Positions 1-64,000 of a stretch of 64,000 bases of DNA are shown here, in pieces (positions within the stretch are counted from its first letter, which is position 1; each line of letters begins with the position of its first letter). A program made the position numbers and the translations under genes. The stretch is taken from assembly GCF_003261175.1 (NCBI RefSeq), contig NZ_QLNP01000067.1, positions 124,001 to 188,000 of the forward strand. Reading direction: 5' to 3'. The stretch is from Arthrobacter globiformis. Lineage in GTDB: Bacteria > Actinomycetota > Actinomycetes > Actinomycetales > Micrococcaceae. Below the pieces are notes generated by a model, which worked only from the letters and a program-made list of their open reading frames with translations, did no database searches and was not told the DNA's origin.

Positions 1-83
1 GTTCCGTCATTCCGTTCCGTCGTCGTGAGACTGGTGTTGACAGTCTTTACGATGTCGCCCTCGATGTCTGACTTGAGCGTCAT
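1..83 (-). CDS. Hypothetical protein, N-terminal fragment cut by the window edge
   Basis: An ATG at position 83 on the minus strand opens a frame that runs off the window start (27 codons visible, beginning MTLKSDIEGDIVKTVNTSL). A purine-rich AAGGGG lies just upstream as a possible ribosome binding site. Nothing in the visible residues identifies a family. It lies downstream of, and in the same direction as, the gene ending at 130, so the two could be co-transcribed. Confidence 0.4.
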   Translation of the reverse strand, partial: MTLKSDIEGDIVKTVNTSLTTTERNDG

Positions 84-129
84 GCTGCCCCTTGTTCTGC
101 TATTGATTGATGAAACTAAGAGTAGGTGC

Positions 130-414
130 TCAAAGCCCGCTCGCACCCTTCCATTCGTCCGGGCTCACCCTCTTGATGCTTGAAGAGTGCGCCCAACCGA
201 GGTGGTACTTGCCTGAAGAATCCAGCCATTCGATGAGGCCGTACATGCTGGTCCAGCCGACCGCCTTGCCATAGATACCTGCCACCTTCACCAAGGGCCG
301 GCCATACTTCGGGAACTCTCGGATCGCAGCGGGATCATCAAACGGACGGCGTTCGTCGGCGGCCATGCGAGCTATCATGCGCTCGATGTCCTCCGGAGCT
401 CCACCCTTAATCAT
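130..414 (-). CDS. Small orphan protein, paralog of the gene at 29963-30247
   Basis: This 94-residue protein aligns end to end, without gaps, with the 94-residue product at 29963-30247; the shared core includes FPKYGRPLV, IYGKAV, YGLIEWLD, YHLGWA and SSSIKRV. The paralog fixes the start at the ATG ending at 414 (MIKGGAPEDIERM) rather than the longer frame to 525. The conserved part is rich in beta-type residues and aromatics and could be a small SH3-like barrel, but no family is recognised. A LexA-like box (426-441) sits 12 to 27 bases upstream of the start, and a similar box precedes the paralog, suggesting shared damage-type control. Function unknown. Confidence 0.7.
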   Translation of the reverse strand: MIKGGAPEDIERMIARMAADERRPFDDPAAIREFPKYGRPLVKVAGIYGKAVGWTSMYGLIEWLDSSGKYHLGWAHSSSIKRVSPDEWKGASGL

Positions 415-425
415 GCGATCAATCT

Positions 426-441
426 TAGAATATATGTTCGA
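426..441 (-). promoter_or_regulatory. LexA/SOS-like box upstream of the orphan gene
   Basis: TAGAATATATGTTCGA resembles the actinobacterial SOS operator TCGAAC-N4-GTTCGA: one half-site (GTTCGA) is perfect and the other degenerate. A comparable site lies at 29916-29931 before the paralogous gene. It overlaps the expected promoter of the 130-414 gene. LexA binding is inferred, not shown. Confidence 0.4.
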
Positions 442-599
442 ACCAATCTTACTGCAGTAAGCATGGAACCGTGCTTGCAACTGAGCGGCTGGTCCAAACT
501 GAACAACGCCGAAGGTGAATCGCATGCCGCCACGTCAACGGTAGACGCTGATGAGAATCGACTGCAGGAGCGAGTCGAACTAGGTGCTTTAAAAAGAGC

Positions 600-818
600 T
601 CAGCTGACAAGGCTTGGCAGGTAGCTGCCAAGGAACAGGCTGAAGCTGAAGTACAGGCCAAGGCCAAAGCCGCCGCACAGAAGGCTGGTGATGAGAAGAA
701 GCTCGCGGATCAGAAGGCTGCCGAAGCTAAGGCGCTTGCGGAAAATGGGGCTAAGACCAAAGCCTCCGCTGAGGCGAAAGCTATGGCAGAGGCTGCGAAA
801 AAAGCTGCTGATAAATAG
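600..818 (+). pseudogene. Remnant of an Ala/Lys/Glu-rich coiled-coil protein
   Basis: A plus-strand frame ending in TAG at 816-818 encodes a strongly alanine-, lysine- and glutamate-rich helix (for example AEAKAMAEAAKKAADK). It is open back to a TGA at 552-554 but has no convincing start codon or ribosome binding site. The composition is like the C-terminal part of TolA-like or other coiled-coil proteins. The frame runs directly into a strong hairpin at 829-872, as a real gene 3' end would, so this is probably the tail of a deleted gene. Confidence 0.45.
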
Positions 819-828
819 TCATCAGTAA

Positions 829-872
829 ACCAATCGAAAAGAGAGGCAATGAGGCCTCTCTTTTCGATTGGT
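829..872. terminator. Strong bidirectional hairpin terminator
   Basis: A perfect 19-bp stem (829-847 with 854-872, loop AATGAG) separates the plus-strand remnant ending at 818 from the minus-strand gene ending at 874. The arms carry A-rich and T-rich tracts, so it could terminate transcription from both sides. Confidence 0.75.
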
Positions 873-873
873 A

Positions 874-1545
874 CTAAGTGTTGGCTGAATGATCCTTGAG
901 GTAGCCATGCTTATCCACCTGACTGAGATCGACACTCTTGGCAGTCCTTATCAAGTGCGCCACTTGCGGGTCGTCTCCCTCTTGCTTCTTTGAAAGACGC
1001 TGCTGTGCGACCAGCATAAGGATGGAAGATGCAACTGAAGCTTCCTCCCTCGTGCGGGTGTACTCCTCGTCCGTGAGTTCTGGCACGTGGTCATGGTCCC
1101 GCAGGATCAGGTTTCGAGCAGCTTGAGCCACAGCGCCGCCCGTGCTGATCACAATCATCGAATAGATCCGCTGCATCTCCGACGTGTGCGAAAGGCCCTT
1201 GGCGCTCAAGGCGTCGGCTAGGTCCTTTGTGTAGTCGCGGTTCCCCAGGGTCCTTTGATCTCTTGGGTACTTACTGTTTATCTCTCGCCTAGTGACCGTC
1301 ACGTATTCGAGGTAGCGAAAGTTTGCCGCAATAAGATCTGCAACGTGCGATGTCGCGGTCAGCCGCCACTGTTCTTCGTCCTTGTGCTCGCGTTCATCTT
1401 GGGCCTTCGTACGGTCGATAGCAGCCTGAGCTTTCATCGTTCGCCGTGTCGTGAAGTAGGTGAGCAAGCCACCAGCGATGATGCCGAGTAGTGCAGACCA
1501 CCAAGGAGCTTCGGCACCGGTCATGAAGTTCAGGAAGCCATCCAT
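874..1545 (-). CDS. Single-pass membrane protein with cytoplasmic helical domain (VADLI type)
   Basis: The 223-residue protein has one N-terminal membrane segment (about residues 15-33, WWSALLGIIAGGLLTYF), then a positively charged stretch and a long helical, charged cytoplasmic region. A motif HVADLIAA follows the charged linker; the 216-residue protein at 13709-14359 has the same layout and a matching VADLIVA motif. No characterised family is recognised. It lies 29 bases downstream of the gene at 1575-2117 on the same strand, probably in one operon. Confidence 0.65.
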   Translation of the reverse strand: MDGFLNFMTGAEAPWWSALLGIIAGGLLTYFTTRRTMKAQAAIDRTKAQDEREHKDEEQWRLTATSHVADLIAANFRYLEYVTVTRREINSKYPRDQRTLGNRDYTKDLADALSAKGLSHTSEMQRIYSMIVISTGGAVAQAARNLILRDHDHVPELTDEEYTRTREEASVASSILMLVAQQRLSKKQEGDDPQVAHLIRTAKSVDLSQVDKHGYLKDHSANT

Positions 1546-1574
1546 TGTGTGTCTTTCGAATCAAGCCGACGCGC

Positions 1575-2117
1575 TTATCGCAACCAGAGAAGATACCAGC
1601 GCCGCTTCCGCCGCTCTGCAGGGAGCCGTAGAGCTTTGCGTGTCGCGGAAAAGAGCTTGGCCTGAGCGTCTCGAACGGCTTTGGCATCACCGAAGCCCTC
1701 GTAGTCACGCACCTTACCAAACACGGCCCAGCACTTGCTGAGTAGATCGTCTAGGGCCTGTCGATGCCCCTCCGTTGTGATTGGAGCGATAATCGCGTTG
1801 CTGCGGCGCATGTCGGTAAGCGACTCGATCATCTGGTCGGCAAGCTTTCGCATGCCCTCTCTGTCTGAGACCTTTGTCAGCTTGACGCTGCTGAAAAGTT
1901 GAGAGGCTTCGAGAGTCTTACTGTAACTTTCCCGAATCTCCTTGTCCCACTGCCGCCTATCATCAGCCCGCTGCTTCCGCCCGTCGCTTGCTTTCGTGCT
2001 AAGGAATGCGATGAAGGCACCTACAAGTGCAAAAAGTCCTGCGATTGATGGCACGAACCAGGCTTGTGCGTCTGCTGTAACTTGGTCAAAGAGATCAAAA
2101 AAGCCATTCGGGTCCAC
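1575..2117 (-). CDS. Single-pass membrane protein with helical domain (RRQW/YSKTL type)
   Basis: This 180-residue protein has a membrane segment at about residues 20-40 (FVPSIAGLFALVGAFIAFL), a basic linker and a helical domain. The linker motif (RRQWDKEIRESYSKTLEAS) resembles the one in the frameshifted gene at 13129-13648 (HEKWLRDQKIEAYSAFLNS). It is the first gene of a two-gene minus-strand unit with 874-1545. The function is not known; the same pairing of the two protein types recurs near 13-14 kb. Confidence 0.65.
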   Translation of the reverse strand: MDPNGFFDLFDQVTADAQAWFVPSIAGLFALVGAFIAFLSTKASDGRKQRADDRRQWDKEIRESYSKTLEASQLFSSVKLTKVSDREGMRKLADQMIESLTDMRRSNAIIAPITTEGHRQALDDLLSKCWAVFGKVRDYEGFGDAKAVRDAQAKLFSATRKALRLPAERRKRRWYLLWLR

Positions 2118-2178
2118 GTCCGAAGATTATCACGCGAATGTCTTGGCCTTTTAATTGAATGCACCGAGTGCTTAAATA

Positions 2179-2694
2179 GTGGTATATAGTACAACCCTAC
2201 GAATAGATTCACTACAAGATATAAACGTCCTAGAGCGCACTGAACTAAGTGCAGATTATGTCGATGACGCTGAAACTCTTCTGGTTCGTAGCATTGAAGG
2301 TCTCTTCGTCGGCCAGTCTCTATATGTCGGCCAACTTTCTCGTGAAGGCTGTGAGTCGGCCGTCATTGAGTCTGTAGTTTATGAGACGACTATCCGCCTG
2401 TCTGAAGCCCTCAAGCTGCCACACGCGCGCTATGAGCCCGTCACAGCCGTACTTGGTGACTCGATCCATATCCACCGTGCCCGAATCTTGATGGGCGGGT
2501 TCCAAACGATGATCAGTGGTCGCTCGGTTCAGTTCGGGGCAGGTGTGTGCCTAGGCTGGGTGCGGCCAAGACAGGGTCAGGGCCGCGACTGCGGTATTCG
2601 GCAACTTCAGGAGCCGCGACGGCTCCAGTTGGTCCTCGACCACAACTTCTCCGCCGTCGCTGTCGGCACCTCCGCAGGCTCAATTTCTCGGTAG
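2179..2694 (+). CDS. Hypothetical protein, possibly truncated
   Basis: A GTG-started frame of 171 codons, divergent from 1575-2117. The first 100 or so residues look like normal protein with mixed helices and strands (ERTELSADYVDDAETLL) and are less GC-rich than the neighbours. The C-terminal third is low-complexity and basic, suggesting the natural 3' end was replaced when the conjugation genes were joined downstream. No family recognised. A short hairpin lies within the last part of the frame. Confidence 0.35.
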   Translation: MVYSTTLRIDSLQDINVLERTELSADYVDDAETLLVRSIEGLFVGQSLYVGQLSREGCESAVIESVVYETTIRLSEALKLPHARYEPVTAVLGDSIHIHRARILMGGFQTMISGRSVQFGAGVCLGWVRPRQGQGRDCGIRQLQEPRRLQLVLDHNFSAVAVGTSAGSISR

Positions 2695-2788
2695 GCATCA
2701 GATTGGTCATGCTGCCTCGTCCCAACTTCTCCATGAAGTCGTGAGCCAATCTGCTCATTCCCATGGAAGTCGACAGACGGAGCGTGCA

Positions 2789-3076
2789 ATGTTTCTCGCA
2801 GCGGTGGATCCTGGCATCACCCCAAACGCGGATTTTCCCTTCCTTGAGTCACTCAAACAGATCGGCGGTGGCATCCTGGTTGGAGCCTTCGTCGTCATCG
2901 CGATCGTGGCCATCATCGGAGCCGCAATGCTCCTGGCTGGCAAGCTGAGCCAGTCCTCCCGATTGGCTTCCGGCGGCGGCATGATCTTGCTCTGGACCGG
3001 ACCTGTGGCCGCCATTCTGGGAGGTATCAACGGCTACATTCTCTGGTCCCAGACGGCGTTCCCGCTCGGATTCTAG
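2789..3076 (+). CDS. Small conjugation membrane protein (DUF6112-like)
   Basis: The 95-residue product begins MFLAAVDPG and has two membrane segments (about residues 25-48 and 58-85). Size, topology and position immediately before a polytopic protein and an SCO6880-family gene match the DUF6112 family of actinobacterial conjugative elements. Such proteins sit where VirB2/VirB3-type components occur in other systems. I chose the ATG at 2789, with GGAG just upstream, over a longer frame from 2741. Family assignment is from topology and context rather than a clear motif. Confidence 0.6.
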   Translation: MFLAAVDPGITPNADFPFLESLKQIGGGILVGAFVVIAIVAIIGAAMLLAGKLSQSSRLASGGGMILLWTGPVAAILGGINGYILWSQTAFPLGF

Positions 3077-3088
3077 GCCCACTCGGTC

Positions 3089-4486
3089 ATGCCGGTTGAG
3101 TGCGATCTGAACGGTTGGTGGCCGCCCGGCTGCGGTCTCGTCTCGCAGGCGAACGACGGTGTCCAGAGTTCCATCACGGCGTTCTTTGCGGACATTCTCG
3201 AGAACGTCGCTTCTTGGATCTGGTCTTTCATCACAGGCGCATTTGGCGCCTCCGACATCGACGATTCCCAGTGGGACTCCGTCAAAGGCCTGACGAACTG
3301 GTGGGTGGTCGTCATGATGACCCCGCTCGTCATTGCCATGATCCTCCAGCTGCTGTCCGGCCTCATCAGCCAGCAACCCCGCCGTCTGATCCGGGCCCTG
3401 GTTGGCGGTGCCGCCGCGGTTCCCATGGTGGCCGGCGCTGTTTACCTGGTCCGGGAACTCACCAAAGTCGGGGATTCTGCTGCCACGGCCCTCTTGGACT
3501 CCCTGGTGACGGACCCCTATGTCCTGTTCATGCGGCTCTTCGGCTTCGAGAAAGCTCCGGCGGACTCGGGCCGGGAGTGGAACGTTGTCTCGTTGGCCCC
3601 GGGGACAAGTGGGGGCGCAGGGGGTGCCGTGGTCGTGACGGCGATGGCCGTTGTCGTTGTCTGGATTCTGGCCTTCATCCTGATGTGTTCGATGATCTTT
3701 CGGTCTTTCGCCCTCATCTTGCTCGCCGCCGTCGCACCCGTGGCTCTCATGCTGATGCCCTGGGAGAAGACGCAATCGTGGGCCAGGCGGTGGGGCGAGA
3801 TTGTGGTGGCGTTGCTCATTGCCAAGCCGCTCGCCGCGACGGTGCTAGCTGTGGCCATCAAGCTTTTTGCCGAATCAAAGTCTTTCGCCGGACTTGCCGC
3901 CGGCGTTGTTGGCATGGCCCTGGCCTGCGGCGCACCGCTAATGGCTCTGCGCCTCGTGTGTTTCGCTGGTGGCGAGTTGGCAGCTGCTGCGCAAACTGCC
4001 GGTGGCGGCCACGTCCTTTCCCGAAGCTCCGGTTTTGCTGCCCGGCAGATCAGCCGCCAAACAGGCGGTCGCTTCACGCTGGCTGCGTTGGCCAGCCACT
4101 CGGCCATAACCCGGCCGGTTCAGTCGAGCCGGCCGCAGTTTCCCACCCGGGCGCTGCCGCCAAGAGTGCCGCTGCCGGGACAGCTGATGGGCGCTTCGCC
4201 TTCCCGCACTTCCGGCGGGAACACCTCGGCTCTGATGCTCGACGGCGATACGTCGCCTCACCGTGCATCGTTTCCGCGAGCGCGAACCGGGGTTAGTGAG
4301 CCGGGCTGGAGCCCGGAACCGTCAGGCAATGGAACGCCGGCTGGTGCCATAAGGGAATCTCCGCAGTCCCCGGCTTCGAAGGCCCCTGTCGCCGCCGCTG
4401 CCTCGCCAGAGGCGGCTGCGCCGCCTTCCCCAATCCGCCCCCAAACCACGGCCAAGCCTCCCATTGACAGTGATACCCATGTCTGA
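3089..4486 (+). CDS. VirB6/TrbL-like polytopic conjugal transfer protein
   Basis: A 465-residue membrane protein starting 12 bases after the previous gene. It has a hydrophilic N-terminal loop with a Cys pair (residues 5 and 15), then about six hydrophobic segments between residues 70 and 300, and a cytoplasmic Pro/Ala/Ser-rich tail of roughly 150 residues. This layout is typical of the inner-membrane channel subunit (VirB6/TrbL) of type IV secretion systems. It overlaps the SCO6880-family gene downstream by a few bases, indicating coupled translation. The extended disordered tail is longer than in minimal VirB6 proteins. Confidence 0.7.
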   Translation: MPVECDLNGWWPPGCGLVSQANDGVQSSITAFFADILENVASWIWSFITGAFGASDIDDSQWDSVKGLTNWWVVVMMTPLVIAMILQLLSGLISQQPRRLIRALVGGAAAVPMVAGAVYLVRELTKVGDSAATALLDSLVTDPYVLFMRLFGFEKAPADSGREWNVVSLAPGTSGGAGGAVVVTAMAVVVVWILAFILMCSMIFRSFALILLAAVAPVALMLMPWEKTQSWARRWGEIVVALLIAKPLAATVLAVAIKLFAESKSFAGLAAGVVGMALACGAPLMALRLVCFAGGELAAAAQTAGGGHVLSRSSGFAARQISRQTGGRFTLAALASHSAITRPVQSSRPQFPTRALPPRVPLPGQLMGASPSRTSGGNTSALMLDGDTSPHRASFPRARTGVSEPGWSPEPSGNGTPAGAIRESPQSPASKAPVAAAASPEAAAPPSPIRPQTTAKPPIDSDTHV

Positions 4487-5984
4487 AAACTCTCGAACTC
4501 TTGAACCCGTCAAGTTCCCCCGGTACGAGCGCCGAGGCCTGTTCATGGGCCTGAACTGGTACCAATTGCTCCTGCTCGCGGCCGGTGTTCTCGTGGGCAG
4601 TGTGGCTTCGGCAGTGCGCGGACCTATTGGCCTCTTTACCTCCGGGCCGCTGTGGATGGTTCTGATACTGCTCGGATTGCTGCAGTACTCGAGGATTCCC
4701 TACCCAGTGTGGATCAGCCATGCCGTCCTGTTCTTCTACAGGTTGGCCGCAAAACAGACCCGCTATCTTGTGCGGCCGGAGCGTCCTGTCCTTGCCGGAC
4801 GCCTGGCACTTCCGGGCGGGTTGGGGAACCTGGAGCTGCGCAGCGCTTCCCGCGGGGAGTCGTTCATAGTGGACTGCCGCGGCAAGGAGGCAATAGCCGT
4901 GCTGCGCTGCAGCACCAAGTCATTCGCACTCATGGACGGCGACGACAAAGCCTGGGCCGTGCAGGCATGGTCCAGGGTGCAGGCAGGACTGGCCCAGCGG
5001 GGCTGCGTAGCCAGGATCGCCGTTCAGGACTACACGGTCCCGTATCCGTCCACGGCCCTTCGTGACTTCTACGAAGGCACAGTCCGTCGGCAATCCGGTG
5101 ACTCCGACGAACGAAGCTGGGGCGAGCGCTCTTACGAGGATTTGATCGCTGCGGCTGGTTCCGCCATGAGTCATGAGCTGTTGCTAACGATTGTTGTGGA
5201 CACTGCCAAGGCCCGACGTCGGATACGGGAGGCAGGCGGGGGAGTCCGCGGCGTCGAACGGGTACTGCGGCTGGAGGTCGAGGCTATGACCACAGCACTC
5301 GGAACACACAGCGTCAGCGTCGAAGAGTGGCTGCCGGAGGCAGGCCTGCTCAACATCGTTCGTGCTGCCTTTGATCCAGCATCCGCGGCAACCACGGACA
5401 GGCAACAAGCCGGCGCTCTAACGGAACTGGAGTGTCCGAACGAGTCGGAGCCCGCGTCCTCCACCGCCCTCGCCGCGCCCATGGCGGTGGAGGAGCACTG
5501 GACGTATGTGCGGACGGACACCGGCTTTCACCAGACGTTCTGGATAGCCGAATGGCCGCGGCAGAAGGTCTTCCCCGGCTTTCTCCACCCGCTTATTTAT
5601 GTCGGTGAATTCCGCCATACGGTGACCGAAGTAATCCGGACTGTGCCGACAACCGAAGCGCTCCGCGATATTCGTTCTGCCCAGGAAGCCCATGAGACCC
5701 GGAGACGGATCAACACGCGCTTCGACAGGCCCCTTACCCGCGAGCAGAAGGCAGAGGAGGAAGAAGTCGCACAGCGCGAAGAAGAGATCGTCGCGGGCCA
5801 CGGGGATGTGCGGCCAGCCGCGTACGTGACGATCACCGGACCGACGATCGAAGATCTCGCGCGGTACAGGCAAGAACTGGAGTCGGCCGCCGCGGGAGCC
5901 TTCGTTGAACTGCGGCTGCTGGCTGGCCAGCAGTGGGCAGCGTTCGTGGCCGGGGCGCTCCCGTTCGGGCGAGGTCTACGATGA
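4479..5984 (+). CDS. SCO6880-family conjugation protein
   Basis: About 501 residues from the ATG at 4479 (MSENSRTLEPVKFPRYERRG); an upstream ATG at 4464 is also possible. After a short basic N-terminus containing the RYERRGLFMGL signature seen in this family there are two membrane helices (about residues 28-70), then a soluble region with no Walker motif. SCO6880-type proteins are found beside the VirB4-like ATPase in actinobacterial conjugative plasmids and ICEs and are thought to anchor or complement it. It overlaps both neighbours: the stop of the VirB6-like gene, and by ATGA the start of the ATPase gene. Confidence 0.75.
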   Translation: MSENSRTLEPVKFPRYERRGLFMGLNWYQLLLLAAGVLVGSVASAVRGPIGLFTSGPLWMVLILLGLLQYSRIPYPVWISHAVLFFYRLAAKQTRYLVRPERPVLAGRLALPGGLGNLELRSASRGESFIVDCRGKEAIAVLRCSTKSFALMDGDDKAWAVQAWSRVQAGLAQRGCVARIAVQDYTVPYPSTALRDFYEGTVRRQSGDSDERSWGERSYEDLIAAAGSAMSHELLLTIVVDTAKARRRIREAGGGVRGVERVLRLEVEAMTTALGTHSVSVEEWLPEAGLLNIVRAAFDPASAATTDRQQAGALTELECPNESEPASSTALAAPMAVEEHWTYVRTDTGFHQTFWIAEWPRQKVFPGFLHPLIYVGEFRHTVTEVIRTVPTTEALRDIRSAQEAHETRRRINTRFDRPLTREQKAEEEEVAQREEEIVAGHGDVRPAAYVTITGPTIEDLARYRQELESAAAGAFVELRLLAGQQWAAFVAGALPFGRGLR

Positions 5985-7432
5985 AGCGCGCAACGCAGGC
6001 TGTTCAGTACATGCCATCGGGCGCGAAGCGGCAGAAGGGACCGCGGCTAAAGGAGGCCAACGCAAGTCAGGTCTCAGGGTCCCTGATTCAGAATCTCAGC
6101 CAGAAGCTTGGCGCCCGGCTGGACAGAACGGAGCGCGGTGGCGACTGGGGGAGCCGAGAACCGAAGTCCCTCCGCGGTCCACACCGCCTCCGCCCCGCAC
6201 CACACCGGGCATCCACAATGACTTTCGCAGCGGCCTACCCCTTTATCACCGAATCTGGACTCGGGCACGAGGGAACGTACATCGGTACAGACGTTTTCGG
6301 CTCGGGGGCGTTTTCCTACGACCCATGGATTCTCTACGACAAGGGCGTCATCAGTGGGCCCTCTATCGTTGTGATCGGCACGGTTGGGACCGGGAAGTCC
6401 ATGTGCGGAAAATCCTTGGTGGCCAGGTCCATAACCCTTGGGCGGAAGGCCGCCGTCGCTTCCGATCCCAAGGGTGAATGGGTTGCAGTCGCCAACGCGG
6501 TCGGCGGCAAGGTCATTTCCGTAGGCCCAGGCCGGCCAGCCCGCGTCAACCCGCTCGATGCCGGTCCGCGCTCAAGTGCCCTTAGTGAGGCCCAGTGGCA
6601 GGCGGTGGTCCGCCAGCGCCGTCGCTACCTGCTGGTGGCGCTGGTCTCTCTGATGCGGCAGGGCATGCCGTTACGGCCCGTGGAGCACACGGCCTTGGAC
6701 ATGGCGCTGACAGAGACCGTTGCCGAGAACTCGAACCCGACGTTGCCCATGGTGCTGGACCATCTCCTGAATCCGTCCAAGGAAACAGTCGGGCTGGTTG
6801 GCAAGGATGGCGGACTGGCGGTTGCACACTCTCTCCGGCGGACCGTCTCCGGCGACTTGGAGGGAATGTTTGACGCTCCCTCCACCGTTGCCTTCGACGC
6901 CGACGCGCCCATGATGGTCATGGACACGTCAGCGCTTATCGGCGCCTCAGAGCAGGCGCTGGCGCTCGCCGCTGCGTGCGGTGCAACCTGGCTTGAAGCA
7001 GCCGTCACCAATCCCGACGGCGGCAAACGCCTGGTGGTGTACGACGAAGGCTGGCGCATGCTGGCCGACCCCTACATGCTCGCCAAGATGAGCGAACAGT
7101 GGCGCCTCGCGCGCACGTATGGCATTGCGAATCTGCTCATCATGCACAAAGTGGCTGACCTCAATGAAATCGGCGACAGCACGAGCGGCCACCGACAGAA
7201 GGCCCTCGGCCTGCTCACTGAAGCAGATACCAGGATCATCTACCGGCAAAAGCATGATGCCATGCGCCTGACCAAGGAGGCACTTGGGTTATCGGAGGCC
7301 GAATGCGAGCACGTGGAGAACCTTCCCAAGGGCGTTGGACTCTGGAAAGTCGGAAACAGGTCCTTCATTGTGGCTAACCGGGTCACGACCGATGAGTTGA
7401 AAGTATTCGGCACCGACGCCCGGATGCTCTGA
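5981..7432 (+). CDS. VirB4-like conjugation ATPase
   Basis: This 483-residue cytoplasmic ATPase begins at an ATGA overlap with the preceding stop. It has a P-loop at about residues 132-142 (GTVGTGKSMCGKS), followed by DPKGEW, and a Walker-B-like segment at about residue 350 (LVVYDEGWRML), with a C-terminal region typical of TraC/VirB4 proteins (QWRLARTYG, IIYRQK). It would energise assembly of the mating channel at the membrane. The N-terminal 80 residues are basic and probably disordered. It is shorter than classical VirB4 (about 800 residues) because the N-terminal role is supplied by the separate SCO6880-family protein. Confidence 0.85.
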   Translation: MKRATQAVQYMPSGAKRQKGPRLKEANASQVSGSLIQNLSQKLGARLDRTERGGDWGSREPKSLRGPHRLRPAPHRASTMTFAAAYPFITESGLGHEGTYIGTDVFGSGAFSYDPWILYDKGVISGPSIVVIGTVGTGKSMCGKSLVARSITLGRKAAVASDPKGEWVAVANAVGGKVISVGPGRPARVNPLDAGPRSSALSEAQWQAVVRQRRRYLLVALVSLMRQGMPLRPVEHTALDMALTETVAENSNPTLPMVLDHLLNPSKETVGLVGKDGGLAVAHSLRRTVSGDLEGMFDAPSTVAFDADAPMMVMDTSALIGASEQALALAAACGATWLEAAVTNPDGGKRLVVYDEGWRMLADPYMLAKMSEQWRLARTYGIANLLIMHKVADLNEIGDSTSGHRQKALGLLTEADTRIIYRQKHDAMRLTKEALGLSEAECEHVENLPKGVGLWKVGNRSFIVANRVTTDELKVFGTDARML

Positions 7433-7441
7433 GTCCATCCC

Positions 7442-9250
7442 ATGAGTTCCCATCGCGGTACCGAAAACCCACTGCTCACCGCCGGACTTGTTGCTGCGGC
7501 CGGCTACATCTGTCTCTGCTTCCTGGTCCAGGGTGCTGCAAACCTGGCGATAACTTGGCGCTGCGGCGGTAGTAGGCCGTCGCCGTTCAACCCTGCCGCC
7601 GTCGTCGGGCTCTTTGCCGGCCGAATGGATTGGATCATCCGAGAGGCGAAGCAGTGCGACGTCGGGACGGGCGCCATCTGGTGCATCGTTGCACCGGTGC
7701 TGCTCACCTTGGCCGCGCTCGCCGTTGGATCCGTGGTGCTATGGCGAAGGTGGAAGCAATCAGGCGCATGGCTACGTCTGGACATCCTGAACCGGGAAGG
7801 AATCGCCCGACGCGCGGAAATTCAACAGGACTTCGGAAGCAGGGCTGTTCGACGACGGGGAAGGGTCACAAGGCCAGGACTGGCCAAACCACGGATTCAG
7901 GACGTGGCCTGGACGCTGGGTCGCTCTCGCGGCGTTACGATCCATGTCTCCACCGAGGAGTCGATGGTCATCCAGGGAGCTCCCCGCTCAGGCAAGGGTC
8001 TTTACGTGATTATTAACGCGATCCTCGATGCGCCCGGCGCTGTGGTGACGACCTCCACACGCGCGGACAACCTGGCCGTCACCATGAGAGCCCGCTCTAC
8101 CGGTGGCCGGCCAGTTACTGTGTTCGACCCGCAGGGTATGTCCGGGTTGCCGTCAACCCTCCGCTGGTCACCTGTCCGCGGATGCGAAAACCCCGACATC
8201 GCCACCCGCCGCGCCCTCGTCATCACCGCGGACACCGAGATGAAAGGCGAGAATGCCGCGTGGCAGAAGCGCTCGCTGATCATCCTGCAGTGCCTTCTCC
8301 ACGCCGCCGCTTTGTCCGGGGAAGGAGTCCGGGCATTTCGGCGCTGGTCGTCCAGCCCGGTGCTGGCACGGGAAGCACTCGAAATCCTCAGTCGCAAGGA
8401 AGCAGCGCTGGGTTGGCAGGCCGATCTTATGGGCATCCTCGAGGACGACCCGAGAAATACCTCGAACTCGTGGATTGGTGTCTCGGCGGCGGTTGCGCCC
8501 CTGTCGTCGCCCAAAGTGCTTGCCGCCCTGGATCCCCAGGACGAGTCTGAGGAATTCGAGCCCAAGGAGTTCATTCGGGACCGCGGCACCCTCTATCTGA
8601 TCGGCACCCGGGCGGGAGCCGCAGCGGCGGGGCCATATCTTTCAGCCTTGATCGATGACATCGACAACGCTGCCCGGGAGATGGCCTTTGTGGCGCCGGG
8701 AGGCAGGCTCGACCCACCGCTGTCCCTCATCCTTGACGAGATTGCCAACCTGGCTCCGTGGCCGGGGCTGCCCATCGTACTTTCTGATGGCGGTGGCATC
8801 GGGATCTCCACTCTTGTTGTCCTGCAGTCCCTTTCCCAGGCACGGACCGGCTGGTCCGTCGATGAGGCGGCCACCATCTGGGATTCCGCCATCATCAAGG
8901 TGATTTTCGGAGGGGGCTCCGACGAACGTGATCTGCGGTCCCTCGCTGGACTGCTGGGGGAGCGGAGCATCGTTCTCAACACCCGGTCCTGGTCTGCGCA
9001 GGGCCGTCAGGACGGAGAACAAATCCGAGAAAGCCCGGTCCTGCCGCTCCATGAGATTCGTCGTCTGCCGGCCGGCACCGCCCTCATGCTCGGGCGACGA
9101 AGCCGCCCGATCCTCTTGGATCTGCGGGAATGGCACAAGCGCAAAGACGCCGCCGAGCTTGGCCGCTCCAAACGGGAGGTCGAACAGGCCCTGGCAGACG
9201 GTCATATCTTGAGACAGCAAGCGGCGGGTGAGGTGAACGATGATCAGTAG
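7442..9250 (+). CDS. VirD4/TraG-type coupling protein
   Basis: A 602-residue type IV coupling protein. Two N-terminal membrane segments (about residues 12-32 and 75-98) precede the cytoplasmic motor. The Walker A motif is at about residue 178 (GAPRSGKGLY), Walker B at about 430 (LILDEIANLAP) and the TraM-recognition type region follows (LQSLSQARTGW, IWDSAIIKVIFGG). It would bring the relaxase-DNA complex to the channel and pump the DNA. It starts 10 bases after the ATPase stop and overlaps the DUF4913 gene, so it is part of the same operon. Confidence 0.9.
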   Translation: MSSHRGTENPLLTAGLVAAAGYICLCFLVQGAANLAITWRCGGSRPSPFNPAAVVGLFAGRMDWIIREAKQCDVGTGAIWCIVAPVLLTLAALAVGSVVLWRRWKQSGAWLRLDILNREGIARRAEIQQDFGSRAVRRRGRVTRPGLAKPRIQDVAWTLGRSRGVTIHVSTEESMVIQGAPRSGKGLYVIINAILDAPGAVVTTSTRADNLAVTMRARSTGGRPVTVFDPQGMSGLPSTLRWSPVRGCENPDIATRRALVITADTEMKGENAAWQKRSLIILQCLLHAAALSGEGVRAFRRWSSSPVLAREALEILSRKEAALGWQADLMGILEDDPRNTSNSWIGVSAAVAPLSSPKVLAALDPQDESEEFEPKEFIRDRGTLYLIGTRAGAAAAGPYLSALIDDIDNAAREMAFVAPGGRLDPPLSLILDEIANLAPWPGLPIVLSDGGGIGISTLVVLQSLSQARTGWSVDEAATIWDSAIIKVIFGGGSDERDLRSLAGLLGERSIVLNTRSWSAQGRQDGEQIRESPVLPLHEIRRLPAGTALMLGRRSRPILLDLREWHKRKDAAELGRSKREVEQALADGHILRQQAAGEVNDDQ

Positions 9251-9749
9251 TGACGACGTCGAACGCTTTGAGATCCCCTCAGCTGGAGGGGAAGACGACG
9301 AGCTGACCGCGGAGCTATTTCGCTCTGCGTTGCGTCCACCTGGCCGGACCGCCGGTGTGACATATCGCTGGCGTGAATTGACCGGCGAGCAAGCCCGAAG
9401 CGTGTGGACTGCTCTGGCAGCATGGGTCCGCTGGCTGGTGGCCACCTATCAGCTGACAACGTCGGTAGTCCCGGATTGCTGGTGGCGCCACTCTGAGATC
9501 GTCGCTGAGCTCTATGCCCTGCAACGCGCGGAACTGGCCTCGTACGCCAGCGACGATTCTGGTTTCGGACCCCTCGCCTTTCACGAAAGGCTGCCCCACG
9601 CCGTCGAACGTCTGCGAACTCATACCAGGACTGCCGGTTGTGTCGGGCTGCAGGCTCATAAGGACCCGACGCCGAGAATCCTCCCGACGGACACGCCGGA
9701 GTTTATCGAGTGGCAGGCGGCCGCCCACCAGCTCGTCGACGAGTTCTGA
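9240..9749 (+). CDS. DUF4913 domain protein
   Basis: The 169-residue soluble protein matches the DUF4913 family common in actinobacterial mobile elements: a conserved W-V-RWL block (AWVRWLVATYQL), then a Cys-Trp-Trp-containing segment (VPDCWWRHSEIVAELYALQRAEL) and a C-terminal EFIEWQ. The start overlaps the coupling-protein stop by 11 bases. Members are regularly found beside coupling-protein genes and may assist substrate recruitment, but no biochemical role is established. Confidence 0.75.
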   Translation: MISSDDVERFEIPSAGGEDDELTAELFRSALRPPGRTAGVTYRWRELTGEQARSVWTALAAWVRWLVATYQLTTSVVPDCWWRHSEIVAELYALQRAELASYASDDSGFGPLAFHERLPHAVERLRTHTRTAGCVGLQAHKDPTPRILPTDTPEFIEWQAAAHQLVDEF

Positions 9750-9837
9750 AGTCATGCTGCTGGCGCAGCCGAGGACATGAATTGGTATCCGCAAAGAGGT
9801 TCCGCCAGATTCCCGAGGAGCAAGGAAGGCGGCTGTC

Positions 9838-10992
9838 GTGGCCCCTAAACCTGAAGACGCATGGAGCGCGGTTACGGCCGATGTCCCGGCTGGCACGAAT
9901 ATGGGCGGTACGCGCATGACGCCGGAAGAGCGCATCGCTACTTTGACCGAGGGCCTCCATAAGATCCTGGAGAAGGCTGTGGAGTCGCCGTCGCACTGGC
10001 AGGTACTGCTGGACGCCTCGTCAACCTTGTGGCGATACTCTGGCGGCAACGTCGCATTGCTCGTGATGCAGATGGCCCAACGCGGCACCGAGGAACCCAC
10101 CCTTGTCGCTGGGTATAAGGAGTGGGCCCGCCACGGCCGTACGGTGACAAAAGGTGAACATGCACTCTGGGTGATCGCTCCGCGCACGGCGCGAGTCCAA
10201 CAGGTGGCGCTTCCCGACGGTAGCCGGCAGCGCGTGCCTGTGGGCGGTCAGTTGCCACACGGCGCCGTCGACGATGGAAAAAAGACCGTAATCACGGGAT
10301 GGCGTGGCCAGGCAGTCTTCGATGTCTCGCAGACGCAGGGTACTCCGCTGCTCGTACCGCGGGGTGGCGGCTCAGTGGTCGATTCCGCTGAACTATGGCG
10401 TTCTCTTGAAGGCGTAGCGAGGAGTCACGGATTCAACGTTGACGTCACGGATGCCCAGTATGGGCTGACCAGTGGCTTCACGGATTTCGCTGAACATCGG
10501 GTACAGGTTGGCGCCTGGCTCGGCCTTGAAGAGCGGACAGCGGTCCTTGCCCACGAGCTCGGGCACGTCCTGCTCCATGGACCCGATGACAGGCTGGGAC
10601 GCCTCTACGGGAGCAGTGCAGACCACCGTGGATTGGCTGAGGTTGAGGCCGAATCTGTGGCGTACACGGTGCTTCGAGCTCATGGCATTGATCGGGGACC
10701 ACAATCCGCAACTTACCTGGCCGGCTGGGCTGATGCCGTCCTCGGTGCGGAGAAGGATGCGATGTCCCAAGAGTCGGGCACCAAGCTTCCTGGGTCCCGT
10801 GCGGACATCGCGAAGTCGGTATTGGGCCGCGTTACTGCTGCCAGCAAGGGAATTCTCGAAATCACGCTTCCGCCGGGATTCGGCGGAAAGATCACGACCG
10901 TCGAGGCGGATCCTCGGCTGGACCCGACGGCGACTTACGTCGGGATGGGCCGGCCGGCGTCGACCGATGGGCCGGTGATGGCTGGACCCTGA
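9838..10992 (+). CDS. ArdC-like antirestriction protein with M78-type metalloprotease motif
   Basis: 384 residues from a GTG at 9838 preceded by GGAAGG. The N-terminal part (about 25-130) looks like an ArdC-type single-stranded-DNA-binding domain (WRYSGGNVALL, KGEHALWVIAP). The C-terminal part carries a zinc protease motif HELGHVLLH at about residue 238 with a downstream acidic VEAESVAY, as in ImmA/IrrE peptidases. ArdC proteins protect incoming plasmid DNA from restriction. Its place between transfer genes and SSB fits early expression in the recipient. An internal ATG at 9916 is an alternative start. Confidence 0.75.
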   Translation: MAPKPEDAWSAVTADVPAGTNMGGTRMTPEERIATLTEGLHKILEKAVESPSHWQVLLDASSTLWRYSGGNVALLVMQMAQRGTEEPTLVAGYKEWARHGRTVTKGEHALWVIAPRTARVQQVALPDGSRQRVPVGGQLPHGAVDDGKKTVITGWRGQAVFDVSQTQGTPLLVPRGGGSVVDSAELWRSLEGVARSHGFNVDVTDAQYGLTSGFTDFAEHRVQVGAWLGLEERTAVLAHELGHVLLHGPDDRLGRLYGSSADHRGLAEVEAESVAYTVLRAHGIDRGPQSATYLAGWADAVLGAEKDAMSQESGTKLPGSRADIAKSVLGRVTAASKGILEITLPPGFGGKITTVEADPRLDPTATYVGMGRPASTDGPVMAGP

Positions 10993-11052
10993 CGTCGACT
11001 GCGTTTATCTGTCCGGCGGGAGAGTCCCGCTGGTTCCTGAAAGGAGAAGTAA

Positions 11053-11562
11053 ATGGGCACCAAGATCCCGATCAACATCGCGGGCAACCTAGTTGCCGAC
11101 CCCGAGCTCACCGTTGGTGAAAGCGGGGTGGCCCACGCCAAGCTAAGGGTCGCTGTCAATCAGCGAATCCAGGGGGCGGACGGCACGTGGCAGGACGGCG
11201 AACCCGTCTTTCACAACGTATCCGCGTTCCGGGCGCTCGCAGAGAACGCCGCGACTTCGCTGAAGAAGGGGGACCCGGTCACCGTGGCGGGTGAGCTGGA
11301 GTTCCGTTCGTACGAGAAGGATGGCGAACGCCGCGAAGCCCGTCGCATTGTTGCCGACACCATCGGACCGGATCTGCGGTTCGGCACGGCGGCATACCAG
11401 CGTTCGTCGCATGCGGCGGGCGTGGTGGCCTCTCCCGAGGTTCAAACCGGTGTCGAGGCGGCAGCTGTCGAATCTGTGGCGCCGGCGTACAACGTCTCGT
11501 TGAAGCCTCCGGTGTTTCTGCCTCGTAAAAGCCAAGCGGCCGGGAATCAGATCAGCTTCTAG
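11053..11562 (+). CDS. ssb: Single-stranded DNA-binding protein
   Basis: A 169-residue SSB with an N-terminal OB fold (about residues 1-110: INIAGNLVADPEL, VFHNVSAFRALAENA, GDPVTVAGELEFRSYE). It is preceded by AAAGGAG, a strong ribosome binding site. The C-terminal tail lacks the acidic DDDIPF-type tip of housekeeping SSBs and ends in AAGNQISF, as often in plasmid-encoded versions. It would coat the transferred strand in the recipient. A strong terminator at 11606-11649 ends the operon. Confidence 0.9.
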   Translation: MGTKIPINIAGNLVADPELTVGESGVAHAKLRVAVNQRIQGADGTWQDGEPVFHNVSAFRALAENAATSLKKGDPVTVAGELEFRSYEKDGERREARRIVADTIGPDLRFGTAAYQRSSHAAGVVASPEVQTGVEAAAVESVAPAYNVSLKPPVFLPRKSQAAGNQISF

Positions 11563-11605
11563 CCACCGCCGGTGAGTCGCGCAGTGGCGCTCGTGGCCTG
11601 ATAAT

Positions 11606-11649
11606 ACGAGGAATCGGAAGGCAAGCTTGGCTGCCTTCCGATTCCTCGT
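11606..11649. terminator. Terminator at the end of the conjugation operon
   Basis: An 18-bp perfect stem (11606-11623 with 11632-11649, loop AGCTTGGC) followed by a short T-rich stretch, 44 bases after the ssb stop codon. Confidence 0.8.
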
Positions 11650-12040
11650 TTAAGCGGCACCTGTTCAACCTGCCCTGGAACAGCAGATGATTCGGATGCG
11701 AACTGATCCCGTAGGCAGAAGAGGGGGCTTCGGACTCGGGAGACTGCCTACGTCCGGGCGCCGCGCGACACCGACCCTCCGGCAGGTGCGCTCGGCATGC
11801 TTATGGGCGGGGCGGGGCGGGCACAGCCGAAAGTTGCTGTTCGATGCCGCCTGACCTGGCGCCCCCGCCTGTACGGACGGAGTACCGAGGACACCAGTGG
11901 CCCGAACTGGAAGAGGACACGAGCGGCGCAGTGGGGGCCGGGGAAAGCACCTCCGGCGACTTCCATCGCTCTGATGCCGTAACGGAGCGGACAAGCATCC
12001 CGAGATCGCCGCCGGCCCCCAATACCTACAGCGCCTACTC
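11650..12040. other. Gene-poor interval
   Basis: About 390 bases of GC-rich sequence. Overlapping open frames exist on both strands, but all are proline- and arginine-rich with no start site or recognisable motif. No gene can be supported here. Confidence 0.4.
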
Positions 12041-12217
12041 TTGAAGTTTGCACGCGAGTGTTGGGAGCACCTAGCCGAATTTCTGCGAGAGGCCGTGCTC
12101 TCCGTTCTAGCATGGGCCCAAGACGTTCGGGACCCTGCCAAGCGCGAGCTGATGGAGTCTGCCGGTAAGAAGGAAAACGCGATGATGGTGACAAATGCGA
12201 CGAATTACTCTTTCTAG
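12041..12217 (+). pseudogene. Probable gene remnant (C-terminal piece)
   Basis: A 58-codon frame that could start at TTG 12041 and is open upstream to a TGA near 11971. It encodes an amphipathic helical sequence (EHLAEFLREAVLSVLAWAQ) with normal actinobacterial codon use and ends at TAG 12215-12217. There is no good start or ribosome binding site. It is probably the surviving tail of a deleted gene, or a small gene using a rare start. Confidence 0.3.
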
Positions 12218-12226
12218 TCCTGCCAA

Positions 12227-12886
12227 CTAGCTTTCAGTTTCCCGGGAGGGCGGGACCGTACCTTCGTGTGCGGATTCATCGGATGCAGGCGACGGCATTT
12301 TCTCCCCAAACCCCCAAAAGGACTTGACGACGGCGTACATTCTCGGCATAGCAGTCAGGATCACGGTCAAAGTTGCCGCAATGAGGAGGCCGCCACCAAA
12401 AGTGGGAAGGAAGGAGTTCTCCTTGGGCCGGAAATAAGTGTAGGAGACGGCTACACCATAGAGAGCGCAAACGAGGAAAGCGGTCTGTCGAAGAGGGCTG
12501 CGGGCCCTATACGCCGCCACCGTAACCATAAGTACGATTGCAGTTACCGCGCCGACTTCATAATTTGTCGTCGTCAGGTCGCCGCCGAATCCAAACGGTT
12601 CCGCAGGGGAAGGGGCCTCTAGGTGCACTGTTGGCCAGACCGGAATGATTGAGATGCTTGCGATCACAAAACCCAGAACCAAGGCTGCAAGGCAAAGTTC
12701 AAGGAGGCCATCGCGTTTGACGCTAGCGATCCACGCCAAACCCGGGGAGTGTTCCAGTCGACTGCCCTCACTCATGGCGAAAAGTGGCAGGCTGGCGAGC
12801 GCTAAGAGAATGACGACTGGCGCTGCGGGCGCCCAGATGCCCGACAACCAGTTGATGATGACGCCGCAAACAACTACACCAGCCAC
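12227..12886 (-). CDS. Hypothetical polytopic membrane protein
   Basis: 219 residues from a GTG at 12886 with five or six hydrophobic segments (for example VVILLALASLPLFA, CLAALVLGFVIASISII, LLIAATLTVILTAM) and a polar C-terminal tail. The frame stays open another 27 codons upstream to a TAG, and the sequence there (IPAEEFTGQSSTLPAEAKSG) looks coding, so the true start may lie upstream at a rare codon or have been lost to mutation. No family recognised; it converges on the remnant at 12041-12217. Confidence 0.55.
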   Translation of the reverse strand: MAGVVVCGVIINWLSGIWAPAAPVVILLALASLPLFAMSEGSRLEHSPGLAWIASVKRDGLLELCLAALVLGFVIASISIIPVWPTVHLEAPSPAEPFGFGGDLTTTNYEVGAVTAIVLMVTVAAYRARSPLRQTAFLVCALYGVAVSYTYFRPKENSFLPTFGGGLLIAATLTVILTAMPRMYAVVKSFWGFGEKMPSPASDESAHEGTVPPSRETES

Positions 12887-13128
12887 GCTTCCCCATACAC
12901 CGCTCTTTGCTTCGGCGGGTAGTGTGGATGACTGTCCGGTGAATTCTTCTGCTGGAATTTGGCCCCCCTAGATATCAATAATTCGCCGGTAGGCGAATCG
13001 AGCAAGTAGCCGCTCGGATGCCAATTATCCAGACTCGGGCCGCTTACGCGAAAACCTATGTCGCCGAATGCTGACAGCCGCGGGGGCGCCGCAAAGCGCT
13101 GTGAGATGCGACAAGGACGACCAGGGTC

Positions 13129-13648
13129 TCAGACGGGTCCTGTGCTTTCCGCTTTTTGGGTCAGCTGGCTCCCGCCGACGGCGTACTGGTCAAACGGAAT
13201 GTTGAGATCGCGCTTGACGGCCTTCACGTACTCGCCTTTCAGCCGGTGGTAGTCCCGTAGGGCGCCCCGAAAGTTATACCCGTCTTGCATACCCGGTCCA
13301 AAAAGTACGTCATGAAAAATCTTGTCCGTGAAGTTTTCCATATCTACGGCAGCCTCCCTGACGGAAGTAGGTGCCATTAGCTCAAGGGCTCCCAGCTGGG
13401 CTGCAGCAAACTTCTCCTTCAGATCTTCCTCTGTAGTTTGTTGGGCACGGTATGCGGTCGCCGCAAACATAAGAGAGTGGGACGAGTTGAGGAACGCGCT
13501 ATACGCCTCTATTTTTTGGTCGCGGAGCCACTTTTCGTGCTCCTTTTTTTGTTGCCACTCTGTTATAGATGCTGAACGCCCCAGCCACGAGTCCGCCGCC
13601 GAACGCGCTTGCAAGGAGGGTGGGCAGGATGGCAGTCAAGTCGGTCAT
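13129..13648 (-). pseudogene. Frameshifted small membrane protein (RRQW/YSKTL type)
   Basis: An ATG at 13648 starts a frame with a membrane segment (LTAILPTLLASAFGGGLVAGAF) that is lost unless the frame changes at a run of seven A (minus strand; T-run 13544-13550). After removing one base there, the frame continues as KKEHEKWLRDQKIEAYSAF to the stop at 13129, giving 172 residues. The joined protein has the same layout and linker motif as the gene at 1575-2117. This is a single-base homopolymer indel: a real mutation, a sequencing error, or slippage-dependent expression. It is divergent from the VADLI-type partner at 13709. Confidence 0.6.
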
Positions 13649-13708
13649 AGCTCAAATGGTAAGTGGAGGTGAACGGGCAGGCCGGACACCGCAGCTAGAC
13701 TGCGATTC

Positions 13709-14359
13709 ATGTTCTGGGGTATCGATCAAAAAGACTGGTTGCAATTGTGGAGCGGCGCCCTTGGTTCCCTGGGCGGTGCTGTCGTTGGGGTGTTCGGCAC
13801 GTTTTTCGCCGCGATCATTGGCGGCGTCGTGGCGCTGGTGGTTGTCCGGCTGAGCAATGACTATCAAGAACGGCTAGCCCGACAACAGGGCGAACTGCAA
13901 GGGCGACTGGCCGCTGAGCAGGCCGAACAGCAGAAAGCTGAGGCGGCCCGCATAAGAGAAAACAGCTTGGTTGCCGACCTCATTGTCGCCACGGGCGACA
14001 TGCTCGATGCCCTATGGGAGGGCCGCGAGGCCGTTGAGGCCGTTCGGCGCCGTATGGCGGCCACCGTAACTGTTTGGAAGTTTGAAACGCGCAACCCAGA
14101 TCTGTTCGCCGTGATTTCCGCGTGGCCCCACTACATTCACAACAAAGCGCGGTATGCACTGGATAGCCCAATTCAGTCGGATCGAATTGAGGCCCACGGT
14201 GAACTCCGGGCCCGCGTAGGCAAATTTGCGACGGCAATGGAAGCGTGGCCGACAGCGGATGCCGCGAAACGCGCCGAAATCTTGGCGGATCTGAAACTGC
14301 CGCCGGGTGGGGTCATAATCCTTCCAGCCGATCCACTCGCTAAGGTCAACCGCCCCTAG
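13709..14359 (+). CDS. Single-pass membrane protein with cytoplasmic coiled coil (VADLI type)
   Basis: 216 residues with a long hydrophobic N-terminal region (about residues 15-50, possibly two close membrane passes), a glutamine/alanine-rich coiled coil (RQQGELQGRLAAEQAEQQK) and a helical C-terminal domain. The motif NSLVADLIVATGDML resembles TSHVADLIAANFRYL in the protein at 874-1545. The adjacent divergent gene is of the same type as 1575-2117, so the module seen at 0.9-2.1 kb occurs again here. Function unknown. Confidence 0.65.
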   Translation: MFWGIDQKDWLQLWSGALGSLGGAVVGVFGTFFAAIIGGVVALVVVRLSNDYQERLARQQGELQGRLAAEQAEQQKAEAARIRENSLVADLIVATGDMLDALWEGREAVEAVRRRMAATVTVWKFETRNPDLFAVISAWPHYIHNKARYALDSPIQSDRIEAHGELRARVGKFATAMEAWPTADAAKRAEILADLKLPPGGVIILPADPLAKVNRP

Positions 14360-14377
14360 ACTCGCCAGCGTGCCGAT

Positions 14378-14415
14378 GGTTGGGGCGCAACTCCAGGCAG
14401 AGTTGCGCCCCAACC
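14378..14415. terminator. Hairpin between convergent genes
   Basis: A perfect 15-bp GC-rich stem (14378-14392 with 14401-14415, loop CCAGGCAG) placed exactly between the convergent genes ending at 14359 and 14422, as expected for a shared bidirectional terminator. Confidence 0.75.
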
Positions 14416-14421
14416 GGGTGC

Positions 14422-14955
14422 CTACTTGGTCTTGCAGCTGGCGTCCGTGTCGGACGAAAGCCCGAGCTTAAGCCGGATCTTCTGGGCGGTGGGTTTGGCT
14501 GGCCCGCTGGCCCAGTCGTTCCACGCCGTCAAGAACCCCTCGTCGTTGACTTGGTTTGCTGCGGCTTCTGTGCCGCTCAGGTCCCCGTACATGCTTTCGG
14601 CGAGGGCAGCAACGTCCGCCTTGACGTTTTCGGGCCAAAGTACCTTCTCGTCCGACAGGGTTTCGATTGCCTTTCTGTACCCGTCGCGCAGTGCCGCCGT
14701 CGCCGACTTTGCTGCCTTGAGGTTGAACGGTTCAGCTTGTACAACCGTGCTTGCCTTATCCGCGAGGATATTGCTTGGGCAGATCGTGGCTAGGTAAAAC
14801 TTCCCAGCTTCGGCTTTCGTCATGACGGTTGGAGTCGGTGACGGCGTTGCCGTTGCTACTGCCGTCTCAGTCGGAGCGCCGCTGGCTGGCGCCCCGCCGC
14901 TGCAGCCTGTGAGGGCCAAGGCGCCCAATGCCAAGACGGCACATATCTTCTTCAA
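14422..14955 (-). CDS. Putative lipoprotein
   Basis: The 177-residue product starts with a lipoprotein signal peptide: MKK, a hydrophobic stretch and the lipobox LTGC with Cys at residue 18. A Thr/Pro-rich linker follows (residues 25-45), then a helical domain of about 130 residues. It would be anchored to the outer face of the membrane. Two further cysteines (in ATICPS and near the C-terminus in DASCKTK) might form a disulfide. No family is recognised; surface or entry exclusion would be possible in this context but is a guess. Confidence 0.7.
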   Translation of the reverse strand: MKKICAVLALGALALTGCSGGAPASGAPTETAVATATPSPTPTVMTKAEAGKFYLATICPSNILADKASTVVQAEPFNLKAAKSATAALRDGYRKAIETLSDEKVLWPENVKADVAALAESMYGDLSGTEAAANQVNDEGFLTAWNDWASGPAKPTAQKIRLKLGLSSDTDASCKTK

Positions 14956-15177
14956 TTCATTTCCCCCAGTGGGTGCGAGTGCTGTATGAGTGACACCCGA
15001 TAGTAAGCAACAGACCCGGAAGTCGTTGAATCCTCAACATAAAAGCCGTTCAGCGGGCCCGAGTTGTGGGTCTTTTTTCTGCGGGAGAGAACACCGCAAC
15101 CCGGTGGAGGGGCGGTCGCCGGCTTTCGGCCAGCGACGCGACCTACCCCACCACCCTGCGGCCGGATTCTTCGCGGA

Positions 15178-15405
15178 TTACTTGGCTTTGTTGCCGGTGT
15201 TGACCCAGCCGACCGGCGGCCAGGGTTCGGCGACGTCGGCCGGCACAGTGACGCTTTCGCCGCTGCCGTAGACCTTGCCGTCGTGGCTGACTTGGTACGG
15301 GGCCGCGACTCTTACCGTGACGTCGGCCGGTGCCGGGCCCGCAGCTGTGGGTGCCTCGGTGTCTGCCGGTGCATCGTCGGCCTTTCGTGCTGCTGCCCGG
15401 GTCAT
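15178..15405 (-). CDS. Small phage-type protein downstream of a capsid remnant
   Basis: 75 residues with an Ala-rich N-terminus and a compact C-terminal part (VRVAAPYQVSHDGKVYGSG... AEPWPPVGWV). This pattern is common in small actinophage genes located just after the major capsid gene. Its ATG overlaps the stop of the capsid-like fragment at 15402-15524 (ATGA), the coupling expected in an intact phage structural operon. It is probably left over from a prophage rather than functional here. Confidence 0.55.
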   Translation of the reverse strand: MTRAAARKADDAPADTEAPTAAGPAPADVTVRVAAPYQVSHDGKVYGSGESVTVPADVAEPWPPVGWVNTGNKAK

Positions 15406-15524
15406 AGTCCTGTCACTTTCACGATGGCGGCCGGGCGGGTCACGCCCAGCTGCAGCCGTTCCTCAGCCACGAACGCTGTCTGGTTCAGTTGGAATGCGTC
15501 GTTGTGGGCGTTGTTGGTTTGCAT
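15402..15524 (-). pseudogene. C-terminal fragment of a phage major capsid protein
   Basis: The last 40 codons of a frame ending at 15402 read FQLNQTAFVAEERLQLGV then TRPAAIVKVTG, which matches the usual C-terminal ending of HK97-type actinophage capsid proteins (a segment like ERVGFGVMRPAAFVKVT). Only the tail is present; the sequence upstream to 15640 does not continue the protein. With the coupled small gene at 15178-15405 it marks a decayed prophage fragment. Confidence 0.55.
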
Positions 15525-15639
15525 CTTCAATAACAAACCTCTTGTGGGAAAGTGGGAGCCATACCTGGGCCAGCCGACTCATCGCCTACTTACGCTCGTC
15601 GCCACAGTCCTAGCGCTCCTCCAGCACTCCTTGGCTTGC

Positions 15640-16167
15640 TCACGCGTTGGCCGCCGCCGGCGCCCAGGCAAGGCAGTCTGAAGCAGGCAGGTAGTATGTT
15701 GCCGGCCACGGCAAACCCGGCATGACTTGAGCAGGATCCGGTGAAATAAGTAGCACGGAGCCGGGCCAGATTGGTTCGTGCAGGGACTCAAGCCAAGCGG
15801 GCTGCACGTGGTCAAAGCGGTTCCACTTGATGGTGATCCAAGATCCTGTGGGCTCAAGGGCATCGACGCTCAGCACGGTGACCTCCGCCGTCGTGCCGTG
15901 TAGGCGCTTCGCCTCATCGAAGTACTTCCACCTCTCCCTTGCTGCCGCCGTCCAACTACGCCGCCGACGTACCCGGGCCAGCCAGATCGCACCAACGATG
16001 GGCGCAGCGAGAAGGAATGCAATAGCCGCCATCATTGATGGCCATTGAGACGGCCAGCTCGCGGCAATAGATGCTAGAAGAGAGGCGGCACAGATCACCG
16101 TCACCAGGCTGACGAGGATCAGCGCAGGCGTCGCAAGCTTCGGCTTCAGGACTGGGTTAGCTTCCAC
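15640..16167 (-). CDS. Hypothetical membrane protein downstream of the relaxase
   Basis: 175 residues with two N-terminal membrane helices (about 14-36 and 44-64), a basic loop (RVRRRRSW) and a soluble C-terminal domain rich in beta-type sequence (AEVTVLSVDALEPTGSWITIKWNRF, GSVLLISPDP). It starts 20 bases after the relaxase stop on the same strand and is probably co-transcribed. The combination of two helices and a small beta domain is reminiscent of NfeD- or DUF3592-like proteins, but I do not assign it. Confidence 0.6.
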   Translation of the reverse strand: MEANPVLKPKLATPALILVSLVTVICAASLLASIAASWPSQWPSMMAAIAFLLAAPIVGAIWLARVRRRRSWTAAARERWKYFDEAKRLHGTTAEVTVLSVDALEPTGSWITIKWNRFDHVQPAWLESLHEPIWPGSVLLISPDPAQVMPGLPWPATYYLPASDCLAWAPAAANA

Positions 16168-16186
16168 TGGTTACCCCCGTGCCAGT

Positions 16187-19100
16187 TTAGAGCTGCCAGC
16201 CGACATTGATAAGGCTGTCTGCTTGAGTGACCGGTTCTCCAACCCAGCCGTGCCCCTGCGGCCGTCCGGTAAGCGGGAGAGCCAGCCGGCCGATGAGCTG
16301 GTCAATGGCCGCGCGCTGCTCCCGTTGCTCCCACTCGTACGCTGCTGGAACGGGTCCCAAAGGAAGCGGTGAATCTTCAATGCCCCATCTGTCCCTGAAA
16401 ATCGCGACCCGGCCTACGACGTCGTGTGCGTGATCTGACCGGGTGTCCGGGTCCAAACTGTCCACAAGGTTCCGTTTCCATACCGCATCATGAGTGAGGG
16501 CGCCTCTGATGATGTGATCCATCCTGTGTCGCATCCGTTCCTGAACTTGGCTAATTAGGTTTGTCAGATCAGGGCGTGGGGACTGCACTGGGGCTAGCGG
16601 ATCCTCTGCAACTGCGGGCATCTCAGTGAGGAAGCGCCGGAGCCGGGAATGGACCACGGCTGCCACCTCTTTGGCCGATTCGCTGGTTCCCAGGGTGGCC
16701 TTCACCACGCGCTGGGCGCTTGGACGGCTGACCTGAACAGAGCGGCGCCAGGCCGCAACAGTCGCGCCCCAGGCTGGAGACTGCTGCAGCTCAGCCACTG
16801 AGCCGGCGGAGTACGTCTCGAGGAATGCCGACAGGTCCTCGGCAGCGGCGATTTGCGCGAGATAATCGAACTCAGCACTGAGGCGCTGCAAGCTATCCGC
16901 TTTCGTCCTCTCCGCGTCGCGGACTTCGTGGGCCGTCCGTTCAGCGCCCTCGGCAGCAAGGACTTCGCCTAGGATCTGCTGCCATGTGGCTTGCAGGGCG
17001 GGATCCAGAGGTTCGTCCTCCAGCGGATCGCTCTCACTGACATAGGCATGGTTTCCCACGCGTCCACGGGTCATGCTCACATACAGCAGCTCTCGTGTGA
17101 GACGACCCTGCGTCACGACGGTATGTCCTGTGTCCACCGTCAGGCCCTGCGAACGGTGGGCAGTTGTCGCATATCCGAGCTCAACTGAATTCGCTACGTA
17201 GTCGCGGGTCAAGGAAATGGTTGCACCGGTATCCCGGCGCACGGCGGTGAGGGAACCGTTACGCCGGTCTGCACGGACGACGTCGAGCATGGTTCCGTTC
17301 CGGATGAAGTCTCCATTGCTGTCCATGATTGTGCGGTCATTCTGGCGGGCGATGACGGCGTCACCGCGGCCTGCACGTGATCCCTCACTGATCGGTACCG
17401 CTTGCTCGGCGTCTACGTCACCTTGGATAACCCGGTCGGCCTGGGCACGCTGATTGAGCATGCTCACGGTGTCATTCTCGGCTGCAATGAGAATGGAGGA
17501 CTTGCTGGCCTTAATGTCCGCCTGCCAATTGAGATAGGCCTGATCGACCATGTCCAGGTATGAACCGTGTCGGAGGCGTCCGTGCCGGTTGTACTCGGCA
17601 ACTGCAGAGAAATCACCAGACCGGAGCTTCAGTGATGCGCCTTGCTCCCAGACCTGCTCGAACCGCCAAATAGTTGTCAGCCGGGACGTCTTGCCTTGAC
17701 GGTCCAGCCAGCCAAGGATGCCGCCAGCATCAATGGCGTCCAGTTGTCCCGGGTCGCCCACCAGCAGGACCTTCGCCCCGGCGTCTCGCGCCTGCTGTAC
17801 CAAGGCGGCCAGCTGAAGAGTGGACACCATCGAGGCCTCGTCGACGACGACCAGCTGGTTCCGATGAAAACGCCACCTGTCCTGTTCGGCAGCGAGCCAT
17901 GCGGCCTTCTGTGCCAGCCGGACGGTGTGTGGGTTCCTGTCGCCCTGGTGAAGAGTAAGACGCTGCTCCGCATCGAAGAGCTGGGCCGCCCGGTTACCGG
18001 CTCCCTGACCAGCGGACTCGTAGAGCCATTTGGCGACATTCTCAGTGGTCATTGCAAGCTCTCGCCCCAGAACCTCGGCGCTTGCTGCTGCCGGTGCCAG
18101 GCCAACCACGGTACCCGTGCCGAATCCTGCTTCCCAAGCTGCCTTAACCGCACCGAGTGTGGTGGTCTTGCCAGTACCGGCGGGACCTACGATGGCATCG
18201 AGCTGGTTGCCGCTGAGCAAGACAGTGGCTGCAGCCGCGCGTTGATCAGAGTGCAATTCCAGACGGCCATGGTGCTTGTAAAGGGAGAGCGATTCCATGG
18301 TGACTTCTGCGCCCACGACCGGACCGCCGTCGTCGTTCCTTGCGTCCATGACGGCATCCTCGGCGGCAAGGGTTCCTGCATCCGTGAACAGGCGGGAGCC
18401 CTGGAACTCGAAGACCGAATGTCCTGCGAAATGAAGATCAGAATGCGCATCGACCGGGACGGTGTAACGGCGCTCGTTGAGCGCCACGGACTGGTTTTCC
18501 GCGGCCCTGGCCACGGCATCGATCATGGCGTTACGGTCCTCCGCTGTTTTGCAGCGAATTTCGGCGCAGACACGTTCCGCTTCCGCGATGAGGTTCCACC
18601 GGTTCCAGGTGGCACGTTTCATGGCCACACGCTCCCGTGCCAGTGACCCGACGGCGTCGTTCCAGGACGGAGCGAAGTCACGGGAGCGGAATGGGGTTCT
18701 TTGGCTGCGCCGAACCGTTGCGGCGAGAACATGACTTGGGCTAAAGCCTTTGTTGGTTGCCCGCTTCTGCCACTGCGCTGAGAGTTCGTGCAGTGGTGCG
18801 ACCGTTTCCGATTTGGCTGTTCGGGTTGAAAGGGTGGCCTGCTGCCGGAGCTTGATGATGGTTGTCGCGGATGGGGGAGTGCCGTGGCCGGCGGTCCATT
18901 CGGCAACGAGCCGGTCGGTTTCGAGATCGATAAGGCGGGAGCGGTTGGAGAACTCGCGAATCAGCGCATCGTCGACGCCGGCGAGTTGCGGGCTGGGGTT
19001 GTGTGTGGTCGCGGCCGGCTTGCGGAAGTCCGTCTCGGTGCCGAGGTTGCGGCTGAGGGCGTCGAAGAGGAGGCCGTTGTACCGCTCGCTGGCCGCGACT

Positions 19101-19756
19101 GCCGTCTTGTACAGCGTCCGAGAATCCAGTGTCACCCAGGCACCGTCGGTGATGCGCTGGATCCGGTTGGCGATGACCATGTGCGTGTGCAGCTGAGGAT
19201 CGCCTGCACGTGACTCCCAGTGGTCGAAGGCGGCGGCGATAGCCCCACGGGTGCCGATGTGGGCGACGCCGTTGCGGCCAGCCCTCGTGTGGATGACGGA
19301 CTCCTCGAGCCATTGCAGGGTGGCGCTGACGGCCTGGTGGTGGGTCTGGAGGATCTGGTCCTGGATGCTTCGTGGGCTGAGGGCCCAGAGGACCGAGACG
19401 GATTTGGGCACGCTAAAAGTGAGGTCGAATCCGACGACGGCGAGGCGCGTTTCGGTTCTTCCCCCGCTCTTTTGGACGAGCGTCGGCTGGCCATGGGGTC
19501 GGCCGAGGGGAGTGCCATTGTCTGGGTGGGCGGCCTGGTCGAAGACGGCCTTGGCGTCCGTGTCCGTGACGATGTCCCCAGCTTCACGAGTGATTCCTGG
19601 CAGGCCGGAGCCTATCCAGCGGCCGAGTGGCGTTCCCGACTTCATGTAGTAGGTCGTGGCGTCCGTGGGAGCGACCCTTGCGTCATCCATCATGATGGTC
19701 TTGAACAGGTACTTCAGGCCGGACTGAGCCGAAAGCCGGGCGATGGACATGGTCAT
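16187..19756 (-). CDS. traA: MobF-family (TrwC/TraA) relaxase-helicase
   Basis: A full-length 1189-residue relaxase. The N-terminal relaxase domain (about 1-330) has the tyrosine pair (TTYYM, residues 36-37), GRWIGSGLPGI, and the metal-binding histidine motif at about residue 193 (GDPQLHTHMVIANR). A superfamily-1 helicase follows with Walker A at about 522 (VGPAGTGKTTTL), Walker B (VVVDEASMV) and later helicase motifs (GYATTAHRSQG). It would nick oriT, stay bound to the 5' end and unwind the strand for transfer. It overlaps the upstream zinc-finger gene by four bases. The origin of transfer is most likely upstream, but I could not place it. Confidence 0.93.
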   Translation of the reverse strand: MTMSIARLSAQSGLKYLFKTIMMDDARVAPTDATTYYMKSGTPLGRWIGSGLPGITREAGDIVTDTDAKAVFDQAAHPDNGTPLGRPHGQPTLVQKSGGRTETRLAVVGFDLTFSVPKSVSVLWALSPRSIQDQILQTHHQAVSATLQWLEESVIHTRAGRNGVAHIGTRGAIAAAFDHWESRAGDPQLHTHMVIANRIQRITDGAWVTLDSRTLYKTAVAASERYNGLLFDALSRNLGTETDFRKPAATTHNPSPQLAGVDDALIREFSNRSRLIDLETDRLVAEWTAGHGTPPSATTIIKLRQQATLSTRTAKSETVAPLHELSAQWQKRATNKGFSPSHVLAATVRRSQRTPFRSRDFAPSWNDAVGSLARERVAMKRATWNRWNLIAEAERVCAEIRCKTAEDRNAMIDAVARAAENQSVALNERRYTVPVDAHSDLHFAGHSVFEFQGSRLFTDAGTLAAEDAVMDARNDDGGPVVGAEVTMESLSLYKHHGRLELHSDQRAAAATVLLSGNQLDAIVGPAGTGKTTTLGAVKAAWEAGFGTGTVVGLAPAAASAEVLGRELAMTTENVAKWLYESAGQGAGNRAAQLFDAEQRLTLHQGDRNPHTVRLAQKAAWLAAEQDRWRFHRNQLVVVDEASMVSTLQLAALVQQARDAGAKVLLVGDPGQLDAIDAGGILGWLDRQGKTSRLTTIWRFEQVWEQGASLKLRSGDFSAVAEYNRHGRLRHGSYLDMVDQAYLNWQADIKASKSSILIAAENDTVSMLNQRAQADRVIQGDVDAEQAVPISEGSRAGRGDAVIARQNDRTIMDSNGDFIRNGTMLDVVRADRRNGSLTAVRRDTGATISLTRDYVANSVELGYATTAHRSQGLTVDTGHTVVTQGRLTRELLYVSMTRGRVGNHAYVSESDPLEDEPLDPALQATWQQILGEVLAAEGAERTAHEVRDAERTKADSLQRLSAEFDYLAQIAAAEDLSAFLETYSAGSVAELQQSPAWGATVAAWRRSVQVSRPSAQRVVKATLGTSESAKEVAAVVHSRLRRFLTEMPAVAEDPLAPVQSPRPDLTNLISQVQERMRHRMDHIIRGALTHDAVWKRNLVDSLDPDTRSDHAHDVVGRVAIFRDRWGIEDSPLPLGPVPAAYEWEQREQRAAIDQLIGRLALPLTGRPQGHGWVGEPVTQADSLINVGWQL

Positions 19757-20268
19757 GGCTGCTGTCCTTGGCGGGCGGGGTTATTCCATCCTCGGCGGCG
19801 GAACAACTCCTTGGATTTGGGGTCCAGTTCGACGTCGGTCGCCCGACTACTTGCCAGTAGCCTCCCGGCCACATGGACCAGGTCGTGGGCATCCGCTTTC
19901 TGAATAGCCAGGAGCCGGTCAAGCTCTCGGCGAAGGTTTTGGGCGGTGGCCCGTTGTTCCGCGGCCTCGGCTTCGAGGCGATCGATGTCTACGGCTTGAA
20001 GTCGGAGTTGGGCGTGGAGCGAATCCACGCCTCTGCTGCTGGGGCCTTGGATGCGAGACAGTCCGCCTGTTGCTCGGTTACGACGCGTGGGCGTGGCGGG
20101 TTCGGAGCCGTCTCGTGATGCCGCGGAGGGCATCGGTGTTGACCCCGAGAGGCGCTGCCGACGTCGACGATCGCGGTGTCTGTTAGCGCAGCGAGTCGAG
20201 CAGAAGCGTTGGGAGGCGCGGCTCGGTTCGAAGCCCTCCCGACATTCGACACAAATTCTCTTGCCCAC
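19753..20268 (-). CDS. Zinc-finger/coiled-coil partner of the relaxase
   Basis: 171 residues with an N-terminal four-cysteine zinc finger (CVECREGF... FCSTRCANRHRDRRRRQR) of the type found in small DNA-binding proteins, a disordered middle, and a predicted coiled coil (LRLQAVDIDRLEAEAAEQRA). Its stop overlaps the relaxase start (TCAT, 19753-19756), so the two are translated together. It probably acts as a relaxosome accessory factor binding near oriT; this is inferred from position and the zinc finger. Confidence 0.65.
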   Translation of the reverse strand: MGKRICVECREGFEPSRASQRFCSTRCANRHRDRRRRQRLSGSTPMPSAASRDGSEPATPTRRNRATGGLSRIQGPSSRGVDSLHAQLRLQAVDIDRLEAEAAEQRATAQNLRRELDRLLAIQKADAHDLVHVAGRLLASSRATDVELDPKSKELFRRRGWNNPARQGQQP

Positions 20269-20599
20269 GTTGGTTCATCAGCGGGGACCCACCTTGCGAC
20301 ATGACCTGCCGTGAGTCGATCTCACGGCGACCGCCTTGGATGCCAGAGGTGTGAGGCAGTTGATTCGCTGGCAACAGAGCCGGACCGTCGGGCAATCCAG
20401 TAGACCGGGGTCGGGTGGGGTCTCGGGGACCGCTGCTGTGAAGGCATGGCTTCGGCAGATTGGCCAGGAACGGAAGGCAGCGACCGTGCGGGTGCCGGCA
20501 GCGCAAGACCGGCCGCAGGCCATGTCCACCTTCGGTAGGCGGTTTGCCGCCGCTTTCTCGTGGCTCTCCCTCGATGCCAGCGGCCTGCTTCTAGGCATG
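20269..20599. other. Interval upstream of the relaxase operon
   Basis: About 330 bases without a convincing gene; frames on both strands are arginine- and proline-rich. By position this is the most likely place for the relaxase operon promoter and possibly oriT, but no inverted repeat or known nic motif was recognised. Confidence 0.35.
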
Positions 20600-20865
20600 G
20601 TCCGCCGGAGACACAGGAGGGTTTAGCGAGGAACTGGAGTGGGCCGGTTCAGCGCCTCGCGCGTAGGGTGGGCATCGACGGACAGATCAGCCCTCACAGC
20701 CTGCGGCACACATTCGCCACGATTGCCCTAGACTCGGGGACCGCGTTACACGACCTGCAGGACAGCATGGGACACGCGGATCCGCGCACAACCAGGCGGT
20801 ACGACAGAGCCCGGAACAACCTCCAGAAGTCCGCCGGCTACGACGTCGCCAGGGCGCTGGCGTAG
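20600..20865 (+). pseudogene. C-terminal remnant of a tyrosine recombinase
   Basis: The frame ending at 20865 encodes the last ~85 residues of a site-specific integrase: RLARRVGIDGQISPHSLRHTF contains the catalytic HxLR motif, and GHADPRTTRRYDRAR contains the second conserved histidine and the nucleophilic tyrosine. The N-terminal arm- and core-binding domains and the first catalytic arginine are missing, so the protein cannot be functional by itself. It may mark an old integration or recombination end. Confidence 0.8.
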
Positions 20866-20903
20866 AGACAGGCCTCGCCTCGGGCACCAAGTAGTTTGGT
20901 GTC

Positions 20904-21892
20904 GTGAACGATTTGACTGCGGAGGAAGCGACTCCGCCGGATGCCGAGACCATGACCGCGATCTACGAACTCCCCGTTCCGATCTGGGTCAGCGCCGAGG
21001 CCTTGGGCCGGACCTATCCGTCCGGCGTGGGCCCGGTCCGATTCGACGTCGTGATGCCGGAGGACCATGTCCCGTGGGTGGACCCCCGGTTGTCGACGGC
21101 GTTGTCCTGCCGGAATCCGTGGACGGGAAGCTGGTCGAATGGACAACAAAGTACGCAGCCACGATTGCCAAGGAGTTCCAGCCGGCGACTGCCATACGCC
21201 GAATCGTCATCACTGCCGTGGAAGCTCCCCCGGATACCACTCGCTCGTGGGGTGCCGACCAGCAGCTCGGAGAATACATCCAATTCTGGTTTGACGGCGT
21301 GCGCACCTGGGCCGAGATTGAGACGGGACAGGACCTCGACCCGAATCATCGGGTCTACACCGCGGAAACGGTTGGAGCCGGGCTGACGTTCATTGCCCCA
21401 AAGCACGAGGACGTCCTGGGCTTTCGACTCTCGTCTCCTCCCGTAGAGCCGGTCACCGCGTCGGGCTGGCAGTTGATCCTCGCTGCTGTCCGGGACGACA
21501 TTGAGCCGCCCCTGGGTCTGCTCCTCTACCGTGACGCCAGGGCCGCCTACGCCCGCGGCTTCTTCCGGCGGGCAATCATCGACGCCGCCGCGGCGCTTGA
21601 GCTCGCACTCGCGGGGATCCTGAAAAGCAGGATTGGCGATCTTCCTGGCAAGCAGCGTAAGCGCTTGGAGGGCCGTCCGACGCTGGGCGCTTCCATCAAT
21701 ATTGCCGAAGTGTCCGGCATCAAATTCGACGTGCCCTACGAGAAACTCAAGGAACTGAACAGCGCCCGGAACGACGCCGTGCACCGCGCGCAAGCACCTG
21801 GCGCGCTTGAAACCTCCGCATTGCTGTGCGTGGCCGGCGAATTCCTGCTAACCGCACCACGGGTGAAGGGTTCATCGGCGTCGGCAGATTGA
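20904..21892 (+). pseudogene. HEPN-type protein gene broken by a one-base frameshift
   Basis: A GTG at 20904 starts a frame (IYELPVPIWVSAEALGRTYP) that goes out of phase at a run of five C (21083-21087). If one C is added, it continues as VDPPVVDGVVLPESVDGK through to the stop at 21892, giving about 329 residues. The C-terminal helical region (AYARGFFRRAIIDAAAALELAL) ends in RNDAVH, which fits the R-x4-H ribonuclease motif of HEPN domains. HEPN proteins are common in toxin-antitoxin and abortive-infection systems. As written the gene is disrupted; an internal start could still yield the C-terminal 272 residues. Confidence 0.6.
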
Positions 21893-22352
21893 GCCGCGCG
21901 GTTGCTGGCGTAGATTGACGCGGGATACGGAAGAGGTCCGGCAGACCTGCGGACTCTCGCAGCGCTGGGGGCCGGTGGTGTCCGTGCGCCCTGGCGCCCG
22001 GTGTTGCCGCAAGTGGCCAGAGCAATCGGGCGGTTCTGAGCGGTCAGCGGGAGGTCCTGGGGGAGCACCCGGAGAGGGCTGTTTTCGCCCCCGTATACAA
22101 GAGGTACGAAAATCGCGATTCAATGTCCCTGGAAGGGGTCCGCCACGCAGCCCATTGACCCGGCGACAGGTGGGCCCGCCCGCCATTGTCGGTGCTGCTT
22201 GGCATGCTGATGCTATGAACCCTCAGCACATTCGTTGTCGCAGACCAGGTCCGCGCGCGCATTCACTGGAAGCGGCTCGCGGTGGCCGGATCCGAAGTGG
22301 ACCGCCGGCGCGAAGCCGACTGGGTTTTAGTATCGGTAGTAGCATATCTTGC
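21893..22352. other. Interval before the KfrA-like gene
   Basis: About 460 bases with no supported gene. A plus-strand frame is open through it into the KfrA-like gene but has poor coding character (arginine/proline-rich). The end of the interval leads into the repeat cluster at 22353-22375. Confidence 0.35.
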
Positions 22353-22375
22353 CGTTACTCGTTACTAGCGTTACT
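22353..22375 (+). promoter_or_regulatory. Triple CGTTACT repeat upstream of the KfrA-like gene
   Basis: Three direct copies of CGTTACT (22353-22359, 22360-22366, 22369-22375) lie within 30 bases of the ATG at 22383. KfrA-type repressors are known to bind short repeats in their own promoter, so this is a likely autoregulatory operator. It would also control the Wadjet genes if they are co-transcribed. Confidence 0.5.
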
Positions 22376-22382
22376 ATCACGT

Positions 22383-22940
22383 ATGAGCACCCCAGAATCT
22401 GCTTCCGCTCCTGAACGCCGCGCAGCCGTGGCCGCCGAGGCTCTGGCCGCCGAAGGCCTGCCCGTCACCAGCCGTGCCGTACGCGCACGGGCAGGGGTCT
22501 CCATGGCGGTCGCGACCGAGGCTGCAACGACGTGGAATGAACGCGAGGCGGCCCAAGCGCACATCCCCGAGGCGCCGGAGTCCGTTACGGCCCGCTTTAG
22601 CGGCATCTGGCGGGAAGCGTACTCAGCCGCGCGTGACCTGTTCGCTTCCGAGCGCGAGACCCTGACCGGCCGCCTCCGGGTGGTCGAGGAGGACAACAGG
22701 TCCCTCACAGCGGACCTCACAACCTCAGACGGCCGGGTGGCGGAACTCGAAGCTGAACTGGAGCGGGTCCGAACCGACGCCGAGCAAGCTGCCGCCTCAG
22801 CGGCGGCCGCCCACGCCGCTGAACTGTCCGCAGAGCGGTCACGCGGAGACCGGGCAGAAGGTGCCCTGGGCGCGGTGACAACGGAGCGTGACCGGCTACT
22901 GAGGCAAATAGAAGCAGCCCGCCCTCCGGCAGCCGGCTGA
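22383..22940 (+). CDS. KfrA-like DNA-binding coiled-coil protein
   Basis: 185 residues. The N-terminal part (about 10-60) resembles the KfrA_N helix-turn-helix (RRAAVAAEALAAEGLPVTS, then VRARAGVSMAVATEA), and residues 95-180 are a long alanine/glutamate/arginine coiled coil (VAELEAELERVRTDAEQAAA). KfrA proteins of broad-host plasmids bind promoter DNA and form filament-like assemblies that aid plasmid stability. Here the gene lies 43 bases before jetA in the same direction, suggesting it regulates the Wadjet operon. I chose ATG 22383 because the repeats just upstream look like its operator. Confidence 0.7.
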   Translation: MSTPESASAPERRAAVAAEALAAEGLPVTSRAVRARAGVSMAVATEAATTWNEREAAQAHIPEAPESVTARFSGIWREAYSAARDLFASERETLTGRLRVVEEDNRSLTADLTTSDGRVAELEAELERVRTDAEQAAASAAAAHAAELSAERSRGDRAEGALGAVTTERDRLLRQIEAARPPAAG

Positions 22941-22983
22941 CGGCGGAGCAGACCCAAGGCTTCATCGACGATAGGAGTGCGGC

Positions 22984-24480
22984 ATGGCAACTGACATCGA
23001 AGGCGGTGTCGCGCGCATTGAAGCTGCGCTCAATACGCCCACCCTGAAGCTCCTCGACCGCAAATCCGCCGTCATTGCCATGCCGTTGCTGTCGGCTGTC
23101 TTCCCCGACGATTCGCAGCCGGTTCCGGTCGAACAGTTGCACACCCGGGTTGAAGCCCTTCTGGACGACCTCCGGGCCGGTGGGTACACAGTGCCGTCGA
23201 CAGGCGGCAAAGCTCTCGCCATGCAGTGGGTGCGTGAGCGGTGGCTGTACCGGGACCCGGGGCGCGGGCAGGAAACCTACCAGCTCACCGGCGACGCGAG
23301 GCAGGCCCTGGACTATGTGCTCCGGGCAAGCCGTTCCCAGCTCAACGTCTCCGTGTCGCGCATCGAAACCATGCGGCGGGTCATCTCGGACGCCGCCCAG
23401 GCGGCCAACCCGGACCGCGAGGAGCGTAAGCGCAGGCTCGCCGAAGAAATCGCGATCCTGCAGGAAGAGTACGACCACTTGGCCGCCGGCGGCGAGCTGC
23501 GGGAATCCTCGGAGGCGGAGTTGTCCGAGCAGTTCTCCAACGTGCTCCGCGAGCTCGATGGCCTGCCGTCCGACTTCCGCCGGGTTGAAGAGGCGGTACG
23601 GGAGATGCACCGGGGAATCACCAAGAGGTTCCGTGAGGAGGAGCGCCCCGTCGGGGAAGTGGTCGACGACTACCTTGCCCAGGCGTCCAGCCTGCTGACC
23701 GGCACTGCGGAGGGCAGGGCCTTTGCCGGCGCCCTGGAGCTCCTGCGCAAACCTGACTGGCTGACAAGACTGCGCTCCGATCTGGAAGCCATCCTGGCCC
23801 ACCCCGGGGCCGGCCGACTCCCTGCCGATGAACAGCGCCAGATGCGCACGGCGGTGGACATCATCCGCCGCGGCATCGCCGACGTCCTGGATCAGCGCCA
23901 GCGCCTCACCGCCACGCTCCGGGAACACATCGAGAACTACGACCACATCCGCAACCGCGAGCTCGACACGGTACTGCGCGGCATCGACCGGGAAATGCGG
24001 GCCTGGATGCAGTCGGCACGCGCCCGGGACCACGTCGCTGTCCAGTTGATCCCGCCTGGCCTGGACATCGCGGCCTTGCGCTTCAAGACCTACGACCCGG
24101 ACAGCCAGCGTGCGCCCGAACCACTCGCTGACGTCTCGGATGAGGCGCCGGCGGCGCTGTCCCTGGAGGACATCCGCAGGCAGGGCGGCCCGTCGCTGGA
24201 TCAGCTGCGCCGCCGGATCGAGGAGAAATCCGCCAACGGGGATCTTGAGTCCGCCGCGGCGCTGTTCAACTCGCTGCCAGGCGACCTCCGCCGGCCCGTC
24301 GAGATCCTCGGGCTCCTGCACCTGTTCACCCGGCTCGGAGCCCATACCGATCCCGACCAGCGCGAGGCTGTGTCGGCGGTGCGGCCCGACGGGAGTACGC
24401 GCACATTTCTGATGCCGTCCGCCACGATCCGGCCCGCAGGGGATGCGCAGGCCACCGATACAGAAGGAGCACGCCAATGA
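22984..24480 (+). CDS. jetA: Wadjet subunit JetA (DUF3375)
   Basis: 498 residues of the DUF3375 family, the kleisin/MukF-like subunit of the Wadjet anti-plasmid complex. The N-terminal winged-helix region (LNTPTLKLLDRKSAVIAMPL, LYRDPGRGQETYQLT) and the long central helices (EERKRRLAEEIAILQEEYDHL; QRLTATLREHIENYDHIRNRE) fit the family, and the length is usual for JetA. It bridges the JetC heads. The stop overlaps the jetB start by ATGA, and order and spacing match type I Wadjet operons. Confidence 0.9.
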   Translation: MATDIEGGVARIEAALNTPTLKLLDRKSAVIAMPLLSAVFPDDSQPVPVEQLHTRVEALLDDLRAGGYTVPSTGGKALAMQWVRERWLYRDPGRGQETYQLTGDARQALDYVLRASRSQLNVSVSRIETMRRVISDAAQAANPDREERKRRLAEEIAILQEEYDHLAAGGELRESSEAELSEQFSNVLRELDGLPSDFRRVEEAVREMHRGITKRFREEERPVGEVVDDYLAQASSLLTGTAEGRAFAGALELLRKPDWLTRLRSDLEAILAHPGAGRLPADEQRQMRTAVDIIRRGIADVLDQRQRLTATLREHIENYDHIRNRELDTVLRGIDREMRAWMQSARARDHVAVQLIPPGLDIAALRFKTYDPDSQRAPEPLADVSDEAPAALSLEDIRRQGGPSLDQLRRRIEEKSANGDLESAAALFNSLPGDLRRPVEILGLLHLFTRLGAHTDPDQREAVSAVRPDGSTRTFLMPSATIRPAGDAQATDTEGARQ

Positions 24481-25250
24481 CAGACGTCGCCGCGATCCAC
24501 GAAGACTCCGTGGACCCCCTGGACTTTCTGTCGGAGGACTCGCCGGCCGGGGACGAGGACGGTGCGGAGAGCTCGCTGTCCATGTTCGAGAGCGATGCCT
24601 CGACCCTGTTCCCGGACCAGCGCAGATGCCTCCATGCACTCCTGAAGCACCGGTATCTCTCGGCGGAGCGTCACCCCGACCACTGGCAGGTTCTCCTTGC
24701 CAACGCCGAGACTATCCGTGGCCGGCTCAACGAGCTGTTCTTCGAGCTCTTCATCGACCGGGACCACCAGATCGCGTTCAAACGGCAGGCGGTTTCGGAG
24801 ACGGGAGATCCGCTGCCGTCACTGCTGCGGGACGTGTCCCACACGAAAGAGGAGACCATCATGATGGTCTACCTGCGGCAAAGGCTCTTCTCCCAGCGCC
24901 AGGAGGGTGAAGACGTCGTCTTTGTGGACCGTCAGACGCTCCTCGATGAAGTGGCCGACCAGCGCCCCGAGCATACGACCCACCGCGCCATGGACCAGAA
25001 ACGGGCGCTGAAGGCGATTGACGGGCTGGCAACGGCCGGCCTGCTCCTGAAAACCGCCGATCCCGACAGGTTCCGGATCTCTCCCATCATTGAGATCCTC
25101 ATGCCGGTCGAGAAGCTGCGCACCCTGTGGACGTGGCTGATGGAGCAGAACGGCACCGCGCCGGAGGGTGACGGCGACGGCGCCGATACCGACGACGAAG
25201 ACGACGATGAACCAGACCTGTTGACCGAGCTGGGGAAGGACAACGCATGA
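24477..25250 (+). CDS. jetB: Wadjet subunit JetB (DUF4194)
   Basis: 257 residues of the DUF4194 family, the MukE-like (KITE) subunit that binds JetA and DNA. The core (HRYLSAERHPDHWQVL... IDRDHQIAFKRQAVSE... SHTKEETIMMVYLRQRL) matches the tandem winged-helix arrangement. The N-terminus and the C-terminal tail (DGADTDDEDDDEPD) are strongly acidic and probably disordered. Both ends overlap the neighbouring genes by four bases, so translation of jetA, jetB and jetC is coupled. Confidence 0.88.
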   Translation: MTDVAAIHEDSVDPLDFLSEDSPAGDEDGAESSLSMFESDASTLFPDQRRCLHALLKHRYLSAERHPDHWQVLLANAETIRGRLNELFFELFIDRDHQIAFKRQAVSETGDPLPSLLRDVSHTKEETIMMVYLRQRLFSQRQEGEDVVFVDRQTLLDEVADQRPEHTTHRAMDQKRALKAIDGLATAGLLLKTADPDRFRISPIIEILMPVEKLRTLWTWLMEQNGTAPEGDGDGADTDDEDDDEPDLLTELGKDNA

Positions 25251-28200
25251 CCCTCGAACTGGAAATACCCGATCTGCAGGTAGTCGCGACGGAGCACGCC
25301 CAATGGCGGGTTGAGGCGCTCCAGCTGGTGAACTGGGGTGGCTTCCACGGCCGCACCGAGGTGCCGTTCTCGCCTGGCTCCACCCTGCTCTCAGGGGCGA
25401 GCGGCACCGGGAAGTCGACCGTCCTGGATGCCTACATCGCGCTGATGATGCCCTCCAACACGCCGTTCAACGGTGCGTCCAACGACGCCGGTGGTCGAGC
25501 CCGGTCGGCGGAGCAGCGGAACCTGCTGACCTATCTCCGCGGCAAGATGGACACCAGCCGGGTCGACGGCTCGGACGAGATGCGCGATCAGGTGCTGCGC
25601 GGTGCCGGCATGACGCCGGTCTGGGGTGCTCTGGCCGCGACCTTCGTCAACGATCAGGGCCGGCGCTACACGGCGATGCGAATCTATTTCGTCAAGGCCG
25701 GCGGCTCCGTCAACGGCGACGTCACGACGACGTTCGCTGCCTACGAGGGCTATTTCGACACGTCCAGGCTCGCGCCGCTGGCCGCCAGCCGCTTCGACAA
25801 GCGGACACTGAAGGCAGCCGTGCCCGGACTCACCACGTTCAACACCTTCTGGGAGTTCGAGGGGACCCTCCACACCCGCCTCGGCATCGGCGGGGCCGAC
25901 GGGGGCCGCAAAGCCATGCGGCTTCTCGCTCGGCTCCAGGCCGGGATGGAGGTCAAACGCGTGGACGGGCTGTACAAGACGATGGTGCTGGAAGAACCCG
26001 TCACGTACCAGGCCGCCGATCAGGCGATTCTGCACTTCGCCAATCTGGAGGCGTCGTACTCGAAGATGGTCGACGAAGCCAACAAGGTCAAGGTCCTGCA
26101 GCGCCTTCCTGCACTTCAGACGGAGCTTGCGGACGCCGAAGCGAAGGAGTTGCTGATCCGCCAGTTCGGTGCCGACGACGATGGGCCCTCGTCGTTCCGC
26201 CTGTGGAAGCTTCGCACCGAACGTGGCCTTCTTGACGACGCGGTGCTGGCGAACCGCCGCGACCACGGCGCGGCCAGCCGTACCTTCGCCCAGGTCAAGG
26301 CGGACGAAGCCGAGTACGGCGCACGCCTCGCCCAGATCGCCCGGGACAAAGACGCGAATGGCGGCAGCGCGATCGAGGAACGCCGTCAGAAGATCGCAAG
26401 CCTTGAGGGCAGCCGCGACGCGGTCTACCAGGCGAATCTCAAGTTCCAGATGAAGACCGAGGCCATCAACCTCGTCGTGCCCGAGACGGCCGGGCAGTTC
26501 GCCGAGGCGCAATCTGCCGCCGCCGACTTCCTGTCCGGTTTCGGTGCCCGCGAAAGTGCATTGGACGAGCAGGAAGGGCGCGCCCGTGAGGACCTGGCAC
26601 CGCTCACAGCACGGCGGAAGGACCTCACGGAGGAGGCCGCGTCCCTCAAGGACAGGGCCGGAATGGTCCCGCGGGGGCTGCACAACGCCCGGCTGCGGAT
26701 GGCAGAAGCCGCGGACTTGGATCCTATGCGTGATCTGCCGTTCGTCGCGGAGCTCATTGACCTCCTGCCGGGCGAGGAGACCTGGCGTAAGGCCATTGAA
26801 ACGACGCTCGGCGGCCTCGCACGGACCGTGCTGGTCGACCGCAGCACCCGTGACCGGCTCTCTGCGGCCATTGACGGGGTCACGATCAGGCCGCGCATCA
26901 ACTACCAGGCAGTGACCCTGGCCGAACACGAGGACTGGCAGGGCGACCCGGCAATGGTCTCCGGCAAGCTCGCGTTCCTGGACTCCCCGTTCTCGCGCTG
27001 GGTCCAGGACAGGGTAGCGGGAAGCGGTGTCGACCACCTGTGCGTGTCCGACGCAGCCGGACTTGCCGGTTCCGGATCGCGGGTGACCAAGTCCGGGCAG
27101 ACCCGCTCGGGTGACCGCGGCGCCCACGGGGAATCAGGCGAGGGCAACATCATCGGGTTCTCCAATGAACGCCGGCTCAAGGACGTCGCGGAGCTGCTGG
27201 CAGAGCTGGAGCCGGAGATCGCCAAGGCGAACGACCGCATCCGGGACATAATGCAGCGCCGGGCTGACCTCAGGCGGCAGCGTGACGCCCACCTGTTCGT
27301 CCAGGACAGCAACTGGGCCGCCATCGACCACCTCGGGATCGACCGGGAGATCACGGAGCTGCAGGACGCCATCAGCAGGCTGCGGAGCACCAATGAGATC
27401 CTCGATGCGCTGGAGGCCGAGGACGAGCAGATCAGGCCCCTTCACGGGCAGGCGAACCGGGCCCGGGTCCTGGCAGAACGCGACATGGAGAAGCTGCAGT
27501 CCCTGTGGGGCGGCCTCGTCACGCAGCAGGACACCGTGCAGGCTGCGACTGACGACATTGTCGACCGGCAGACGGCAACGGTTACCGAGGCTCAGCAGGC
27601 GTACCTGGATGAGCTGTTCACCAGCAACTGGGAGGCCACGAGCCTGAAGTCATTCGAGCCGAACATCACGGCGCTGCGCAAGCGGCTCAGGGAGGAATCC
27701 GAGGCCGCGCGGCGCAACGCAAAGAGCGCCACCAACGCGATGGTGAGCATGTTCGAGGCGTATCAGAGCAGCTGGACCGAGAACAATCTGGGCACCACCG
27801 CCGACTCGGCGGACGGCTACCGCGAGATCCTCGACCGGATCCAGTCCGAGGGGCTCTACGAACGCCGCAACAAGTGGCGGCGCGAACTGGCTGCGTGGTC
27901 CAGCGATGACCTGCTGCGGCTCAACGACGCCTTCGACACCGCCCTGGCAGACATCGAAGACCGTCTCCTGCCGATCAACAGGATTCTCGAAACGCTGCCG
28001 TTCGGGGACAAGGGCGGTGTCCTTCAGATCACCCTCCGCCGACTTCAGAGCGAAGACCTGGGCAGGTTCCGCCGCGGCCTGCGTGAGCTGTCCTCGGGAC
28101 TGGCGCTGGAGCTCACCGAAGACCAGATCGAGGCGAGGTTCAAGAAATTGAGCGAGTTCATGGCCCGCATCCGCATCCCGGAGGGCCACACCAAATCCTC

Positions 28201-28639
28201 GACGTCCCAGCGCGATCGCTACCTCGATGTGCGCCAGCACGTCGTCATCACCGCGGCCTGCCTCGACAAGGACACCCGCCGTGAGATCGCCACCTACGAC
28301 TACCTGGGTGATAAGTCCGGCGGCGAAACCCAGGAACTGGTGGCCTTCGTCGTCGGGTCGGCACTGCGCTATCAGCTGGGGGACGAGACCCGCTCCCGGC
28401 CCACGTTCGCACCGGTGTTTCTCGACGAGGGGTTCGTATTATCGGACAGCGAGTTCGCGGGCCGGTCCGTCCGGGCCTGGCAGAACCTGGGGTTCCAACT
28501 CATTATCGGCGCCCCGCTGGACAAGGTGACGTCGCTTGAGCCGCACATGGACCTGCTCCTGACCGTCACCAAAAACGCGCGGGGCTACTCCTACGTCAGC
28601 GACCTCCCCGACGAGCAGGACACCCGGGACAGCGCATGA
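25247..28639 (+). CDS. jetC: Wadjet subunit JetC (SMC/MukB-like ATPase)
   Basis: 1130 residues with the SMC layout: an N-terminal Walker A at residues 50-58 (GASGTGKST), long coiled coils with a central hinge region (around residues 550-650), and a C-terminal head with the signature GDKSGGETQ and Walker B (PVFLDEGFVL). It is the motor that extrudes DNA loops and presents small circular DNA to the JetD nuclease. No interruptions were seen, so the ATPase should be intact. ATGA overlaps join it to jetB and jetD. Confidence 0.93.
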   Translation: MTLELEIPDLQVVATEHAQWRVEALQLVNWGGFHGRTEVPFSPGSTLLSGASGTGKSTVLDAYIALMMPSNTPFNGASNDAGGRARSAEQRNLLTYLRGKMDTSRVDGSDEMRDQVLRGAGMTPVWGALAATFVNDQGRRYTAMRIYFVKAGGSVNGDVTTTFAAYEGYFDTSRLAPLAASRFDKRTLKAAVPGLTTFNTFWEFEGTLHTRLGIGGADGGRKAMRLLARLQAGMEVKRVDGLYKTMVLEEPVTYQAADQAILHFANLEASYSKMVDEANKVKVLQRLPALQTELADAEAKELLIRQFGADDDGPSSFRLWKLRTERGLLDDAVLANRRDHGAASRTFAQVKADEAEYGARLAQIARDKDANGGSAIEERRQKIASLEGSRDAVYQANLKFQMKTEAINLVVPETAGQFAEAQSAAADFLSGFGARESALDEQEGRAREDLAPLTARRKDLTEEAASLKDRAGMVPRGLHNARLRMAEAADLDPMRDLPFVAELIDLLPGEETWRKAIETTLGGLARTVLVDRSTRDRLSAAIDGVTIRPRINYQAVTLAEHEDWQGDPAMVSGKLAFLDSPFSRWVQDRVAGSGVDHLCVSDAAGLAGSGSRVTKSGQTRSGDRGAHGESGEGNIIGFSNERRLKDVAELLAELEPEIAKANDRIRDIMQRRADLRRQRDAHLFVQDSNWAAIDHLGIDREITELQDAISRLRSTNEILDALEAEDEQIRPLHGQANRARVLAERDMEKLQSLWGGLVTQQDTVQAATDDIVDRQTATVTEAQQAYLDELFTSNWEATSLKSFEPNITALRKRLREESEAARRNAKSATNAMVSMFEAYQSSWTENNLGTTADSADGYREILDRIQSEGLYERRNKWRRELAAWSSDDLLRLNDAFDTALADIEDRLLPINRILETLPFGDKGGVLQITLRRLQSEDLGRFRRGLRELSSGLALELTEDQIEARFKKLSEFMARIRIPEGHTKSSTSQRDRYLDVRQHVVITAACLDKDTRREIATYDYLGDKSGGETQELVAFVVGSALRYQLGDETRSRPTFAPVFLDEGFVLSDSEFAGRSVRAWQNLGFQLIIGAPLDKVTSLEPHMDLLLTVTKNARGYSYVSDLPDEQDTRDSA

Positions 28640-29823
28640 AAACACCGCCGGCCGTCACCGAAGACATCCGCCGTCGACTGAGCGGCAGGTGGCATGCCCA
28701 CCTGACCGGGGAGGAGAGGGCGTTTCCGCACGCCTTCGCCCTGGGCCGCCCGGCAACATCTGAGCTCCGGGCCGACTACTCCGCTGTGCACGCGCAGACC
28801 GTGCAGTGGCAGGACTGGGCGAGGGCGCACGAGGTAGTCCTCGACTACGAGAACCGCGCGGCAAAGGGCAGGACCACGCAGCCAGTTCCTACTCACGCGC
28901 GGGTGGCATCCATCGACCATGCCGCATCTATCGCCGGCGGAGTCTGGCCCGACAGGCTTGCCCGGGCACGCCAGCGGCTCGACGTCTTGCGCGATAGGCA
29001 TCCGCACCTGGTCGAGGTCGGGAAGACTCTCCGTACCCTCGACGCGTACCGGGACGTTGACTTCGGGCTGCTCCTCTCCGTCGCCGACTGGTACCGGGAG
29101 GACCCGGCCCGCGCCAACCTTGGGGTCACTCCACGCCAGGTCCCGATCCCGGGGGTGCACGCGAAGTGGCTGCAATCCCACCGCCGCGGGGTTCAGGCGC
29201 TCACCGGGCTCGACGACCTCGGCCTGCTGCCAGGCCACCCGCCCCGGATCCACTTCACGTATCTCGACCCCGGCCACCTCGCCGCCGGCGGCCGCGTCCA
29301 CGACTCGGCGACAGCCGGCGACAGATTCACACCGGCCTACGTGCCGGAGACCGTCGTCATCTCTGAGAACAAGGACACCGCAATCCACTTTCCGCCCCTG
29401 GCTGGCGGCATCTCTGTCGAGGGGGTTGGCAAGGGCGGAAAGACGCCCGCATCATTCCCGTGGATCAGGGATTCCCCGGTGTTGGTCTACTGGGGCGACA
29501 TGGACCGCGACGGCTACGAGATCCTGGACGGATACCGGGCCGACTTCGACCGCGACATCGACTCGATTCTCATGGGCCCGGAGGACTACGAGACCTACGA
29601 GGCCTTCGGCACCGAACTGGACCAGACAGGCAGAGTGCTCCTGCCCGGCGTCCCGAGGCCGGTGGACAGGCTCCGCGCGGAAGAGCGTGCGGTCTACCTG
29701 CGTCTCCTTGATGCGCGGCACACCGGCCACCGGCGCGTCGAGCAGGAACGGATTCCTCTTGCCAGGGCGCTGGAACAAGTCGAGTTGGTCCGCCAGAGGG
29801 TGGCCGACCGCGACGCTCATTGA
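28636..29823 (+). CDS. jetD: Wadjet nuclease JetD (TOPRIM, DUF3322/DUF2220)
   Basis: 395 residues, the usual JetD length. The N-terminal half corresponds to DUF3322. The C-terminal half (DUF2220) has the TOPRIM catalytic pattern: a glutamate in VVISENKDTA near residue 241 and a DxD in YWGDMDRDGYEIL near residue 287. JetD cuts the plasmid once JetABC has fully reeled it in. The metal-binding residues are present, so the nuclease is likely active. It ends the operon. Confidence 0.92.
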   Translation: MKTPPAVTEDIRRRLSGRWHAHLTGEERAFPHAFALGRPATSELRADYSAVHAQTVQWQDWARAHEVVLDYENRAAKGRTTQPVPTHARVASIDHAASIAGGVWPDRLARARQRLDVLRDRHPHLVEVGKTLRTLDAYRDVDFGLLLSVADWYREDPARANLGVTPRQVPIPGVHAKWLQSHRRGVQALTGLDDLGLLPGHPPRIHFTYLDPGHLAAGGRVHDSATAGDRFTPAYVPETVVISENKDTAIHFPPLAGGISVEGVGKGGKTPASFPWIRDSPVLVYWGDMDRDGYEILDGYRADFDRDIDSILMGPEDYETYEAFGTELDQTGRVLLPGVPRPVDRLRAEERAVYLRLLDARHTGHRRVEQERIPLARALEQVELVRQRVADRDAH

Positions 29824-29915
29824 GCTCTGCGGTGTATTACGGTGCCCGACGAGCCATGATAGATCGCGGCACCGCGGGCAAAGCGAAAATTTGTTCGAAT
29901 GTGGAGGGGTCTGTG

Positions 29916-29931
29916 GAGAACGTATGTTCGA
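29916..29931 (+). promoter_or_regulatory. LexA/SOS-like box upstream of the second orphan paralog
   Basis: GAGAACGTATGTTCGA matches the actinobacterial SOS operator TCGAAC-N4-GTTCGA with one perfect half and an imperfect other half. It lies about 31 bases before the GTG start of the 29963 gene and corresponds to the box at 426-441. A further half-site (TTCGAA) lies at 29894-29899. Confidence 0.45.
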
Positions 29932-29962
29932 TAAACCCCAGAATTCGTCCTAAAATTGGGGC

Positions 29963-30247
29963 GTGATCAAGGCAGGCTCTCAAGAGGACGTGGACCGGAT
30001 GATGGCGCGCCTGGACGCCGACAAGAGCCGTCCGATGGATGACACTTCGCCGATCCGGGACTTCCCTAAGTACGGCCGTCCCCTGGTGCAGGTCGGCAGC
30101 ATCTACGGCAAGGCCGTCGCCTGGTCACGCCGCTACGGCCTGATCGAGTGGCTGGATGTCTCCGGTGCATACCACCTGGGATGGGCGCAGTCATCCAGCA
30201 TTAAACGCGTGACGGCGGAGGAGTGGAAGGGCAGCAGCGGGTTATAG
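29963..30247 (+). CDS. Small orphan protein, paralog of the gene at 130-414
   Basis: 94 residues from a GTG at 29963, aligning over its full length with the 130-414 product (shared FPKYGRPLV, IYGKAV, YGLIEWLD, SSSIKRV and EEWKGSSGL-like end). No ribosome binding site is obvious; AAAATT about 16 bases upstream could be a -10 element. It lies 139 bases after jetD on the same strand but appears to have its own promoter and LexA-like box. The two copies bracket the conjugation-Wadjet block. Function unknown. Confidence 0.7.
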   Translation: MIKAGSQEDVDRMMARLDADKSRPMDDTSPIRDFPKYGRPLVQVGSIYGKAVAWSRRYGLIEWLDVSGAYHLGWAQSSSIKRVTAEEWKGSSGL

Positions 30248-30430
30248 GGGGTGCTGGCGACGGGCCGCAGACATGTCAGAGAGTCAGCTCCCACTGAGGC
30301 GTCGAAGGCAGGTGCTAATCGACGCAGCCAGTACTAGCGTGCCGCGAAGGACTGCACCGGGATGCGATCGGAACTCCGCCGTACACCTTCGCGAATCCCG
30401 GCCAATAGAAACTCTGGCGAGTGGCCGAAG

Positions 30431-31483
30431 TCAGTCCTCAAGCCATCTGGCTGTGTCTTCGAGCTGGGCTCTGAGATCGGCCCACGGCCGGTCGAGGTCG
30501 AGCGTCCGAGCGCCGATCCGGTTGCCCTGGATCGTTACATCCAGGTCTGGCTGTAAAGGAGCGTCTGTGCGTGCGTATAGCAGCAGGCCGCTGACCGATC
30601 CGTCGCGGTCCACGTCGGCGTTCTTCACATAGGTCAGCACCTGGTAGAGGTTCGCAGAGTGTATGGTCGCCTTCCCCCACATGCCGACCTGCATCGATCG
30701 GCTGTAGTACTTTGCATCGATGATCAGCGTCCGCCGCCCACGCCGGAGCGTGACATCGGTGCGCATTGCCGGGAGCTGTTCGGCTCCGAGCGCCCTCGTC
30801 TCATCGAAGTCCCAGGAAACGGTGGACGCGGCGGGGGAGAACTCGGGGTGGTGGGTGGCGTAGTAGCCGCGCAGGAAGCGCTCGTACAGACTGCTCATCG
30901 CGTCGTCCGATACCCATGAAGCGAGCTTTGCTGCACCGGCGGCCTGGGTGGGCAGGAGCCCGCGCACGATCAGTTCGCAGACACCGAGCAGCAGCCGGTA
31001 CGCGGAGTTCGCACGGTGGTAGGTGAGCCCGTCCCAGCGGATCGAAGTCGGTGGGATCAGCGTCACCGCGTCCAGGTATGGCAGGAGCCGACGTAGCGCG
31101 TCTCTGCGCTGCGTGGAGACTTCCCCGTGGCGGATGAGGAGGACCATGACCGACTTCAGTGCCTGGTTGTAGGGCGTGTCGGGTTCGTACTCGTCGAACT
31201 CGCACACCAGCCTGCCCCGGACCTTGGAGCGGGTGGCCACGGTCCGGGCAACGTCGATGCGGCCGCGCACGGTGGCTAAGTCGTCGCTGCGCCGCAGGTA
31301 GTCGCGGTGGAGGCCGCGTTTGACCTGTGCACCGACGCCGTGCACGAGAATCTCCGCGAGTAAGTCGTGGAGGTGGTCGAAGGTCTCGGCCGCGATCCGG
31401 TCGCTGCCGTCGCTTCGGATCGTCCGGAAGGCGTAAGCCATCATCACGTACACATTGCGGATGGCGATCGAGCGGTCGGTCAT
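30431..31483 (-). CDS. mcrC: McrC-family restriction nuclease subunit
   Basis: 350 residues from ATG 31483 (MTDRSIAIRNVYVMMAYAF, a typical McrC opening). The C-terminal PD-(D/E)xK-type nuclease core is visible at about residue 250 (MRTDVTLRR... TLIIDAKYYS). McrC is the cleavage partner of the McrB GTPase, cutting DNA between modified recognition sites. The start overlaps the mcrB stop (ATGA), so the subunits are co-translated. No disruption seen. Confidence 0.88.
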   Translation of the reverse strand: MTDRSIAIRNVYVMMAYAFRTIRSDGSDRIAAETFDHLHDLLAEILVHGVGAQVKRGLHRDYLRRSDDLATVRGRIDVARTVATRSKVRGRLVCEFDEYEPDTPYNQALKSVMVLLIRHGEVSTQRRDALRRLLPYLDAVTLIPPTSIRWDGLTYHRANSAYRLLLGVCELIVRGLLPTQAAGAAKLASWVSDDAMSSLYERFLRGYYATHHPEFSPAASTVSWDFDETRALGAEQLPAMRTDVTLRRGRRTLIIDAKYYSRSMQVGMWGKATIHSANLYQVLTYVKNADVDRDGSVSGLLLYARTDAPLQPDLDVTIQGNRIGARTLDLDRPWADLRAQLEDTARWLED

Positions 31484-33723
31484 ATGAGCGCGGCCCGGAG
31501 CCTGACTGCCCATTCCTCGGCCGTGGCCGGTTCGTCGAACCAGTACTCGTCGAGGAGGGGGATGAGTTCGTCCTCGACGACCGAGTGGAGCCAGGTCTCC
31601 TCGCTGTCGCCGGCCGGGGGTCTGGAGAGGTAGCTGTGCCCGATCGCGAAGCCCTGGCCGAGTGCGGGGTCGGCGGCGATCGCCTTGTTGAGGTCGACGA
31701 CCGCCGCGACGACGCTGTCGAGCGAAGGGCTGCCCGCGTCCTGCTGCCAGCGGGTGAACCCCTCCGAGTCGAAGCCCGGCCCCATCTCAAAAAAGCCGAA
31801 GCGACGGCGCAGCGCGTAGTCAAGTACGGCGAGGCTGCGGTCGGCGGTGTTCATCATGCCGATGATGTGCACGTTGGAGGGCACGGAGAATGTTTCGTTC
31901 TTGTACAGGAGGCGGAGGTCGTGCCCGCGCTTGTCGGCTTCGATGAGCATAAGCAGCTCGCCGAAGATCTTGGAGATGTTGCCGCGATTTATCTCGTCGA
32001 CGATGAAGAAGTACGGCCGGTCGGCGTCGTCGGCGCGGGCTTCTTCGCAGAACCGGTAGAACGGTCCTTCGGCGAGGACGAAGCCGCCCGTCTCCGTGGG
32101 GCGGTACCCCATCATAAAGTCCTCGTACGAGTAGCTTTGGTGGAACTGGACCATCTGGACGCGGCTCGGGTCCTTCTCGCCCATGATGGAATACGCCAGT
32201 CTCTTGGCGGCGAAGGTCTTCCCGACGCCCGGCGGGCCCGCGAGGATGACGTTCTTCTTGCGCGCCAGCAGGGAGCGGAGACGCTCGTACCGTTCCTCGG
32301 GCAGGTAGACCTCCCGTAGGAATGCGGCCCGGTCGTATTGTGGCAGCGGCACCGTCGTGGCGGGCAGGGCGGGCTCGTCCTCGCCGGTGACGAGCGCTTC
32401 GAGCTGCTCGACATAGTCCTGATAAGGAGTGATGTCGGTGAGCGTCTTGAGGGCGGCGTTTCCGGGGTGCTCCCAGGACCCCGTGTGCGTCCACTCCACA
32501 GAACGGACATGAATGTACGAGCCACGGTCGGGCTCGAATCGGGCGGCGGAGGTGACCTCGCCGCGCCCCAGGATCTCCTTTCGTCCGCGCTTTGCGAAGA
32601 CGATGTCGCCCTCGGCGATATCATGCTGGAACTGCCACACCGCGAGGACGTCGTTCCTCAGCGACCCGCCGGTCCCCTCGGGGTCGAGCGCTTGGCGGAT
32701 CGCTTCACGGCTCGGGTAGGTGTTGAGGTCGTCGAGCTCGTCCCAGCCGATCGCCATGATGCCTTCGGATGAGAACCTCTCCCATTCCGATGCCTGCGCG
32801 CCGGGGGAGTAGAGCCAGTAGTGCCGTGGACGGGGATCGCCCAGGTCAGCAGTCCCGGTATCTGTCGAGGTGGGTTCAGCCCGGGATGGGTCCCAGAGCT
32901 GCGCCACCGCCGGCGTCCAGAAGTGGAACGGCCCCTCAACCTCGACGGTGAGGGACGAGCGGATCGCGAGGAGGTCGCGATCGATCGAGGCCGGGTCGTT
33001 CCCCGTCGCCCCGCCAATCCGATCGGCCAGGCCATCGCGGATCCTCGACTTCATCGGGGCCGATGAGATCGGTTCGAATGTGTCCGGGCGGGCGAGAAAC
33101 TGCAGCGCGTTGCGAATGTCGGGCCGGTCGCTGCCGGAAGCGAGCATGACGCGCTGCAGCTCCCACGGATCGGCGCGTGCAGCCTCGCGCTCCGTCTCCG
33201 CCAGCCCGTTCCAGTGGCGCACGAAGGTGGCGGCCCAGATGATGTGCCGCCACAGCGCCCCGTTGTACCCCATACCCCCTTCGAACCCTGCAGTCCCGGC
33301 GGGGCGGGCCAGCCAAGCCGACATCGGCTCCGGGATCGTCACGGGGGAGCGGAGGTGGGCGAGCACTCCCTCGACGTGGGCGCGCCGGGTCTGGGGCCGG
33401 GCCGAGGATAGCGGGTGCTCGCGCAGGAACACGAGCTCGGCTGCGAGGAGCACCACCTCTTGGGAGGCGCCCTCAAGCTGCTGGTCGAACTTGTCCCACT
33501 GGCGTTGATCGGCCCCGAGGATCGGGTTGTCCCCGATCCTCGAGCGCAGGTCCTCGGCCGCCTCGGCCGTCCAGATTGTAGCCGTCGGGTCGATTACAGA
33601 CCGTCCGTCGCCGAGCATGTGCCCGATCACCTCACCGGCCTCGCTAGCGATCGCCATGTCAGGTGCCGGCCGTGATGTCGTGACCCGAGGCTCTGCGTCG
33701 GTGTCGAAGTGATTTTCGGGCAT
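31480..33723 (-). CDS. mcrB: McrB-family GTPase with an EVE-like modified-base reader domain
   Basis: 747 residues in three parts. An N-terminal ~290-residue helical region of unknown type; an EVE/PUA-like domain at about 300-440 (HYWLYSPG, WERFSSEGIMAIGWDEL, EGDIVFAKRGRKEILGRGEV); and an AAA+ McrB motor from about 480 with Walker A GPPGVGKTFAAK, Walker B FIVDEINRG and the GTP-specificity motif MMNTADRSLAVLD. EVE domains bind modified cytosines, so this subunit should recognise modified DNA and drive McrC. It forms an operon with mcrC and would act against phages with modified genomes or foreign-methylated DNA. Confidence 0.88.
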   Translation of the reverse strand: MPENHFDTDAEPRVTTSRPAPDMAIASEAGEVIGHMLGDGRSVIDPTATIWTAEAAEDLRSRIGDNPILGADQRQWDKFDQQLEGASQEVVLLAAELVFLREHPLSSARPQTRRAHVEGVLAHLRSPVTIPEPMSAWLARPAGTAGFEGGMGYNGALWRHIIWAATFVRHWNGLAETEREAARADPWELQRVMLASGSDRPDIRNALQFLARPDTFEPISSAPMKSRIRDGLADRIGGATGNDPASIDRDLLAIRSSLTVEVEGPFHFWTPAVAQLWDPSRAEPTSTDTGTADLGDPRPRHYWLYSPGAQASEWERFSSEGIMAIGWDELDDLNTYPSREAIRQALDPEGTGGSLRNDVLAVWQFQHDIAEGDIVFAKRGRKEILGRGEVTSAARFEPDRGSYIHVRSVEWTHTGSWEHPGNAALKTLTDITPYQDYVEQLEALVTGEDEPALPATTVPLPQYDRAAFLREVYLPEERYERLRSLLARKKNVILAGPPGVGKTFAAKRLAYSIMGEKDPSRVQMVQFHQSYSYEDFMMGYRPTETGGFVLAEGPFYRFCEEARADDADRPYFFIVDEINRGNISKIFGELLMLIEADKRGHDLRLLYKNETFSVPSNVHIIGMMNTADRSLAVLDYALRRRFGFFEMGPGFDSEGFTRWQQDAGSPSLDSVVAAVVDLNKAIAADPALGQGFAIGHSYLSRPPAGDSEETWLHSVVEDELIPLLDEYWFDEPATAEEWAVRLRAALI

Positions 33724-33781
33724 ACCTGCATTCTGCCGGATTGGTGCCCGTCCCGCGTGCAGGCCCGGCGGCTAGCGCTCG

Positions 33782-34114
33782 TCAATTGTCCCTTCGGGCC
33801 AACTTCCGTACCGATGCGGGGAGCTCTCCGCCGGCCTTCTTGATGGCCGCTTCGTAGACTTTCGCGGAGGCATGCGCCCACAGGCCGAGGGTGTGTCCCC
33901 CCCGCTCAGAATCGCACTTCTTGTGTCGGGGCCAATCGTTGCCTTGTTCGCGGAAGTCCACGAGCTGGGCCAGCCGTCGGTGCCATTGGGCTTCCTCGGC
34001 CGCTTTTCTGGGGTTCCAGTCCCATCCGGGGACTTGGGACAGGACCTCGCCGTAGGCTGGGTGAAGCGTGCCTTGCGCTGCCTCGCGCCGGCGGGCTGAG
34101 AACCACCGGGCCAT
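33782..34114 (-). CDS. Helicase-associated (HA) domain protein, short
   Basis: 110 residues from ATG 34114, which has a clear AAGGAGG seven bases upstream; the longer frame to 34321 is unlikely. The middle (AQWHRRLAQLVDFREQGNDW then PRHKK) matches one repeat of the helicase-associated domain usually found in tandem at the C-terminus of large helicases and phage or plasmid proteins. A single repeat alone suggests a DNA-binding remnant or a small accessory protein. It is upstream of the mcrBC genes on the same strand, 59 bases away. Confidence 0.6.
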   Translation of the reverse strand: MARWFSARRREAAQGTLHPAYGEVLSQVPGWDWNPRKAAEEAQWHRRLAQLVDFREQGNDWPRHKKCDSERGGHTLGLWAHASAKVYEAAIKKAGGELPASVRKLARRDN

Positions 34115-34553
34115 CGACCGTTCCTCCTTGTCGTCCGAGCGTTCGCGGGGGAGTCTGCCTCCGCCTCGCTTCAAGATTCTGGAGATGCCTTGAATGAGCC
34201 CTATGCAGACCAAAGGAGCAAGAGTCGGACCGGACGGCTGTGGGCGCGAGCCCACGGGCTGGTCCACGGGAGCCCCTCGCGTGGATCTACCAGCTTGCTT
34301 GGCCCGAGACGGGTTCAGCAAGCGAATAATTCAACAACATAATGACAGTTATGTTGTCGGCGGCGGTGAAGGCAAAGGTAGGTCGGCGGACGACTAGTCG
34401 GTCGTGATCACTATTGGCCGCCAGCGGCGTCCGTGAATGCGGCGATGACTGCGGCGGGTTCATCCAGGTGGTCGACGGGGCGGCAATGGTCCGCGAACAA
34501 CGACGTCGGGATGTCATCCAAAAGACCATGTTCTGGTCGAGCTGGAGTGCTCT

Positions 34554-34664
34554 ATGGGAGAGGACCCGAAGGCCTCGCACTACATCGGCTCTCTCGTTCT
34601 GGCGAGCAGTCCTGATTTTGGCGCCGTCGGCGTCAACAAGTTCTTCGTCGTCGATAGCGCCTGA
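34554..34664 (+). pseudogene. Short gene tail, unidentified
   Basis: A 36-residue frame from ATG 34554 to TGA 34662-34664 (MGEDPKASHYIGSLVLASSP...) with strongly actinobacterial codon use. The frame is open further upstream through the in-frame sequence HVLVELEC, but no start site is visible. It looks like the C-terminal end of a deleted gene. No family recognised. Confidence 0.3.
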
Positions 34665-34905
34665 CGACGCCGACGCTCCTTCTGGCCGTACTCCGCGACC
34701 ATCTGGTCGAAGCGGGGCATCCCGAACGCGCTAACGGAATCGACGCGCAGTACCTAGACCGGTGGCCGAACGTGCGGTGGAACTCGATGGTACGAGATTC
34801 AGTGGTCAAGAGTCCCCTTTTAATGAAAGTGTTTGATTCTTTCTCGATGCCCTGTTTTGCGCATGACAAAGCAAACTCCAATAGTGTTCGATAAACGCAC
34901 CGAGC
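34665..34905. other. AT-rich boundary interval
   Basis: About 240 bases without a gene. The base composition drops sharply in GC from about 34790, marking the left edge of the small replicon-like segment that follows. Confidence 0.4.
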
Positions 34906-34934
34906 TTGTTTTGCGATGCAATTTCTGGTATAAT
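34906..34934 (+). promoter_or_regulatory. Sigma-70 type promoter for the small zinc-binding gene
   Basis: A perfect -10 hexamer TATAAT (34929-34934) lies 17 bases after a TTGTTT -35 element (34906-34911). It is about 40 bases before the ATG at 34973, in an AT-rich context unlike the surrounding DNA. Confidence 0.6.
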
Positions 34935-34972
34935 ATGAGGGTAGAAATAAAACCCCTTAAAGAAAGAAGATA

Positions 34973-35173
34973 ATGGTTCAATTCGCAGCAGCAAATAAGA
35001 TTGAAGAAGCCTGGATCGCCGCTGGCAGCCCTTGGTGCGAGCACCCCCAGGTCGACAAGGAATACCATCTGAGCATGGACTCGGGGGACAGGCGTTGCCT
35101 GTCCTGTGGCGATACGTTCACCCGTCCGGAGTGGAAGGCCGGCAACCTTGAACCCCGAGGCAATAAGCCATAG
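34973..35173 (+). CDS. Small putative zinc-binding protein
   Basis: 66 residues with AAAGAAAGA upstream and a good promoter. CEH near residue 22 and CLSCGDTF near residue 42 could form a zinc site. Short proteins with this type of knuckle are frequent in actinophages and plasmids. It is the leftmost gene of a segment that also carries a tRNA-like gene and a helicase. Function unknown. Confidence 0.6.
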   Translation: MVQFAAANKIEEAWIAAGSPWCEHPQVDKEYHLSMDSGDRRCLSCGDTFTRPEWKAGNLEPRGNKP

Positions 35174-35238
35174 GCCAATCCCGACTCGCCGCCGCAGATG
35201 CCTTTCTCTGCAGGCGGCGATTTGTGTTTAACGACTTG

Positions 35239-35312
35239 CACAGTGGACAGGATTCGAACAGGCGGCCTGCGGGTTTGGAATCCGCCGCTCTGCCCATCTG
35301 AGCTACTACCGC
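35239..35312 (-). tRNA. tRNA-Trp-like gene (anticodon CCA), degenerate
   Basis: A 74-base cloverleaf can be drawn: acceptor stem with six of seven positions paired (two as G-U), D stem GCTC/GAGC intact, anticodon arm GCGGA-TTCCAAA-CCCGC with one mismatch and CCA anticodon, T loop TTCGAAT intact but T stem only three of five paired. The 3' CCA is not encoded. Mismatches suggest either a diverged phage/plasmid-type tRNA or a decaying copy. Confidence 0.55.
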
Positions 35313-35559
35313 ATGGGCCTGTGGCCGTTTGCACGCATTTCATATTGTGCTGCACCCTGCAGCACTGACTCCCGGTGTGCAGACTTTGACTAGGAATGTT
35401 TGCACAGTTCGGAGCTCCCGTTCGGCGACGGTTGCACCCTGCGAAGGCGCAGCCAGACAGCCCCTACAGGCATAACGAAACACACCACGCGCAGATGGCC
35501 CGGCCGCTTCCAGGCAAGGAATCGACCGGGCCATCAGTTGCTGTTAATACGTGCTCCGC

Positions 35560-37329
35560 CTACGGGTGGCGTGCCAGATATGGGGTAGTTCCGACGCTTT
35601 CATGTGCCTCCCACGCCGAGCGGCGGACGAAGCCCCGGGCCTTACGCTTCGTTGTCATCCAACGAGTGATGCCTCCGGCGCTGTTGCAGGCGTACTCGTC
35701 CCAGTTCCAGTTGGCCACTCCGGGCACGTAGTCGAACTCGGCGAGCACGGGTTCGGGGCCAATGATCCACTGGTTAATGCTGAGTTCCTTGTCCTTGCCG
35801 TTGCCGCCAAGGGGTACGATCCACTCGTCGGAATTCACATGCTTCTTCAGGCGCCCGGTGAAGACCTTCATCGCTTCGACCGAACCTCTCGGGTTCACGC
35901 GCGCTTCGTGTGCACTGCAGAGCTGGTAGAGCATGTCGAAGGGGAGAAAATCCCGTTCGAAGTTGCTGCCGTGCTCTTCCCAGAATGCAAAAGATTTGTC
36001 CGAGTCAGCACGAAACTCTGCCTTTGCCTTCGCGACACTCTCGGGCTCGCTGAGCTTGTTGTATGCCGGCAGCTCCATGAGCGCCATGTATGCGAACCAC
36101 TCGCGCACTTCGGCGCGCTTGACGTAGTCGTTTTTGACGGCCGGGTTTTTCTTCGCGTCCGCGAACCGCTCGGGGAACTCAATAAACACCTGGCGGTCGT
36201 ACATGGCCTCCGTCTTGTCCTTGTGCTTCGGCCAATCGTTCAGACTTACCAGGGTGCTCATGATCAATTGCACAGAAATCGGATCCTTGTGTTTGCGATC
36301 GAGCAGTATGGGGTCTCTCGAGATCACCTGTTTGAGTACCGCAGCGTTTTCGATGAACTTGCCCACGTCATCTTCATCCACCAAGTTGAGCCGCTTGCTG
36401 ACCGCTGCACTGAGGGCGAACTGTTCGGCGAACCGACTCGGCGGGATACTGGTCACCAGGTGCACGCCGACGATCGCCCGGATCAGCTCAATGACCGTGC
36501 CCTTTCCGTTCAAGCCTTCTCCGATGAAGTAAACGAGCACACGCCAGTCAACTGCAGGGCGGAGGCACATCCCGATGACCTGTATGACCAAAATGCGTGT
36601 GTCCTTATCCGGGATGACCTCACAAAACCAGTGCCAGGCGTTCCAGACGGTGCCGTCTTCGTTCACGAACTGGGGGACGGGCGGCGCTGTAAGGGGCAGA
36701 CGTGTTGCAAACTTCGACAGCGTCACGTGCTCAGGACTGAAGGGGGTCCGCACGCCGCTGCGGTAGTTGTACGAGCAGTCATTCATCGGCAGCTCATCCG
36801 GGTCTACCAGTTCAGGTTCCTTTGGCACTCGGCGACACAATGCCAGTTCGACTTCCTTGTGCCAATTACGATCACCGGTCGGGCGCAGTTTGCCCGCCAG
36901 CTGGTCAAGGAGACCTAAATCGGAGCGTCGGTAAGCGCCAGCGTAATCACCTTCGTCCTGATAGAACGAGAGCAGGCCCAGACCATCATCCGATGCTGTA
37001 CCGCCAGGAACCACATTGCGGATCGAGAAAGCGGCTTCGAGCAAGATAGCGGCCTGTACTGGCTGCAGAGTCTGGAAGGACCGCAGCGCTTTCATCCCGG
37101 CCACCTTGCGGGCAGCATTTTGCCTATTCAGCAATTCCTCGGTTTTCTGGACGCATAGTGAGCCCAGTTTGTCTAACGCGATCTTGCCGACACTTTGGCA
37201 CGTCGAAATGGCACTTTCGACGAAAATCTCGTCAAATGTGAGTAGCAAGCTGTTAATATGGTGGTCAGCGCCGCCAAACGCTATTTGAGCCGCCTCGTCA
37301 CTGACGGGGCGGTTTTCCTTTGCCGTCAT
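35560..37329 (-). CDS. Phage/plasmid primase-helicase (SF3 helicase, D5/DUF5906 type)
   Basis: 589 residues. The superfamily-3 helicase core has a P-loop at about 273 (GEGLNGKGTVIELI), Walker B near 313 (LNLVDEDDV) and motif C-type sequence (LIMSTLVSLNDWPK), followed by FIEFPERF. This is the C-terminal architecture of P4-type and D5-like primases. The N-terminal ~200 residues show no clear primase active site. It probably loads at the upstream repeats to replicate a small element. It follows the helix-turn-helix gene by two bases in one operon. Confidence 0.85.
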   Translation of the reverse strand: MTAKENRPVSDEAAQIAFGGADHHINSLLLTFDEIFVESAISTCQSVGKIALDKLGSLCVQKTEELLNRQNAARKVAGMKALRSFQTLQPVQAAILLEAAFSIRNVVPGGTASDDGLGLLSFYQDEGDYAGAYRRSDLGLLDQLAGKLRPTGDRNWHKEVELALCRRVPKEPELVDPDELPMNDCSYNYRSGVRTPFSPEHVTLSKFATRLPLTAPPVPQFVNEDGTVWNAWHWFCEVIPDKDTRILVIQVIGMCLRPAVDWRVLVYFIGEGLNGKGTVIELIRAIVGVHLVTSIPPSRFAEQFALSAAVSKRLNLVDEDDVGKFIENAAVLKQVISRDPILLDRKHKDPISVQLIMSTLVSLNDWPKHKDKTEAMYDRQVFIEFPERFADAKKNPAVKNDYVKRAEVREWFAYMALMELPAYNKLSEPESVAKAKAEFRADSDKSFAFWEEHGSNFERDFLPFDMLYQLCSAHEARVNPRGSVEAMKVFTGRLKKHVNSDEWIVPLGGNGKDKELSINQWIIGPEPVLAEFDYVPGVANWNWDEYACNSAGGITRWMTTKRKARGFVRRSAWEAHESVGTTPYLARHP

Positions 37330-37331
37330 GT

Positions 37332-37625
37332 CTACGCACGACCGAGGGCTGAGGTGAATGTCGAGACAATGAGGTCCCGCTGCTCAGGCCTAAACGGCGG
37401 GGCAGCGGCGGCCATACGGCGCGCCCAGCTCTTCAGATCGCCGTCGGATGCTACGACGGGAACGGGTCTGACGGCGGCTTCAAGATCCGCCTGGGTGACA
37501 TAGATCTTGCGTCCATCTTTGACGGCGGGGAGACGACCGGTCCTAATGTAACGGCGGAGGGTGATGACGCTGCGGCCGCTGAATTCAGCGCCGGCGTCCA
37601 GATCGAGTCGGGTAGTGGCAGGCAT
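37332..37625 (-). CDS. Helix-turn-helix protein (MerR/excisionase type)
   Basis: 97 residues from ATG 37625 with AGGAG upstream. Residues 5-50 form an HTH_17/excisionase-like fold (GAEFSGRSVITLRRYIRTGR then LPAVKDGRKIYVTQADLEAA). Such proteins act as excisionases, repressors or replication specificity factors. It lies directly between the repeat array (37695-38009) and the helicase gene, so it is a good candidate for binding the repeats or controlling the helicase. Confidence 0.75.
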   Translation of the reverse strand: MPATTRLDLDAGAEFSGRSVITLRRYIRTGRLPAVKDGRKIYVTQADLEAAVRPVPVVASDGDLKSWARRMAAAAPPFRPEQRDLIVSTFTSALGRA

Positions 37626-37685
37626 ATCGATGCTCCTGGATGAAGATAGGGAGCACAACGCGAAGCTATCTGCACGGGATTCTCG

Positions 37686-38009
37686 GTGCACGCGCCTGCC
37701 GGCGTCTGCCCGGGCCACGGGGGCCTGCATGATCTTTCCGTCACGATACCTGCCAGCGATCGTAACGTGACGTCCACTCGAAAGGGAACGTCTGCACTGT
37801 TGTTAAAGTGCACGCACCTGCCGGCGCCTGCACGTGGCCACGAGGGCCTGGATGATCGTCCCGTCACGATGCCTGCCAGCGATTGTGACGTGATGCTCGT
37901 CTATGAAACGGCCATCTGCACTATGATCTTCAGCCAACGCGCCTGCCGGCGCGGTTAGCCTAGCCCTCAAGGGGCCTGCACTTTTTCTCAGCCACGCCGC
38001 CTGCCGACG
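37686..38009. repeat. Tandem ~122-bp repeats with six CCTGCCRRCG motifs (putative origin)
   Basis: Imperfect units begin near 37686, 37808 and 37933 (spacing about 122-125). Each contains two copies of CCTGCC(G/A)(G/A)CG: 37695, 37749, 37817, 37872, 37942 and 38000, alternating spacing 54-58 and 68-70. The second copy in each unit is followed by a related GTRACGTGA-like stretch. Arrays of spaced repeats next to a helicase/initiator gene are typical of iteron origins. Confidence 0.7.
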
Positions 38010-38121
38010 AGCGTGACCTGATGTTCAGTTGCGCATCTGGGAATTCCAGATATCCGCACCATATCACGCTGTCGATCATGGTTGATAAGTTCAGCGCCCA
38101 CAAGGCCCTAATTCGGAAGGT

Positions 38122-38763
38122 TCAGGGGCTGCATCCAATAGTGTTGGCACCGGGACCCGCACAAGCGCTGTCAGGGGAGTGGGGGCATGGCCCTGTCGCA
38201 CAATTCAGCCAAGGTGTGTGCGACGCAGTGTGCACTGGTAAATCAATGAATATCCTTTCGTGTCGCACTGTCGCACACCTCTTGAACTTTCTTTCTTCTG
38301 CGATGTGACGAATAAAGGTTCCCCAAGAAGTAAGTCTGATTTCAGTGCTACTGTGCGACACTTTGATTGAAAATGCTCCTATATCAGCGATTTTCCTGTC
38401 GCACTTGGTGTCGCACATACCGTTGCACACGACTTCGAGCCTTGGGTGTGCGACGAGCCGCCCCCGGACGAGTTGCCTCTCTCCGGCCGCGCGGCGGAAG
38501 TCTCCATCCCCAGCTCCGTCGGTTCTTGAAGAGAAGTCCACACCAAACCGCAGCTCACCTTCGGGTTTGTTTTGCTTCCAGCGCACTTCCGCCATGAAGT
38601 GGCGGCCTTTCCCCTCGCCGCGGATGGGCGTCCAGCTCTGGATCAGGGGAAGGGAAAGGCCGGTGGTCACGCCCGCCTCTGCAATCTGTTGGCGGTCCTT
38701 CAGCTCAACTGCGATCCGCCGCGTCACTACGAGCGCCAGAATCTTCAAATTCAAGTCTGACAA
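38122..38763 (-). CDS. Hypothetical protein
   Basis: A 213-codon frame. The first ~90 residues look coding (LNLKILALVVTRRIAVELKD, TGLSLPLIQSWTPIRGEGKG), but the C-terminal half crosses a cluster of GTGCGACA repeats and is cysteine/histidine-rich and less protein-like. The natural protein may be shorter, or the frame may run on into non-coding repeats. No family recognised. Confidence 0.4.
   Translation of the reverse strand: MSDLNLKILALVVTRRIAVELKDRQQIAEAGVTTGLSLPLIQSWTPIRGEGKGRHFMAEVRWKQNKPEGELRFGVDFSSRTDGAGDGDFRRAAGERQLVRGRLVAHPRLEVVCNGMCDTKCDRKIADIGAFSIKVSHSSTEIRLTSWGTFIRHIAEERKFKRCATVRHERIFIDLPVHTASHTPWLNCATGPCPHSPDSACAGPGANTIGCSP
38194..38455. repeat. Cluster of GTGCGACA/TGTCGCAC octamers
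   Basis: Eight copies in 260 bases: TGTCGCAC at 38194, 38261, 38269, 38397 and 38409; GTGCGACA at 38353; GTGCGACG at 38218 and 38448. Both orientations occur and two copies are directly adjacent. The arrangement looks like a protein-binding array (partition, regulatory or origin site) rather than chance. Confidence 0.55.
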
Positions 38764-39103
38764 AGGGCATTCTGCTCTTGTCGGCCTGGGCAGCGAATAC
38801 GGAACAGATCAGCCGGTCCCATCCGTTCTCTGGCTCGGACTGGGGCTGGTTACAGGTCTATGCCTGGGCACGATCCCATGGCGTGATTTGGGTACCGGTC
38901 CCTTATGGCAGATATGGCTGACCCTGGTCATTGCCATGGAATACCCGCAACAGCTTCAGCGCCACAGGCAGTCCAGGCCATAGCCATTCCAACGGCACAC
39001 AGTGAACCCTGTCAGGAACGCCGGAGAGAGCTTCGCTCTGAATGTGGCGCTCGACGGATGCAGCGATGCTGTTCTTCCTGTCCGTCACCCACATAATCGT
39101 TTC
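38764..39103. other. Interval without a supported gene
   Basis: About 340 bases. Short open frames are present on both strands, but none has a ribosome binding site or motif. It separates the divergent hypothetical gene and the HNH-like gene, so it should contain their promoters; no consensus element stood out. Confidence 0.35.
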
Positions 39104-40225
39104 ATGCCTAATTCGTGTGCCTTCTGCGGCTCAACGCAGCCACTGACCCGTGAGCACCTCTTCGGAAAGTGGGTCAGCAAGATCGGTCTTGACCTGAGCC
39201 CGGCGTCCCATCACTCGAGTGCCTTGAATGGGTTGCCGCGGGACCTGGGGGTGCAGCCACCCTACCGGCTGCAGGTAAAGAACTTCTGCGCCGCCTGCAA
39301 TAACGGGTGGATGAGCAAGATGGAGAAAGCTGCCCAGCGTGTACTTACTCCTTTGATCCTTGGCAACCCGGGAAAGATTGCCCTCGAGGACCAGGGCATC
39401 CTTGCCATGTGGGCGCAGAAGACCGCCCTGACGGCCATGCTCGTCTCCAGTGACGAGCAGCGCGAGGGGGGATACGGCCTGGCCCGCTCCGAGTACAAAG
39501 CTTTCTACCTACATCGGGAACGAATGCAACCGCTTGATTGCAGCCGGTTTTGGATTGGCGAGTACGCGGAGGACGACGGCTTCTCAGCCGTACGCGTGAC
39601 CCCCCTGGTCCTGCATTCACCCCGCAACCCGGAACCGGATGTGCCCTGCGGATATGCGCTCACGATCGTGCTGGGGCGGGTCGTCGTTCAGGGGATTCGG
39701 TTCACCTCGGCGGACGCTGAGGTAGACGTGAAATCGACGATGGATATGCCGCAGCTTTGGCCAGGCCAAGGAACGCTTCAATGGCCCGGCGGCACACCGT
39801 GCACACGTGAGTCCTTTCTAGGCTTCGCAGACGGAAAGAGGCTCAGGGGCGTGGACGGGCAAGTGGCGCTACAGCCCTGGCGGCAAGCGGCTCACATGCC
39901 TGAAAGCGTTCATGCGGGGGACCAGGTGGCGGTGCCGGCGATGTGCCGAAAGCATGTCGTTTCTTACCCGGCAACCTTGCTTATGGAGGCCATGAGAGGC
40001 CGGTTCTACGCGTTCCTACGAACCTGCGGGTGCCAGGTCACATATCTGCTGCACACTGACTCGGACCGTTCGCGTTTCAGGGCGCACGGTGATGACGCGG
40101 TCAGGATCTATAAACGTCTTCCCGGTGAAGAACAGCGGCTCGTGGATGGCACAGAGCCCTTCCTGTGCAAAAGGCTTCCCGCCGATGCTGACGCTGCGAT
40201 CATGAAGGCCGCGTCTCAACTGTAG
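39104..40225 (+). CDS. HNH-endonuclease-like protein
   Basis: 373 residues from ATG 39104. The N-terminus carries an HNH-type zinc motif: CAFCG, then TREHLFGKW, then CAACNNGWM, in which two CxxC pairs and the EH resemble the treble-clef HNH fold. The remainder (about 80-370) is unassigned, with a CRKHVV and a late Cys-rich segment (RTCGCQVTYLL). Proteins with this N-terminus are common in accessory and defence-rich regions. Nuclease activity is possible but unproven, and no clear ribosome binding site is present. Confidence 0.6.
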   Translation: MPNSCAFCGSTQPLTREHLFGKWVSKIGLDLSPASHHSSALNGLPRDLGVQPPYRLQVKNFCAACNNGWMSKMEKAAQRVLTPLILGNPGKIALEDQGILAMWAQKTALTAMLVSSDEQREGGYGLARSEYKAFYLHRERMQPLDCSRFWIGEYAEDDGFSAVRVTPLVLHSPRNPEPDVPCGYALTIVLGRVVVQGIRFTSADAEVDVKSTMDMPQLWPGQGTLQWPGGTPCTRESFLGFADGKRLRGVDGQVALQPWRQAAHMPESVHAGDQVAVPAMCRKHVVSYPATLLMEAMRGRFYAFLRTCGCQVTYLLHTDSDRSRFRAHGDDAVRIYKRLPGEEQRLVDGTEPFLCKRLPADADAAIMKAASQL

Positions 40226-40301
40226 CCAGATTCTACCTGGCCGGGTCCTGCACTTCGAAGAACTGCGAGCAGTTCCGTATCCTGCTGTGAAACAGAACCC
40301 G

Positions 40302-40766
40302 TCAGCAAGGCCTTTGCTGGCTTTCGCCTTCCAATACGGAAAGGAACTCGGGGTTGGTCATCGCGTCCAGCCCAAACTCCCGGGCCTTGTTCTGTACGGC
40401 CTCGTCGCCTGAAACGACGGTCCACGTCGGTCCGAACAAGGCTCCGTCATTGCTGCAGTGATGACCGTCCAAGGCAGTGGCAACAACCAGCGGGTCGGCA
40501 TTGCCTTGGTTGTGGTACAGATTCACCAGAGCTGTGTCGTTTACGGGGACCGTATCCATGACCGCCGTGAGCCACGCAAGCACCCCTGCCGTGACGGGGT
40601 ATTCGAGTTGTCTCAAGTCATCAATATCGGGGAAGCCATCAGCCTCATGGAGGACTTCATTGGGTATCCGGCAGTACTGCTTGAAGAAGTTGCTGGCCCT
40701 GTGTTCCCGTTTGATGAATACCAGCGCATTATTGTCAATGACGTAAATTCGCCCATATGCATTCAC
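40302..40766 (-). CDS. PIN-domain toxin-like protein
   Basis: 154 residues starting at a GTG (40766) that overlaps the upstream stop (GTGA). PIN features: an N-terminal acidic residue in YVIDNNALVF, an EVLHEADG segment, and the later acidic residues in GNADPLVVATAL and VVSGDEAVQNKAREFG. PIN proteins are metal-dependent ribonucleases and frequent toxins. The coupled upstream gene encodes an ImmA/IrrE (COG2856)-like protein, a pairing proposed for toxin-antitoxin systems. Confidence 0.72.
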   Translation of the reverse strand: MNAYGRIYVIDNNALVFIKREHRASNFFKQYCRIPNEVLHEADGFPDIDDLRQLEYPVTAGVLAWLTAVMDTVPVNDTALVNLYHNQGNADPLVVATALDGHHCSNDGALFGPTWTVVSGDEAVQNKAREFGLDAMTNPEFLSVLEGESQQRPC

Positions 40767-41938
40767 CCCACTGCCTCCCGGAAGTCGACGAGCTGCTGGG
40801 GTCGGATGTGGCGCAGACATACCACGCGGCAGAATTCGCCCGTAGATATGCCTCCGTTGTCGAGAACGCCGAGCATGCGCCGTGAAAACTCCCGCCCGTT
40901 GTACTTGCGCACCGCGTTTACTGCTTTGGGCTGTTGCATCGGCTTCTTCTCGCGCTGCGCATACTCGCTCCTAAGCTGGCTCAGGTGGGATACGGCCGCG
41001 TTCTGCCCGATCATGCCGAGCCTCATCGCCCGGACAGCCACGGCACTGGGCGTCACCTTGAACATATCGGCCGCAGACTTCAGGTCATCCAGTGACGTGA
41101 GCGACAGGCTGCCAAGCTCGCGCTTAGGCATCAACATGGAGCCAACAATGTCGTACTCCCGCTTCACGTCCGAGCCCGTGCTCGACCCGTCGTACGTTAC
41201 TGGCGCGAAAATCTTCCGCGCGACCAGGACGCTCATCAGCGCGAGAGTAAACACCATCCGCCCGACGGGCTCCTGATAGTCACCGTGGTCCCCGCCCGCG
41301 AGGAAGATATACGGTACCTTCGTGTCCTTAATCGCCAGGCCGCTGAACTTCACACCCGTGAGTCGCTGGGGCATGAAGTTGTTTACACTGCGGGAGACGA
41401 GGACCTGATTCTCTTCAAGTCGCGAGATCATCAGTTCGAGCGCGTCCTCTTTCCTGCGCACAGACGATATCGAACTGTGGGAGAGCTTGAGGGCATCCAT
41501 CAACTTGGCAGCGTCGTCTTCCGTTGAATGGCCCGGTTTTCCCAGCAGGCCAACGATGGGGTTCTTCTTTAACGTGCTGTCGTTTTTCTTGAGCAGCTCC
41601 TGTTTCCGCAGAAGATCCTTCACGATCAATTCGATATCCCGGAGGTGCACCTTGTCCCGGGAATTCAGGGAAAAGGTGTCCTTTGTTAGACCGCTCAGAA
41701 GTTTATCGGTCTTGGCCTTGATCTGCGCCTCCACATAAGGCAACGGCGCGAAAAAGAGCGAGTACGGCAGTTCTCCTTTTCTCGCGAGAAAAACGAGGTC
41801 GGTGAAACTGATGGAGCCGGATTCCATTGCGTGGTCGTATGCCTTATAGGTACTGGCCACTGAGTTGTCCAGAAGAGCAGTGAACACTGCCTCATCTATG
41901 GGAGTGCGCGTCCCGTTCAAGAGAACATCAATCCACAT
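40763..41938 (-). CDS. ImmA/IrrE (COG2856)-like protein, degenerate, PIN partner
   Basis: 391 residues. The C-terminal half has the segment SAADMFKVTPSAVAVRAMRLGMI found in ImmA/IrrE-like proteins, and the central VPYIFLAGGDHGDYQEP occupies the place of the protease core but lacks the HExxH zinc motif. It is therefore probably not a protease. It precedes the PIN gene with a four-base overlap and probably acts as the antitoxin or regulator. No separate Xre gene is evident upstream. Confidence 0.6.
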   Translation of the reverse strand: MWIDVLLNGTRTPIDEAVFTALLDNSVASTYKAYDHAMESGSISFTDLVFLARKGELPYSLFFAPLPYVEAQIKAKTDKLLSGLTKDTFSLNSRDKVHLRDIELIVKDLLRKQELLKKNDSTLKKNPIVGLLGKPGHSTEDDAAKLMDALKLSHSSISSVRRKEDALELMISRLEENQVLVSRSVNNFMPQRLTGVKFSGLAIKDTKVPYIFLAGGDHGDYQEPVGRMVFTLALMSVLVARKIFAPVTYDGSSTGSDVKREYDIVGSMLMPKRELGSLSLTSLDDLKSAADMFKVTPSAVAVRAMRLGMIGQNAAVSHLSQLRSEYAQREKKPMQQPKAVNAVRKYNGREFSRRMLGVLDNGGISTGEFCRVVCLRHIRPQQLVDFREAVG

Positions 41939-42491
41939 TCCCGCCGCCCCCTGCCACCGATCGTGTCAACCGCCTTGACCATGTATCTCTGAACAGTTGC
42001 TGGAACGCACGGTCTCCAAGCGGTAATCGAAGACAGGGCCCGTGCAATCGGCAGTAGTGGTGAATCCGCATTAGCAGGACCGCGTATTTGATGACAATAC
42101 AGAACCCGGCTTGAAGCCTGCGCCCGCATGCATCAGACCGGTTTTCAAAGTCACTGTACTTGCCTGTCCCAGACACATACATAGTCGGTCTGCCCCCCTC
42201 AGCCCCTTGAAGCGAAAATTTCGCTCCCTACTAAACGACGTACAGCTGATATTCAAACACCGGTACGAACTGCCGCTGGGGAGCGCCACGATGTATCGCA
42301 TAAGCAACCGGTGAGGAAAGTGCCTATTCATGAGCGTCTGTCACAGAACCACGATCTTGGAAATTATTCCAGGCGCGCAGCAGTGCTGACTGCATCCGCA
42401 TCTGGAGAGCTCCAGCCGCCTTGCGGGGTCACTTGCCGCGACTCTTGGTTATCGCGCCTGTTGCTGGGCGCGGGCTGCTGCACGGTCCCCG
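41939..42491. other. Interval without a supported gene
   Basis: About 550 bases. Frames such as 41928-42182 (minus) read as arginine/cysteine-rich and lack ribosome binding sites. It may contain remnants of deleted genes; nothing can be named. Confidence 0.35.
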
Positions 42492-42818
42492 ATGACCGGG
42501 CTCGTCGCAATACTAACGGTCACTACACGTCCCTCTCCGCAAAACTTATGGATCTCGGAGCCGCACCTCAACGACACGAGTCAGCAGACTTTCGCTCGCG
42601 GCGAGCAATGCCCTGAATGCGGGACAAAATGGGCAGGAGCCATCACCGTTCTGACCACAACCGTCCGCTGTAAGAGAGGATTTTTCGGACGCCCAAAACA
42701 GCATGAGACGAGTCCTGATTATTTCTTTCATCAGACGACCGGGGGCAAGCCCGCATCGACATCGTCAGAGTCGAGTCCGAGCCTTCCGGTAACCCTAGCC
42801 CGCCATATGAAAGCATGA
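42492..42818 (+). CDS. Possible small zinc-ribbon protein
   Basis: A 108-codon frame whose middle encodes QCPECGTKWAGAITV followed later by a single CKRG, a half zinc-ribbon-like pattern. The N-terminal part looks less protein-like and no strong ribosome binding site is seen. It could be a small regulatory protein or a fragment. Confidence 0.3.
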   Translation: MTGLVAILTVTTRPSPQNLWISEPHLNDTSQQTFARGEQCPECGTKWAGAITVLTTTVRCKRGFFGRPKQHETSPDYFFHQTTGGKPASTSSESSPSLPVTLARHMKA

Positions 42819-43336
42819 CACCACAGCATTGCGCCCAAAACCACGGACGCCCTTGAACAAGAATTTGAGGAGTTCGGTTGGGGCCGTAGAGCCTATGCGT
42901 CCGATGGGCGCAATTATGCCTATCGGACTCGGAGCAGCCGTCACCAACGCCGCTCCGAAGGACCTGTTAGTCAATAGCTGATCACCACCCACCCCCTTCG
43001 GCACATTTGTCGGGGGCCAACTGCAGTCTGGTCCTTGGCGAGCTGCTTATGGCGGCGCGTTCACTTGTGCTGGGCAGGATCTCAGCCTCAGCTACGCCCT
43101 TGCAGGCCTTGGCCTGTTCGTTCCCTTAGTGGGACCAGACGCAAGCATGCACAAGGCCTGGATGCTGATGAGTGCGGTGACCGTCGCCTCCTTTGCCCGG
43201 CGGGGCTTGAGCCTCCTCAGTCTCAACTTGACCGCCCTGCTGCTCGGGCCCGAACTGGGTGTGAGTTTCGGGTTCCTGCTCTCAGTCCGGGCGACACTGC
43301 GGTTCATTGTGCTGGGACGCAGCCGAAGAATCCACG
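42819..43336. other. Interval with a membrane-protein fragment
   Basis: Within this ~520-base interval a plus-strand frame around 43081-43320 encodes hydrophobic helices (ALAGLGLFVPLVGPD, LLSLNLTALLLGPEL) without a proper start, and it runs past the convergent DUF4192 stop. It looks like debris of a membrane-protein gene. No complete gene is supported. Confidence 0.3.
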
Positions 43337-44365
43337 TCAGGCACTCAAGCCTGGATTCCGGTACGCCGTGCCCTTGTCCATGTTCCAGCCGGCAACCACT
43401 CCGGACCCGATCATGATGTCGCTGACCTTGGCCAAGTGGTAAGCGGGGTCAGCCTCGAGGGCGAGCTGCAGGAACTGGTGCGCCTTGCTGCCCCTGCCTT
43501 CCCACCAATTGATGAAGCCCACTGCGGTGAGGATAGGAGCCGAGTGCTTGGTGCTGCTGTCCGTGTAGGCGTGGAGGAGCAGCTGCTGTGCCCATTCGAC
43601 TCGAGACCACTGCGGTTTGTCGTGGGTCTGGGCGAGGAGGATCCGGTCCATACGTTCGTCAATGCCTGGGATGTCAGCCATCAGCCTGTCCCGGATGACG
43701 GGGAATTGTAGATCCGCAATCAGGTTCACGATTTCTTCCCGATCCGGGTAGCTGTGGGCGTCGAGCATGTCCATCCAGCGTGCCCTGGCCTGCTCGAGTG
43801 CTTCCCCAACCTTGAGGCCTCCGAGCGCCTTTACACGATCGCGGACAGCATCCGTGGTTTCGGTTTCCTTGGTTGAAGCCGGCAGAGTGATCCGGTTTGT
43901 CGGTTCGATGGTGCTGCCCCGGTAGATGAATTCAGCGTTGATTTGGCTGGACTGTGTCGCAGTCAACGGGATTGACCGACCTTCCCCCGGGCTTCCATCG
44001 TATTGGGAGACCCTTTCGTTCCCGACCAGGAGCCCATCACGGATGGAGAGGCCCCGTTCGGCGAGAGCACCAGTCAACGCGGCGATGGTTGTCGCCTGGG
44101 GTTTGACCGGCCCGGCCTGCTCGTCTTGGGAGGTATACACGGCAAAGAGCACACTTTCGGCATTGGTGTCATGGGCCAGGTAACCCGCGACCGTCTGCGC
44201 GTAGCTGATTTCGGTGCCTGGCTTCGGCAGATCAACGCGTAGGGTCGCGCCAACGTGCTTGTCCGACAAAGTGATACAGACCAGGCTTTCGCGAGGCCAA
44301 AACCCCAAGGTGTGGCCAACGAAACTGAGAACGTCGGCTGGGGTGCGGATGGTGAGCTCTTCCAT
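43337..44365 (-). CDS. DUF4192 domain protein
   Basis: 342 residues with the family opening RTPADVLSFVGHTLGFWP then RESLV and the later RDGLLV and RWMDML segments, ending in a TPR-like tail (AHQFLQLALEADPAYHLAKV). DUF4192 proteins are widespread in Actinobacteria, often on mobile DNA; their role is unknown. A good GAAGGAG lies upstream. The IS21 element begins only 34 bases upstream of the start codon and probably separates the gene from its original promoter. Confidence 0.8.
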   Translation of the reverse strand: MEELTIRTPADVLSFVGHTLGFWPRESLVCITLSDKHVGATLRVDLPKPGTEISYAQTVAGYLAHDTNAESVLFAVYTSQDEQAGPVKPQATTIAALTGALAERGLSIRDGLLVGNERVSQYDGSPGEGRSIPLTATQSSQINAEFIYRGSTIEPTNRITLPASTKETETTDAVRDRVKALGGLKVGEALEQARARWMDMLDAHSYPDREEIVNLIADLQFPVIRDRLMADIPGIDERMDRILLAQTHDKPQWSRVEWAQQLLLHAYTDSSTKHSAPILTAVGFINWWEGRGSKAHQFLQLALEADPAYHLAKVSDIMIGSGVVAGWNMDKGTAYRNPGLSA

Positions 44366-44392
44366 GATCCTTCTCCTTCATCGGCCGGCGGA

Positions 44393-44398
44393 CTGCGG
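44393..44398 (+). repeat. Left target-site duplication CTGCGG
   Basis: CTGCGG directly precedes the IS end (TGTCGG). The same hexamer follows the right end at 46541-46546. A 6-bp duplication is within the usual IS21-family range. Confidence 0.75.
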
Positions 44399-44471
44399 TG
44401 TCGGTGACGGTCGAAAAGTGAGCCATTGTGACGGTTGAAAACTGAGCCACCCGTTCCAAACGATTGGGTGG

Positions 44472-45689
44472 GTGATCACAGTGGAGGATTGGGCGCTTAT
44501 TCGGCGGTTGCACCTTGCCGAGGGTGAGTCGATGAGGTCGATAGCGGCGCGGCTGGGGATCTCCCGGAACACGGTCGCGAAAGCGGTCAGTGCTGAGGGG
44601 CCGCCGACCTATGTGCGTGCGCCGCAGGACTCCGGGATCAAGGCCGTCGAGCCTGCGATTCGTGCGCTGTTGAGGGAGAACCCGCGGATGCCGGCGACGG
44701 TGCTGGCGGAGCGTGTGGGCTGGTCCGGGTCACCGGCCTGGTTCCGGGAGAACGTGGCCAGGATCCGGCCGGAGTATGCCCCTGCCGATCCCGCGGACCG
44801 GATCAGTTACGAACCCGGGGATCAGGCGCAGTGTGACCTGTGGTTTCCCGAGGTGCGGATACCGGTCGGTGGCGGGAAGCCGAGGGTTTTGCCGGTGTTG
44901 GTGATGGTGTCCTCACATTCGAGGTTCATCATGGCCAGGATGATCCCGTCCCGGATGACCGGGGACCTGCTGGCCGGGATGTGGGAGCTGCTCGGGTCCC
45001 TGGGTGCGGTGCCGCGGCGGCTGATCTGGGACAACGAATCCGGCATCGGGCGGCGGAACAGTTATGCCGCCGGGGTGGCGGCGTTCGCCGGGGTCCTCGC
45101 GACGAGGATCGTGCAGGTCAAGCCCTACGATCCGGAGAGCAAGGGCGTGGTGGAGCGGGCGAACCAGTTCCTGGAGACCTCGTTCCTGCCCGGTAGGACC
45201 TTCACCTCTCCGGAGGATTTCAATGCCCAGCTCGGTCAGTGGCTGCCCCGGGCCAATGCGCGGCTGGTCCGGCGGACCGGGGCCAGGCCTTCGGAGCTGA
45301 TCCGCCAGGACAAGGCGGCGATGCTGGGGTTGCCGCCGGTTCCGCCCGTGACCGGGTTCGCGGCCAGGGTTCGGCTCCCGCGGGACTACTACGTGCGGAT
45401 GGGATCCAACGACTACTCCGTGTATCCGCAGGCGATCGGCCGGTTCGTTGACGTCACCGCAGACCTGGAAACCGTCACGATCAGCCTGGACGGCCGATGC
45501 GTCGGAAATCACAAGAGGTCTTGGGGCGCCGGTCTGACGATTACCGACCCGGACCACGTCGAGGCCGCCCGAACGATGCGGAAAGCCTTCCAAAACCCGG
45601 CACCTGTAGCGAACACGGCGGGGTTGCGGGACCTCGCGGACTACGACCGGGCTTTCGGTGTCGTGCTTGATGATGGGCAGGTCGCCTGA
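44472..45689 (+). CDS. istA: IS21 transposase IstA
   Basis: 405 residues with an N-terminal helix-turn-helix (EGESMRSIAARLGISRNTVA) and an integrase-type catalytic core: aspartate in QCDLWFPEV, aspartate in LIWDNESGI and glutamate in SKGVVERANQFLETSF make the DDE triad. It binds the repeated blocks at the IS ends and carries out strand transfer. The last base of its stop codon lies within the istB start (TGATG), typical of the family. Confidence 0.93.
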   Translation: MITVEDWALIRRLHLAEGESMRSIAARLGISRNTVAKAVSAEGPPTYVRAPQDSGIKAVEPAIRALLRENPRMPATVLAERVGWSGSPAWFRENVARIRPEYAPADPADRISYEPGDQAQCDLWFPEVRIPVGGGKPRVLPVLVMVSSHSRFIMARMIPSRMTGDLLAGMWELLGSLGAVPRRLIWDNESGIGRRNSYAAGVAAFAGVLATRIVQVKPYDPESKGVVERANQFLETSFLPGRTFTSPEDFNAQLGQWLPRANARLVRRTGARPSELIRQDKAAMLGLPPVPPVTGFAARVRLPRDYYVRMGSNDYSVYPQAIGRFVDVTADLETVTISLDGRCVGNHKRSWGAGLTITDPDHVEAARTMRKAFQNPAPVANTAGLRDLADYDRAFGVVLDDGQVA

Positions 45690-46477
45690 TGACCGAGGCC
45701 AAGGAAACCGCCGGCCAGATCGAGTACTACTCCCGGGCGATGAAGGCACCCCGGATCCGGAAAGCCGCGGCCAGGCTCGCGGACCAGGCCCGTGAGGCTG
45801 GCTGGACCCATGAGGAATACCTCGCTGCGGTCCTGTCCCGGGAAGTGGCCGCCCGCGAAGCTTCCGGCGCTGAGATGCGGGCCCGGGCTGCCGGGTTTCC
45901 TGCCCGCAAGTCGCTGGAGGAGTTCAGTTTCGACCACCAGCCCGGGCTCAGGCGCGACACCATCGCGCATCTGGCCACCGGCGCGTTCCTCACCGAAGCG
46001 TCCAACATCGTACTGCTCGGGCCGCCCGGAACCGGTAAAACCCACCTCGCAACCGGACTGGGCTTACGGGCCACCCAGCTGGGCCACCGGGTCCTGTTCG
46101 CGACCGCGATCGATTGGGTCGCCCGCCTCCAGGCTGCGCACCAGGGCGGGCGGTTGCCGCAGGACCTGGTTCGGCTGCGCCGCTACGGGCTGATCATCGT
46201 CGATGAGGTCGGCTACATCCCGTTCGAGCAGGACGCCGCGAACCTGTTCTTCCAGCTCGTCTCCTCACGCTACGAGCATGCCTCGCTGATCCTGACCTCG
46301 AACCTGCCGTTCGCCCGCTGGGGCGATGTGTTCGGAGACCAGGTCGTCGCCTCGGCGATGATCGACCGCATCGTCCACCACGCCGAAGTCGTCACTCTCA
46401 AGGGCTCCAGCTACCGGCTCAAACACACCCAGGTCGGCTCGCTGCCCTCGACAAGACCGGAAAATACGGCAGAATAA
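45689..46477 (+). CDS. istB: IS21 helper ATPase IstB
   Basis: 262 residues, DnaA/DnaC-like AAA+ ATPase with Walker A LLGPPGTGKTHLAT and Walker B LIIVDEVGYIPF, plus LILTSNLPFARWGDVFGD. IstB bends target DNA and stimulates IstA. It overlaps istA by one base. The C-terminus (after SYRLKH) continues to residue 262 without interruption. Confidence 0.93.
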   Translation: MTEAKETAGQIEYYSRAMKAPRIRKAAARLADQAREAGWTHEEYLAAVLSREVAAREASGAEMRARAAGFPARKSLEEFSFDHQPGLRRDTIAHLATGAFLTEASNIVLLGPPGTGKTHLATGLGLRATQLGHRVLFATAIDWVARLQAAHQGGRLPQDLVRLRRYGLIIVDEVGYIPFEQDAANLFFQLVSSRYEHASLILTSNLPFARWGDVFGDQVVASAMIDRIVHHAEVVTLKGSSYRLKHTQVGSLPSTRPENTAE

Positions 46478-46540
46478 CCAACGTCAACGTGGCTCACTTT
46501 TCAACCCACGAAATGGCTCACTTTTCGACCAGCGCTGACA

Positions 46541-46546
46541 CTGCGG
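46541..46546 (+). repeat. Right target-site duplication CTGCGG
   Basis: Second copy of the hexamer at 44393-44398, immediately after the right IS end (GCTGACA). Confidence 0.75.
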
Positions 46547-46797
46547 ATGCGCCCGTCAGATTTCGGCGTCATTCTGATAGGAGAGCCATTGCTGGGCTTT
46601 TGATTCCGGACGAAGCGACGGAGGAGTATCGAACGAACTCTTGGTTCGTGAACGGCACGCTGCCCCCAGTTGTACGAAGGACCTGCCCAGCGATGATCGG
46701 GATCAGAATGACAAACAGCGAAGTTGCTTTTGCTCATTCATGTGTAGGTGCAGGCACCGCGGCATGACGTTAAAGGCCGCAGTTCCGTTGGCGAGGA

Positions 46798-47802
46798 TTA
46801 GTGGGTCAGCTGCGCGCCTGATCGCGTTTCGAGCGCATGTTCGGCGCGTTCGACGACGGACCGATCGTGGGCGCCCAGGCGCCCCGAAGTTTCGGGGTTT
46901 GCCATTTCACAGTCACGTATTTCTACGAGACGCCGGTGAAGCTGGTTTTCGGCGTGCCGGCAGAAGAAGGACAGTCGGCTGGCGCGTCTGTCCTGCAGGA
47001 CTAACTCGTACTGGCCAAAGGCTATGCGGTTCCATATCGGAGTGGTCTCCCAGAGCAACAACCTAGCGCGGAGCCCGAAGGTGCCATGCTTGAAATGGCC
47101 TGCCAGCCGGGGGAGAAGTAGCCCGAGACTGACGAGGAGAACGGCGCACGTTTCACCCGCCCAGTAGAAGCTGGTAAGGACAGCAGCCGTCGGGCTGGCA
47201 GTGCCTTCAACCTTGATGACCGCCCCGTAGAGCAGCCGGTCGAGCAGGACCAGAGCGAACAAGACACAACCGACGGCGATGAGGGTGAACGCCGATCGAA
47301 ACGCCGGGGTATGCATGTGCGGAACGTTGCTCCTGCATACCCGGGCTATGTCGACGCAGATCCACATAATGAAGGAAGAGCCGGTCCAGAGGAAGACTGC
47401 CATCCCGGGCTGATCACCGTATGTCAGTGGCAGGTTGGGATCGGTGACATCTACGCGGCTGGTGAGAAATCCTGCTGTAACTGCCGCACAGGTGGCCCCC
47501 ACAGCCCATCGTCCCAAGGTGAGTTGCCGCCGTCGTACTTCTTTATCCGCGACCGCAGCCAGCAGGATGGCAGTTCGGAACTGCCAAAACCCAAGAAGTA
47601 GAGACAGGAGAGTGGCAAGCCCTACGCGGTTCTGGCCACCGAGCAGCGAATCGATGCCGTAGTAGACGGCGGGGACATACAGCGTGCAGGCAATTGCGGC
47701 CAGGATAGTCGCGCGAAATACGCTGCCGCGGTCAGGATCTTGGGCGATGGGCAGCCGAAGGACAGTAAGCACCCACAGCGCAGCTGCGGGCACGGCTTCC
47801 AT
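46798..47802 (-). CDS. MAB_1171c-like putative transporter membrane protein
   Basis: 334 residues with about seven hydrophobic segments up to residue 245 (ATILAAIACTLYVPAV, SAFTLIAVGCVLFALVLLD) and a soluble C-terminal domain (LLLWETTPIWNRI, HRRLVEIRDCE). The topology and the tail containing a W..L...P block correspond to the MAB_1171c/DUF6545 family, usually encoded beside ImmA/IrrE or Xre genes. Its start overlaps the ImmA/IrrE stop by one base. Transport activity is only a family label. Confidence 0.7.
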   Translation of the reverse strand: MEAVPAAALWVLTVLRLPIAQDPDRGSVFRATILAAIACTLYVPAVYYGIDSLLGGQNRVGLATLLSLLLGFWQFRTAILLAAVADKEVRRRQLTLGRWAVGATCAAVTAGFLTSRVDVTDPNLPLTYGDQPGMAVFLWTGSSFIMWICVDIARVCRSNVPHMHTPAFRSAFTLIAVGCVLFALVLLDRLLYGAVIKVEGTASPTAAVLTSFYWAGETCAVLLVSLGLLLPRLAGHFKHGTFGLRARLLLWETTPIWNRIAFGQYELVLQDRRASRLSFFCRHAENQLHRRLVEIRDCEMANPETSGRLGAHDRSVVERAEHALETRSGAQLTH

Positions 47803-48314
47803 CAGCCAAACACCCGGCGAAAGGCCAGAGGCTCGGGCAGGCTGGAGACCTCGCTGTTGATGATCCGCATGGCAAGTTGGTCGGCGAGGGCCTCGGCTGT
47901 GAATTCGGCGTCGTCTGTGTAGCTTCTGCGGCCGAGAGCCCGGAGGACCTCGACGCCGAGGTCCGGAAGGAATGCGGTGACCAAGTCTTCGCTCGGTTCC
48001 GCGAGGTCATGCTGAAGGATCATGTGGCTGAACTCGTGCAGGATGATCTGTTGCCGGTGCCAGCTGGATTTCACCGTTGCATGCAGGACTATGTCGCGGT
48101 CGGCACAGATGAGCCAGACGCCGCACAATTCGGATCCGCACATGCCAGGGAGTTCGTCAACGATGATGGGCCGGCCGCGTTGCACTTCCAGTTTGTTTTG
48201 GATGTACAGAAGAGTCGCGTCGTCGGGCAGACCGAAGCCGTGCTCCGCTCGCCGGGCTATCTTTCGGGCGTCACGATAGTTCATTGCTTCGGGCCGCCGG
48301 GGAGTGGGGAACAT
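47802..48314 (-). CDS. ImmA/IrrE-family metallopeptidase
   Basis: 170 residues with the zinc-protease motif HEFSHMIL at about residue 92 and a downstream acidic segment (DAEFTAEALADQLA) that can supply the third ligand. ImmA/IrrE peptidases cleave Xre-type repressors to release silenced genes. It is encoded between the MpaB-like and MAB_1171c-like genes with overlaps at both ends (start possibly at the internal Met 11, 48284). No Xre partner gene is present in the cluster itself. Confidence 0.8.
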   Translation of the reverse strand: MFPTPRRPEAMNYRDARKIARRAEHGFGLPDDATLLYIQNKLEVQRGRPIIVDELPGMCGSELCGVWLICADRDIVLHATVKSSWHRQQIILHEFSHMILQHDLAEPSEDLVTAFLPDLGVEVLRALGRRSYTDDAEFTAEALADQLAMRIINSEVSSLPEPLAFRRVFG

Positions 48315-49164
48315 TGACGGGACCGATTTGGTCCAGAGAATACCCGTTCGGGTAGAGGGACGAACCGGCTTTGCCGGGCGTGAAATGGGGCTGCTCCTTT
48401 AGCGGCCGACGACGGCATATCGCGTTGCGAATTATCAGTCCAGTTTTGAGGGCGGCTCGGGAAGTCCGGCTCGAGTTGGGGAGGCCGAGCGCCGCGGTGA
48501 GGCGGTCGTCGTCGAGCATTGTGCTGATGATGTGTTTGGCCAAAGGGCGCAGCGGAGCGGGCAGCCGACTTTGGAAGACCTGGACCGTGGCGTCCATGAG
48601 ATGCTGGCCTTCGGGGGATGGCGCGACATGCGCGGCCTCGTAGGCGTCAAAGAAGGCTTCGGCTTCAGCGTAGGTAGCAGGCATGCCGTCGATGTTCATC
48701 CGGGAGCCTAGTTCGGTGAAGAAGCGTGCGGCGGCCGCGAGCTCCGCAGCTGTGGGCTCGCGCCAGGAGTGCTTCTGGGTCCAGCGGATCGGAACCAAGA
48801 GCAGCGTGAGGAGTACGTAGAGGAAATCGTCTTTGTTGCCTGGGACATTGCGGTGAACCCTGTTGAGTAGGGCAACCATGTCGCGGCCGCGGTCGCTGTC
48901 CAGTCCGCTGGCGATGAGCTCGTAGATGACGATGGCGGTGTCGTAGGAGCGCTTCATGGGGCGCTGCTGGATCTCAGCGTTGCTGTGCAGTGTTGACGCG
49001 ATGGTCGGGATGGCGAAATTGCGGTAGTAGGAGAGGAAGAAGCCGAGTTCCATGTCCGCGGCGAGATCGAAGAGAGCCATGTTGCGGAAGGTGGCTTCCC
49101 AGTCCTGCGGCTGGGCATCTTCCTGACGGCGTAGGCTCGCGGCGGGCGACTCATGAAGATTCAT
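48271..49164 (-). CDS. MpaB-like oxygenase-family protein (DUF2236)
   Basis: 297 residues, entirely helical, with the pattern of the DUF2236/MpaB group: ALFDLAADMELGFFLSYYRN near the N-terminus, VIYELIASGLDSDRGRDMV, and VHRNVPGNKDDFLYVLLTLL. Family members include latex-clearing protein and mycophenolic acid MpaB, which bind heme or act on lipids; here the heme ligand cannot be confirmed. It is the first gene of a three-gene minus-strand operon. Confidence 0.7.
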   Translation of the reverse strand: MNLHESPAASLRRQEDAQPQDWEATFRNMALFDLAADMELGFFLSYYRNFAIPTIASTLHSNAEIQQRPMKRSYDTAIVIYELIASGLDSDRGRDMVALLNRVHRNVPGNKDDFLYVLLTLLLVPIRWTQKHSWREPTAAELAAAARFFTELGSRMNIDGMPATYAEAEAFFDAYEAAHVAPSPEGQHLMDATVQVFQSRLPAPLRPLAKHIISTMLDDDRLTAALGLPNSSRTSRAALKTGLIIRNAICRRRPLKEQPHFTPGKAGSSLYPNGYSLDQIGPVNVPHSPAARSNELS

Positions 49165-49288
49165 CGTGCCCCTTTCCCGTGCCTGACAGTCCGCGCTCGA
49201 AGGAGGGGCCTCAGCTCCCCAGCTCGGCTGACCACCTCCATGGTAGGACTGTTGAATCCGCGTGGCTAGTCGATTGTAGACGGGTCTA

Positions 49289-49798
49289 CTATGCGTTCGC
49301 TGTTGCCTGCTTTGCCAGCGTCTTGACCAAGCCCTTTTCTCCCTGACGCATCATCAGCGCATGGGCGGTCGTGAAGGCAGGGGCGGCGATCGGTGTCAGG
49401 AGATTCATCCAGCGTTGAGTGGGGCGGACGCGCCATTCGATGTCCATACGCGTCGCTTCACCTTGCTTTTCGGGGGTGAGCACTACTCGCCCGGTGCCAC
49501 TCAAATGTCCGCCGGCGTCGAAGTCTATCTCCCGAGGCGCAACGACATCTGTGGGGTGAATGCTGATGGTGAGCGTGTAACCTAACGATGCCTTGAAGTT
49601 GAGGTGGGCGGTGGTCGCCTTGAGGATGTCTTCCTGGGAATTGCTCATGGGCTTAGTGCGAACCAGCGGCCCGGCGAAGCTGCAGTGTGGCCACCAACTG
49701 GGCCAGCTCATGTTGATGTCGGCAATGATGGCCCACACCTTCTCCGGCGGCATGGGGAGGTGCCAGGTGGAACTGAGGTCGAAGAGGCGCGCGGGCAT
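49289..49798 (-). CDS. SRPBCC-family protein (polyketide cyclase/START-like)
   Basis: 169 residues from ATG 49798 (MPARLFDLSSTWHLPMPPEK); the longer upstream frame is not protein-like. It has the SRPBCC helix-grip pattern: VWAIIADINMSWPSWWP, then beta-rich segments (LGYTLTISIHPTDV, GTGRVVLTPEKQGEATRMDIEWRV) and a long C-terminal helix. Such proteins bind hydrophobic ligands. It is upstream of the MpaB-like operon on the same strand with 124 bases between them. Confidence 0.75.
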   Translation of the reverse strand: MPARLFDLSSTWHLPMPPEKVWAIIADINMSWPSWWPHCSFAGPLVRTKPMSNSQEDILKATTAHLNFKASLGYTLTISIHPTDVVAPREIDFDAGGHLSGTGRVVLTPEKQGEATRMDIEWRVRPTQRWMNLLTPIAAPAFTTAHALMMRQGEKGLVKTLAKQATANA

Positions 49799-50190
49799 GT
49801 AGATATTTTGGCACGAGGTGTATGCGGGCAGGCTGCACCGTGGTCTTCCATGTGCCGAGGATTGCAGGACGCTGACCCGAGACAAGGCGCCACCTCCCTG
49901 GCATCGGAAGAAGCATCGCGTTCCAATATCAGCAGCTTGTGCACAGTCTCTGTGCTCGCATGGTCGTTCGAGAGATTCCCTGTCGGTGGGTGTGCTGACC
50001 TCAATTCGCTGGAGAGGCAAAAAGGAACCAGATGCCACACTGCTGCCCCTGCTGCCAGGGACCGAGCCGGTGGTGTCAGGTTCTGGTCTGAGAGTTTGCC
50101 CGACCCACTGTCAGAAAAGACGAATCGGAGCCTATCCTCACAGACGTTCGGCAATGTAACTGACGTCAGGTTGGGGTGTGCTTCAACTTA
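49799..50190. other. Interval without a supported gene
   Basis: About 390 bases; frames on both strands are Arg/Pro/Ser-rich and lack start signals. It holds the promoter region of the SRPBCC gene; no specific element identified. Confidence 0.35.
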
Positions 50191-50227
50191 ACAGCCGGTA
50201 CCCCTAGCGTTCCGGGGCACCGGCTGT
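50191..50227 (-). terminator. Terminator after the small two-gene unit
   Basis: A 14-bp stem with one mismatch (50191-50204 with 50214-50227) about 48 bases past the stop of the minus-strand gene ending at 50275; a TTAAGTT stretch follows on the minus strand. Confidence 0.65.
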
Positions 50228-50274
50228 CGTCGTCTTCATCGCAACAGCATGCGTCTGAGCTGGAGAAGTTACCG

Positions 50275-50448
50275 CTAGGGGCGCTGCTGCAGTTCGCGAA
50301 GGCAGAGGCGAGCTAGGCTCTTGCTCATTCCCGTTCGTTGAGCGAGATGCAGCGGGTCGGTCTTGCCCTCGCCGCCCCTGCTTTGGTCATCCAGATAGGC
50401 GGACACCCGCTGCAGGGCCCACTTGGGCAGCTTTGGCGCGTTAGTCAT
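50275..50448 (-). CDS. Small hypothetical protein
   Basis: 57 residues from ATG 50448 (MTNAPKLPKWALQRVSAYLD). The C-terminal LHLAQRTGMSKSLARLCLREL could be a helix-turn-helix. The start overlaps the stop of the preceding interrupted gene by eight bases, so the two appear translationally coupled. No family recognised. Confidence 0.5.
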   Translation of the reverse strand: MTNAPKLPKWALQRVSAYLDDQSRGGEGKTDPLHLAQRTGMSKSLARLCLRELQQRP

Positions 50449-50647
50449 GGCGGCCCAGGATCGTGATGACGTAGCCGTCAGCATGCATGAAAAGCTGCCT
50501 GCCATGCGAAGCGTCTGGTTCAAGTCACATCATCGACGAATCATCAGAGGCTATGTCGACCTTTCCCTGCCGAACCACGCGTCCTTGTTGCCGCAGCTCG
50601 ACAGTTTGCCCGACCAGTGTGTTCCAATCGGAAGCATTTTTAGCCAT
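50441..50647 (-). pseudogene. Small gene interrupted by an in-frame TGA
   Basis: An ATG at 50647 with AAGGAGAG upstream encodes 40 residues (MAKNASDWNTLVGQTVELRQ...) up to TGA at 50525-50527. The same frame then continues for 27 codons (LEPDASHGRQLFMHADGYVI, then TILGRHD) to TAA at 50441-50443. The sequence on both sides looks like one small beta-rich protein, in which the stop probably replaced a Trp codon (TGG to TGA). It could be a mutation, a sequencing error or a leaky stop. Confidence 0.55.
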
Positions 50648-50693
50648 GGAACTCTCCTTGTACATCCCAACGCACCGGCTCCGACCGGTGCGG

Positions 50694-52199
50694 CTAACTG
50701 GCGTAGGGGTCGTTGATGCCGATGTATTGGGTGGTGGTGTATTCGGCGATGCCTTCGGTGCCGCCTTCGCGGCCGAGGCCGGATTGTTTGACGCCGCCGA
50801 AGGGTGCTGCGGCGTTGGAGATGATGCCGGCGTTGAGGCCGACCATGCCGAATTCGATTTGTTCGGCCACGCGCAGGAGGCGGTTGAAGTCGCGGCTGTA
50901 GAGGTAGGAGGCGAGGCCGTATTCGGTGGCGTTGGCCTGCCGGATGGCGTCTTCCTCGGTGCTGAACGTGGTGACCGGGGCGACGGGGCCGAAGATTTCC
51001 TGGCGGAGGATCTCGGCGTCGTTGGGGACGTCGCCCAGCACGGTGGGCTGGTAGAAGTAGCCAGGTCCGTCCACGGGGGAGCCGCCGGTGATGGCGGTGG
51101 CTCCGGCGCCGACGGCGGCACTCACCAGGGCGTGCACGTCATCCCGGGCGCCGGCATCGATGAGGGGGCCGACCTGGGTTTCGGGTTCGGTTCCGCGGCC
51201 GGTGGCCAGGGCGCCCATGGCGGCGGCGAACTTGGCTGTGAACTCGGCGGCGACGGTTTCGTGGACGAGGAAGCGGTTGGCGGCGGTGCAGGCTTCGCCC
51301 ATGTTCCGCATCTTGGCGGCCATGGCCCCTTCGACCGCCTTGTCCAGGTCGGCGTCTTCGAACACGATGAAGGGTGCGTTGCCGCCGAGTTCCATGGAGG
51401 TGCGCAGGACGTTCTGGGCGGCGTCGGCCATGAGGCGCTTGCCCACGGGGGTGGAGCCGGTGAACGAGACTTTCCGGAGCCGCGGGTCGGCCAGCAGCGG
51501 CCCGGAGATCCCCGAAGCGCTGGAGGAAGAGACGACGTTCAGGACGCCGGCGGGCAGGCCGGCGTCGAGCATGGTCTGCGCGAAGTACTGGGCGGTGAGC
51601 GGGGTGAGTTTGGCGGGTTTGAGGACCATGGTGCAGCCAGCCGCCACAGCTGGTGCGACCTTGCGGGTGGCCATGGCGAGCGGGAAGTTCCAGGGGGTGA
51701 TGAGCAGGCAGGGGCCGACGGGCTTGTGCTGGACGAGGATCTTGTTCTTGCCCTCGGGGGTGGTGAGGTAGCGGCCGTAGTCGCGGACGGTTTCTTCGGA
51801 GAACCAGCGCAGGAATTCGGCCCCGTAGGTGACTTCGCCGCGGGCCTCGGCGAGCGGCTTGCCCATCTCCAGGGTCATCAGCAGCGCGAAGTCCTCGGCG
51901 CGTTCGGTGACCAGGTCAAAGGCGCGGCGCAGAATCTCGGCGCGTTCCCTGGGTGCGGTCCGGGCCCAGGAGGCCTGAACCGCATCGGCCGCGTCGAGCG
52001 CGGCGACGGCGTCCTCGCTGGTGGCCGAGGCGAGGGTGGCGAGTACCTCCCCGGTGGCGGGATCGTGCACGTCAAACGTGCCGCCGTCGGACGCATCCCG
52101 CCACTGGCCGTTGATGAGCAGGCCGGTCGGCACCGATGCCAGCAGGGATGACTCACGCTCGGGGGTAATGGCAGGGGAAAGGGCAAGGGTCAGAGACAT
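50694..52199 (-). CDS. gabD: NAD(P)-dependent succinate-semialdehyde dehydrogenase
   Basis: 501 residues of the aldehyde dehydrogenase superfamily: cofactor segment LLITPWNFPLAMATRKVAPA, glycine motif FTGSTPVGKRL, catalytic Glu in ELGGNAPF, catalytic Cys in GEACTAANR and the C-terminal GVKQSGLGREGG. The GabD-like pattern predicts oxidation of succinate semialdehyde to succinate. Encoded after the BCCT transporter and flavin reductase genes, it would be the last step of the proposed ring-cleavage pathway, feeding the TCA cycle. Confidence 0.88.
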   Translation of the reverse strand: MSLTLALSPAITPERESSLLASVPTGLLINGQWRDASDGGTFDVHDPATGEVLATLASATSEDAVAALDAADAVQASWARTAPRERAEILRRAFDLVTERAEDFALLMTLEMGKPLAEARGEVTYGAEFLRWFSEETVRDYGRYLTTPEGKNKILVQHKPVGPCLLITPWNFPLAMATRKVAPAVAAGCTMVLKPAKLTPLTAQYFAQTMLDAGLPAGVLNVVSSSSASGISGPLLADPRLRKVSFTGSTPVGKRLMADAAQNVLRTSMELGGNAPFIVFEDADLDKAVEGAMAAKMRNMGEACTAANRFLVHETVAAEFTAKFAAAMGALATGRGTEPETQVGPLIDAGARDDVHALVSAAVGAGATAITGGSPVDGPGYFYQPTVLGDVPNDAEILRQEIFGPVAPVTTFSTEEDAIRQANATEYGLASYLYSRDFNRLLRVAEQIEFGMVGLNAGIISNAAAPFGGVKQSGLGREGGTEGIAEYTTTQYIGINDPYAS

Positions 52200-52285
52200 G
52201 GTGCTCCATTGGGAATGGTCGTGAACAGGTGGTTGAGCCTGCCGAATGACTTCGGAGGCTCAACCACCCGCTGGGGAATGAGGTG

Positions 52286-53965
52286 TTATGGCTGGGGTGT
52301 GAGGATCCGGTTGAGGTCGCCTTGGGTGACGGACTTAGTCCGGTCGAACCGGGGGTCGTTCCTGAGTTCCTTGACCAGGCCCACGCCTAGGAGGGCGACG
52401 ATCACGGTGAACGGCAGGGCCGAGAGCATGGCGGCCTGCTGGAGGGCGCCCAGACCGCCGACGATGAGGAGCACCACGGCGCACAGGCCGGTCAAGAGCC
52501 CCCAGATAGTCAGGACAGGCTTGGTGGGGTTTAGTGTTCCGCGGGAGGACATCATGCTCAGGACGAAGGTGTTCGCGTCCGCGCCGGAGACGAAGTACAT
52601 CACTACCAGGATGATGGCGACGATGGAGGTGAGGCCGGACAGGGGAAGTTCGGCGAGCGTGGCGAAGAAGGCGGAGTTGACGTCGTCGAGGGCGGCGGCG
52701 CCGATCTTCCCGCCGTTTTCCATGTCGAACTTGATGGCCGTGCCGCCAAAGATGGTGAACCAGACGAAGAAGACGACGCTGGGGACGATCATGACGCCTG
52801 CGACGAATTCGCGGATGGTTCGTCCCTTGGAGATCTTGGCGAGGAATACGCCGACGAAGGCGCCCCAGCTCAGCCACCAGGCCATCATGAAGTAAGTCCA
52901 CCACTGCATCCACTGGACATCCTCGGGTGTGCCTGGGGTGAGCAGGCTGACGGCGAAGAAGTCGCTGAGGTATGTGCCGAGGGAGCGGAAGAAGAGGTTG
53001 GAGATGAAGTTGGTGGGTCCGGTGAATAGCACATAGAGTCCGAGCCCGACGGACAGAACCATGGTGCCCTGGCTGAGGTACTTGACGCCGCGGTTGACGC
53101 CGGACAGGGCTGACAGTGTGAAGATCACGGTGATGACGGCGATGATGAGGATCTGTCCCAGCAGGCTGGAGGGAATGCCGAATACACGGTTTACTCCTTC
53201 GCCGATCTGCGAGGCGCCGAGTCCCAGGGACGTGGTGGTTCCGAACAGCGTGGCGATGATGGCGAAGACGTCGATCATCTTGCCGAACCAGCCATCGACC
53301 AGCTTGCCGAAAATCGGGCGGAGCATGGGGGACACCAGGCCGGGGTTGTTGCGGCAGTGTGTGGAGTAAGCGATTGCGAGGCCGAAGACCCCGAAGACTG
53401 CCCAGGCGTGCGGGCCCCAGTCGAAGTAGGAGAACTGCATGGCGCGGATCGCGGCGTCCATGGTGCCGGCTTGGGCGAGGCCGTGCGGCGGGGAAGCGAA
53501 GTGGGAGATGGGTTCGGCGACGCCGTAGCTGATGAGTCCGATTCCCATGACTGCTGAGAGGATCATTGCCAGCCATGCCCAGGTGCTGAACTCGGGCTTG
53601 GCGTCCTGGGCGCCGAGGCGGAGGCGTCCGAACCGGCTGACGGCGACGTAGATGAGCAGTCCGATGCAGCCGAGGGTAACCACCAGGTAGCTCCAGCCGA
53701 CGCTCTGAGCTACCCAGTCCATGGCTGCGGTCATCACGCCATTGAGGCTTGTGGAGGAGAGGGATGCCCAGGCCGTGAAGGCGCCGATGAGTCCGACTGA
53801 CGTCCAAAAGACGGCCCCGGGCCTGTTTCGAAGGCGGTCCGCCTCGGCCAGGGATGTTTCGGTTATTGGTCGGGTGCCGTTGGGGGAGGCAAGGATGGTT
53901 GGGCTTTCGTCCGTGCCTGGGCTTTTCGTTTCCATCAGGTCCTCGGCATTTTGTGTGTGGGTCAT
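52286..53965 (-). CDS. BCCT-family betaine/carnitine/choline transporter
   Basis: About 559 residues from ATG 53965 (SD TGGAG; an upstream ATG at 53983 is possible). Twelve membrane helices are evident. BCCT signatures include GIGLISYGVAEPISHF, the FDWGPHAWAVFG Trp/Gly stretch and WTYFMMAWWLSWGAFVGVFLA. These carriers import quaternary ammonium or zwitterionic compounds with Na+ or H+. The island context suggests import of an N-methylated or betaine-like substrate such as trigonelline; the exact ligand cannot be told. Confidence 0.9.
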   Translation of the reverse strand: MTHTQNAEDLMETKSPGTDESPTILASPNGTRPITETSLAEADRLRNRPGAVFWTSVGLIGAFTAWASLSSTSLNGVMTAAMDWVAQSVGWSYLVVTLGCIGLLIYVAVSRFGRLRLGAQDAKPEFSTWAWLAMILSAVMGIGLISYGVAEPISHFASPPHGLAQAGTMDAAIRAMQFSYFDWGPHAWAVFGVFGLAIAYSTHCRNNPGLVSPMLRPIFGKLVDGWFGKMIDVFAIIATLFGTTTSLGLGASQIGEGVNRVFGIPSSLLGQILIIAVITVIFTLSALSGVNRGVKYLSQGTMVLSVGLGLYVLFTGPTNFISNLFFRSLGTYLSDFFAVSLLTPGTPEDVQWMQWWTYFMMAWWLSWGAFVGVFLAKISKGRTIREFVAGVMIVPSVVFFVWFTIFGGTAIKFDMENGGKIGAAALDDVNSAFFATLAELPLSGLTSIVAIILVVMYFVSGADANTFVLSMMSSRGTLNPTKPVLTIWGLLTGLCAVVLLIVGGLGALQQAAMLSALPFTVIVALLGVGLVKELRNDPRFDRTKSVTQGDLNRILTPQP

Positions 53966-54083
53966 GGCGTACTCCAGATGCAAGGTTGCATGGGGTTGAA
54001 GTTGGTGATTCCCGGGCGGGGGGGACCCGGGTGTCTGGCCCGCCGGCTGCTGGCCGGGTCAGGACGATGATGGCACCTGAGGG

Positions 54084-55034
54084 TCAGAGTTCCTCGAGCT
54101 GCGCACCGTCGAAGAAGAGGCCTGCCTTGTAGATCATGGGGTCCACGTCGGCGACTTCGGCGTGCCGGACCCGGCCGACGAAGATCGTGTGGGTTTTGGC
54201 CTGGAAGCGCTCCTTTATTTCCGCCTCCAGCGATGCTGCAGACCCGTCGATGAGCGGTACGCCGTTGGGGCCGGCATGCCATTCCAGATCGGCGAACTTG
54301 TCCTGGGTCTTCGAAGCGAAGGTCTTGACCGTCCCAAGCTGGTTGTTGCTGAGGATGTTGATTCCAAAGTGCGAGGACTGGAACAGCGCGGGGTACGTCG
54401 ACGACGTCTTCTGGACGCAGACGAGAACCAGCGGCGGGTCCAGGGAAATGGACGCGTAGGAGTTGGCGGCAAGACCCTTGGGGGTGCCCTCCTCGTCAAC
54501 GGTGGTCACGACAGTGACGCCGGTGATGAACTGCCGGTTGAATCCCTTCATGATGTCCTGCGGAAGGTTGCCGGACAGGTTGTCAACGATGACATCCGGG
54601 GTTTCATCCTCGAAGGCGGAGCCGAGGGACGGGATGCCCACGTGGGCGAGAAGTTCGACGGCGTCCCAGGTCACCTGTTCGTAGGCGATGCGCCCGTCCC
54701 GGAGAGTCAGCGCATTGGAGCCGCGGGTTTCCACGACGCGGCCTGTGGGCGGGACACCCCGAAGGGGGTGGGTGAAGGTTCCAGTCGACTTCCAGAAGAT
54801 GGCCATGTCATCACCGCTGGCGATGACTTTCTCGATGCGGGTGGTCAGGTCGGGAAAAGCGGCCCGGACATCGAGGATTTCCTGCTGCAGTTCCTTCAGT
54901 CCGCACACCTTCTTCGTGCCGGTGCTCTCACGCTGGTAGTCGGCGGTCACGATCGCGTCGAACGCGGTGACATCACCCTCGTCCCAAGCTGCGGTCCAAG
55001 CGGCGGTTACGGCGTCGTTGAGTGTCTCTTGCAT
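54084..55034 (-). CDS. SnoaL-like / flavin reductase fusion protein
   Basis: 316 residues from ATG 55034. Residues 1-140 form a SnoaL/ester-cyclase-like domain (AAWTAAWDEGDVTAFDAIVT, FWKSTGTFTHPLRGVPPTGR). Residues 160-316 are a split-barrel flavin reductase (FNRQFITGVTVVTTVDEEGT, GLAANSYASISLDPPLVLVC, HFGINILSNNQ, HTIFVGRV). It probably supplies reduced flavin to the luciferase-like monooxygenase at 59618-60685. The fusion with SnoaL is unusual. It is divergent from the GntR gene and heads the BCCT-gabD unit. Confidence 0.82.
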   Translation of the reverse strand: MQETLNDAVTAAWTAAWDEGDVTAFDAIVTADYQRESTGTKKVCGLKELQQEILDVRAAFPDLTTRIEKVIASGDDMAIFWKSTGTFTHPLRGVPPTGRVVETRGSNALTLRDGRIAYEQVTWDAVELLAHVGIPSLGSAFEDETPDVIVDNLSGNLPQDIMKGFNRQFITGVTVVTTVDEEGTPKGLAANSYASISLDPPLVLVCVQKTSSTYPALFQSSHFGINILSNNQLGTVKTFASKTQDKFADLEWHAGPNGVPLIDGSAASLEAEIKERFQAKTHTIFVGRVRHAEVADVDPMIYKAGLFFDGAQLEEL

Positions 55035-55116
55035 GCCACAACGGTAAGGCCGGGTGTGATCTACGTCAATAGCTACACCCGAAAACGCCACTAGACCCCT
55101 AAAAGACAGCAGTCTC

Positions 55117-55146
55117 TTGACGGCCGTGTTGTATGCAACGTAGGTT
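55117..55146 (+). promoter_or_regulatory. GntR-gene promoter with embedded operator, apparently leaderless
   Basis: TTGACG (55117-55122) and TAGGTT (55141-55146) are separated by 18 bases, and the ATG at 55153 lies only six bases after the -10, so the mRNA may be leaderless. The near-palindrome GTTGTATGCAAC (55128-55139) sits between the two boxes, a position suited to autorepression by the GntR protein. Confidence 0.5.
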
Positions 55147-55152
55147 TGATGC

Positions 55153-55860
55153 ATGCAAGAAGTCATTCAGTTGCGAAAGGGCGTTCCGGCGTCCGCGAAC
55201 CAGGCCAGCATTTTGGACAAGCTCCGGAAGCTGGTCCTCAGCGGCGAGTATCCTCCGGGAGCGCCTCTGCCGGAGCTCTTCCTTGCCGACCAGTTCGAGG
55301 TGAGCCGGACACCGGTGCGTGAAGCCTTGAAGCAGCTGGAAAACGAGGGCCTGGTGGAGATCAGGCCCAAGGTAGGGACCTTCGTCCGAATCCCGACCCG
55401 GCGCGAGATCGTTGAGCTCTTCCAGCTCAAGGAGAGCCTCGAAGGTCTGGCCGCCAGCCTCCTCGCCCGGCGCGGTACGGTGCCGGAGCTTGACATCCTC
55501 AAGCGCAACATCGAGGAATCAGAGCGTGCTGAGCGACGTGCTGACGCCGCGACATACGCCGAACTCGTCCACGAGTTCCACTGGACGATTGTCAAGGGTT
55601 CGGATAACTCCAAGCTCGCCGAGCACTACGGGCGCCTCATGAACCAGCTTGCCTACCACCGGATTGTCCTCGAAACCGTTGAGCGTCCGGCCCGGATGCG
55701 CGCTTCCATCCGCGAACACCAGTCTGTGGTCGATGCCCTCATGGAAAAAGACCCTGTTGGCGCCGAGCTCGCCATGCGGGGCCACGTCAGCGCCTCCAGC
55801 TTGGCCGCGGCACGGGGCGCAGACACCGGCAACGCCGCCGGCGAAAAAACACAAGCTTAG
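55153..55860 (+). CDS. GntR-family (FadR/FCD) transcriptional regulator
   Basis: 235 residues. The N-terminal winged helix (LRKLVLSGEYPPGAPLPE, FEVSRTPVREALKQLENEGL, VEIRPKVGTFVR) is classic GntR, and the C-terminal all-helical FCD domain has metal-ligand-type histidines (VHEFHWTIV, HYGRLMNQLAYHRIV, EHQSVVDAL). It lies at the divergent centre of the catabolic island and likely senses a pathway substrate or intermediate. Gene start overlaps its own promoter; no separate leader. Confidence 0.9.
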   Translation: MQEVIQLRKGVPASANQASILDKLRKLVLSGEYPPGAPLPELFLADQFEVSRTPVREALKQLENEGLVEIRPKVGTFVRIPTRREIVELFQLKESLEGLAASLLARRGTVPELDILKRNIEESERAERRADAATYAELVHEFHWTIVKGSDNSKLAEHYGRLMNQLAYHRIVLETVERPARMRASIREHQSVVDALMEKDPVGAELAMRGHVSASSLAAARGADTGNAAGEKTQA

Positions 55861-55913
55861 TCACCGAAGGGAACCCCATGACTGCCACTAGCTCCCCAAA
55901 GAAGGGTTGAACC

Positions 55914-56582
55914 GTGTCCGAGACAACAATCATCCCCGTGGCCGAAGGAACCAACCTCGCGTCGGCGATTGAAGAACTCGCCCGGGAAGTCGGGGTCCGC
56001 AAGGTCACCGTGCTGACGGAGGAAATCCTCCGTGACGGGTCGGGAGCCCTGGCCACCAGCGTGACCAGGGCTGCCGCCGCCGCCGTCATCCGCAACCCAT
56101 GGAGCGGCTCGGCTGTCTCCACTGACCTGGCACCCGAAACCGAACGCATAGCTCCCGTTCTCGCCAAAGTTCTCACCGACCGCCTCACAGCAGCCCTCGG
56201 AGGCGCCGGCGAGATCGAGGCGTTCGGCAAATCCGCCGTTGTCGGGCTGAAGGGCGAAGTTGAACACGCCGCAGCGCTCATCCACACGCCCTACTTCGGA
56301 AACCTGGTCCGTGAGTTCCTCGAAGGCACATCAATCCTCTCCTTCTCGGACGAACGGGCAGAGCCCGGAACCACGATCGCCGTGCCGATGTGGCACAAGG
56401 AAGCCGCCTCCACACGAAGCCACTACCAGACCCTGACGCTGAACCTGAGCGATGCACCCCACCCCGACGAGATAGTTGTCATCGCCGCCGCCTCAACCGG
56501 TTCGCGCCCGCATCCCCGCATCGGTGACCGAACCACCGACCGACCCGTAACCGCTGAAATCCTGGAGGGAATCCTGCCGTGA
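55914..56582 (+). CDS. DUF1185 'amino acid synthesis' family protein (first copy)
   Basis: 222 residues from GTG 55914 (SD GAAGGG), following a 10-codon mini-ORF (55878-55910, MTATSSPKKG). The body matches the DUF1185 family: VRKVTVLTEEILRDGSG, AAAAVIRNPWSG, EAFGKSAVVGLKGEVEHAAAL and SDAPHPDEIVVIAAASTGSR. The biochemical role of this family is not well established. The next gene encodes a second, shorter member, and the GTGA overlap shows coupled translation, so the two may form a heteromer. Confidence 0.8.
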   Translation: MSETTIIPVAEGTNLASAIEELAREVGVRKVTVLTEEILRDGSGALATSVTRAAAAAVIRNPWSGSAVSTDLAPETERIAPVLAKVLTDRLTAALGGAGEIEAFGKSAVVGLKGEVEHAAALIHTPYFGNLVREFLEGTSILSFSDERAEPGTTIAVPMWHKEAASTRSHYQTLTLNLSDAPHPDEIVVIAAASTGSRPHPRIGDRTTDRPVTAEILEGILP

Positions 56583-57130
56583 AAATCCGCAAAATCGTTA
56601 CCCTGTCCGAAGAAATCCTGACCGAGGGCGGTCGCCCCGTAACCCCCGGAGCCCGGGTCGCGATCGCCGTTGCAGTCGTGGAAAACCCGTGGGCCGGCCA
56701 GGGCTTTGTAGAGGACCTGACCGAAGGCATCGATGCCATCGCCTCGGACCTCGGCGCGCTCCTCGCCCCCAAAGTCATCGAGGTGCTCGGCGCTCCCGTA
56801 GAGGCTTACGGCAAGGCCGCCATCGTCGGCATCGAAGGCGAGATCGAGCACGGCTCGGCGCTGATCCACACGCTGAAGTTCGGTGACCACTACCGCAAGG
56901 CCGCTTCCGCCACCACGCTGCTGCCCGCCGTCGAAAAGCGCGCACCCGCCGGCACGGTCTTCGACATCCCCATGAAGCACATCACCGACGCAACCATCCG
57001 CTCGCACCACCAAAGCGTGGAGGTCCGGGTGGCCGACGCACCCCACCCCGGCGAGATCCTCATCGCCCTGGCCGCGTCCGCGCAGGGACGGCCGCAGGAG
57101 CGCCTGGCGCCCCTGTCCACGGAGCAATGA
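56579..57130 (+). CDS. DUF1185 'amino acid synthesis' family protein (second copy)
   Basis: 183 residues from GTG 56579, overlapping the first copy by four bases. It shares its motifs (RKIVTLSEEILTEGG, VVENPWAGQGFVEDL, EAYGKAAIVGIEGEIEHGSA, ADAPHPGEILIALAASAQG) but lacks ~35 N-terminal residues. Duplication of the family in tandem suggests a two-subunit protein. A role in processing an N-containing intermediate is inferred only from the surrounding enzymes. Confidence 0.8.
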   Translation: MKIRKIVTLSEEILTEGGRPVTPGARVAIAVAVVENPWAGQGFVEDLTEGIDAIASDLGALLAPKVIEVLGAPVEAYGKAAIVGIEGEIEHGSALIHTLKFGDHYRKAASATTLLPAVEKRAPAGTVFDIPMKHITDATIRSHHQSVEVRVADAPHPGEILIALAASAQGRPQERLAPLSTEQ

Positions 57131-57867
57131 CCCAAGTGTCTGAAACGCCCATTGCCCTTCTGCACGGCGTCGGCCTTGACGCCAGCATGTGGGCCCCGGT
57201 TAGGGATGCCCTCAAGCGTGACTCAGTGGCCATCGACCTGCCGGGCCACGGACGGCAGCCAGCCCTGGCGGAACCAACCACCCTGGCCGAACTTGCCGAA
57301 GACGTGCTGGGCCGCCTCCCGGAGCGAAGCCACCTGGTGGGCTTTTCGCTCGGAGCACTGATCGCGCAGTACATCGCCAGGTTCCACCCCGACCGGATCG
57401 CGACTATGACCTGCGTGAACTCCGTCTGCCAGCGCACCGAGGACGAATCAAAGGCCGTCCTCAAGAGGCTGGAGGCGGCAGAGTCGGATTTCCCGGCCAC
57501 CGTCGAAGCCTCCATCGACCGCTGGTACACCGGCACGTCCGTGCCTGAAAGCGTTGTGGAAGCAACGCGCCGCACCCTGGAAGCGAACGACGTCGAATCC
57601 TTTGTGCACGCCTACCGCGTGTTCGCGGTCGGTGACGCGGTCATCGGTCCGGAGCTTGGCAGCGTCCAGGTGCCCACCCTCGCTGTCACCGGTGAGCTGG
57701 ACCCCGGATCAACGCCGGAGATGACCCGGCGCCTGGCAGCAGCGATCCCGGGTGCCAAGAGCCTCGTGGTTCCTGGCGCACGGCACATGCTGCCGGTCCA
57801 GAACGCTGACGTTTTGGCCGGGGCAATTAATGACTTCATCCAAGAATCGGAAGGAGAACGGGCATGA
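57127..57867 (+). CDS. Alpha/beta hydrolase (putative amidohydrolase or esterase)
   Basis: 246 residues. Oxyanion region LLHGVGLDASMWAP, nucleophile elbow VGFSLGALIA (Ser in G-x-S-x-G), acidic residue in VTGELDPGS and histidine in GARHMLPVQN form a standard triad. In pyridine and trigonelline catabolism a hydrolase removes the formamide or N-methylformamide group after ring opening; by position this enzyme is the best candidate. It is coupled by ATGA to both the DUF1185 gene and the aldehyde dehydrogenase gene. Confidence 0.85.
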   Translation: MTQVSETPIALLHGVGLDASMWAPVRDALKRDSVAIDLPGHGRQPALAEPTTLAELAEDVLGRLPERSHLVGFSLGALIAQYIARFHPDRIATMTCVNSVCQRTEDESKAVLKRLEAAESDFPATVEASIDRWYTGTSVPESVVEATRRTLEANDVESFVHAYRVFAVGDAVIGPELGSVQVPTLAVTGELDPGSTPEMTRRLAAAIPGAKSLVVPGARHMLPVQNADVLAGAINDFIQESEGERA

Positions 57868-59345
57868 CGCTCCGACTCGACCACTTCATCGGGGGTACCT
57901 GGTCTGCTCCCGCCGGCGGGGAATACTTCCCCAGTACCAACCCGGCAACGCTCGAGCTGCTGTATGAAGCGGCACGGGGAACCGAAGAGGACGTCCGCCG
58001 CGCCGTGGCAGCAGCCAAGGAAGCGTTCGAATCCCCGCTGTGGCGCGACCTCACGGCCACCAAGCGAGGCCACCTCCTCCGACGCCTCGGCGACCTGATC
58101 GGCGAGCACGCAGACGAGCTCGCGGAGCTGGAAACCCTGGACAACGGCAAGCTGCTGCGCGAGATGCGCGGCCAGCTCGCCTCTCTGCCCGAGTACCTCT
58201 ACTACTACGCCGGGCTGGCGGACAAGGTCCAGGGCAGCCAGATCCCCACCAACTCGATCACCATGCTGAACTACACCCAGCGCGAACCCCTCGGCGTCGT
58301 CGGGGCCATCACCCCCTGGAACTCGCCCCTGACACTGACCACGTCCAAGCTGGCCCCGGCCCTGGCCGCCGGCAACACCGTGGTCATCAAGCCCAGCGAG
58401 TACACCTCGCGGACCATCCTGCGGGTCGCCGAGCTGGCATCCCAAGCAGGGTTCCCCGACGGCGTCGTGAACGTCGTCACCGGCTTCGGGCAGGAAGCCG
58501 GCGCCGCGCTGGTAAGCCACCGCGACCTGGCAAAGATCTCCTTCACCGGATCTACGGCGACCGGTGCCCGCATTGCCGCGGAAACGGCGTCGCGCTTTAT
58601 CGGTTCAACCCTTGAGCTCGGCGGCAAGAGCCCCAACATCGTGTTCGAGGACGCCGACGTGTCCAACGCGGCGATGGGCGTCATCGCCGGGATCTTCGCA
58701 GCAGCGGGCCAGACCTGCATCGCCGGCAGCCGCGTCTTCGCCCACCGCAGCGTCTACGACGAACTCGTCGAACGCGTCGCCGAACGCGCGGCGTCTATCA
58801 TCATCGGTGACCCGCGGCTGGCCACCACCGAACTCGGACCCCTCGCCTTCGGCGCCCAGCTGGACAAAGTGAGCTCCTACGTGGACATCGGCGTCAGCGA
58901 GGGCGCGACAGTCCGGACCGGAGGCAAGCGCCCAGACATCGAACTCCCGGGTTACTTCTTCGCACCCACCGTCCTGACCGACGTCGACAACTCCATGCGC
59001 GTCGTACGGGAAGAGATTTTTGGACCGGTCGCCGCAATCATGCCCTTCGACTCCGAGGACGAGGTTGTCGGCCTCGCCAACGACACCGAGTACGGGCTCG
59101 CTGCCGGCATATGGACGCAGAACCTGGCCCGGGCCCACAGGATGGCCCGCCGGCTGGAAGCAGGCACGGTGTGGGTCAACACTTACCGCGCCATGTCCCC
59201 GATGTCGCCGCGGCAGGGGTTCAAGAACTCCGGTGTTGGCATCGAGCACGGACTCGAGTCCATGCACGACTACACCCGGCTCAAGAGCGTCTGGATCAAC
59301 ACCGACGAAGGTCCCGTCTCCGACCCGTTCGTCCTGCGCAGCTAA
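57864..59345 (+). CDS. Aldehyde dehydrogenase
   Basis: 493 residues with the full ALDH motif set: GAITPWNSPLTLTTSKLAPA, FTGSTATGARIA, catalytic Glu in ELGGKSPNIVFEDAD, catalytic Cys in GQTCIAGSR and the late EEIFGPVAAIMPF. It is a different subfamily from the gabD product at 50.7 kb and probably oxidises the unsaturated or amido-aldehyde formed by ring cleavage. It shares a four-base overlap with the hydrolase gene and precedes the tautomerase gene. Confidence 0.88.
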   Translation: MTLRLDHFIGGTWSAPAGGEYFPSTNPATLELLYEAARGTEEDVRRAVAAAKEAFESPLWRDLTATKRGHLLRRLGDLIGEHADELAELETLDNGKLLREMRGQLASLPEYLYYYAGLADKVQGSQIPTNSITMLNYTQREPLGVVGAITPWNSPLTLTTSKLAPALAAGNTVVIKPSEYTSRTILRVAELASQAGFPDGVVNVVTGFGQEAGAALVSHRDLAKISFTGSTATGARIAAETASRFIGSTLELGGKSPNIVFEDADVSNAAMGVIAGIFAAAGQTCIAGSRVFAHRSVYDELVERVAERAASIIIGDPRLATTELGPLAFGAQLDKVSSYVDIGVSEGATVRTGGKRPDIELPGYFFAPTVLTDVDNSMRVVREEIFGPVAAIMPFDSEDEVVGLANDTEYGLAAGIWTQNLARAHRMARRLEAGTVWVNTYRAMSPMSPRQGFKNSGVGIEHGLESMHDYTRLKSVWINTDEGPVSDPFVLRS

Positions 59346-59356
59346 AGGAACCCGAA

Positions 59357-59557
59357 ATGCCTCTCATCGAAGTGTCCATCGCCCGGGGCCGGACCCCCGA
59401 GCAGCTCCGCTCGCTCATCAACGAGCTGCACCTGGCCGCAGAAAAAGCTGTCGGGGCGGTCCCTGAAAACACCACCGTCATCGTCCGCGAAATCGAACAC
59501 GAGCACTGGTCCCGCGGCAACCAAACCATCGCCGAACGCAACGCGGCTGCCACCTAG
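59357..59557 (+). CDS. 4-oxalocrotonate tautomerase-family protein
   Basis: 66 residues starting MPLIEVSIARGRTPEQLRSL; Pro-2 would become the N-terminal catalytic base after Met removal. AAAGGAA precedes the ATG. Size and sequence (IARGRTPEQL, NTTVIVREIEHEHWSRG) fit the small tautomerases that isomerise enols or dienols in ring-degradation pathways. It could convert an enamide or enol intermediate made by the monooxygenase. Confidence 0.85.
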   Translation: MPLIEVSIARGRTPEQLRSLINELHLAAEKAVGAVPENTTVIVREIEHEHWSRGNQTIAERNAAAT

Positions 59558-59617
59558 GCAGGCTGCAGCCACCAATTTACGCGCAGGCGAAAATCGCCGC
59601 AGAACGAAGGAGTAACA

Positions 59618-60685
59618 ATGCGCTTTTCCCTCTTCGTCCACATGGAACGATGGGACGATTCCGTCTCCTACCAGGAATGCTTCGAGAACCTGACGGAACT
59701 CAGCCTCATCGCGGAGGCCGGCGGCTTCAGTACCGTCTGGATCGGCGAGCACCACTCCATGGAATACACCATCTCACCGAGCCCCATGCCCCAGCTCGCC
59801 TACCTGGCGGCGCGGACCTCGAAAATCCGTCTGGGCGCCGGGACCATCATCGCGCCGTTCTGGAACCCGCTCCGGGTAGCGGGCGAGTGCGCGCTCCTGG
59901 ACGTCATCAGCAACGGCCGGATGGAAGTGGGCCTGGCCCGCGGCGCCTACCAGTTCGAATTTGACCGGATGCTGGGCGGCATGTCAGCGGTCGACGGCGG
60001 CAAGCACCTCCGCGAGCTCGTCCCGGCAGTCCGCGCCCTCTGGGAAGGCGACTACGCTCACGACGGCGAGGTCTGGCAGTTCCCCACCTCCACCAGCATC
60101 CCCAAGCCCGTCCAAAAGCCGACCCCGCCCATGTGGATCGCAGCCCGCGACATCTCCTCCCACGAGTTCGCCGTCGCTAACGGGTGCAACGTCATGGTCA
60201 CGCCCCTGATGAAGGGCGACGAGGAAGTCGAAGACCTGGCACGCAAGTTCGACACCGCCGTGGAGAACAACCCCGGCGTCCCCCGCCCCGACCTCATGGT
60301 CCTCCGGCACACCCACGTCCACTCCGCCGACGAGCCCGAAGGCTGGCGCCGCCCCGCCGAAGGCATCAACAAGTTCTACCGCACCTTCGACGCCTGGTTC
60401 GGCAACAAGACCACCCCCGTCAACGGCTTCCTCGAGCCCAGCCCCGAAGAAAAGTTCGCCGAGCGTCCGGAATTCAGTCCCGAATCCCTCCACAAGACCG
60501 CCATGATCGGGACGCCCGACGAAGTCATCGAACGCCTCCGTCGCTACGAGGCACTTGGCGTCACTGAATTCAGCGTCTGGTCTGACAACAGCCTCACCCA
60601 CGAAGAAAAGAAGCGCTCACTCGAGCTCTTCATCGAACATGTGGTACCGGCCTTCCAGGAACAACCCGCCGCCGTTTCCATCTGA
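59618..60685 (+). CDS. Luciferase-like flavin-dependent monooxygenase (putative ring-cleaving)
   Basis: 355 residues with GAAGGAG upstream. The LLM fold is evident: MRFSLFVHMERWDD at the start, AEAGGFSTVWIGEHHSMEY (the conserved EHH), RLGAGTIIAPFWNPLRVAGE, then LLDVISNGRMEVGLARGAYQFEFDRMLGG. Group members include bacterial luciferase and the pyridine and trigonelline ring-cleaving oxygenases. It needs reduced flavin, likely from the fused reductase at 54084. It is the last gene of the plus-strand operon. Confidence 0.88.
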   Translation: MRFSLFVHMERWDDSVSYQECFENLTELSLIAEAGGFSTVWIGEHHSMEYTISPSPMPQLAYLAARTSKIRLGAGTIIAPFWNPLRVAGECALLDVISNGRMEVGLARGAYQFEFDRMLGGMSAVDGGKHLRELVPAVRALWEGDYAHDGEVWQFPTSTSIPKPVQKPTPPMWIAARDISSHEFAVANGCNVMVTPLMKGDEEVEDLARKFDTAVENNPGVPRPDLMVLRHTHVHSADEPEGWRRPAEGINKFYRTFDAWFGNKTTPVNGFLEPSPEEKFAERPEFSPESLHKTAMIGTPDEVIERLRRYEALGVTEFSVWSDNSLTHEEKKRSLELFIEHVVPAFQEQPAAVSI

Positions 60686-60770
60686 CACTACGTACACAGC
60701 CGTAAGGAGCTAATTCCTTCGCCCCCCAGGCTGCGGAGAGTCGGTACAACCTTCATGCTGAACCAACCGA

Positions 60771-60800
60771 GTCATTAGTAACACCGTCATTACTAACACC
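60771..60800. repeat. Tandem 15-base repeat, possible operator
   Basis: GTCATTAGTAACACC and GTCATTACTAACACC are adjacent direct repeats differing at one base. Each contains a short palindromic centre (TTAGTAA or TTACTAA). No matching copy was noticed elsewhere in the window. Confidence 0.45.
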
Positions 60801-60850
60801 CCGGTCTTTGGACCGTGTGATACTTTTACTCCCTCTCTCGGCTGGTGGTA

Positions 60851-60881
60851 CCGGCGGAAATGAGGATCTCGTTTCCGCCGG
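60851..60881. terminator. Inverted repeat, possible terminator of the catabolic operon
   Basis: A perfect 10-bp stem (CCGGCGGAAA, 60851-60860, with TTTCCGCCGG, 60872-60881) and an 11-base loop. It lacks a clear T tract after the stem, so terminator function is uncertain; a protein-binding palindrome is the alternative. Confidence 0.45.
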
Positions 60882-61048
60882 AATCGTAACCAGACGCCTC
60901 TGTCCAAGCTGGCGATTTGTCTAAAAGCGATGCACCAAGCGATCGAAAACCCGAACTGCGCCCGACTCCGATCTGTGGCGTGAGCAGCATCAATTGCTGG
61001 GCACCTAAGGCCTGGACTTCGGCGGCATCCCCTATCATCAGATATCAA

Positions 61049-61099
61049 GCAAAAGGATCCCCGCCTGTTGATAATTCCACCAGGCAGGGATCCTTTTGC
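61049..61099 (-). terminator. Terminator of the glnK operon
   Basis: A 19-bp stem with one mismatch (61049-61067 with 61081-61099), 13-base loop, 18 bases past the glnK stop; the arm end is T-rich on the minus strand (CCTTTTGC-type). Confidence 0.75.
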
Positions 61100-61116
61100 C
61101 GTGCGGATCGGAGATG

Positions 61117-61455
61117 TCAGATCGCCTCGACACCGCGTTCTCCCGTGCGGACACGAATGACGTTGGAGATGTCCTGTGTCCAGATTTTCCCGTCCCCAAG
61201 GCTTCCAGTTCGTGCTGCCATCACAATGGTTTGAATGACTCCTTCTGCGTCTTCGTCCGTGACGATTAGGTCGATACGAACCTTGGGGCGGAAGTCCACC
61301 TGAAACTCCGTGCCTCTGTACATTTCTGTGTGCCCCTTTTGCACTCCGTAGCCTTTTACGTCACTGACCGTGAGGCCCGTGTGCAGGGTGTCGGCCAGAG
61401 CGTTCTTGACTTGCTCTAACCTGTAGGGCTGGATGACTGCTGTGACGATCTTCAT
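61117..61455 (-). CDS. glnK: PII nitrogen-regulatory protein GlnK with Phe at residue 51
   Basis: 112 residues, standard PII length. Core motifs VTAVIQPYRLEQVKNAL, DVKGYGVQKGHTEMYRG and the ATP-binding TGSLGDGKIW and VRTGERGVEA are intact. In the T-loop the usual EY at 50-51 is EF (RGTEFQVDF), so residue 51, the Tyr modified by GlnD in most PII proteins, is Phe. Tyr-46 is kept. It lies 41 bases downstream of the ammonium transporter gene and would gate that channel. The absence of the modification site suggests control by effector binding only. Confidence 0.92.
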   Translation of the reverse strand: MKIVTAVIQPYRLEQVKNALADTLHTGLTVSDVKGYGVQKGHTEMYRGTEFQVDFRPKVRIDLIVTDEDAEGVIQTIVMAARTGSLGDGKIWTQDISNVIRVRTGERGVEAI

Positions 61456-61496
61456 GGTGCTCCTCGGATGATCCTCAGGGTTTTGAACTGCAGGGG

Positions 61497-62741
61497 CTAT
61501 TCCACCTCGGCGTAAGCCGATTCAGCATGTAGTGTCAGATCCAGGCCGCGGTGTTCGGTTTCTTCATCGACCCGGATGTTCATAACTTTGTTTAAAGTCC
61601 AGGCGATCGCGTACGTGGCGATGAACGCATAAAGACACGTTGCTGCAATAGCGATCAGTTCTCTCCACAGAATGCTCCAGTCCCCTCCGAAAACGAGACC
61701 TGTCACGCCTGCGGGTGCTGACTTTGCTCCAATCAGCACTACGCACAGTGTCCCTACGATGCCGCCGATGCCGTGGACTGCGAAGGCGTCGAGGGTGTCA
61801 TCGACTCCCCACTTCTGCTTCCATGTAATGGCCCAGCAGACAACTGCCCCGGATGCGGCACCAACAGCGAGTGCGCCGAGAGGATTTACGGCATCGGCGG
61901 ATGGAGTGATGCCGACCAAGCCGGCAATGGCGCCGGTTGCGAGTCCGAGAGCAGACGGGCGTCCATCCCGCACCCGCTCGATTGCGAGGTATCCGATTAT
62001 GCCGGCGCAGCCTGCCAGGAGTGTGGTCATCACGACGTATTGGGACAAGAAGTTGGCTCCTGCAGCCGACCCGCCATTGAATCCGAACCACCCAAACCAC
62101 AGGATTCCTGCTCCCAGGATGGCGAAGGGAAGGTTATGAGGCTTCGCTTGGGGGGCCTTGCTTTTTCCTAGGACGAGGGCAAGTGCGAGGGCGCCTACAC
62201 CTGCCGTCATGTGCACCGCAGTGCCGCCAGCGAAGTCGTGGAGGTGAACGACGTTGCGCAGCCACCCGCCGACGTAACCGGTCTCTTCGTCCGTGTAGGT
62301 GAACACCCAGTGGGCGATGGGAAAGTAGACGACCGTCAGCCAAATGGCGCTGAAAATTATCCACGCGCCGAATCTCATCCGCCCTGCGGCTCCGCTGGCA
62401 ACGATGGCTACGGTTATCGCGGCAAACAGGACGAAGAAGGCGGCCCAGTATATCGACTGTGGACCGCCGCTTCCGTCGTCACTCTCAAAGCCGATCATCC
62501 CGAAAAATTCGAATGGGTTGCCGACAATGCCCAGGCCGGCAACGGAGTTTCCCGAAACCATGCCGTATCCGTACAGAACGTAGAGGATGGCAGTGACAGC
62601 GAGGGTGCTCAGCACCATCATGAACATGTTGAGAATGTTGTTTTTCCCGAGCAGCCCGCCGTAATAGAAGGCAAGCCCGGGGAACATGAGCGCTACAAGG
62701 GCGAAGGCGGCCAGAAGCCACGCGAGGTCTGCCTGTGGCAT
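61497..62741 (-). CDS. amtB: Ammonium transporter Amt
   Basis: 414 residues, eleven membrane helices. Amt family features include the N-terminal LALVALMFPGLAFYYGGLLG-type helix and GNPFEFFG, the pore-type WVFTYTDEETGYVGGWLRNV, VHLHDFAGGTAVHMTAGVGA, and late AVHGIGGIVG. It takes up ammonium from outside or recaptures ammonium released in the cytoplasm. It is followed by glnK and preceded by a heme-dependent N-demethylase gene, pointing to amine-derived nitrogen. Confidence 0.93.
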   Translation of the reverse strand: MPQADLAWLLAAFALVALMFPGLAFYYGGLLGKNNILNMFMMVLSTLAVTAILYVLYGYGMVSGNSVAGLGIVGNPFEFFGMIGFESDDGSGGPQSIYWAAFFVLFAAITVAIVASGAAGRMRFGAWIIFSAIWLTVVYFPIAHWVFTYTDEETGYVGGWLRNVVHLHDFAGGTAVHMTAGVGALALALVLGKSKAPQAKPHNLPFAILGAGILWFGWFGFNGGSAAGANFLSQYVVMTTLLAGCAGIIGYLAIERVRDGRPSALGLATGAIAGLVGITPSADAVNPLGALAVGAASGAVVCWAITWKQKWGVDDTLDAFAVHGIGGIVGTLCVVLIGAKSAPAGVTGLVFGGDWSILWRELIAIAATCLYAFIATYAIAWTLNKVMNIRVDEETEHRGLDLTLHAESAYAEVE

Positions 62742-62818
62742 GGAGTACTCCGATCAGAAAGTTGAAGTGTTGGGACAGGGCCCTTGGTGTTGTCCAAATC
62801 CCGGGCACGGAGGCCTGG

Positions 62819-63808
62819 TCAGTTGAGCAACCAGGCGGCAGCGGCGGCCCGGTAGTCGCTTACTCCCTTGTAGGCTGCAATGTCTTCCGGAGTGGACATC
62901 AGTATTTGGGCCAGCTGGTCCCGCCATGCGGGAATGGCCTTGATCTCCTCAAGTGAAGCCATGTAGGTGCGGATGCTGAACGTCACCGCTCCTGACATCG
63001 GAAGACGAATGAAGTGCTCCAATTCGATGCGGAGCTGCAAGTTCCCGAAGTTGCGTTCCGCGACGAGCCGCGGGATGTCCTGGCCCCATTCCGGCAGCTC
63101 TTCGAGACTGATGTCCAGCTTGCGGGAGCCTGAGGCGGAGAGCGTCCAGTTGACTCTGCGGAACACCTGGTCTGCCGGTAGCCGCATGAGGAACTGTTCC
63201 GCCCTCGAGGTGATGCCCTCGCGGGTGAGTCTTGGCACCGGTTGGTGGATTTCGGTGAAACTCATGCCGGCGTCGAAGGTGACCGACCAGGCGGCAGCAA
63301 AGGTGACAAGACCTGCGTCGAAGTGCATTTGCCCGCCGCGCTCCTTGACCAGGAGCAGATCGTCCGGAATCTCCCTTCCCAGGAAGGTCATCGGGTCGTG
63401 CTGCAGCGACGATTCATCGCCTACGACGAAGGTTTGGTCCGTGCCGAGGAGGTGGTTTTGCCACCGGACGAGGTCGCCGTCCTCGTGCAGTTGCATGTGC
63501 TCCGGATGGGTGATGGCCAGGTCTCTGAGGTAGTACATCAGCAGGTCCCAGCAGGCCGGCATCATGCCGGGCAGGATTTGGACCCTGTCGGGGTCGGCGG
63601 CAAGGATGCGGCGGCGTTCCTTCATGATGTGCGCGTAGTCATCTCCGCCAAGGTCGACGATGTTGGCACCCCATTCGCCTCCAGCGGTCTTTTTGCGCAT
63701 GCGCGCAGGCTCGACGTTGACGCTGTACTGGAAGTCCTGCTGGTCTTCGGCGAAGGGCCACGGCAAAGTCGTGGTGTATTTCGTGCCTTCGGAAATGTTG
63801 GTGCTCAT
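62819..63808 (-). CDS. Heme-dependent oxidative N-demethylase (DUF3445)
   Basis: 329 residues of the DUF3445 family, the group that includes dimethylamine monooxygenase subunits and heme-dependent oxidative N-demethylase. Characteristic segments: an N-terminal PWPFAEDQQDFQYSVNVEPA, central MQLHEDGDLVRWQN and a C-terminal FRRVNWTLSASGSRKLDISL followed by helices. The overlap with the upstream ferredoxin-domain gene (ATGA) means it is made together with its electron donor. The likely reaction is removal of methyl groups from secondary or tertiary amines; the substrate is not determined. Confidence 0.85.
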   Translation of the reverse strand: MSTNISEGTKYTTTLPWPFAEDQQDFQYSVNVEPARMRKKTAGGEWGANIVDLGGDDYAHIMKERRRILAADPDRVQILPGMMPACWDLLMYYLRDLAITHPEHMQLHEDGDLVRWQNHLLGTDQTFVVGDESSLQHDPMTFLGREIPDDLLLVKERGGQMHFDAGLVTFAAAWSVTFDAGMSFTEIHQPVPRLTREGITSRAEQFLMRLPADQVFRRVNWTLSASGSRKLDISLEELPEWGQDIPRLVAERNFGNLQLRIELEHFIRLPMSGAVTFSIRTYMASLEEIKAIPAWRDQLAQILMSTPEDIAAYKGVSDYRAAAAAWLLN

Positions 63809-64000
63809 ATGTCGACCTCAATTTCTTCGCCCCGCGAAACGCAGCAGAGCATGGTGGTGTTGGTGCTCTTTTCTTCTTCGCTCAGGACCAGGTCACGATG
63901 TTCGATCGTTCCGGATCGGACGGCTATCCTGCACTCGCCGCACACGCCTTGGCGGCAGAGGTTGGCCACGTTGTGCCCTGCGTCAAGGAGCTTTTGCAGC
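63805..64000 (-). CDS. Oxidoreductase, C-terminal [2Fe-2S] ferredoxin domain (partial)
   Basis: The last 64 codons of a gene that continues beyond the window. CRQGVCGECRIAV and the later MLCCVSRG hold the four cysteines of a plant-type [2Fe-2S] cluster (C-x4-C-x2-C and the distal Cys). The position at the C-terminus suggests a phthalate-dioxygenase-reductase-type protein that passes electrons to the DUF3445 enzyme. Its stop overlaps the N-demethylase start. Confidence 0.82.
   Translation of the reverse strand, partial: LQKLLDAGHNVANLCRQGVCGECRIAVRSGTIEHRDLVLSEEEKSTNTTMLCCVSRGEEIEVDI

Follow-up and report, generated by a model that had tools for sequence, protein, structure and literature searches.

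A candidate trigonelline-type ring-cleavage island adjoining methylamine genes in Arthrobacter globiformis

Which compound is broken down by an Arthrobacter globiformis gene island that places a luciferase-like flavin monooxygenase (hereinafter designated LLM) beside two aldehyde dehydrogenases (ALDHs), a betaine-type transporter and a pair of DUF1185 proteins? The island occupies positions 50694-60685 of the 64-kb stretch of DNA analysed here (hereinafter designated the window). All ten of its genes are present and are assigned to families by Pfam with strong scores (Table 1), confirming the types named in the preliminary description of this DNA: LLM, flavin reductase, ALDHs, hydrolase, GntR regulator, BCCT transporter, DUF1185 pair and tautomerase. 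Judged from sequence, the island probably serves to break down trigonelline (N-methylnicotinate) or a closely similar carboxylate of the N-methylpyridinium type.

Table 1 Genes and candidate operators of the island and the genes that follow it within the window
Feature	Position	Strand	Support
Succinate-semialdehyde-dehydrogenase (SSADH)-like ALDH, proposed TgnE/PyrD role	50694..52199	-	PF00171
BCCT-family transporter, proposed importer	52286..53983	-	PF02028 3.6e-169; TIGR00842 BCCT above cut-off
SnoaL-like domain + flavin reductase fusion	54084..55034 (open frame to 55166)	-	PF07366 + PF01613
Candidate GntR operator TTGCATGCCA, overlapping the probable reductase gene start	55029..55038	+	TTGYATGCMA match
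Candidate GntR operator TTGTATGCAA, upstream of gntR	55129..55138	+	TTGYATGCMA match
GntR/FCD regulator, divergent from the reductase gene	55153..55860	+	PF00392 + PF07729
AA_synth/DUF1185 paralogue AAs1	55914..56582	+	PF06684 194 bits; one group in tree, 100/99
AA_synth/DUF1185 paralogue AAs2	56579..57130	+	PF06684 197 bits; one group in tree, 94/91
Alpha/beta hydrolase, proposed TgnC role	57127..57867	+	PF12697
ALDH, proposed TgnD/PyrB role	57864..59345	+	PF00171
4-Oxalocrotonate-tautomerase-like protein, Pro after start Met	59357..59557	+	PF01361 7.5e-13
LLM, proposed ring-cleaving, TgnB role	59618..60685	+	PF00296 2.3e-57
P-II nitrogen regulator-like	61117..61455	-	NF008111 + NF007946, both below cut-offs
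Ammonium transporter	61497..62741	-	TIGR00836 405 bits, above cut-off
Haem-dependent oxidative N-demethylase alpha-like subunit	62819..63808	-	PF11927 8.9e-59

The core genes are each present in 58 to 64 of 64 actinobacterial loci (tblastn, at least 30% identity) from Arthrobacter, Sinomonas, Streptomyces, Mycobacterium, Nocardia, Nocardioides and other genera, a recurrence that places the gene set beyond chance. The tautomerase is found in 58 of these loci and in none of 16 Pseudomonas loci (E <= 1e-8), and 13 of the 64 carry an SSADH relative at 60% identity or higher; the best NCBIfam match of the window's SSADH-like ALDH is TIGR01780 SSADH, whose score of 558 bits falls short of the cut-off of 646. 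The SnoaL domain lies at the N-terminus of the flavin reductase, a fusion shared with A. dokdonellae (L012) and one further locus (L020), and the two parts occupy separate reading frames in two others (L049 and L069). Translation of the fusion probably starts near 55034 and not at 55166, since its relative in L020 starts there. A scan for sigma-70-type promoters gave no match, with 1.1 expected. Beyond 60685 the stretch of interest continues through the P-II-like, ammonium transporter and N-demethylase subunit genes; the partners of this subunit and the methylamine genes lie past the window end.

At the family level, the island encodes together a two-component flavin monooxygenase, a semialdehyde dehydrogenase, an alpha/beta hydrolase and an SSADH, with no enzyme model above its cut-off among the matches listed. 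The breakdown of trigonelline, a betaine made by plants, was elucidated in a gammaproteobacterium: the tgn pathway of Acinetobacter baylyi ADP1 was reportedly described by Perchat et al. in 2018. We judged likeness to tgn from the gene set and from stand-in proteins, the A. baumannii locus L013 standing for ADP1. The order AA_synth-hydrolase-flavin reductase-LLM-ALDH is found in all 12 proteobacterial loci examined, which were hand-picked; one of them, on pSymA of Sinorhizobium meliloti 1021 (L140), additionally carries GntR and SSADH genes. The ring-cleavage logic of pyridine or trigonelline degradation, proposed in the preliminary description, is supported by the gene families and the tgn-type gene set.

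The window's LLM is 50-55% identical to 12 tgn-type proteins (51% to that of L013) and 77-80% identical to Pseudomonas proteins, and its group forms a clade of its own in the tree, apart from the tgn-type clade. The clustered ALDH shares 46-48% identity with the ALDHs of L013-L017, and tgn-type hydrolases are 28-33% identical to the window's hydrolase. The LLM and hydrolase identities, together with the separate LLM clade, make a related but different substrate possible. Hydrolase residues S74, D192, R103, R114 and R132 are conserved in 67/67 actinobacterial, 8/8 Pseudomonas and 12/12 tgn-type sequences, and H220 in 66/67, 8/8 and 12/12, respectively. The invariance of the three arginines in all three groups despite the low overall identity fits a shared acidic substrate. 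One point against the trigonelline reading is that, among PDB structures, the hydrolase best matches an enol-lactonase and not an enamide hydrolase.

Given the separate LLM clade, the same chemistry might act on another N-methylated heterocycle, such as N-methylpyridinium, homarine or, via an isochorismatase-like amidase, 1-methylnicotinamide. We consider this unlikely: isochorismatase-family hydrolases occur in 20 of the 64 actinobacterial loci, which favours such a substrate, but none is among the window's ten genes, and the invariant hydrolase arginines also speak against it. For homarine, one paper (PMC8269262) argues that TgnA/TgnB would not open the ring for steric reasons.

Whether the substrate of the island is N-methylated at all, as trigonelline is, had been argued in the preliminary description from the BCCT carrier. 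The transporter is undiagnostic, because other loci carry an NCS1 permease instead (BCCT in 31 of the 64 loci, NCS1 in 26, both in five, neither in two), and we do not take it as proof of a betaine substrate. The N-methylated part of that claim stands on other ground, since genes linked to the island appear to support it better than the carrier does. Past the window end lie GMAS-like and Mgs-like genes and a DAO-family oxidase gene, at the family level the N-methylglutamate (NMG) route for methylamine. The GMAS-like type III glutamine synthetase scores 585 bits with TIGR03105 against a cut-off of 470 and is followed by glutamine-amidotransferase-like, GXGXG and Glu_synthase proteins, by family the three Mgs subunits in a row; all GMAS/Mgs names are assigned from family and gene order. 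MgsC lies 11 kb from the LLM gene in the window's genome, with P-II, ammonium transporter and N-demethylase genes between them.

In 12 of the 64 actinobacterial loci the LLM gene has GMAS/Mgs genes within 10 kb, against fewer than 0.1 loci expected by our calculation, at gaps of 0.7-9.8 kb and in differing arrangements; six of the 12 carry NCS1, five BCCT and one neither. They are absent within reach in the other 52, in 11 of the 12 proteobacterial loci (the exception being Azospirillum L017), in A. dokdonellae L012, and in all 16 Pseudomonas LLM loci and eight Pseudomonas AA_synth loci. Within the genus, MgsC is present in 7/9 genomes with the LLM and 8/52 without it (Fisher p = 4e-4, uncorrected for kinship); it is missing in two of the nine, and the two genes are far apart in four of the seven genomes with both.

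This linkage bears on whether the LLM instead opens unsubstituted pyridine, with ammonia and not methylamine freed and the methylamine genes being coincidental neighbours. The reported plasmid cluster of Arthrobacter sp. 68b for plain pyridine could share the gene set, and in the nearest plasmid copy, pDCT5 of A. dokdonellae, which is the only plasmid record with an LLM above 60% identity, a 'cytosine permease' replaces BCCT and GMAS/Mgs are absent from its 31 kb. We regard a plain pyridine substrate as distinctly improbable in view of the repeated GMAS/Mgs linkage in Arthrobacter, Streptomyces and Azospirillum, the genus-level co-occurrence of LLM and MgsC, BCCT in 36/64 loci and the retained hydrolase arginines.

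A Rut-like pathway, in which a RutA-like LLM opens a pyrimidine or cyclic amide and the reductase, alpha/beta hydrolase and a chorismate-mutase-fold protein are analogues of RutF, RutD and RutC, can be dismissed as extremely improbable despite the parallel enzyme types and the NCS1 permease and isochorismatase of other strains, since scores fall far below cut-offs for RutF (65 against 255 bits), RutD (37 against 239) and RutB (cut-off 378, with the L020 and L089 isochorismatase proteins scoring 22 and 67), the RutA and RutB models are absent among the 25 of 28 LLM matches listed and among the window matches listed, respectively, and Rut offers no place for two ALDHs; the methylamine link also speaks against it.

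Returning to the trigonelline reading, the DUF1185 pair had been taken as an extra step implying an undescribed reaction. We reject this view because a published account (PMC7913881) describes TgnF, from the trigonelline pathway of Acinetobacter, as a homologue of a DUF1185-family protein and as stimulating the step of TgnE, and because DUF1185 and the monooxygenase occur together in 12/12 of the hand-picked proteobacterial clusters. Actinobacteria differ in carrying two diverged DUF1185 proteins that always co-occur, together with the tautomerase and a SnoaL domain. AAs1 and AAs2 both clear the PF06684 gathering score of 27 bits, and AAs2 is a clear homologue of PDB entries 2QTP (1.3e-39) and 3BYQ (3e-24). 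The latter structures, 3BYQ (BB2672) and 2QTP (SPO0826), are homohexamers according to their published description (PMC2954203), whereas the window's two paralogues may form a mixed oligomer. With 20 proteobacterial sequences as reference, 52 residues are kept in both paralogues, 10 in AAs1 only and 10 in AAs2 only, and 14 are other; a split of the lost ancestral positions between N- and C-terminal halves is unsupported (Fisher p between 0.18 and 0.37 for the three cut points tried). More speculatively, and with appreciable doubt, the single DUF1185 of the trigonelline pathway could in actinobacteria have split into AAs1 and AAs2, each having lost ancestral residues that the other retains, to form an obligate mixed oligomer. 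With the SnoaL domain and tautomerase, this complex would be truly catalytic, for example channelling an unstable ring-cleavage product or hydrolysing an enamine, within a pathway for N-methylpyridinium compounds that also captures the methyl nitrogen.

The motif TTGYATGCMA has only two matches in the 64 kb, at both ends of the divergent promoter region, and none in the stretch between the LLM and MgsC genes of the window's genome. A looser TTG-N(3-6)-CAA is found in 33/38 upstream regions of GntR genes whose products are at least 62% identical, a count that includes five genomes twice and has no shuffle control. Both divergent transcripts would be repressed by GntR at the two candidate operators, 100 bp apart.

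The substrate, import and individual reactions that we infer would run as follows. The BCCT transporter would bring in the zwitterion, and the flavin reductase would supply reduced flavin to the LLM, which would cleave the pyridinium ring, forming an N-methylformamido semialdehyde. Oxidation of this product by the clustered ALDH would give N-methylformamidomethylene-succinate, which the alpha/beta hydrolase would break down to succinic semialdehyde, methylamine, formate and CO2. Enol/enamine or lactone rearrangements are probably accelerated by the tautomerase and the SnoaL domain. SSADH would yield succinate, aided by the DUF1185 pair as TgnF reportedly aids TgnE, and the nearby GMAS-Mgs-oxidase genes would take up the methylamine. 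The ring-cleavage pathway itself would thereby yield succinate, formate and methylamine. These intermediates are reportedly those of the published tgn pathway.

The cluster thus offers a defined candidate trigonelline pathway for actinobacteria including Arthrobacter, Streptomyces, Mycobacterium and Nocardia, and would tie ring cleavage to methylamine use. It also gives a handle on DUF1185, whose fold is solved and whose reaction is unsettled, in a conserved two-protein form next to pathway enzymes. Our search of the open-licence literature found no direct report of the cluster, including for actinobacteria.

Compared with known systems, the cluster seems to be a new form of an established pathway and not an unfamiliar one. 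It has in common with tgn the monooxygenase and flavin reductase, ALDH, alpha/beta hydrolase, SSADH and DUF1185, but differs in its two diverged DUF1185 proteins (tgn has one), SnoaL-reductase fusion, tautomerase and BCCT importer; its ten genes include neither a carboxymuconolactone-decarboxylase-like (CMD) nor a porin gene, whereas A. baumannii L013 carries a CMD-family gene and a presumed porin, the latter without a Pfam match. The pyr pathway on plasmid p2MP of Arthrobacter sp. 68b reportedly comprises a monooxygenase, flavin reductase, ALDH, amidohydrolase and SSADH; enzyme types, host group and the succinate end product are common to both, but the pyr substrate has no N-methyl group, and the likeness is judged from enzyme types. 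With the NMG pathway, the block downstream shares a GMAS-like synthetase, MgsA/B/C-like proteins and an FAD oxidase, and it differs in adjoining a ring-cleavage cluster and in having a single DAO-family protein as its oxidase.

The ten genes that the preliminary description had placed at 50694-60685 are borne out, and their products were assigned by Pfam. Among the matches listed, none of the island's enzymes passes an NCBIfam cut-off, the general BCCT subfamily model being the only one exceeded, so function must be taken from context. Direct reading reveals Glu and Cys in the expected motifs of both aldehyde dehydrogenases (ALDHs) and Pro directly after the start Met of the tautomerase. The island is real and conserved in actinobacteria, and is probably their variant of a trigonelline-type ring-cleavage pathway, with a link to methylamine use in some of the loci that carry it.

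Features of the island and its surroundings (window coordinates unless stated)
Feature	Position	Strand	Remark
SSADH-like aldehyde dehydrogenase		minus	left arm
BCCT transporter		minus	left arm
Flavin reductase, N-terminal SnoaL-like domain		minus	left arm
GntR/FCD regulator		plus	right arm
AA_synth (DUF1185) AAs1	55914-56582	plus	right arm
AA_synth (DUF1185) AAs2	56579-57130	plus	right arm
Alpha/beta hydrolase		plus	right arm
Second aldehyde dehydrogenase		plus	right arm
Small tautomerase		plus	right arm
Luciferase-like flavin monooxygenase (LLM)	59618-60685	plus	right arm
TTGYATGCMA match 1	55029-55038		overlaps probable reductase start
TTGYATGCMA match 2	55129-55138		before gntR
747-aa AAA_5 ATPase	31480-33723		may be McrBC-like restriction, a guess from the Pfam match alone
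IS21-type transposase, IstB helper	44472-46477		upstream of island
MpaB/Lcp rubber-oxygenase-type and polyketide-cyclase-like proteins	48271-50038		between IS element and island
PII to allantoate-amidohydrolase-like block	61117-63808; 998-15510 of L134		L134, locus of the same genome

At E ≤ 1e-60, the LLM is found in 9 of 61 genomes of the genus, this one included, and in none of 38 from other genera of the order. One of the nine has no other cluster gene within 19 kb; its LLM frame (L025 13309-14577) is 90% identical and covers query residues 38-348 only. Scanning genome contigs with the LLM and using the best 80 of 541 relatives provided 64 actinobacterial and 16 Pseudomonas loci. All 64 actinobacterial loci contain ALDH and LLM at thresholds of at least 30% identity and E ≤ 1e-8; the counts are 63 for each of flavin reductase, AAs1, AAs2 and hydrolase, 62 for GntR and 58 for the tautomerase. 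The tautomerase was undetected in L053, L064, L066, L070, L075 and L081, as was GntR in L075, and the core of L056 comprises ALDH, tautomerase and LLM only. On plasmid pDCT5 of A. dokdonellae (L012 6881-7830), the cluster includes genes with riboflavin kinase and NUDIX annotations, perhaps for flavin supply. The SnoaL-reductase fusion recurs in L012 and L020; L049 and L069 have SnoaL next to the reductase as a separate reading frame. No SnoaL domain was found in L013, L017 or L126, nor by Pfam on the L013 and L014 reductases. The preliminary description makes no mention of the domain.

The two TTGYATGCMA matches, candidate operators at both ends of the 118-bp divergent region, are the only ones in the window (0.29 expected; two or more anywhere in 6 of 100 shuffles), and L134 has none. 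Of 38 upstream regions with a GntR at least 62% identical (five genomes counted twice), 33 contain a looser form, versus 1 of 33 others.

In an alignment of 67 actinobacterial, 8 Pseudomonas and 12 tgn-type hydrolases (from proteobacterial stand-ins for the trigonelline, tgn, clusters), S74, R103, R114, R132, W133, D170 and D192 are invariant in all three groups, and H220 is kept save in one row, which has a gap there. Identity to the window's hydrolase is 28-33% for tgn-type and 35-37% for Pseudomonas sequences. Its best PDB match is the 3-oxoadipate enol-lactonase 2XUA (4.7e-23); acetamidomethylene-succinate hydrolase 3KXP (E 1.3e-4) suggests by analogy that the invariant arginines may bind carboxylates. 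The window LLM groups with actinobacteria and Pseudomonas (99/97), outside the tgn-type clade, in a tree where two long branches are unsure; a common substrate is likely, not certain.

Over whole fetched loci, beyond the slot adjoining the reductase, the 64 actinobacterial loci have BCCT (31), an NCS1 permease (26), both (5) or neither (2). In L020, where the cluster genes share 84-97% identity with those of the window, NCS1 and an isochorismatase-family hydrolase take the place of BCCT. Among tgn-type clusters, Thioclava L138 has BCCT, A. baumannii L013 has NCS1, and in B. multivorans L136 the gene is for a 'cytosine' permease. In 15 of 16 Pseudomonas loci, NCS1 accompanies LLM and reductase. 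The carrier is interchangeable and little informative by itself; with NCS1 instead in 26 of 64 loci, BCCT does not establish a betaine, and the better pointer to an N-methylated substrate is the linked methylamine genes. Isochorismatase-family hydrolases (e.g. L020 4955-5536; L089 11360-12028) are present in 20 of the 64 actinobacterial loci and in 5 of the 16 from Pseudomonas; they could channel amides, for example 1-methylnicotinamide, into the pathway.

Methylamine is expected from trigonelline, not from pyridine. Downstream of the island lie PII, Amt and two sets of haem-dependent N-demethylase genes that include Dmm-like subunits, followed past the window end by a glutamine synthetase of type III (TIGR03105, 585 bits vs cut-off 470), MgsA-, MgsB- and MgsC-like proteins, a DAO-family oxidase and an allantoate-amidohydrolase-like protein. 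This synthetase type includes gamma-glutamylmethylamide synthetase (GMAS); we assign the names GMAS and Mgs by family and gene order. MgsC occurs in 15 of the 61 genomes of the genus, in 7 of 9 with the LLM versus 8 of 52 without (Fisher p = 4e-4, ignoring kinship); its distance from the LLM is 11 kb here, against 3.4 kb for G028 and 3.1 kb for G045, and in the remaining four it is far away or on a different contig. Searching flanks of up to 10 kb at ≥40% identity, we found GMAS/Mgs genes near the LLM in 12 of 64 actinobacterial loci, at gaps of 0.7 to 9.8 kb: Arthrobacter L029, L032, L035 (G028), L037, L038 (G045) and L041, and Streptomyces L049, L054, L056, L062, L070 and L078 (MgsC only). 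Over the 1.28 Mb covered, chance would give fewer than 0.1, with the density in the genus applied to Streptomyces too. Their transporters are NCS1 (6), BCCT (5) or neither (1). Such genes were not seen in A. dokdonellae L012, the 16 Pseudomonas LLM loci or the 8 Pseudomonas AA_synth loci, and adjoin 1 of 12 proteobacterial clusters (Azospirillum L017, gap 6.7 kb). This scarcity beyond actinobacteria slightly lowers our confidence in the trigonelline-type reading.

One copy each of AAs1 and AAs2 is present in 71 of the 73 actinobacterial loci examined (six of these repeat or overlap the genus set), and each paralogue forms a single group in a 62-sequence tree (100/99 for AAs1, 94/91 for AAs2). 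Of the AA_synth positions with at least 90% conservation across 20 rows from proteobacterial clusters, AAs1 and AAs2 share 52, a further 10 persist in AAs1 only, 10 in AAs2 only and 14 fall elsewhere, and losses do not separate by protein half. This even, complementary loss would suit a mixed oligomer; published DUF1185 homologues are hexamers (PMC2954203). TgnF of the Acinetobacter trigonelline pathway, a DUF1185 homologue, is reported to stimulate the TgnE step; for HcdD, every attempt to detect a stimulating effect of this kind is reported to have failed (PMC7913881).

AA_synth was found in all 8 Pseudomonas genomes tested of the 16, in a row AA_synth-hydrolase-ALDH-reductase-CMD-GntR (with an SSADH-like gene in between in L128), on the LLM contig about 14-47 kb off in six and on another contig in G104 and G105. 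The Pseudomonas pathway is split, with LLM and reductase in one place (L089, L099, others) and the AA_synth row elsewhere (L126-L133). Beside the tgn-type cluster of Shinella, a second AA_synth, an HTH protein, a flavin reductase, an ALDH and a 44% identical LLM (L139 18747-25035) constitute a further paralogous module. The 12 proteobacterial loci were chosen from a plasmid collection, 11 from the best 40 of 1261 LLM-matching records and L140 via DUF1185 matches. All 12 show the order AA_synth-hydrolase-flavin reductase-LLM-ALDH, which differs from the window's, and the presence of AA_synth in each contradicts the preliminary description's view of DUF1185 as an extra step.
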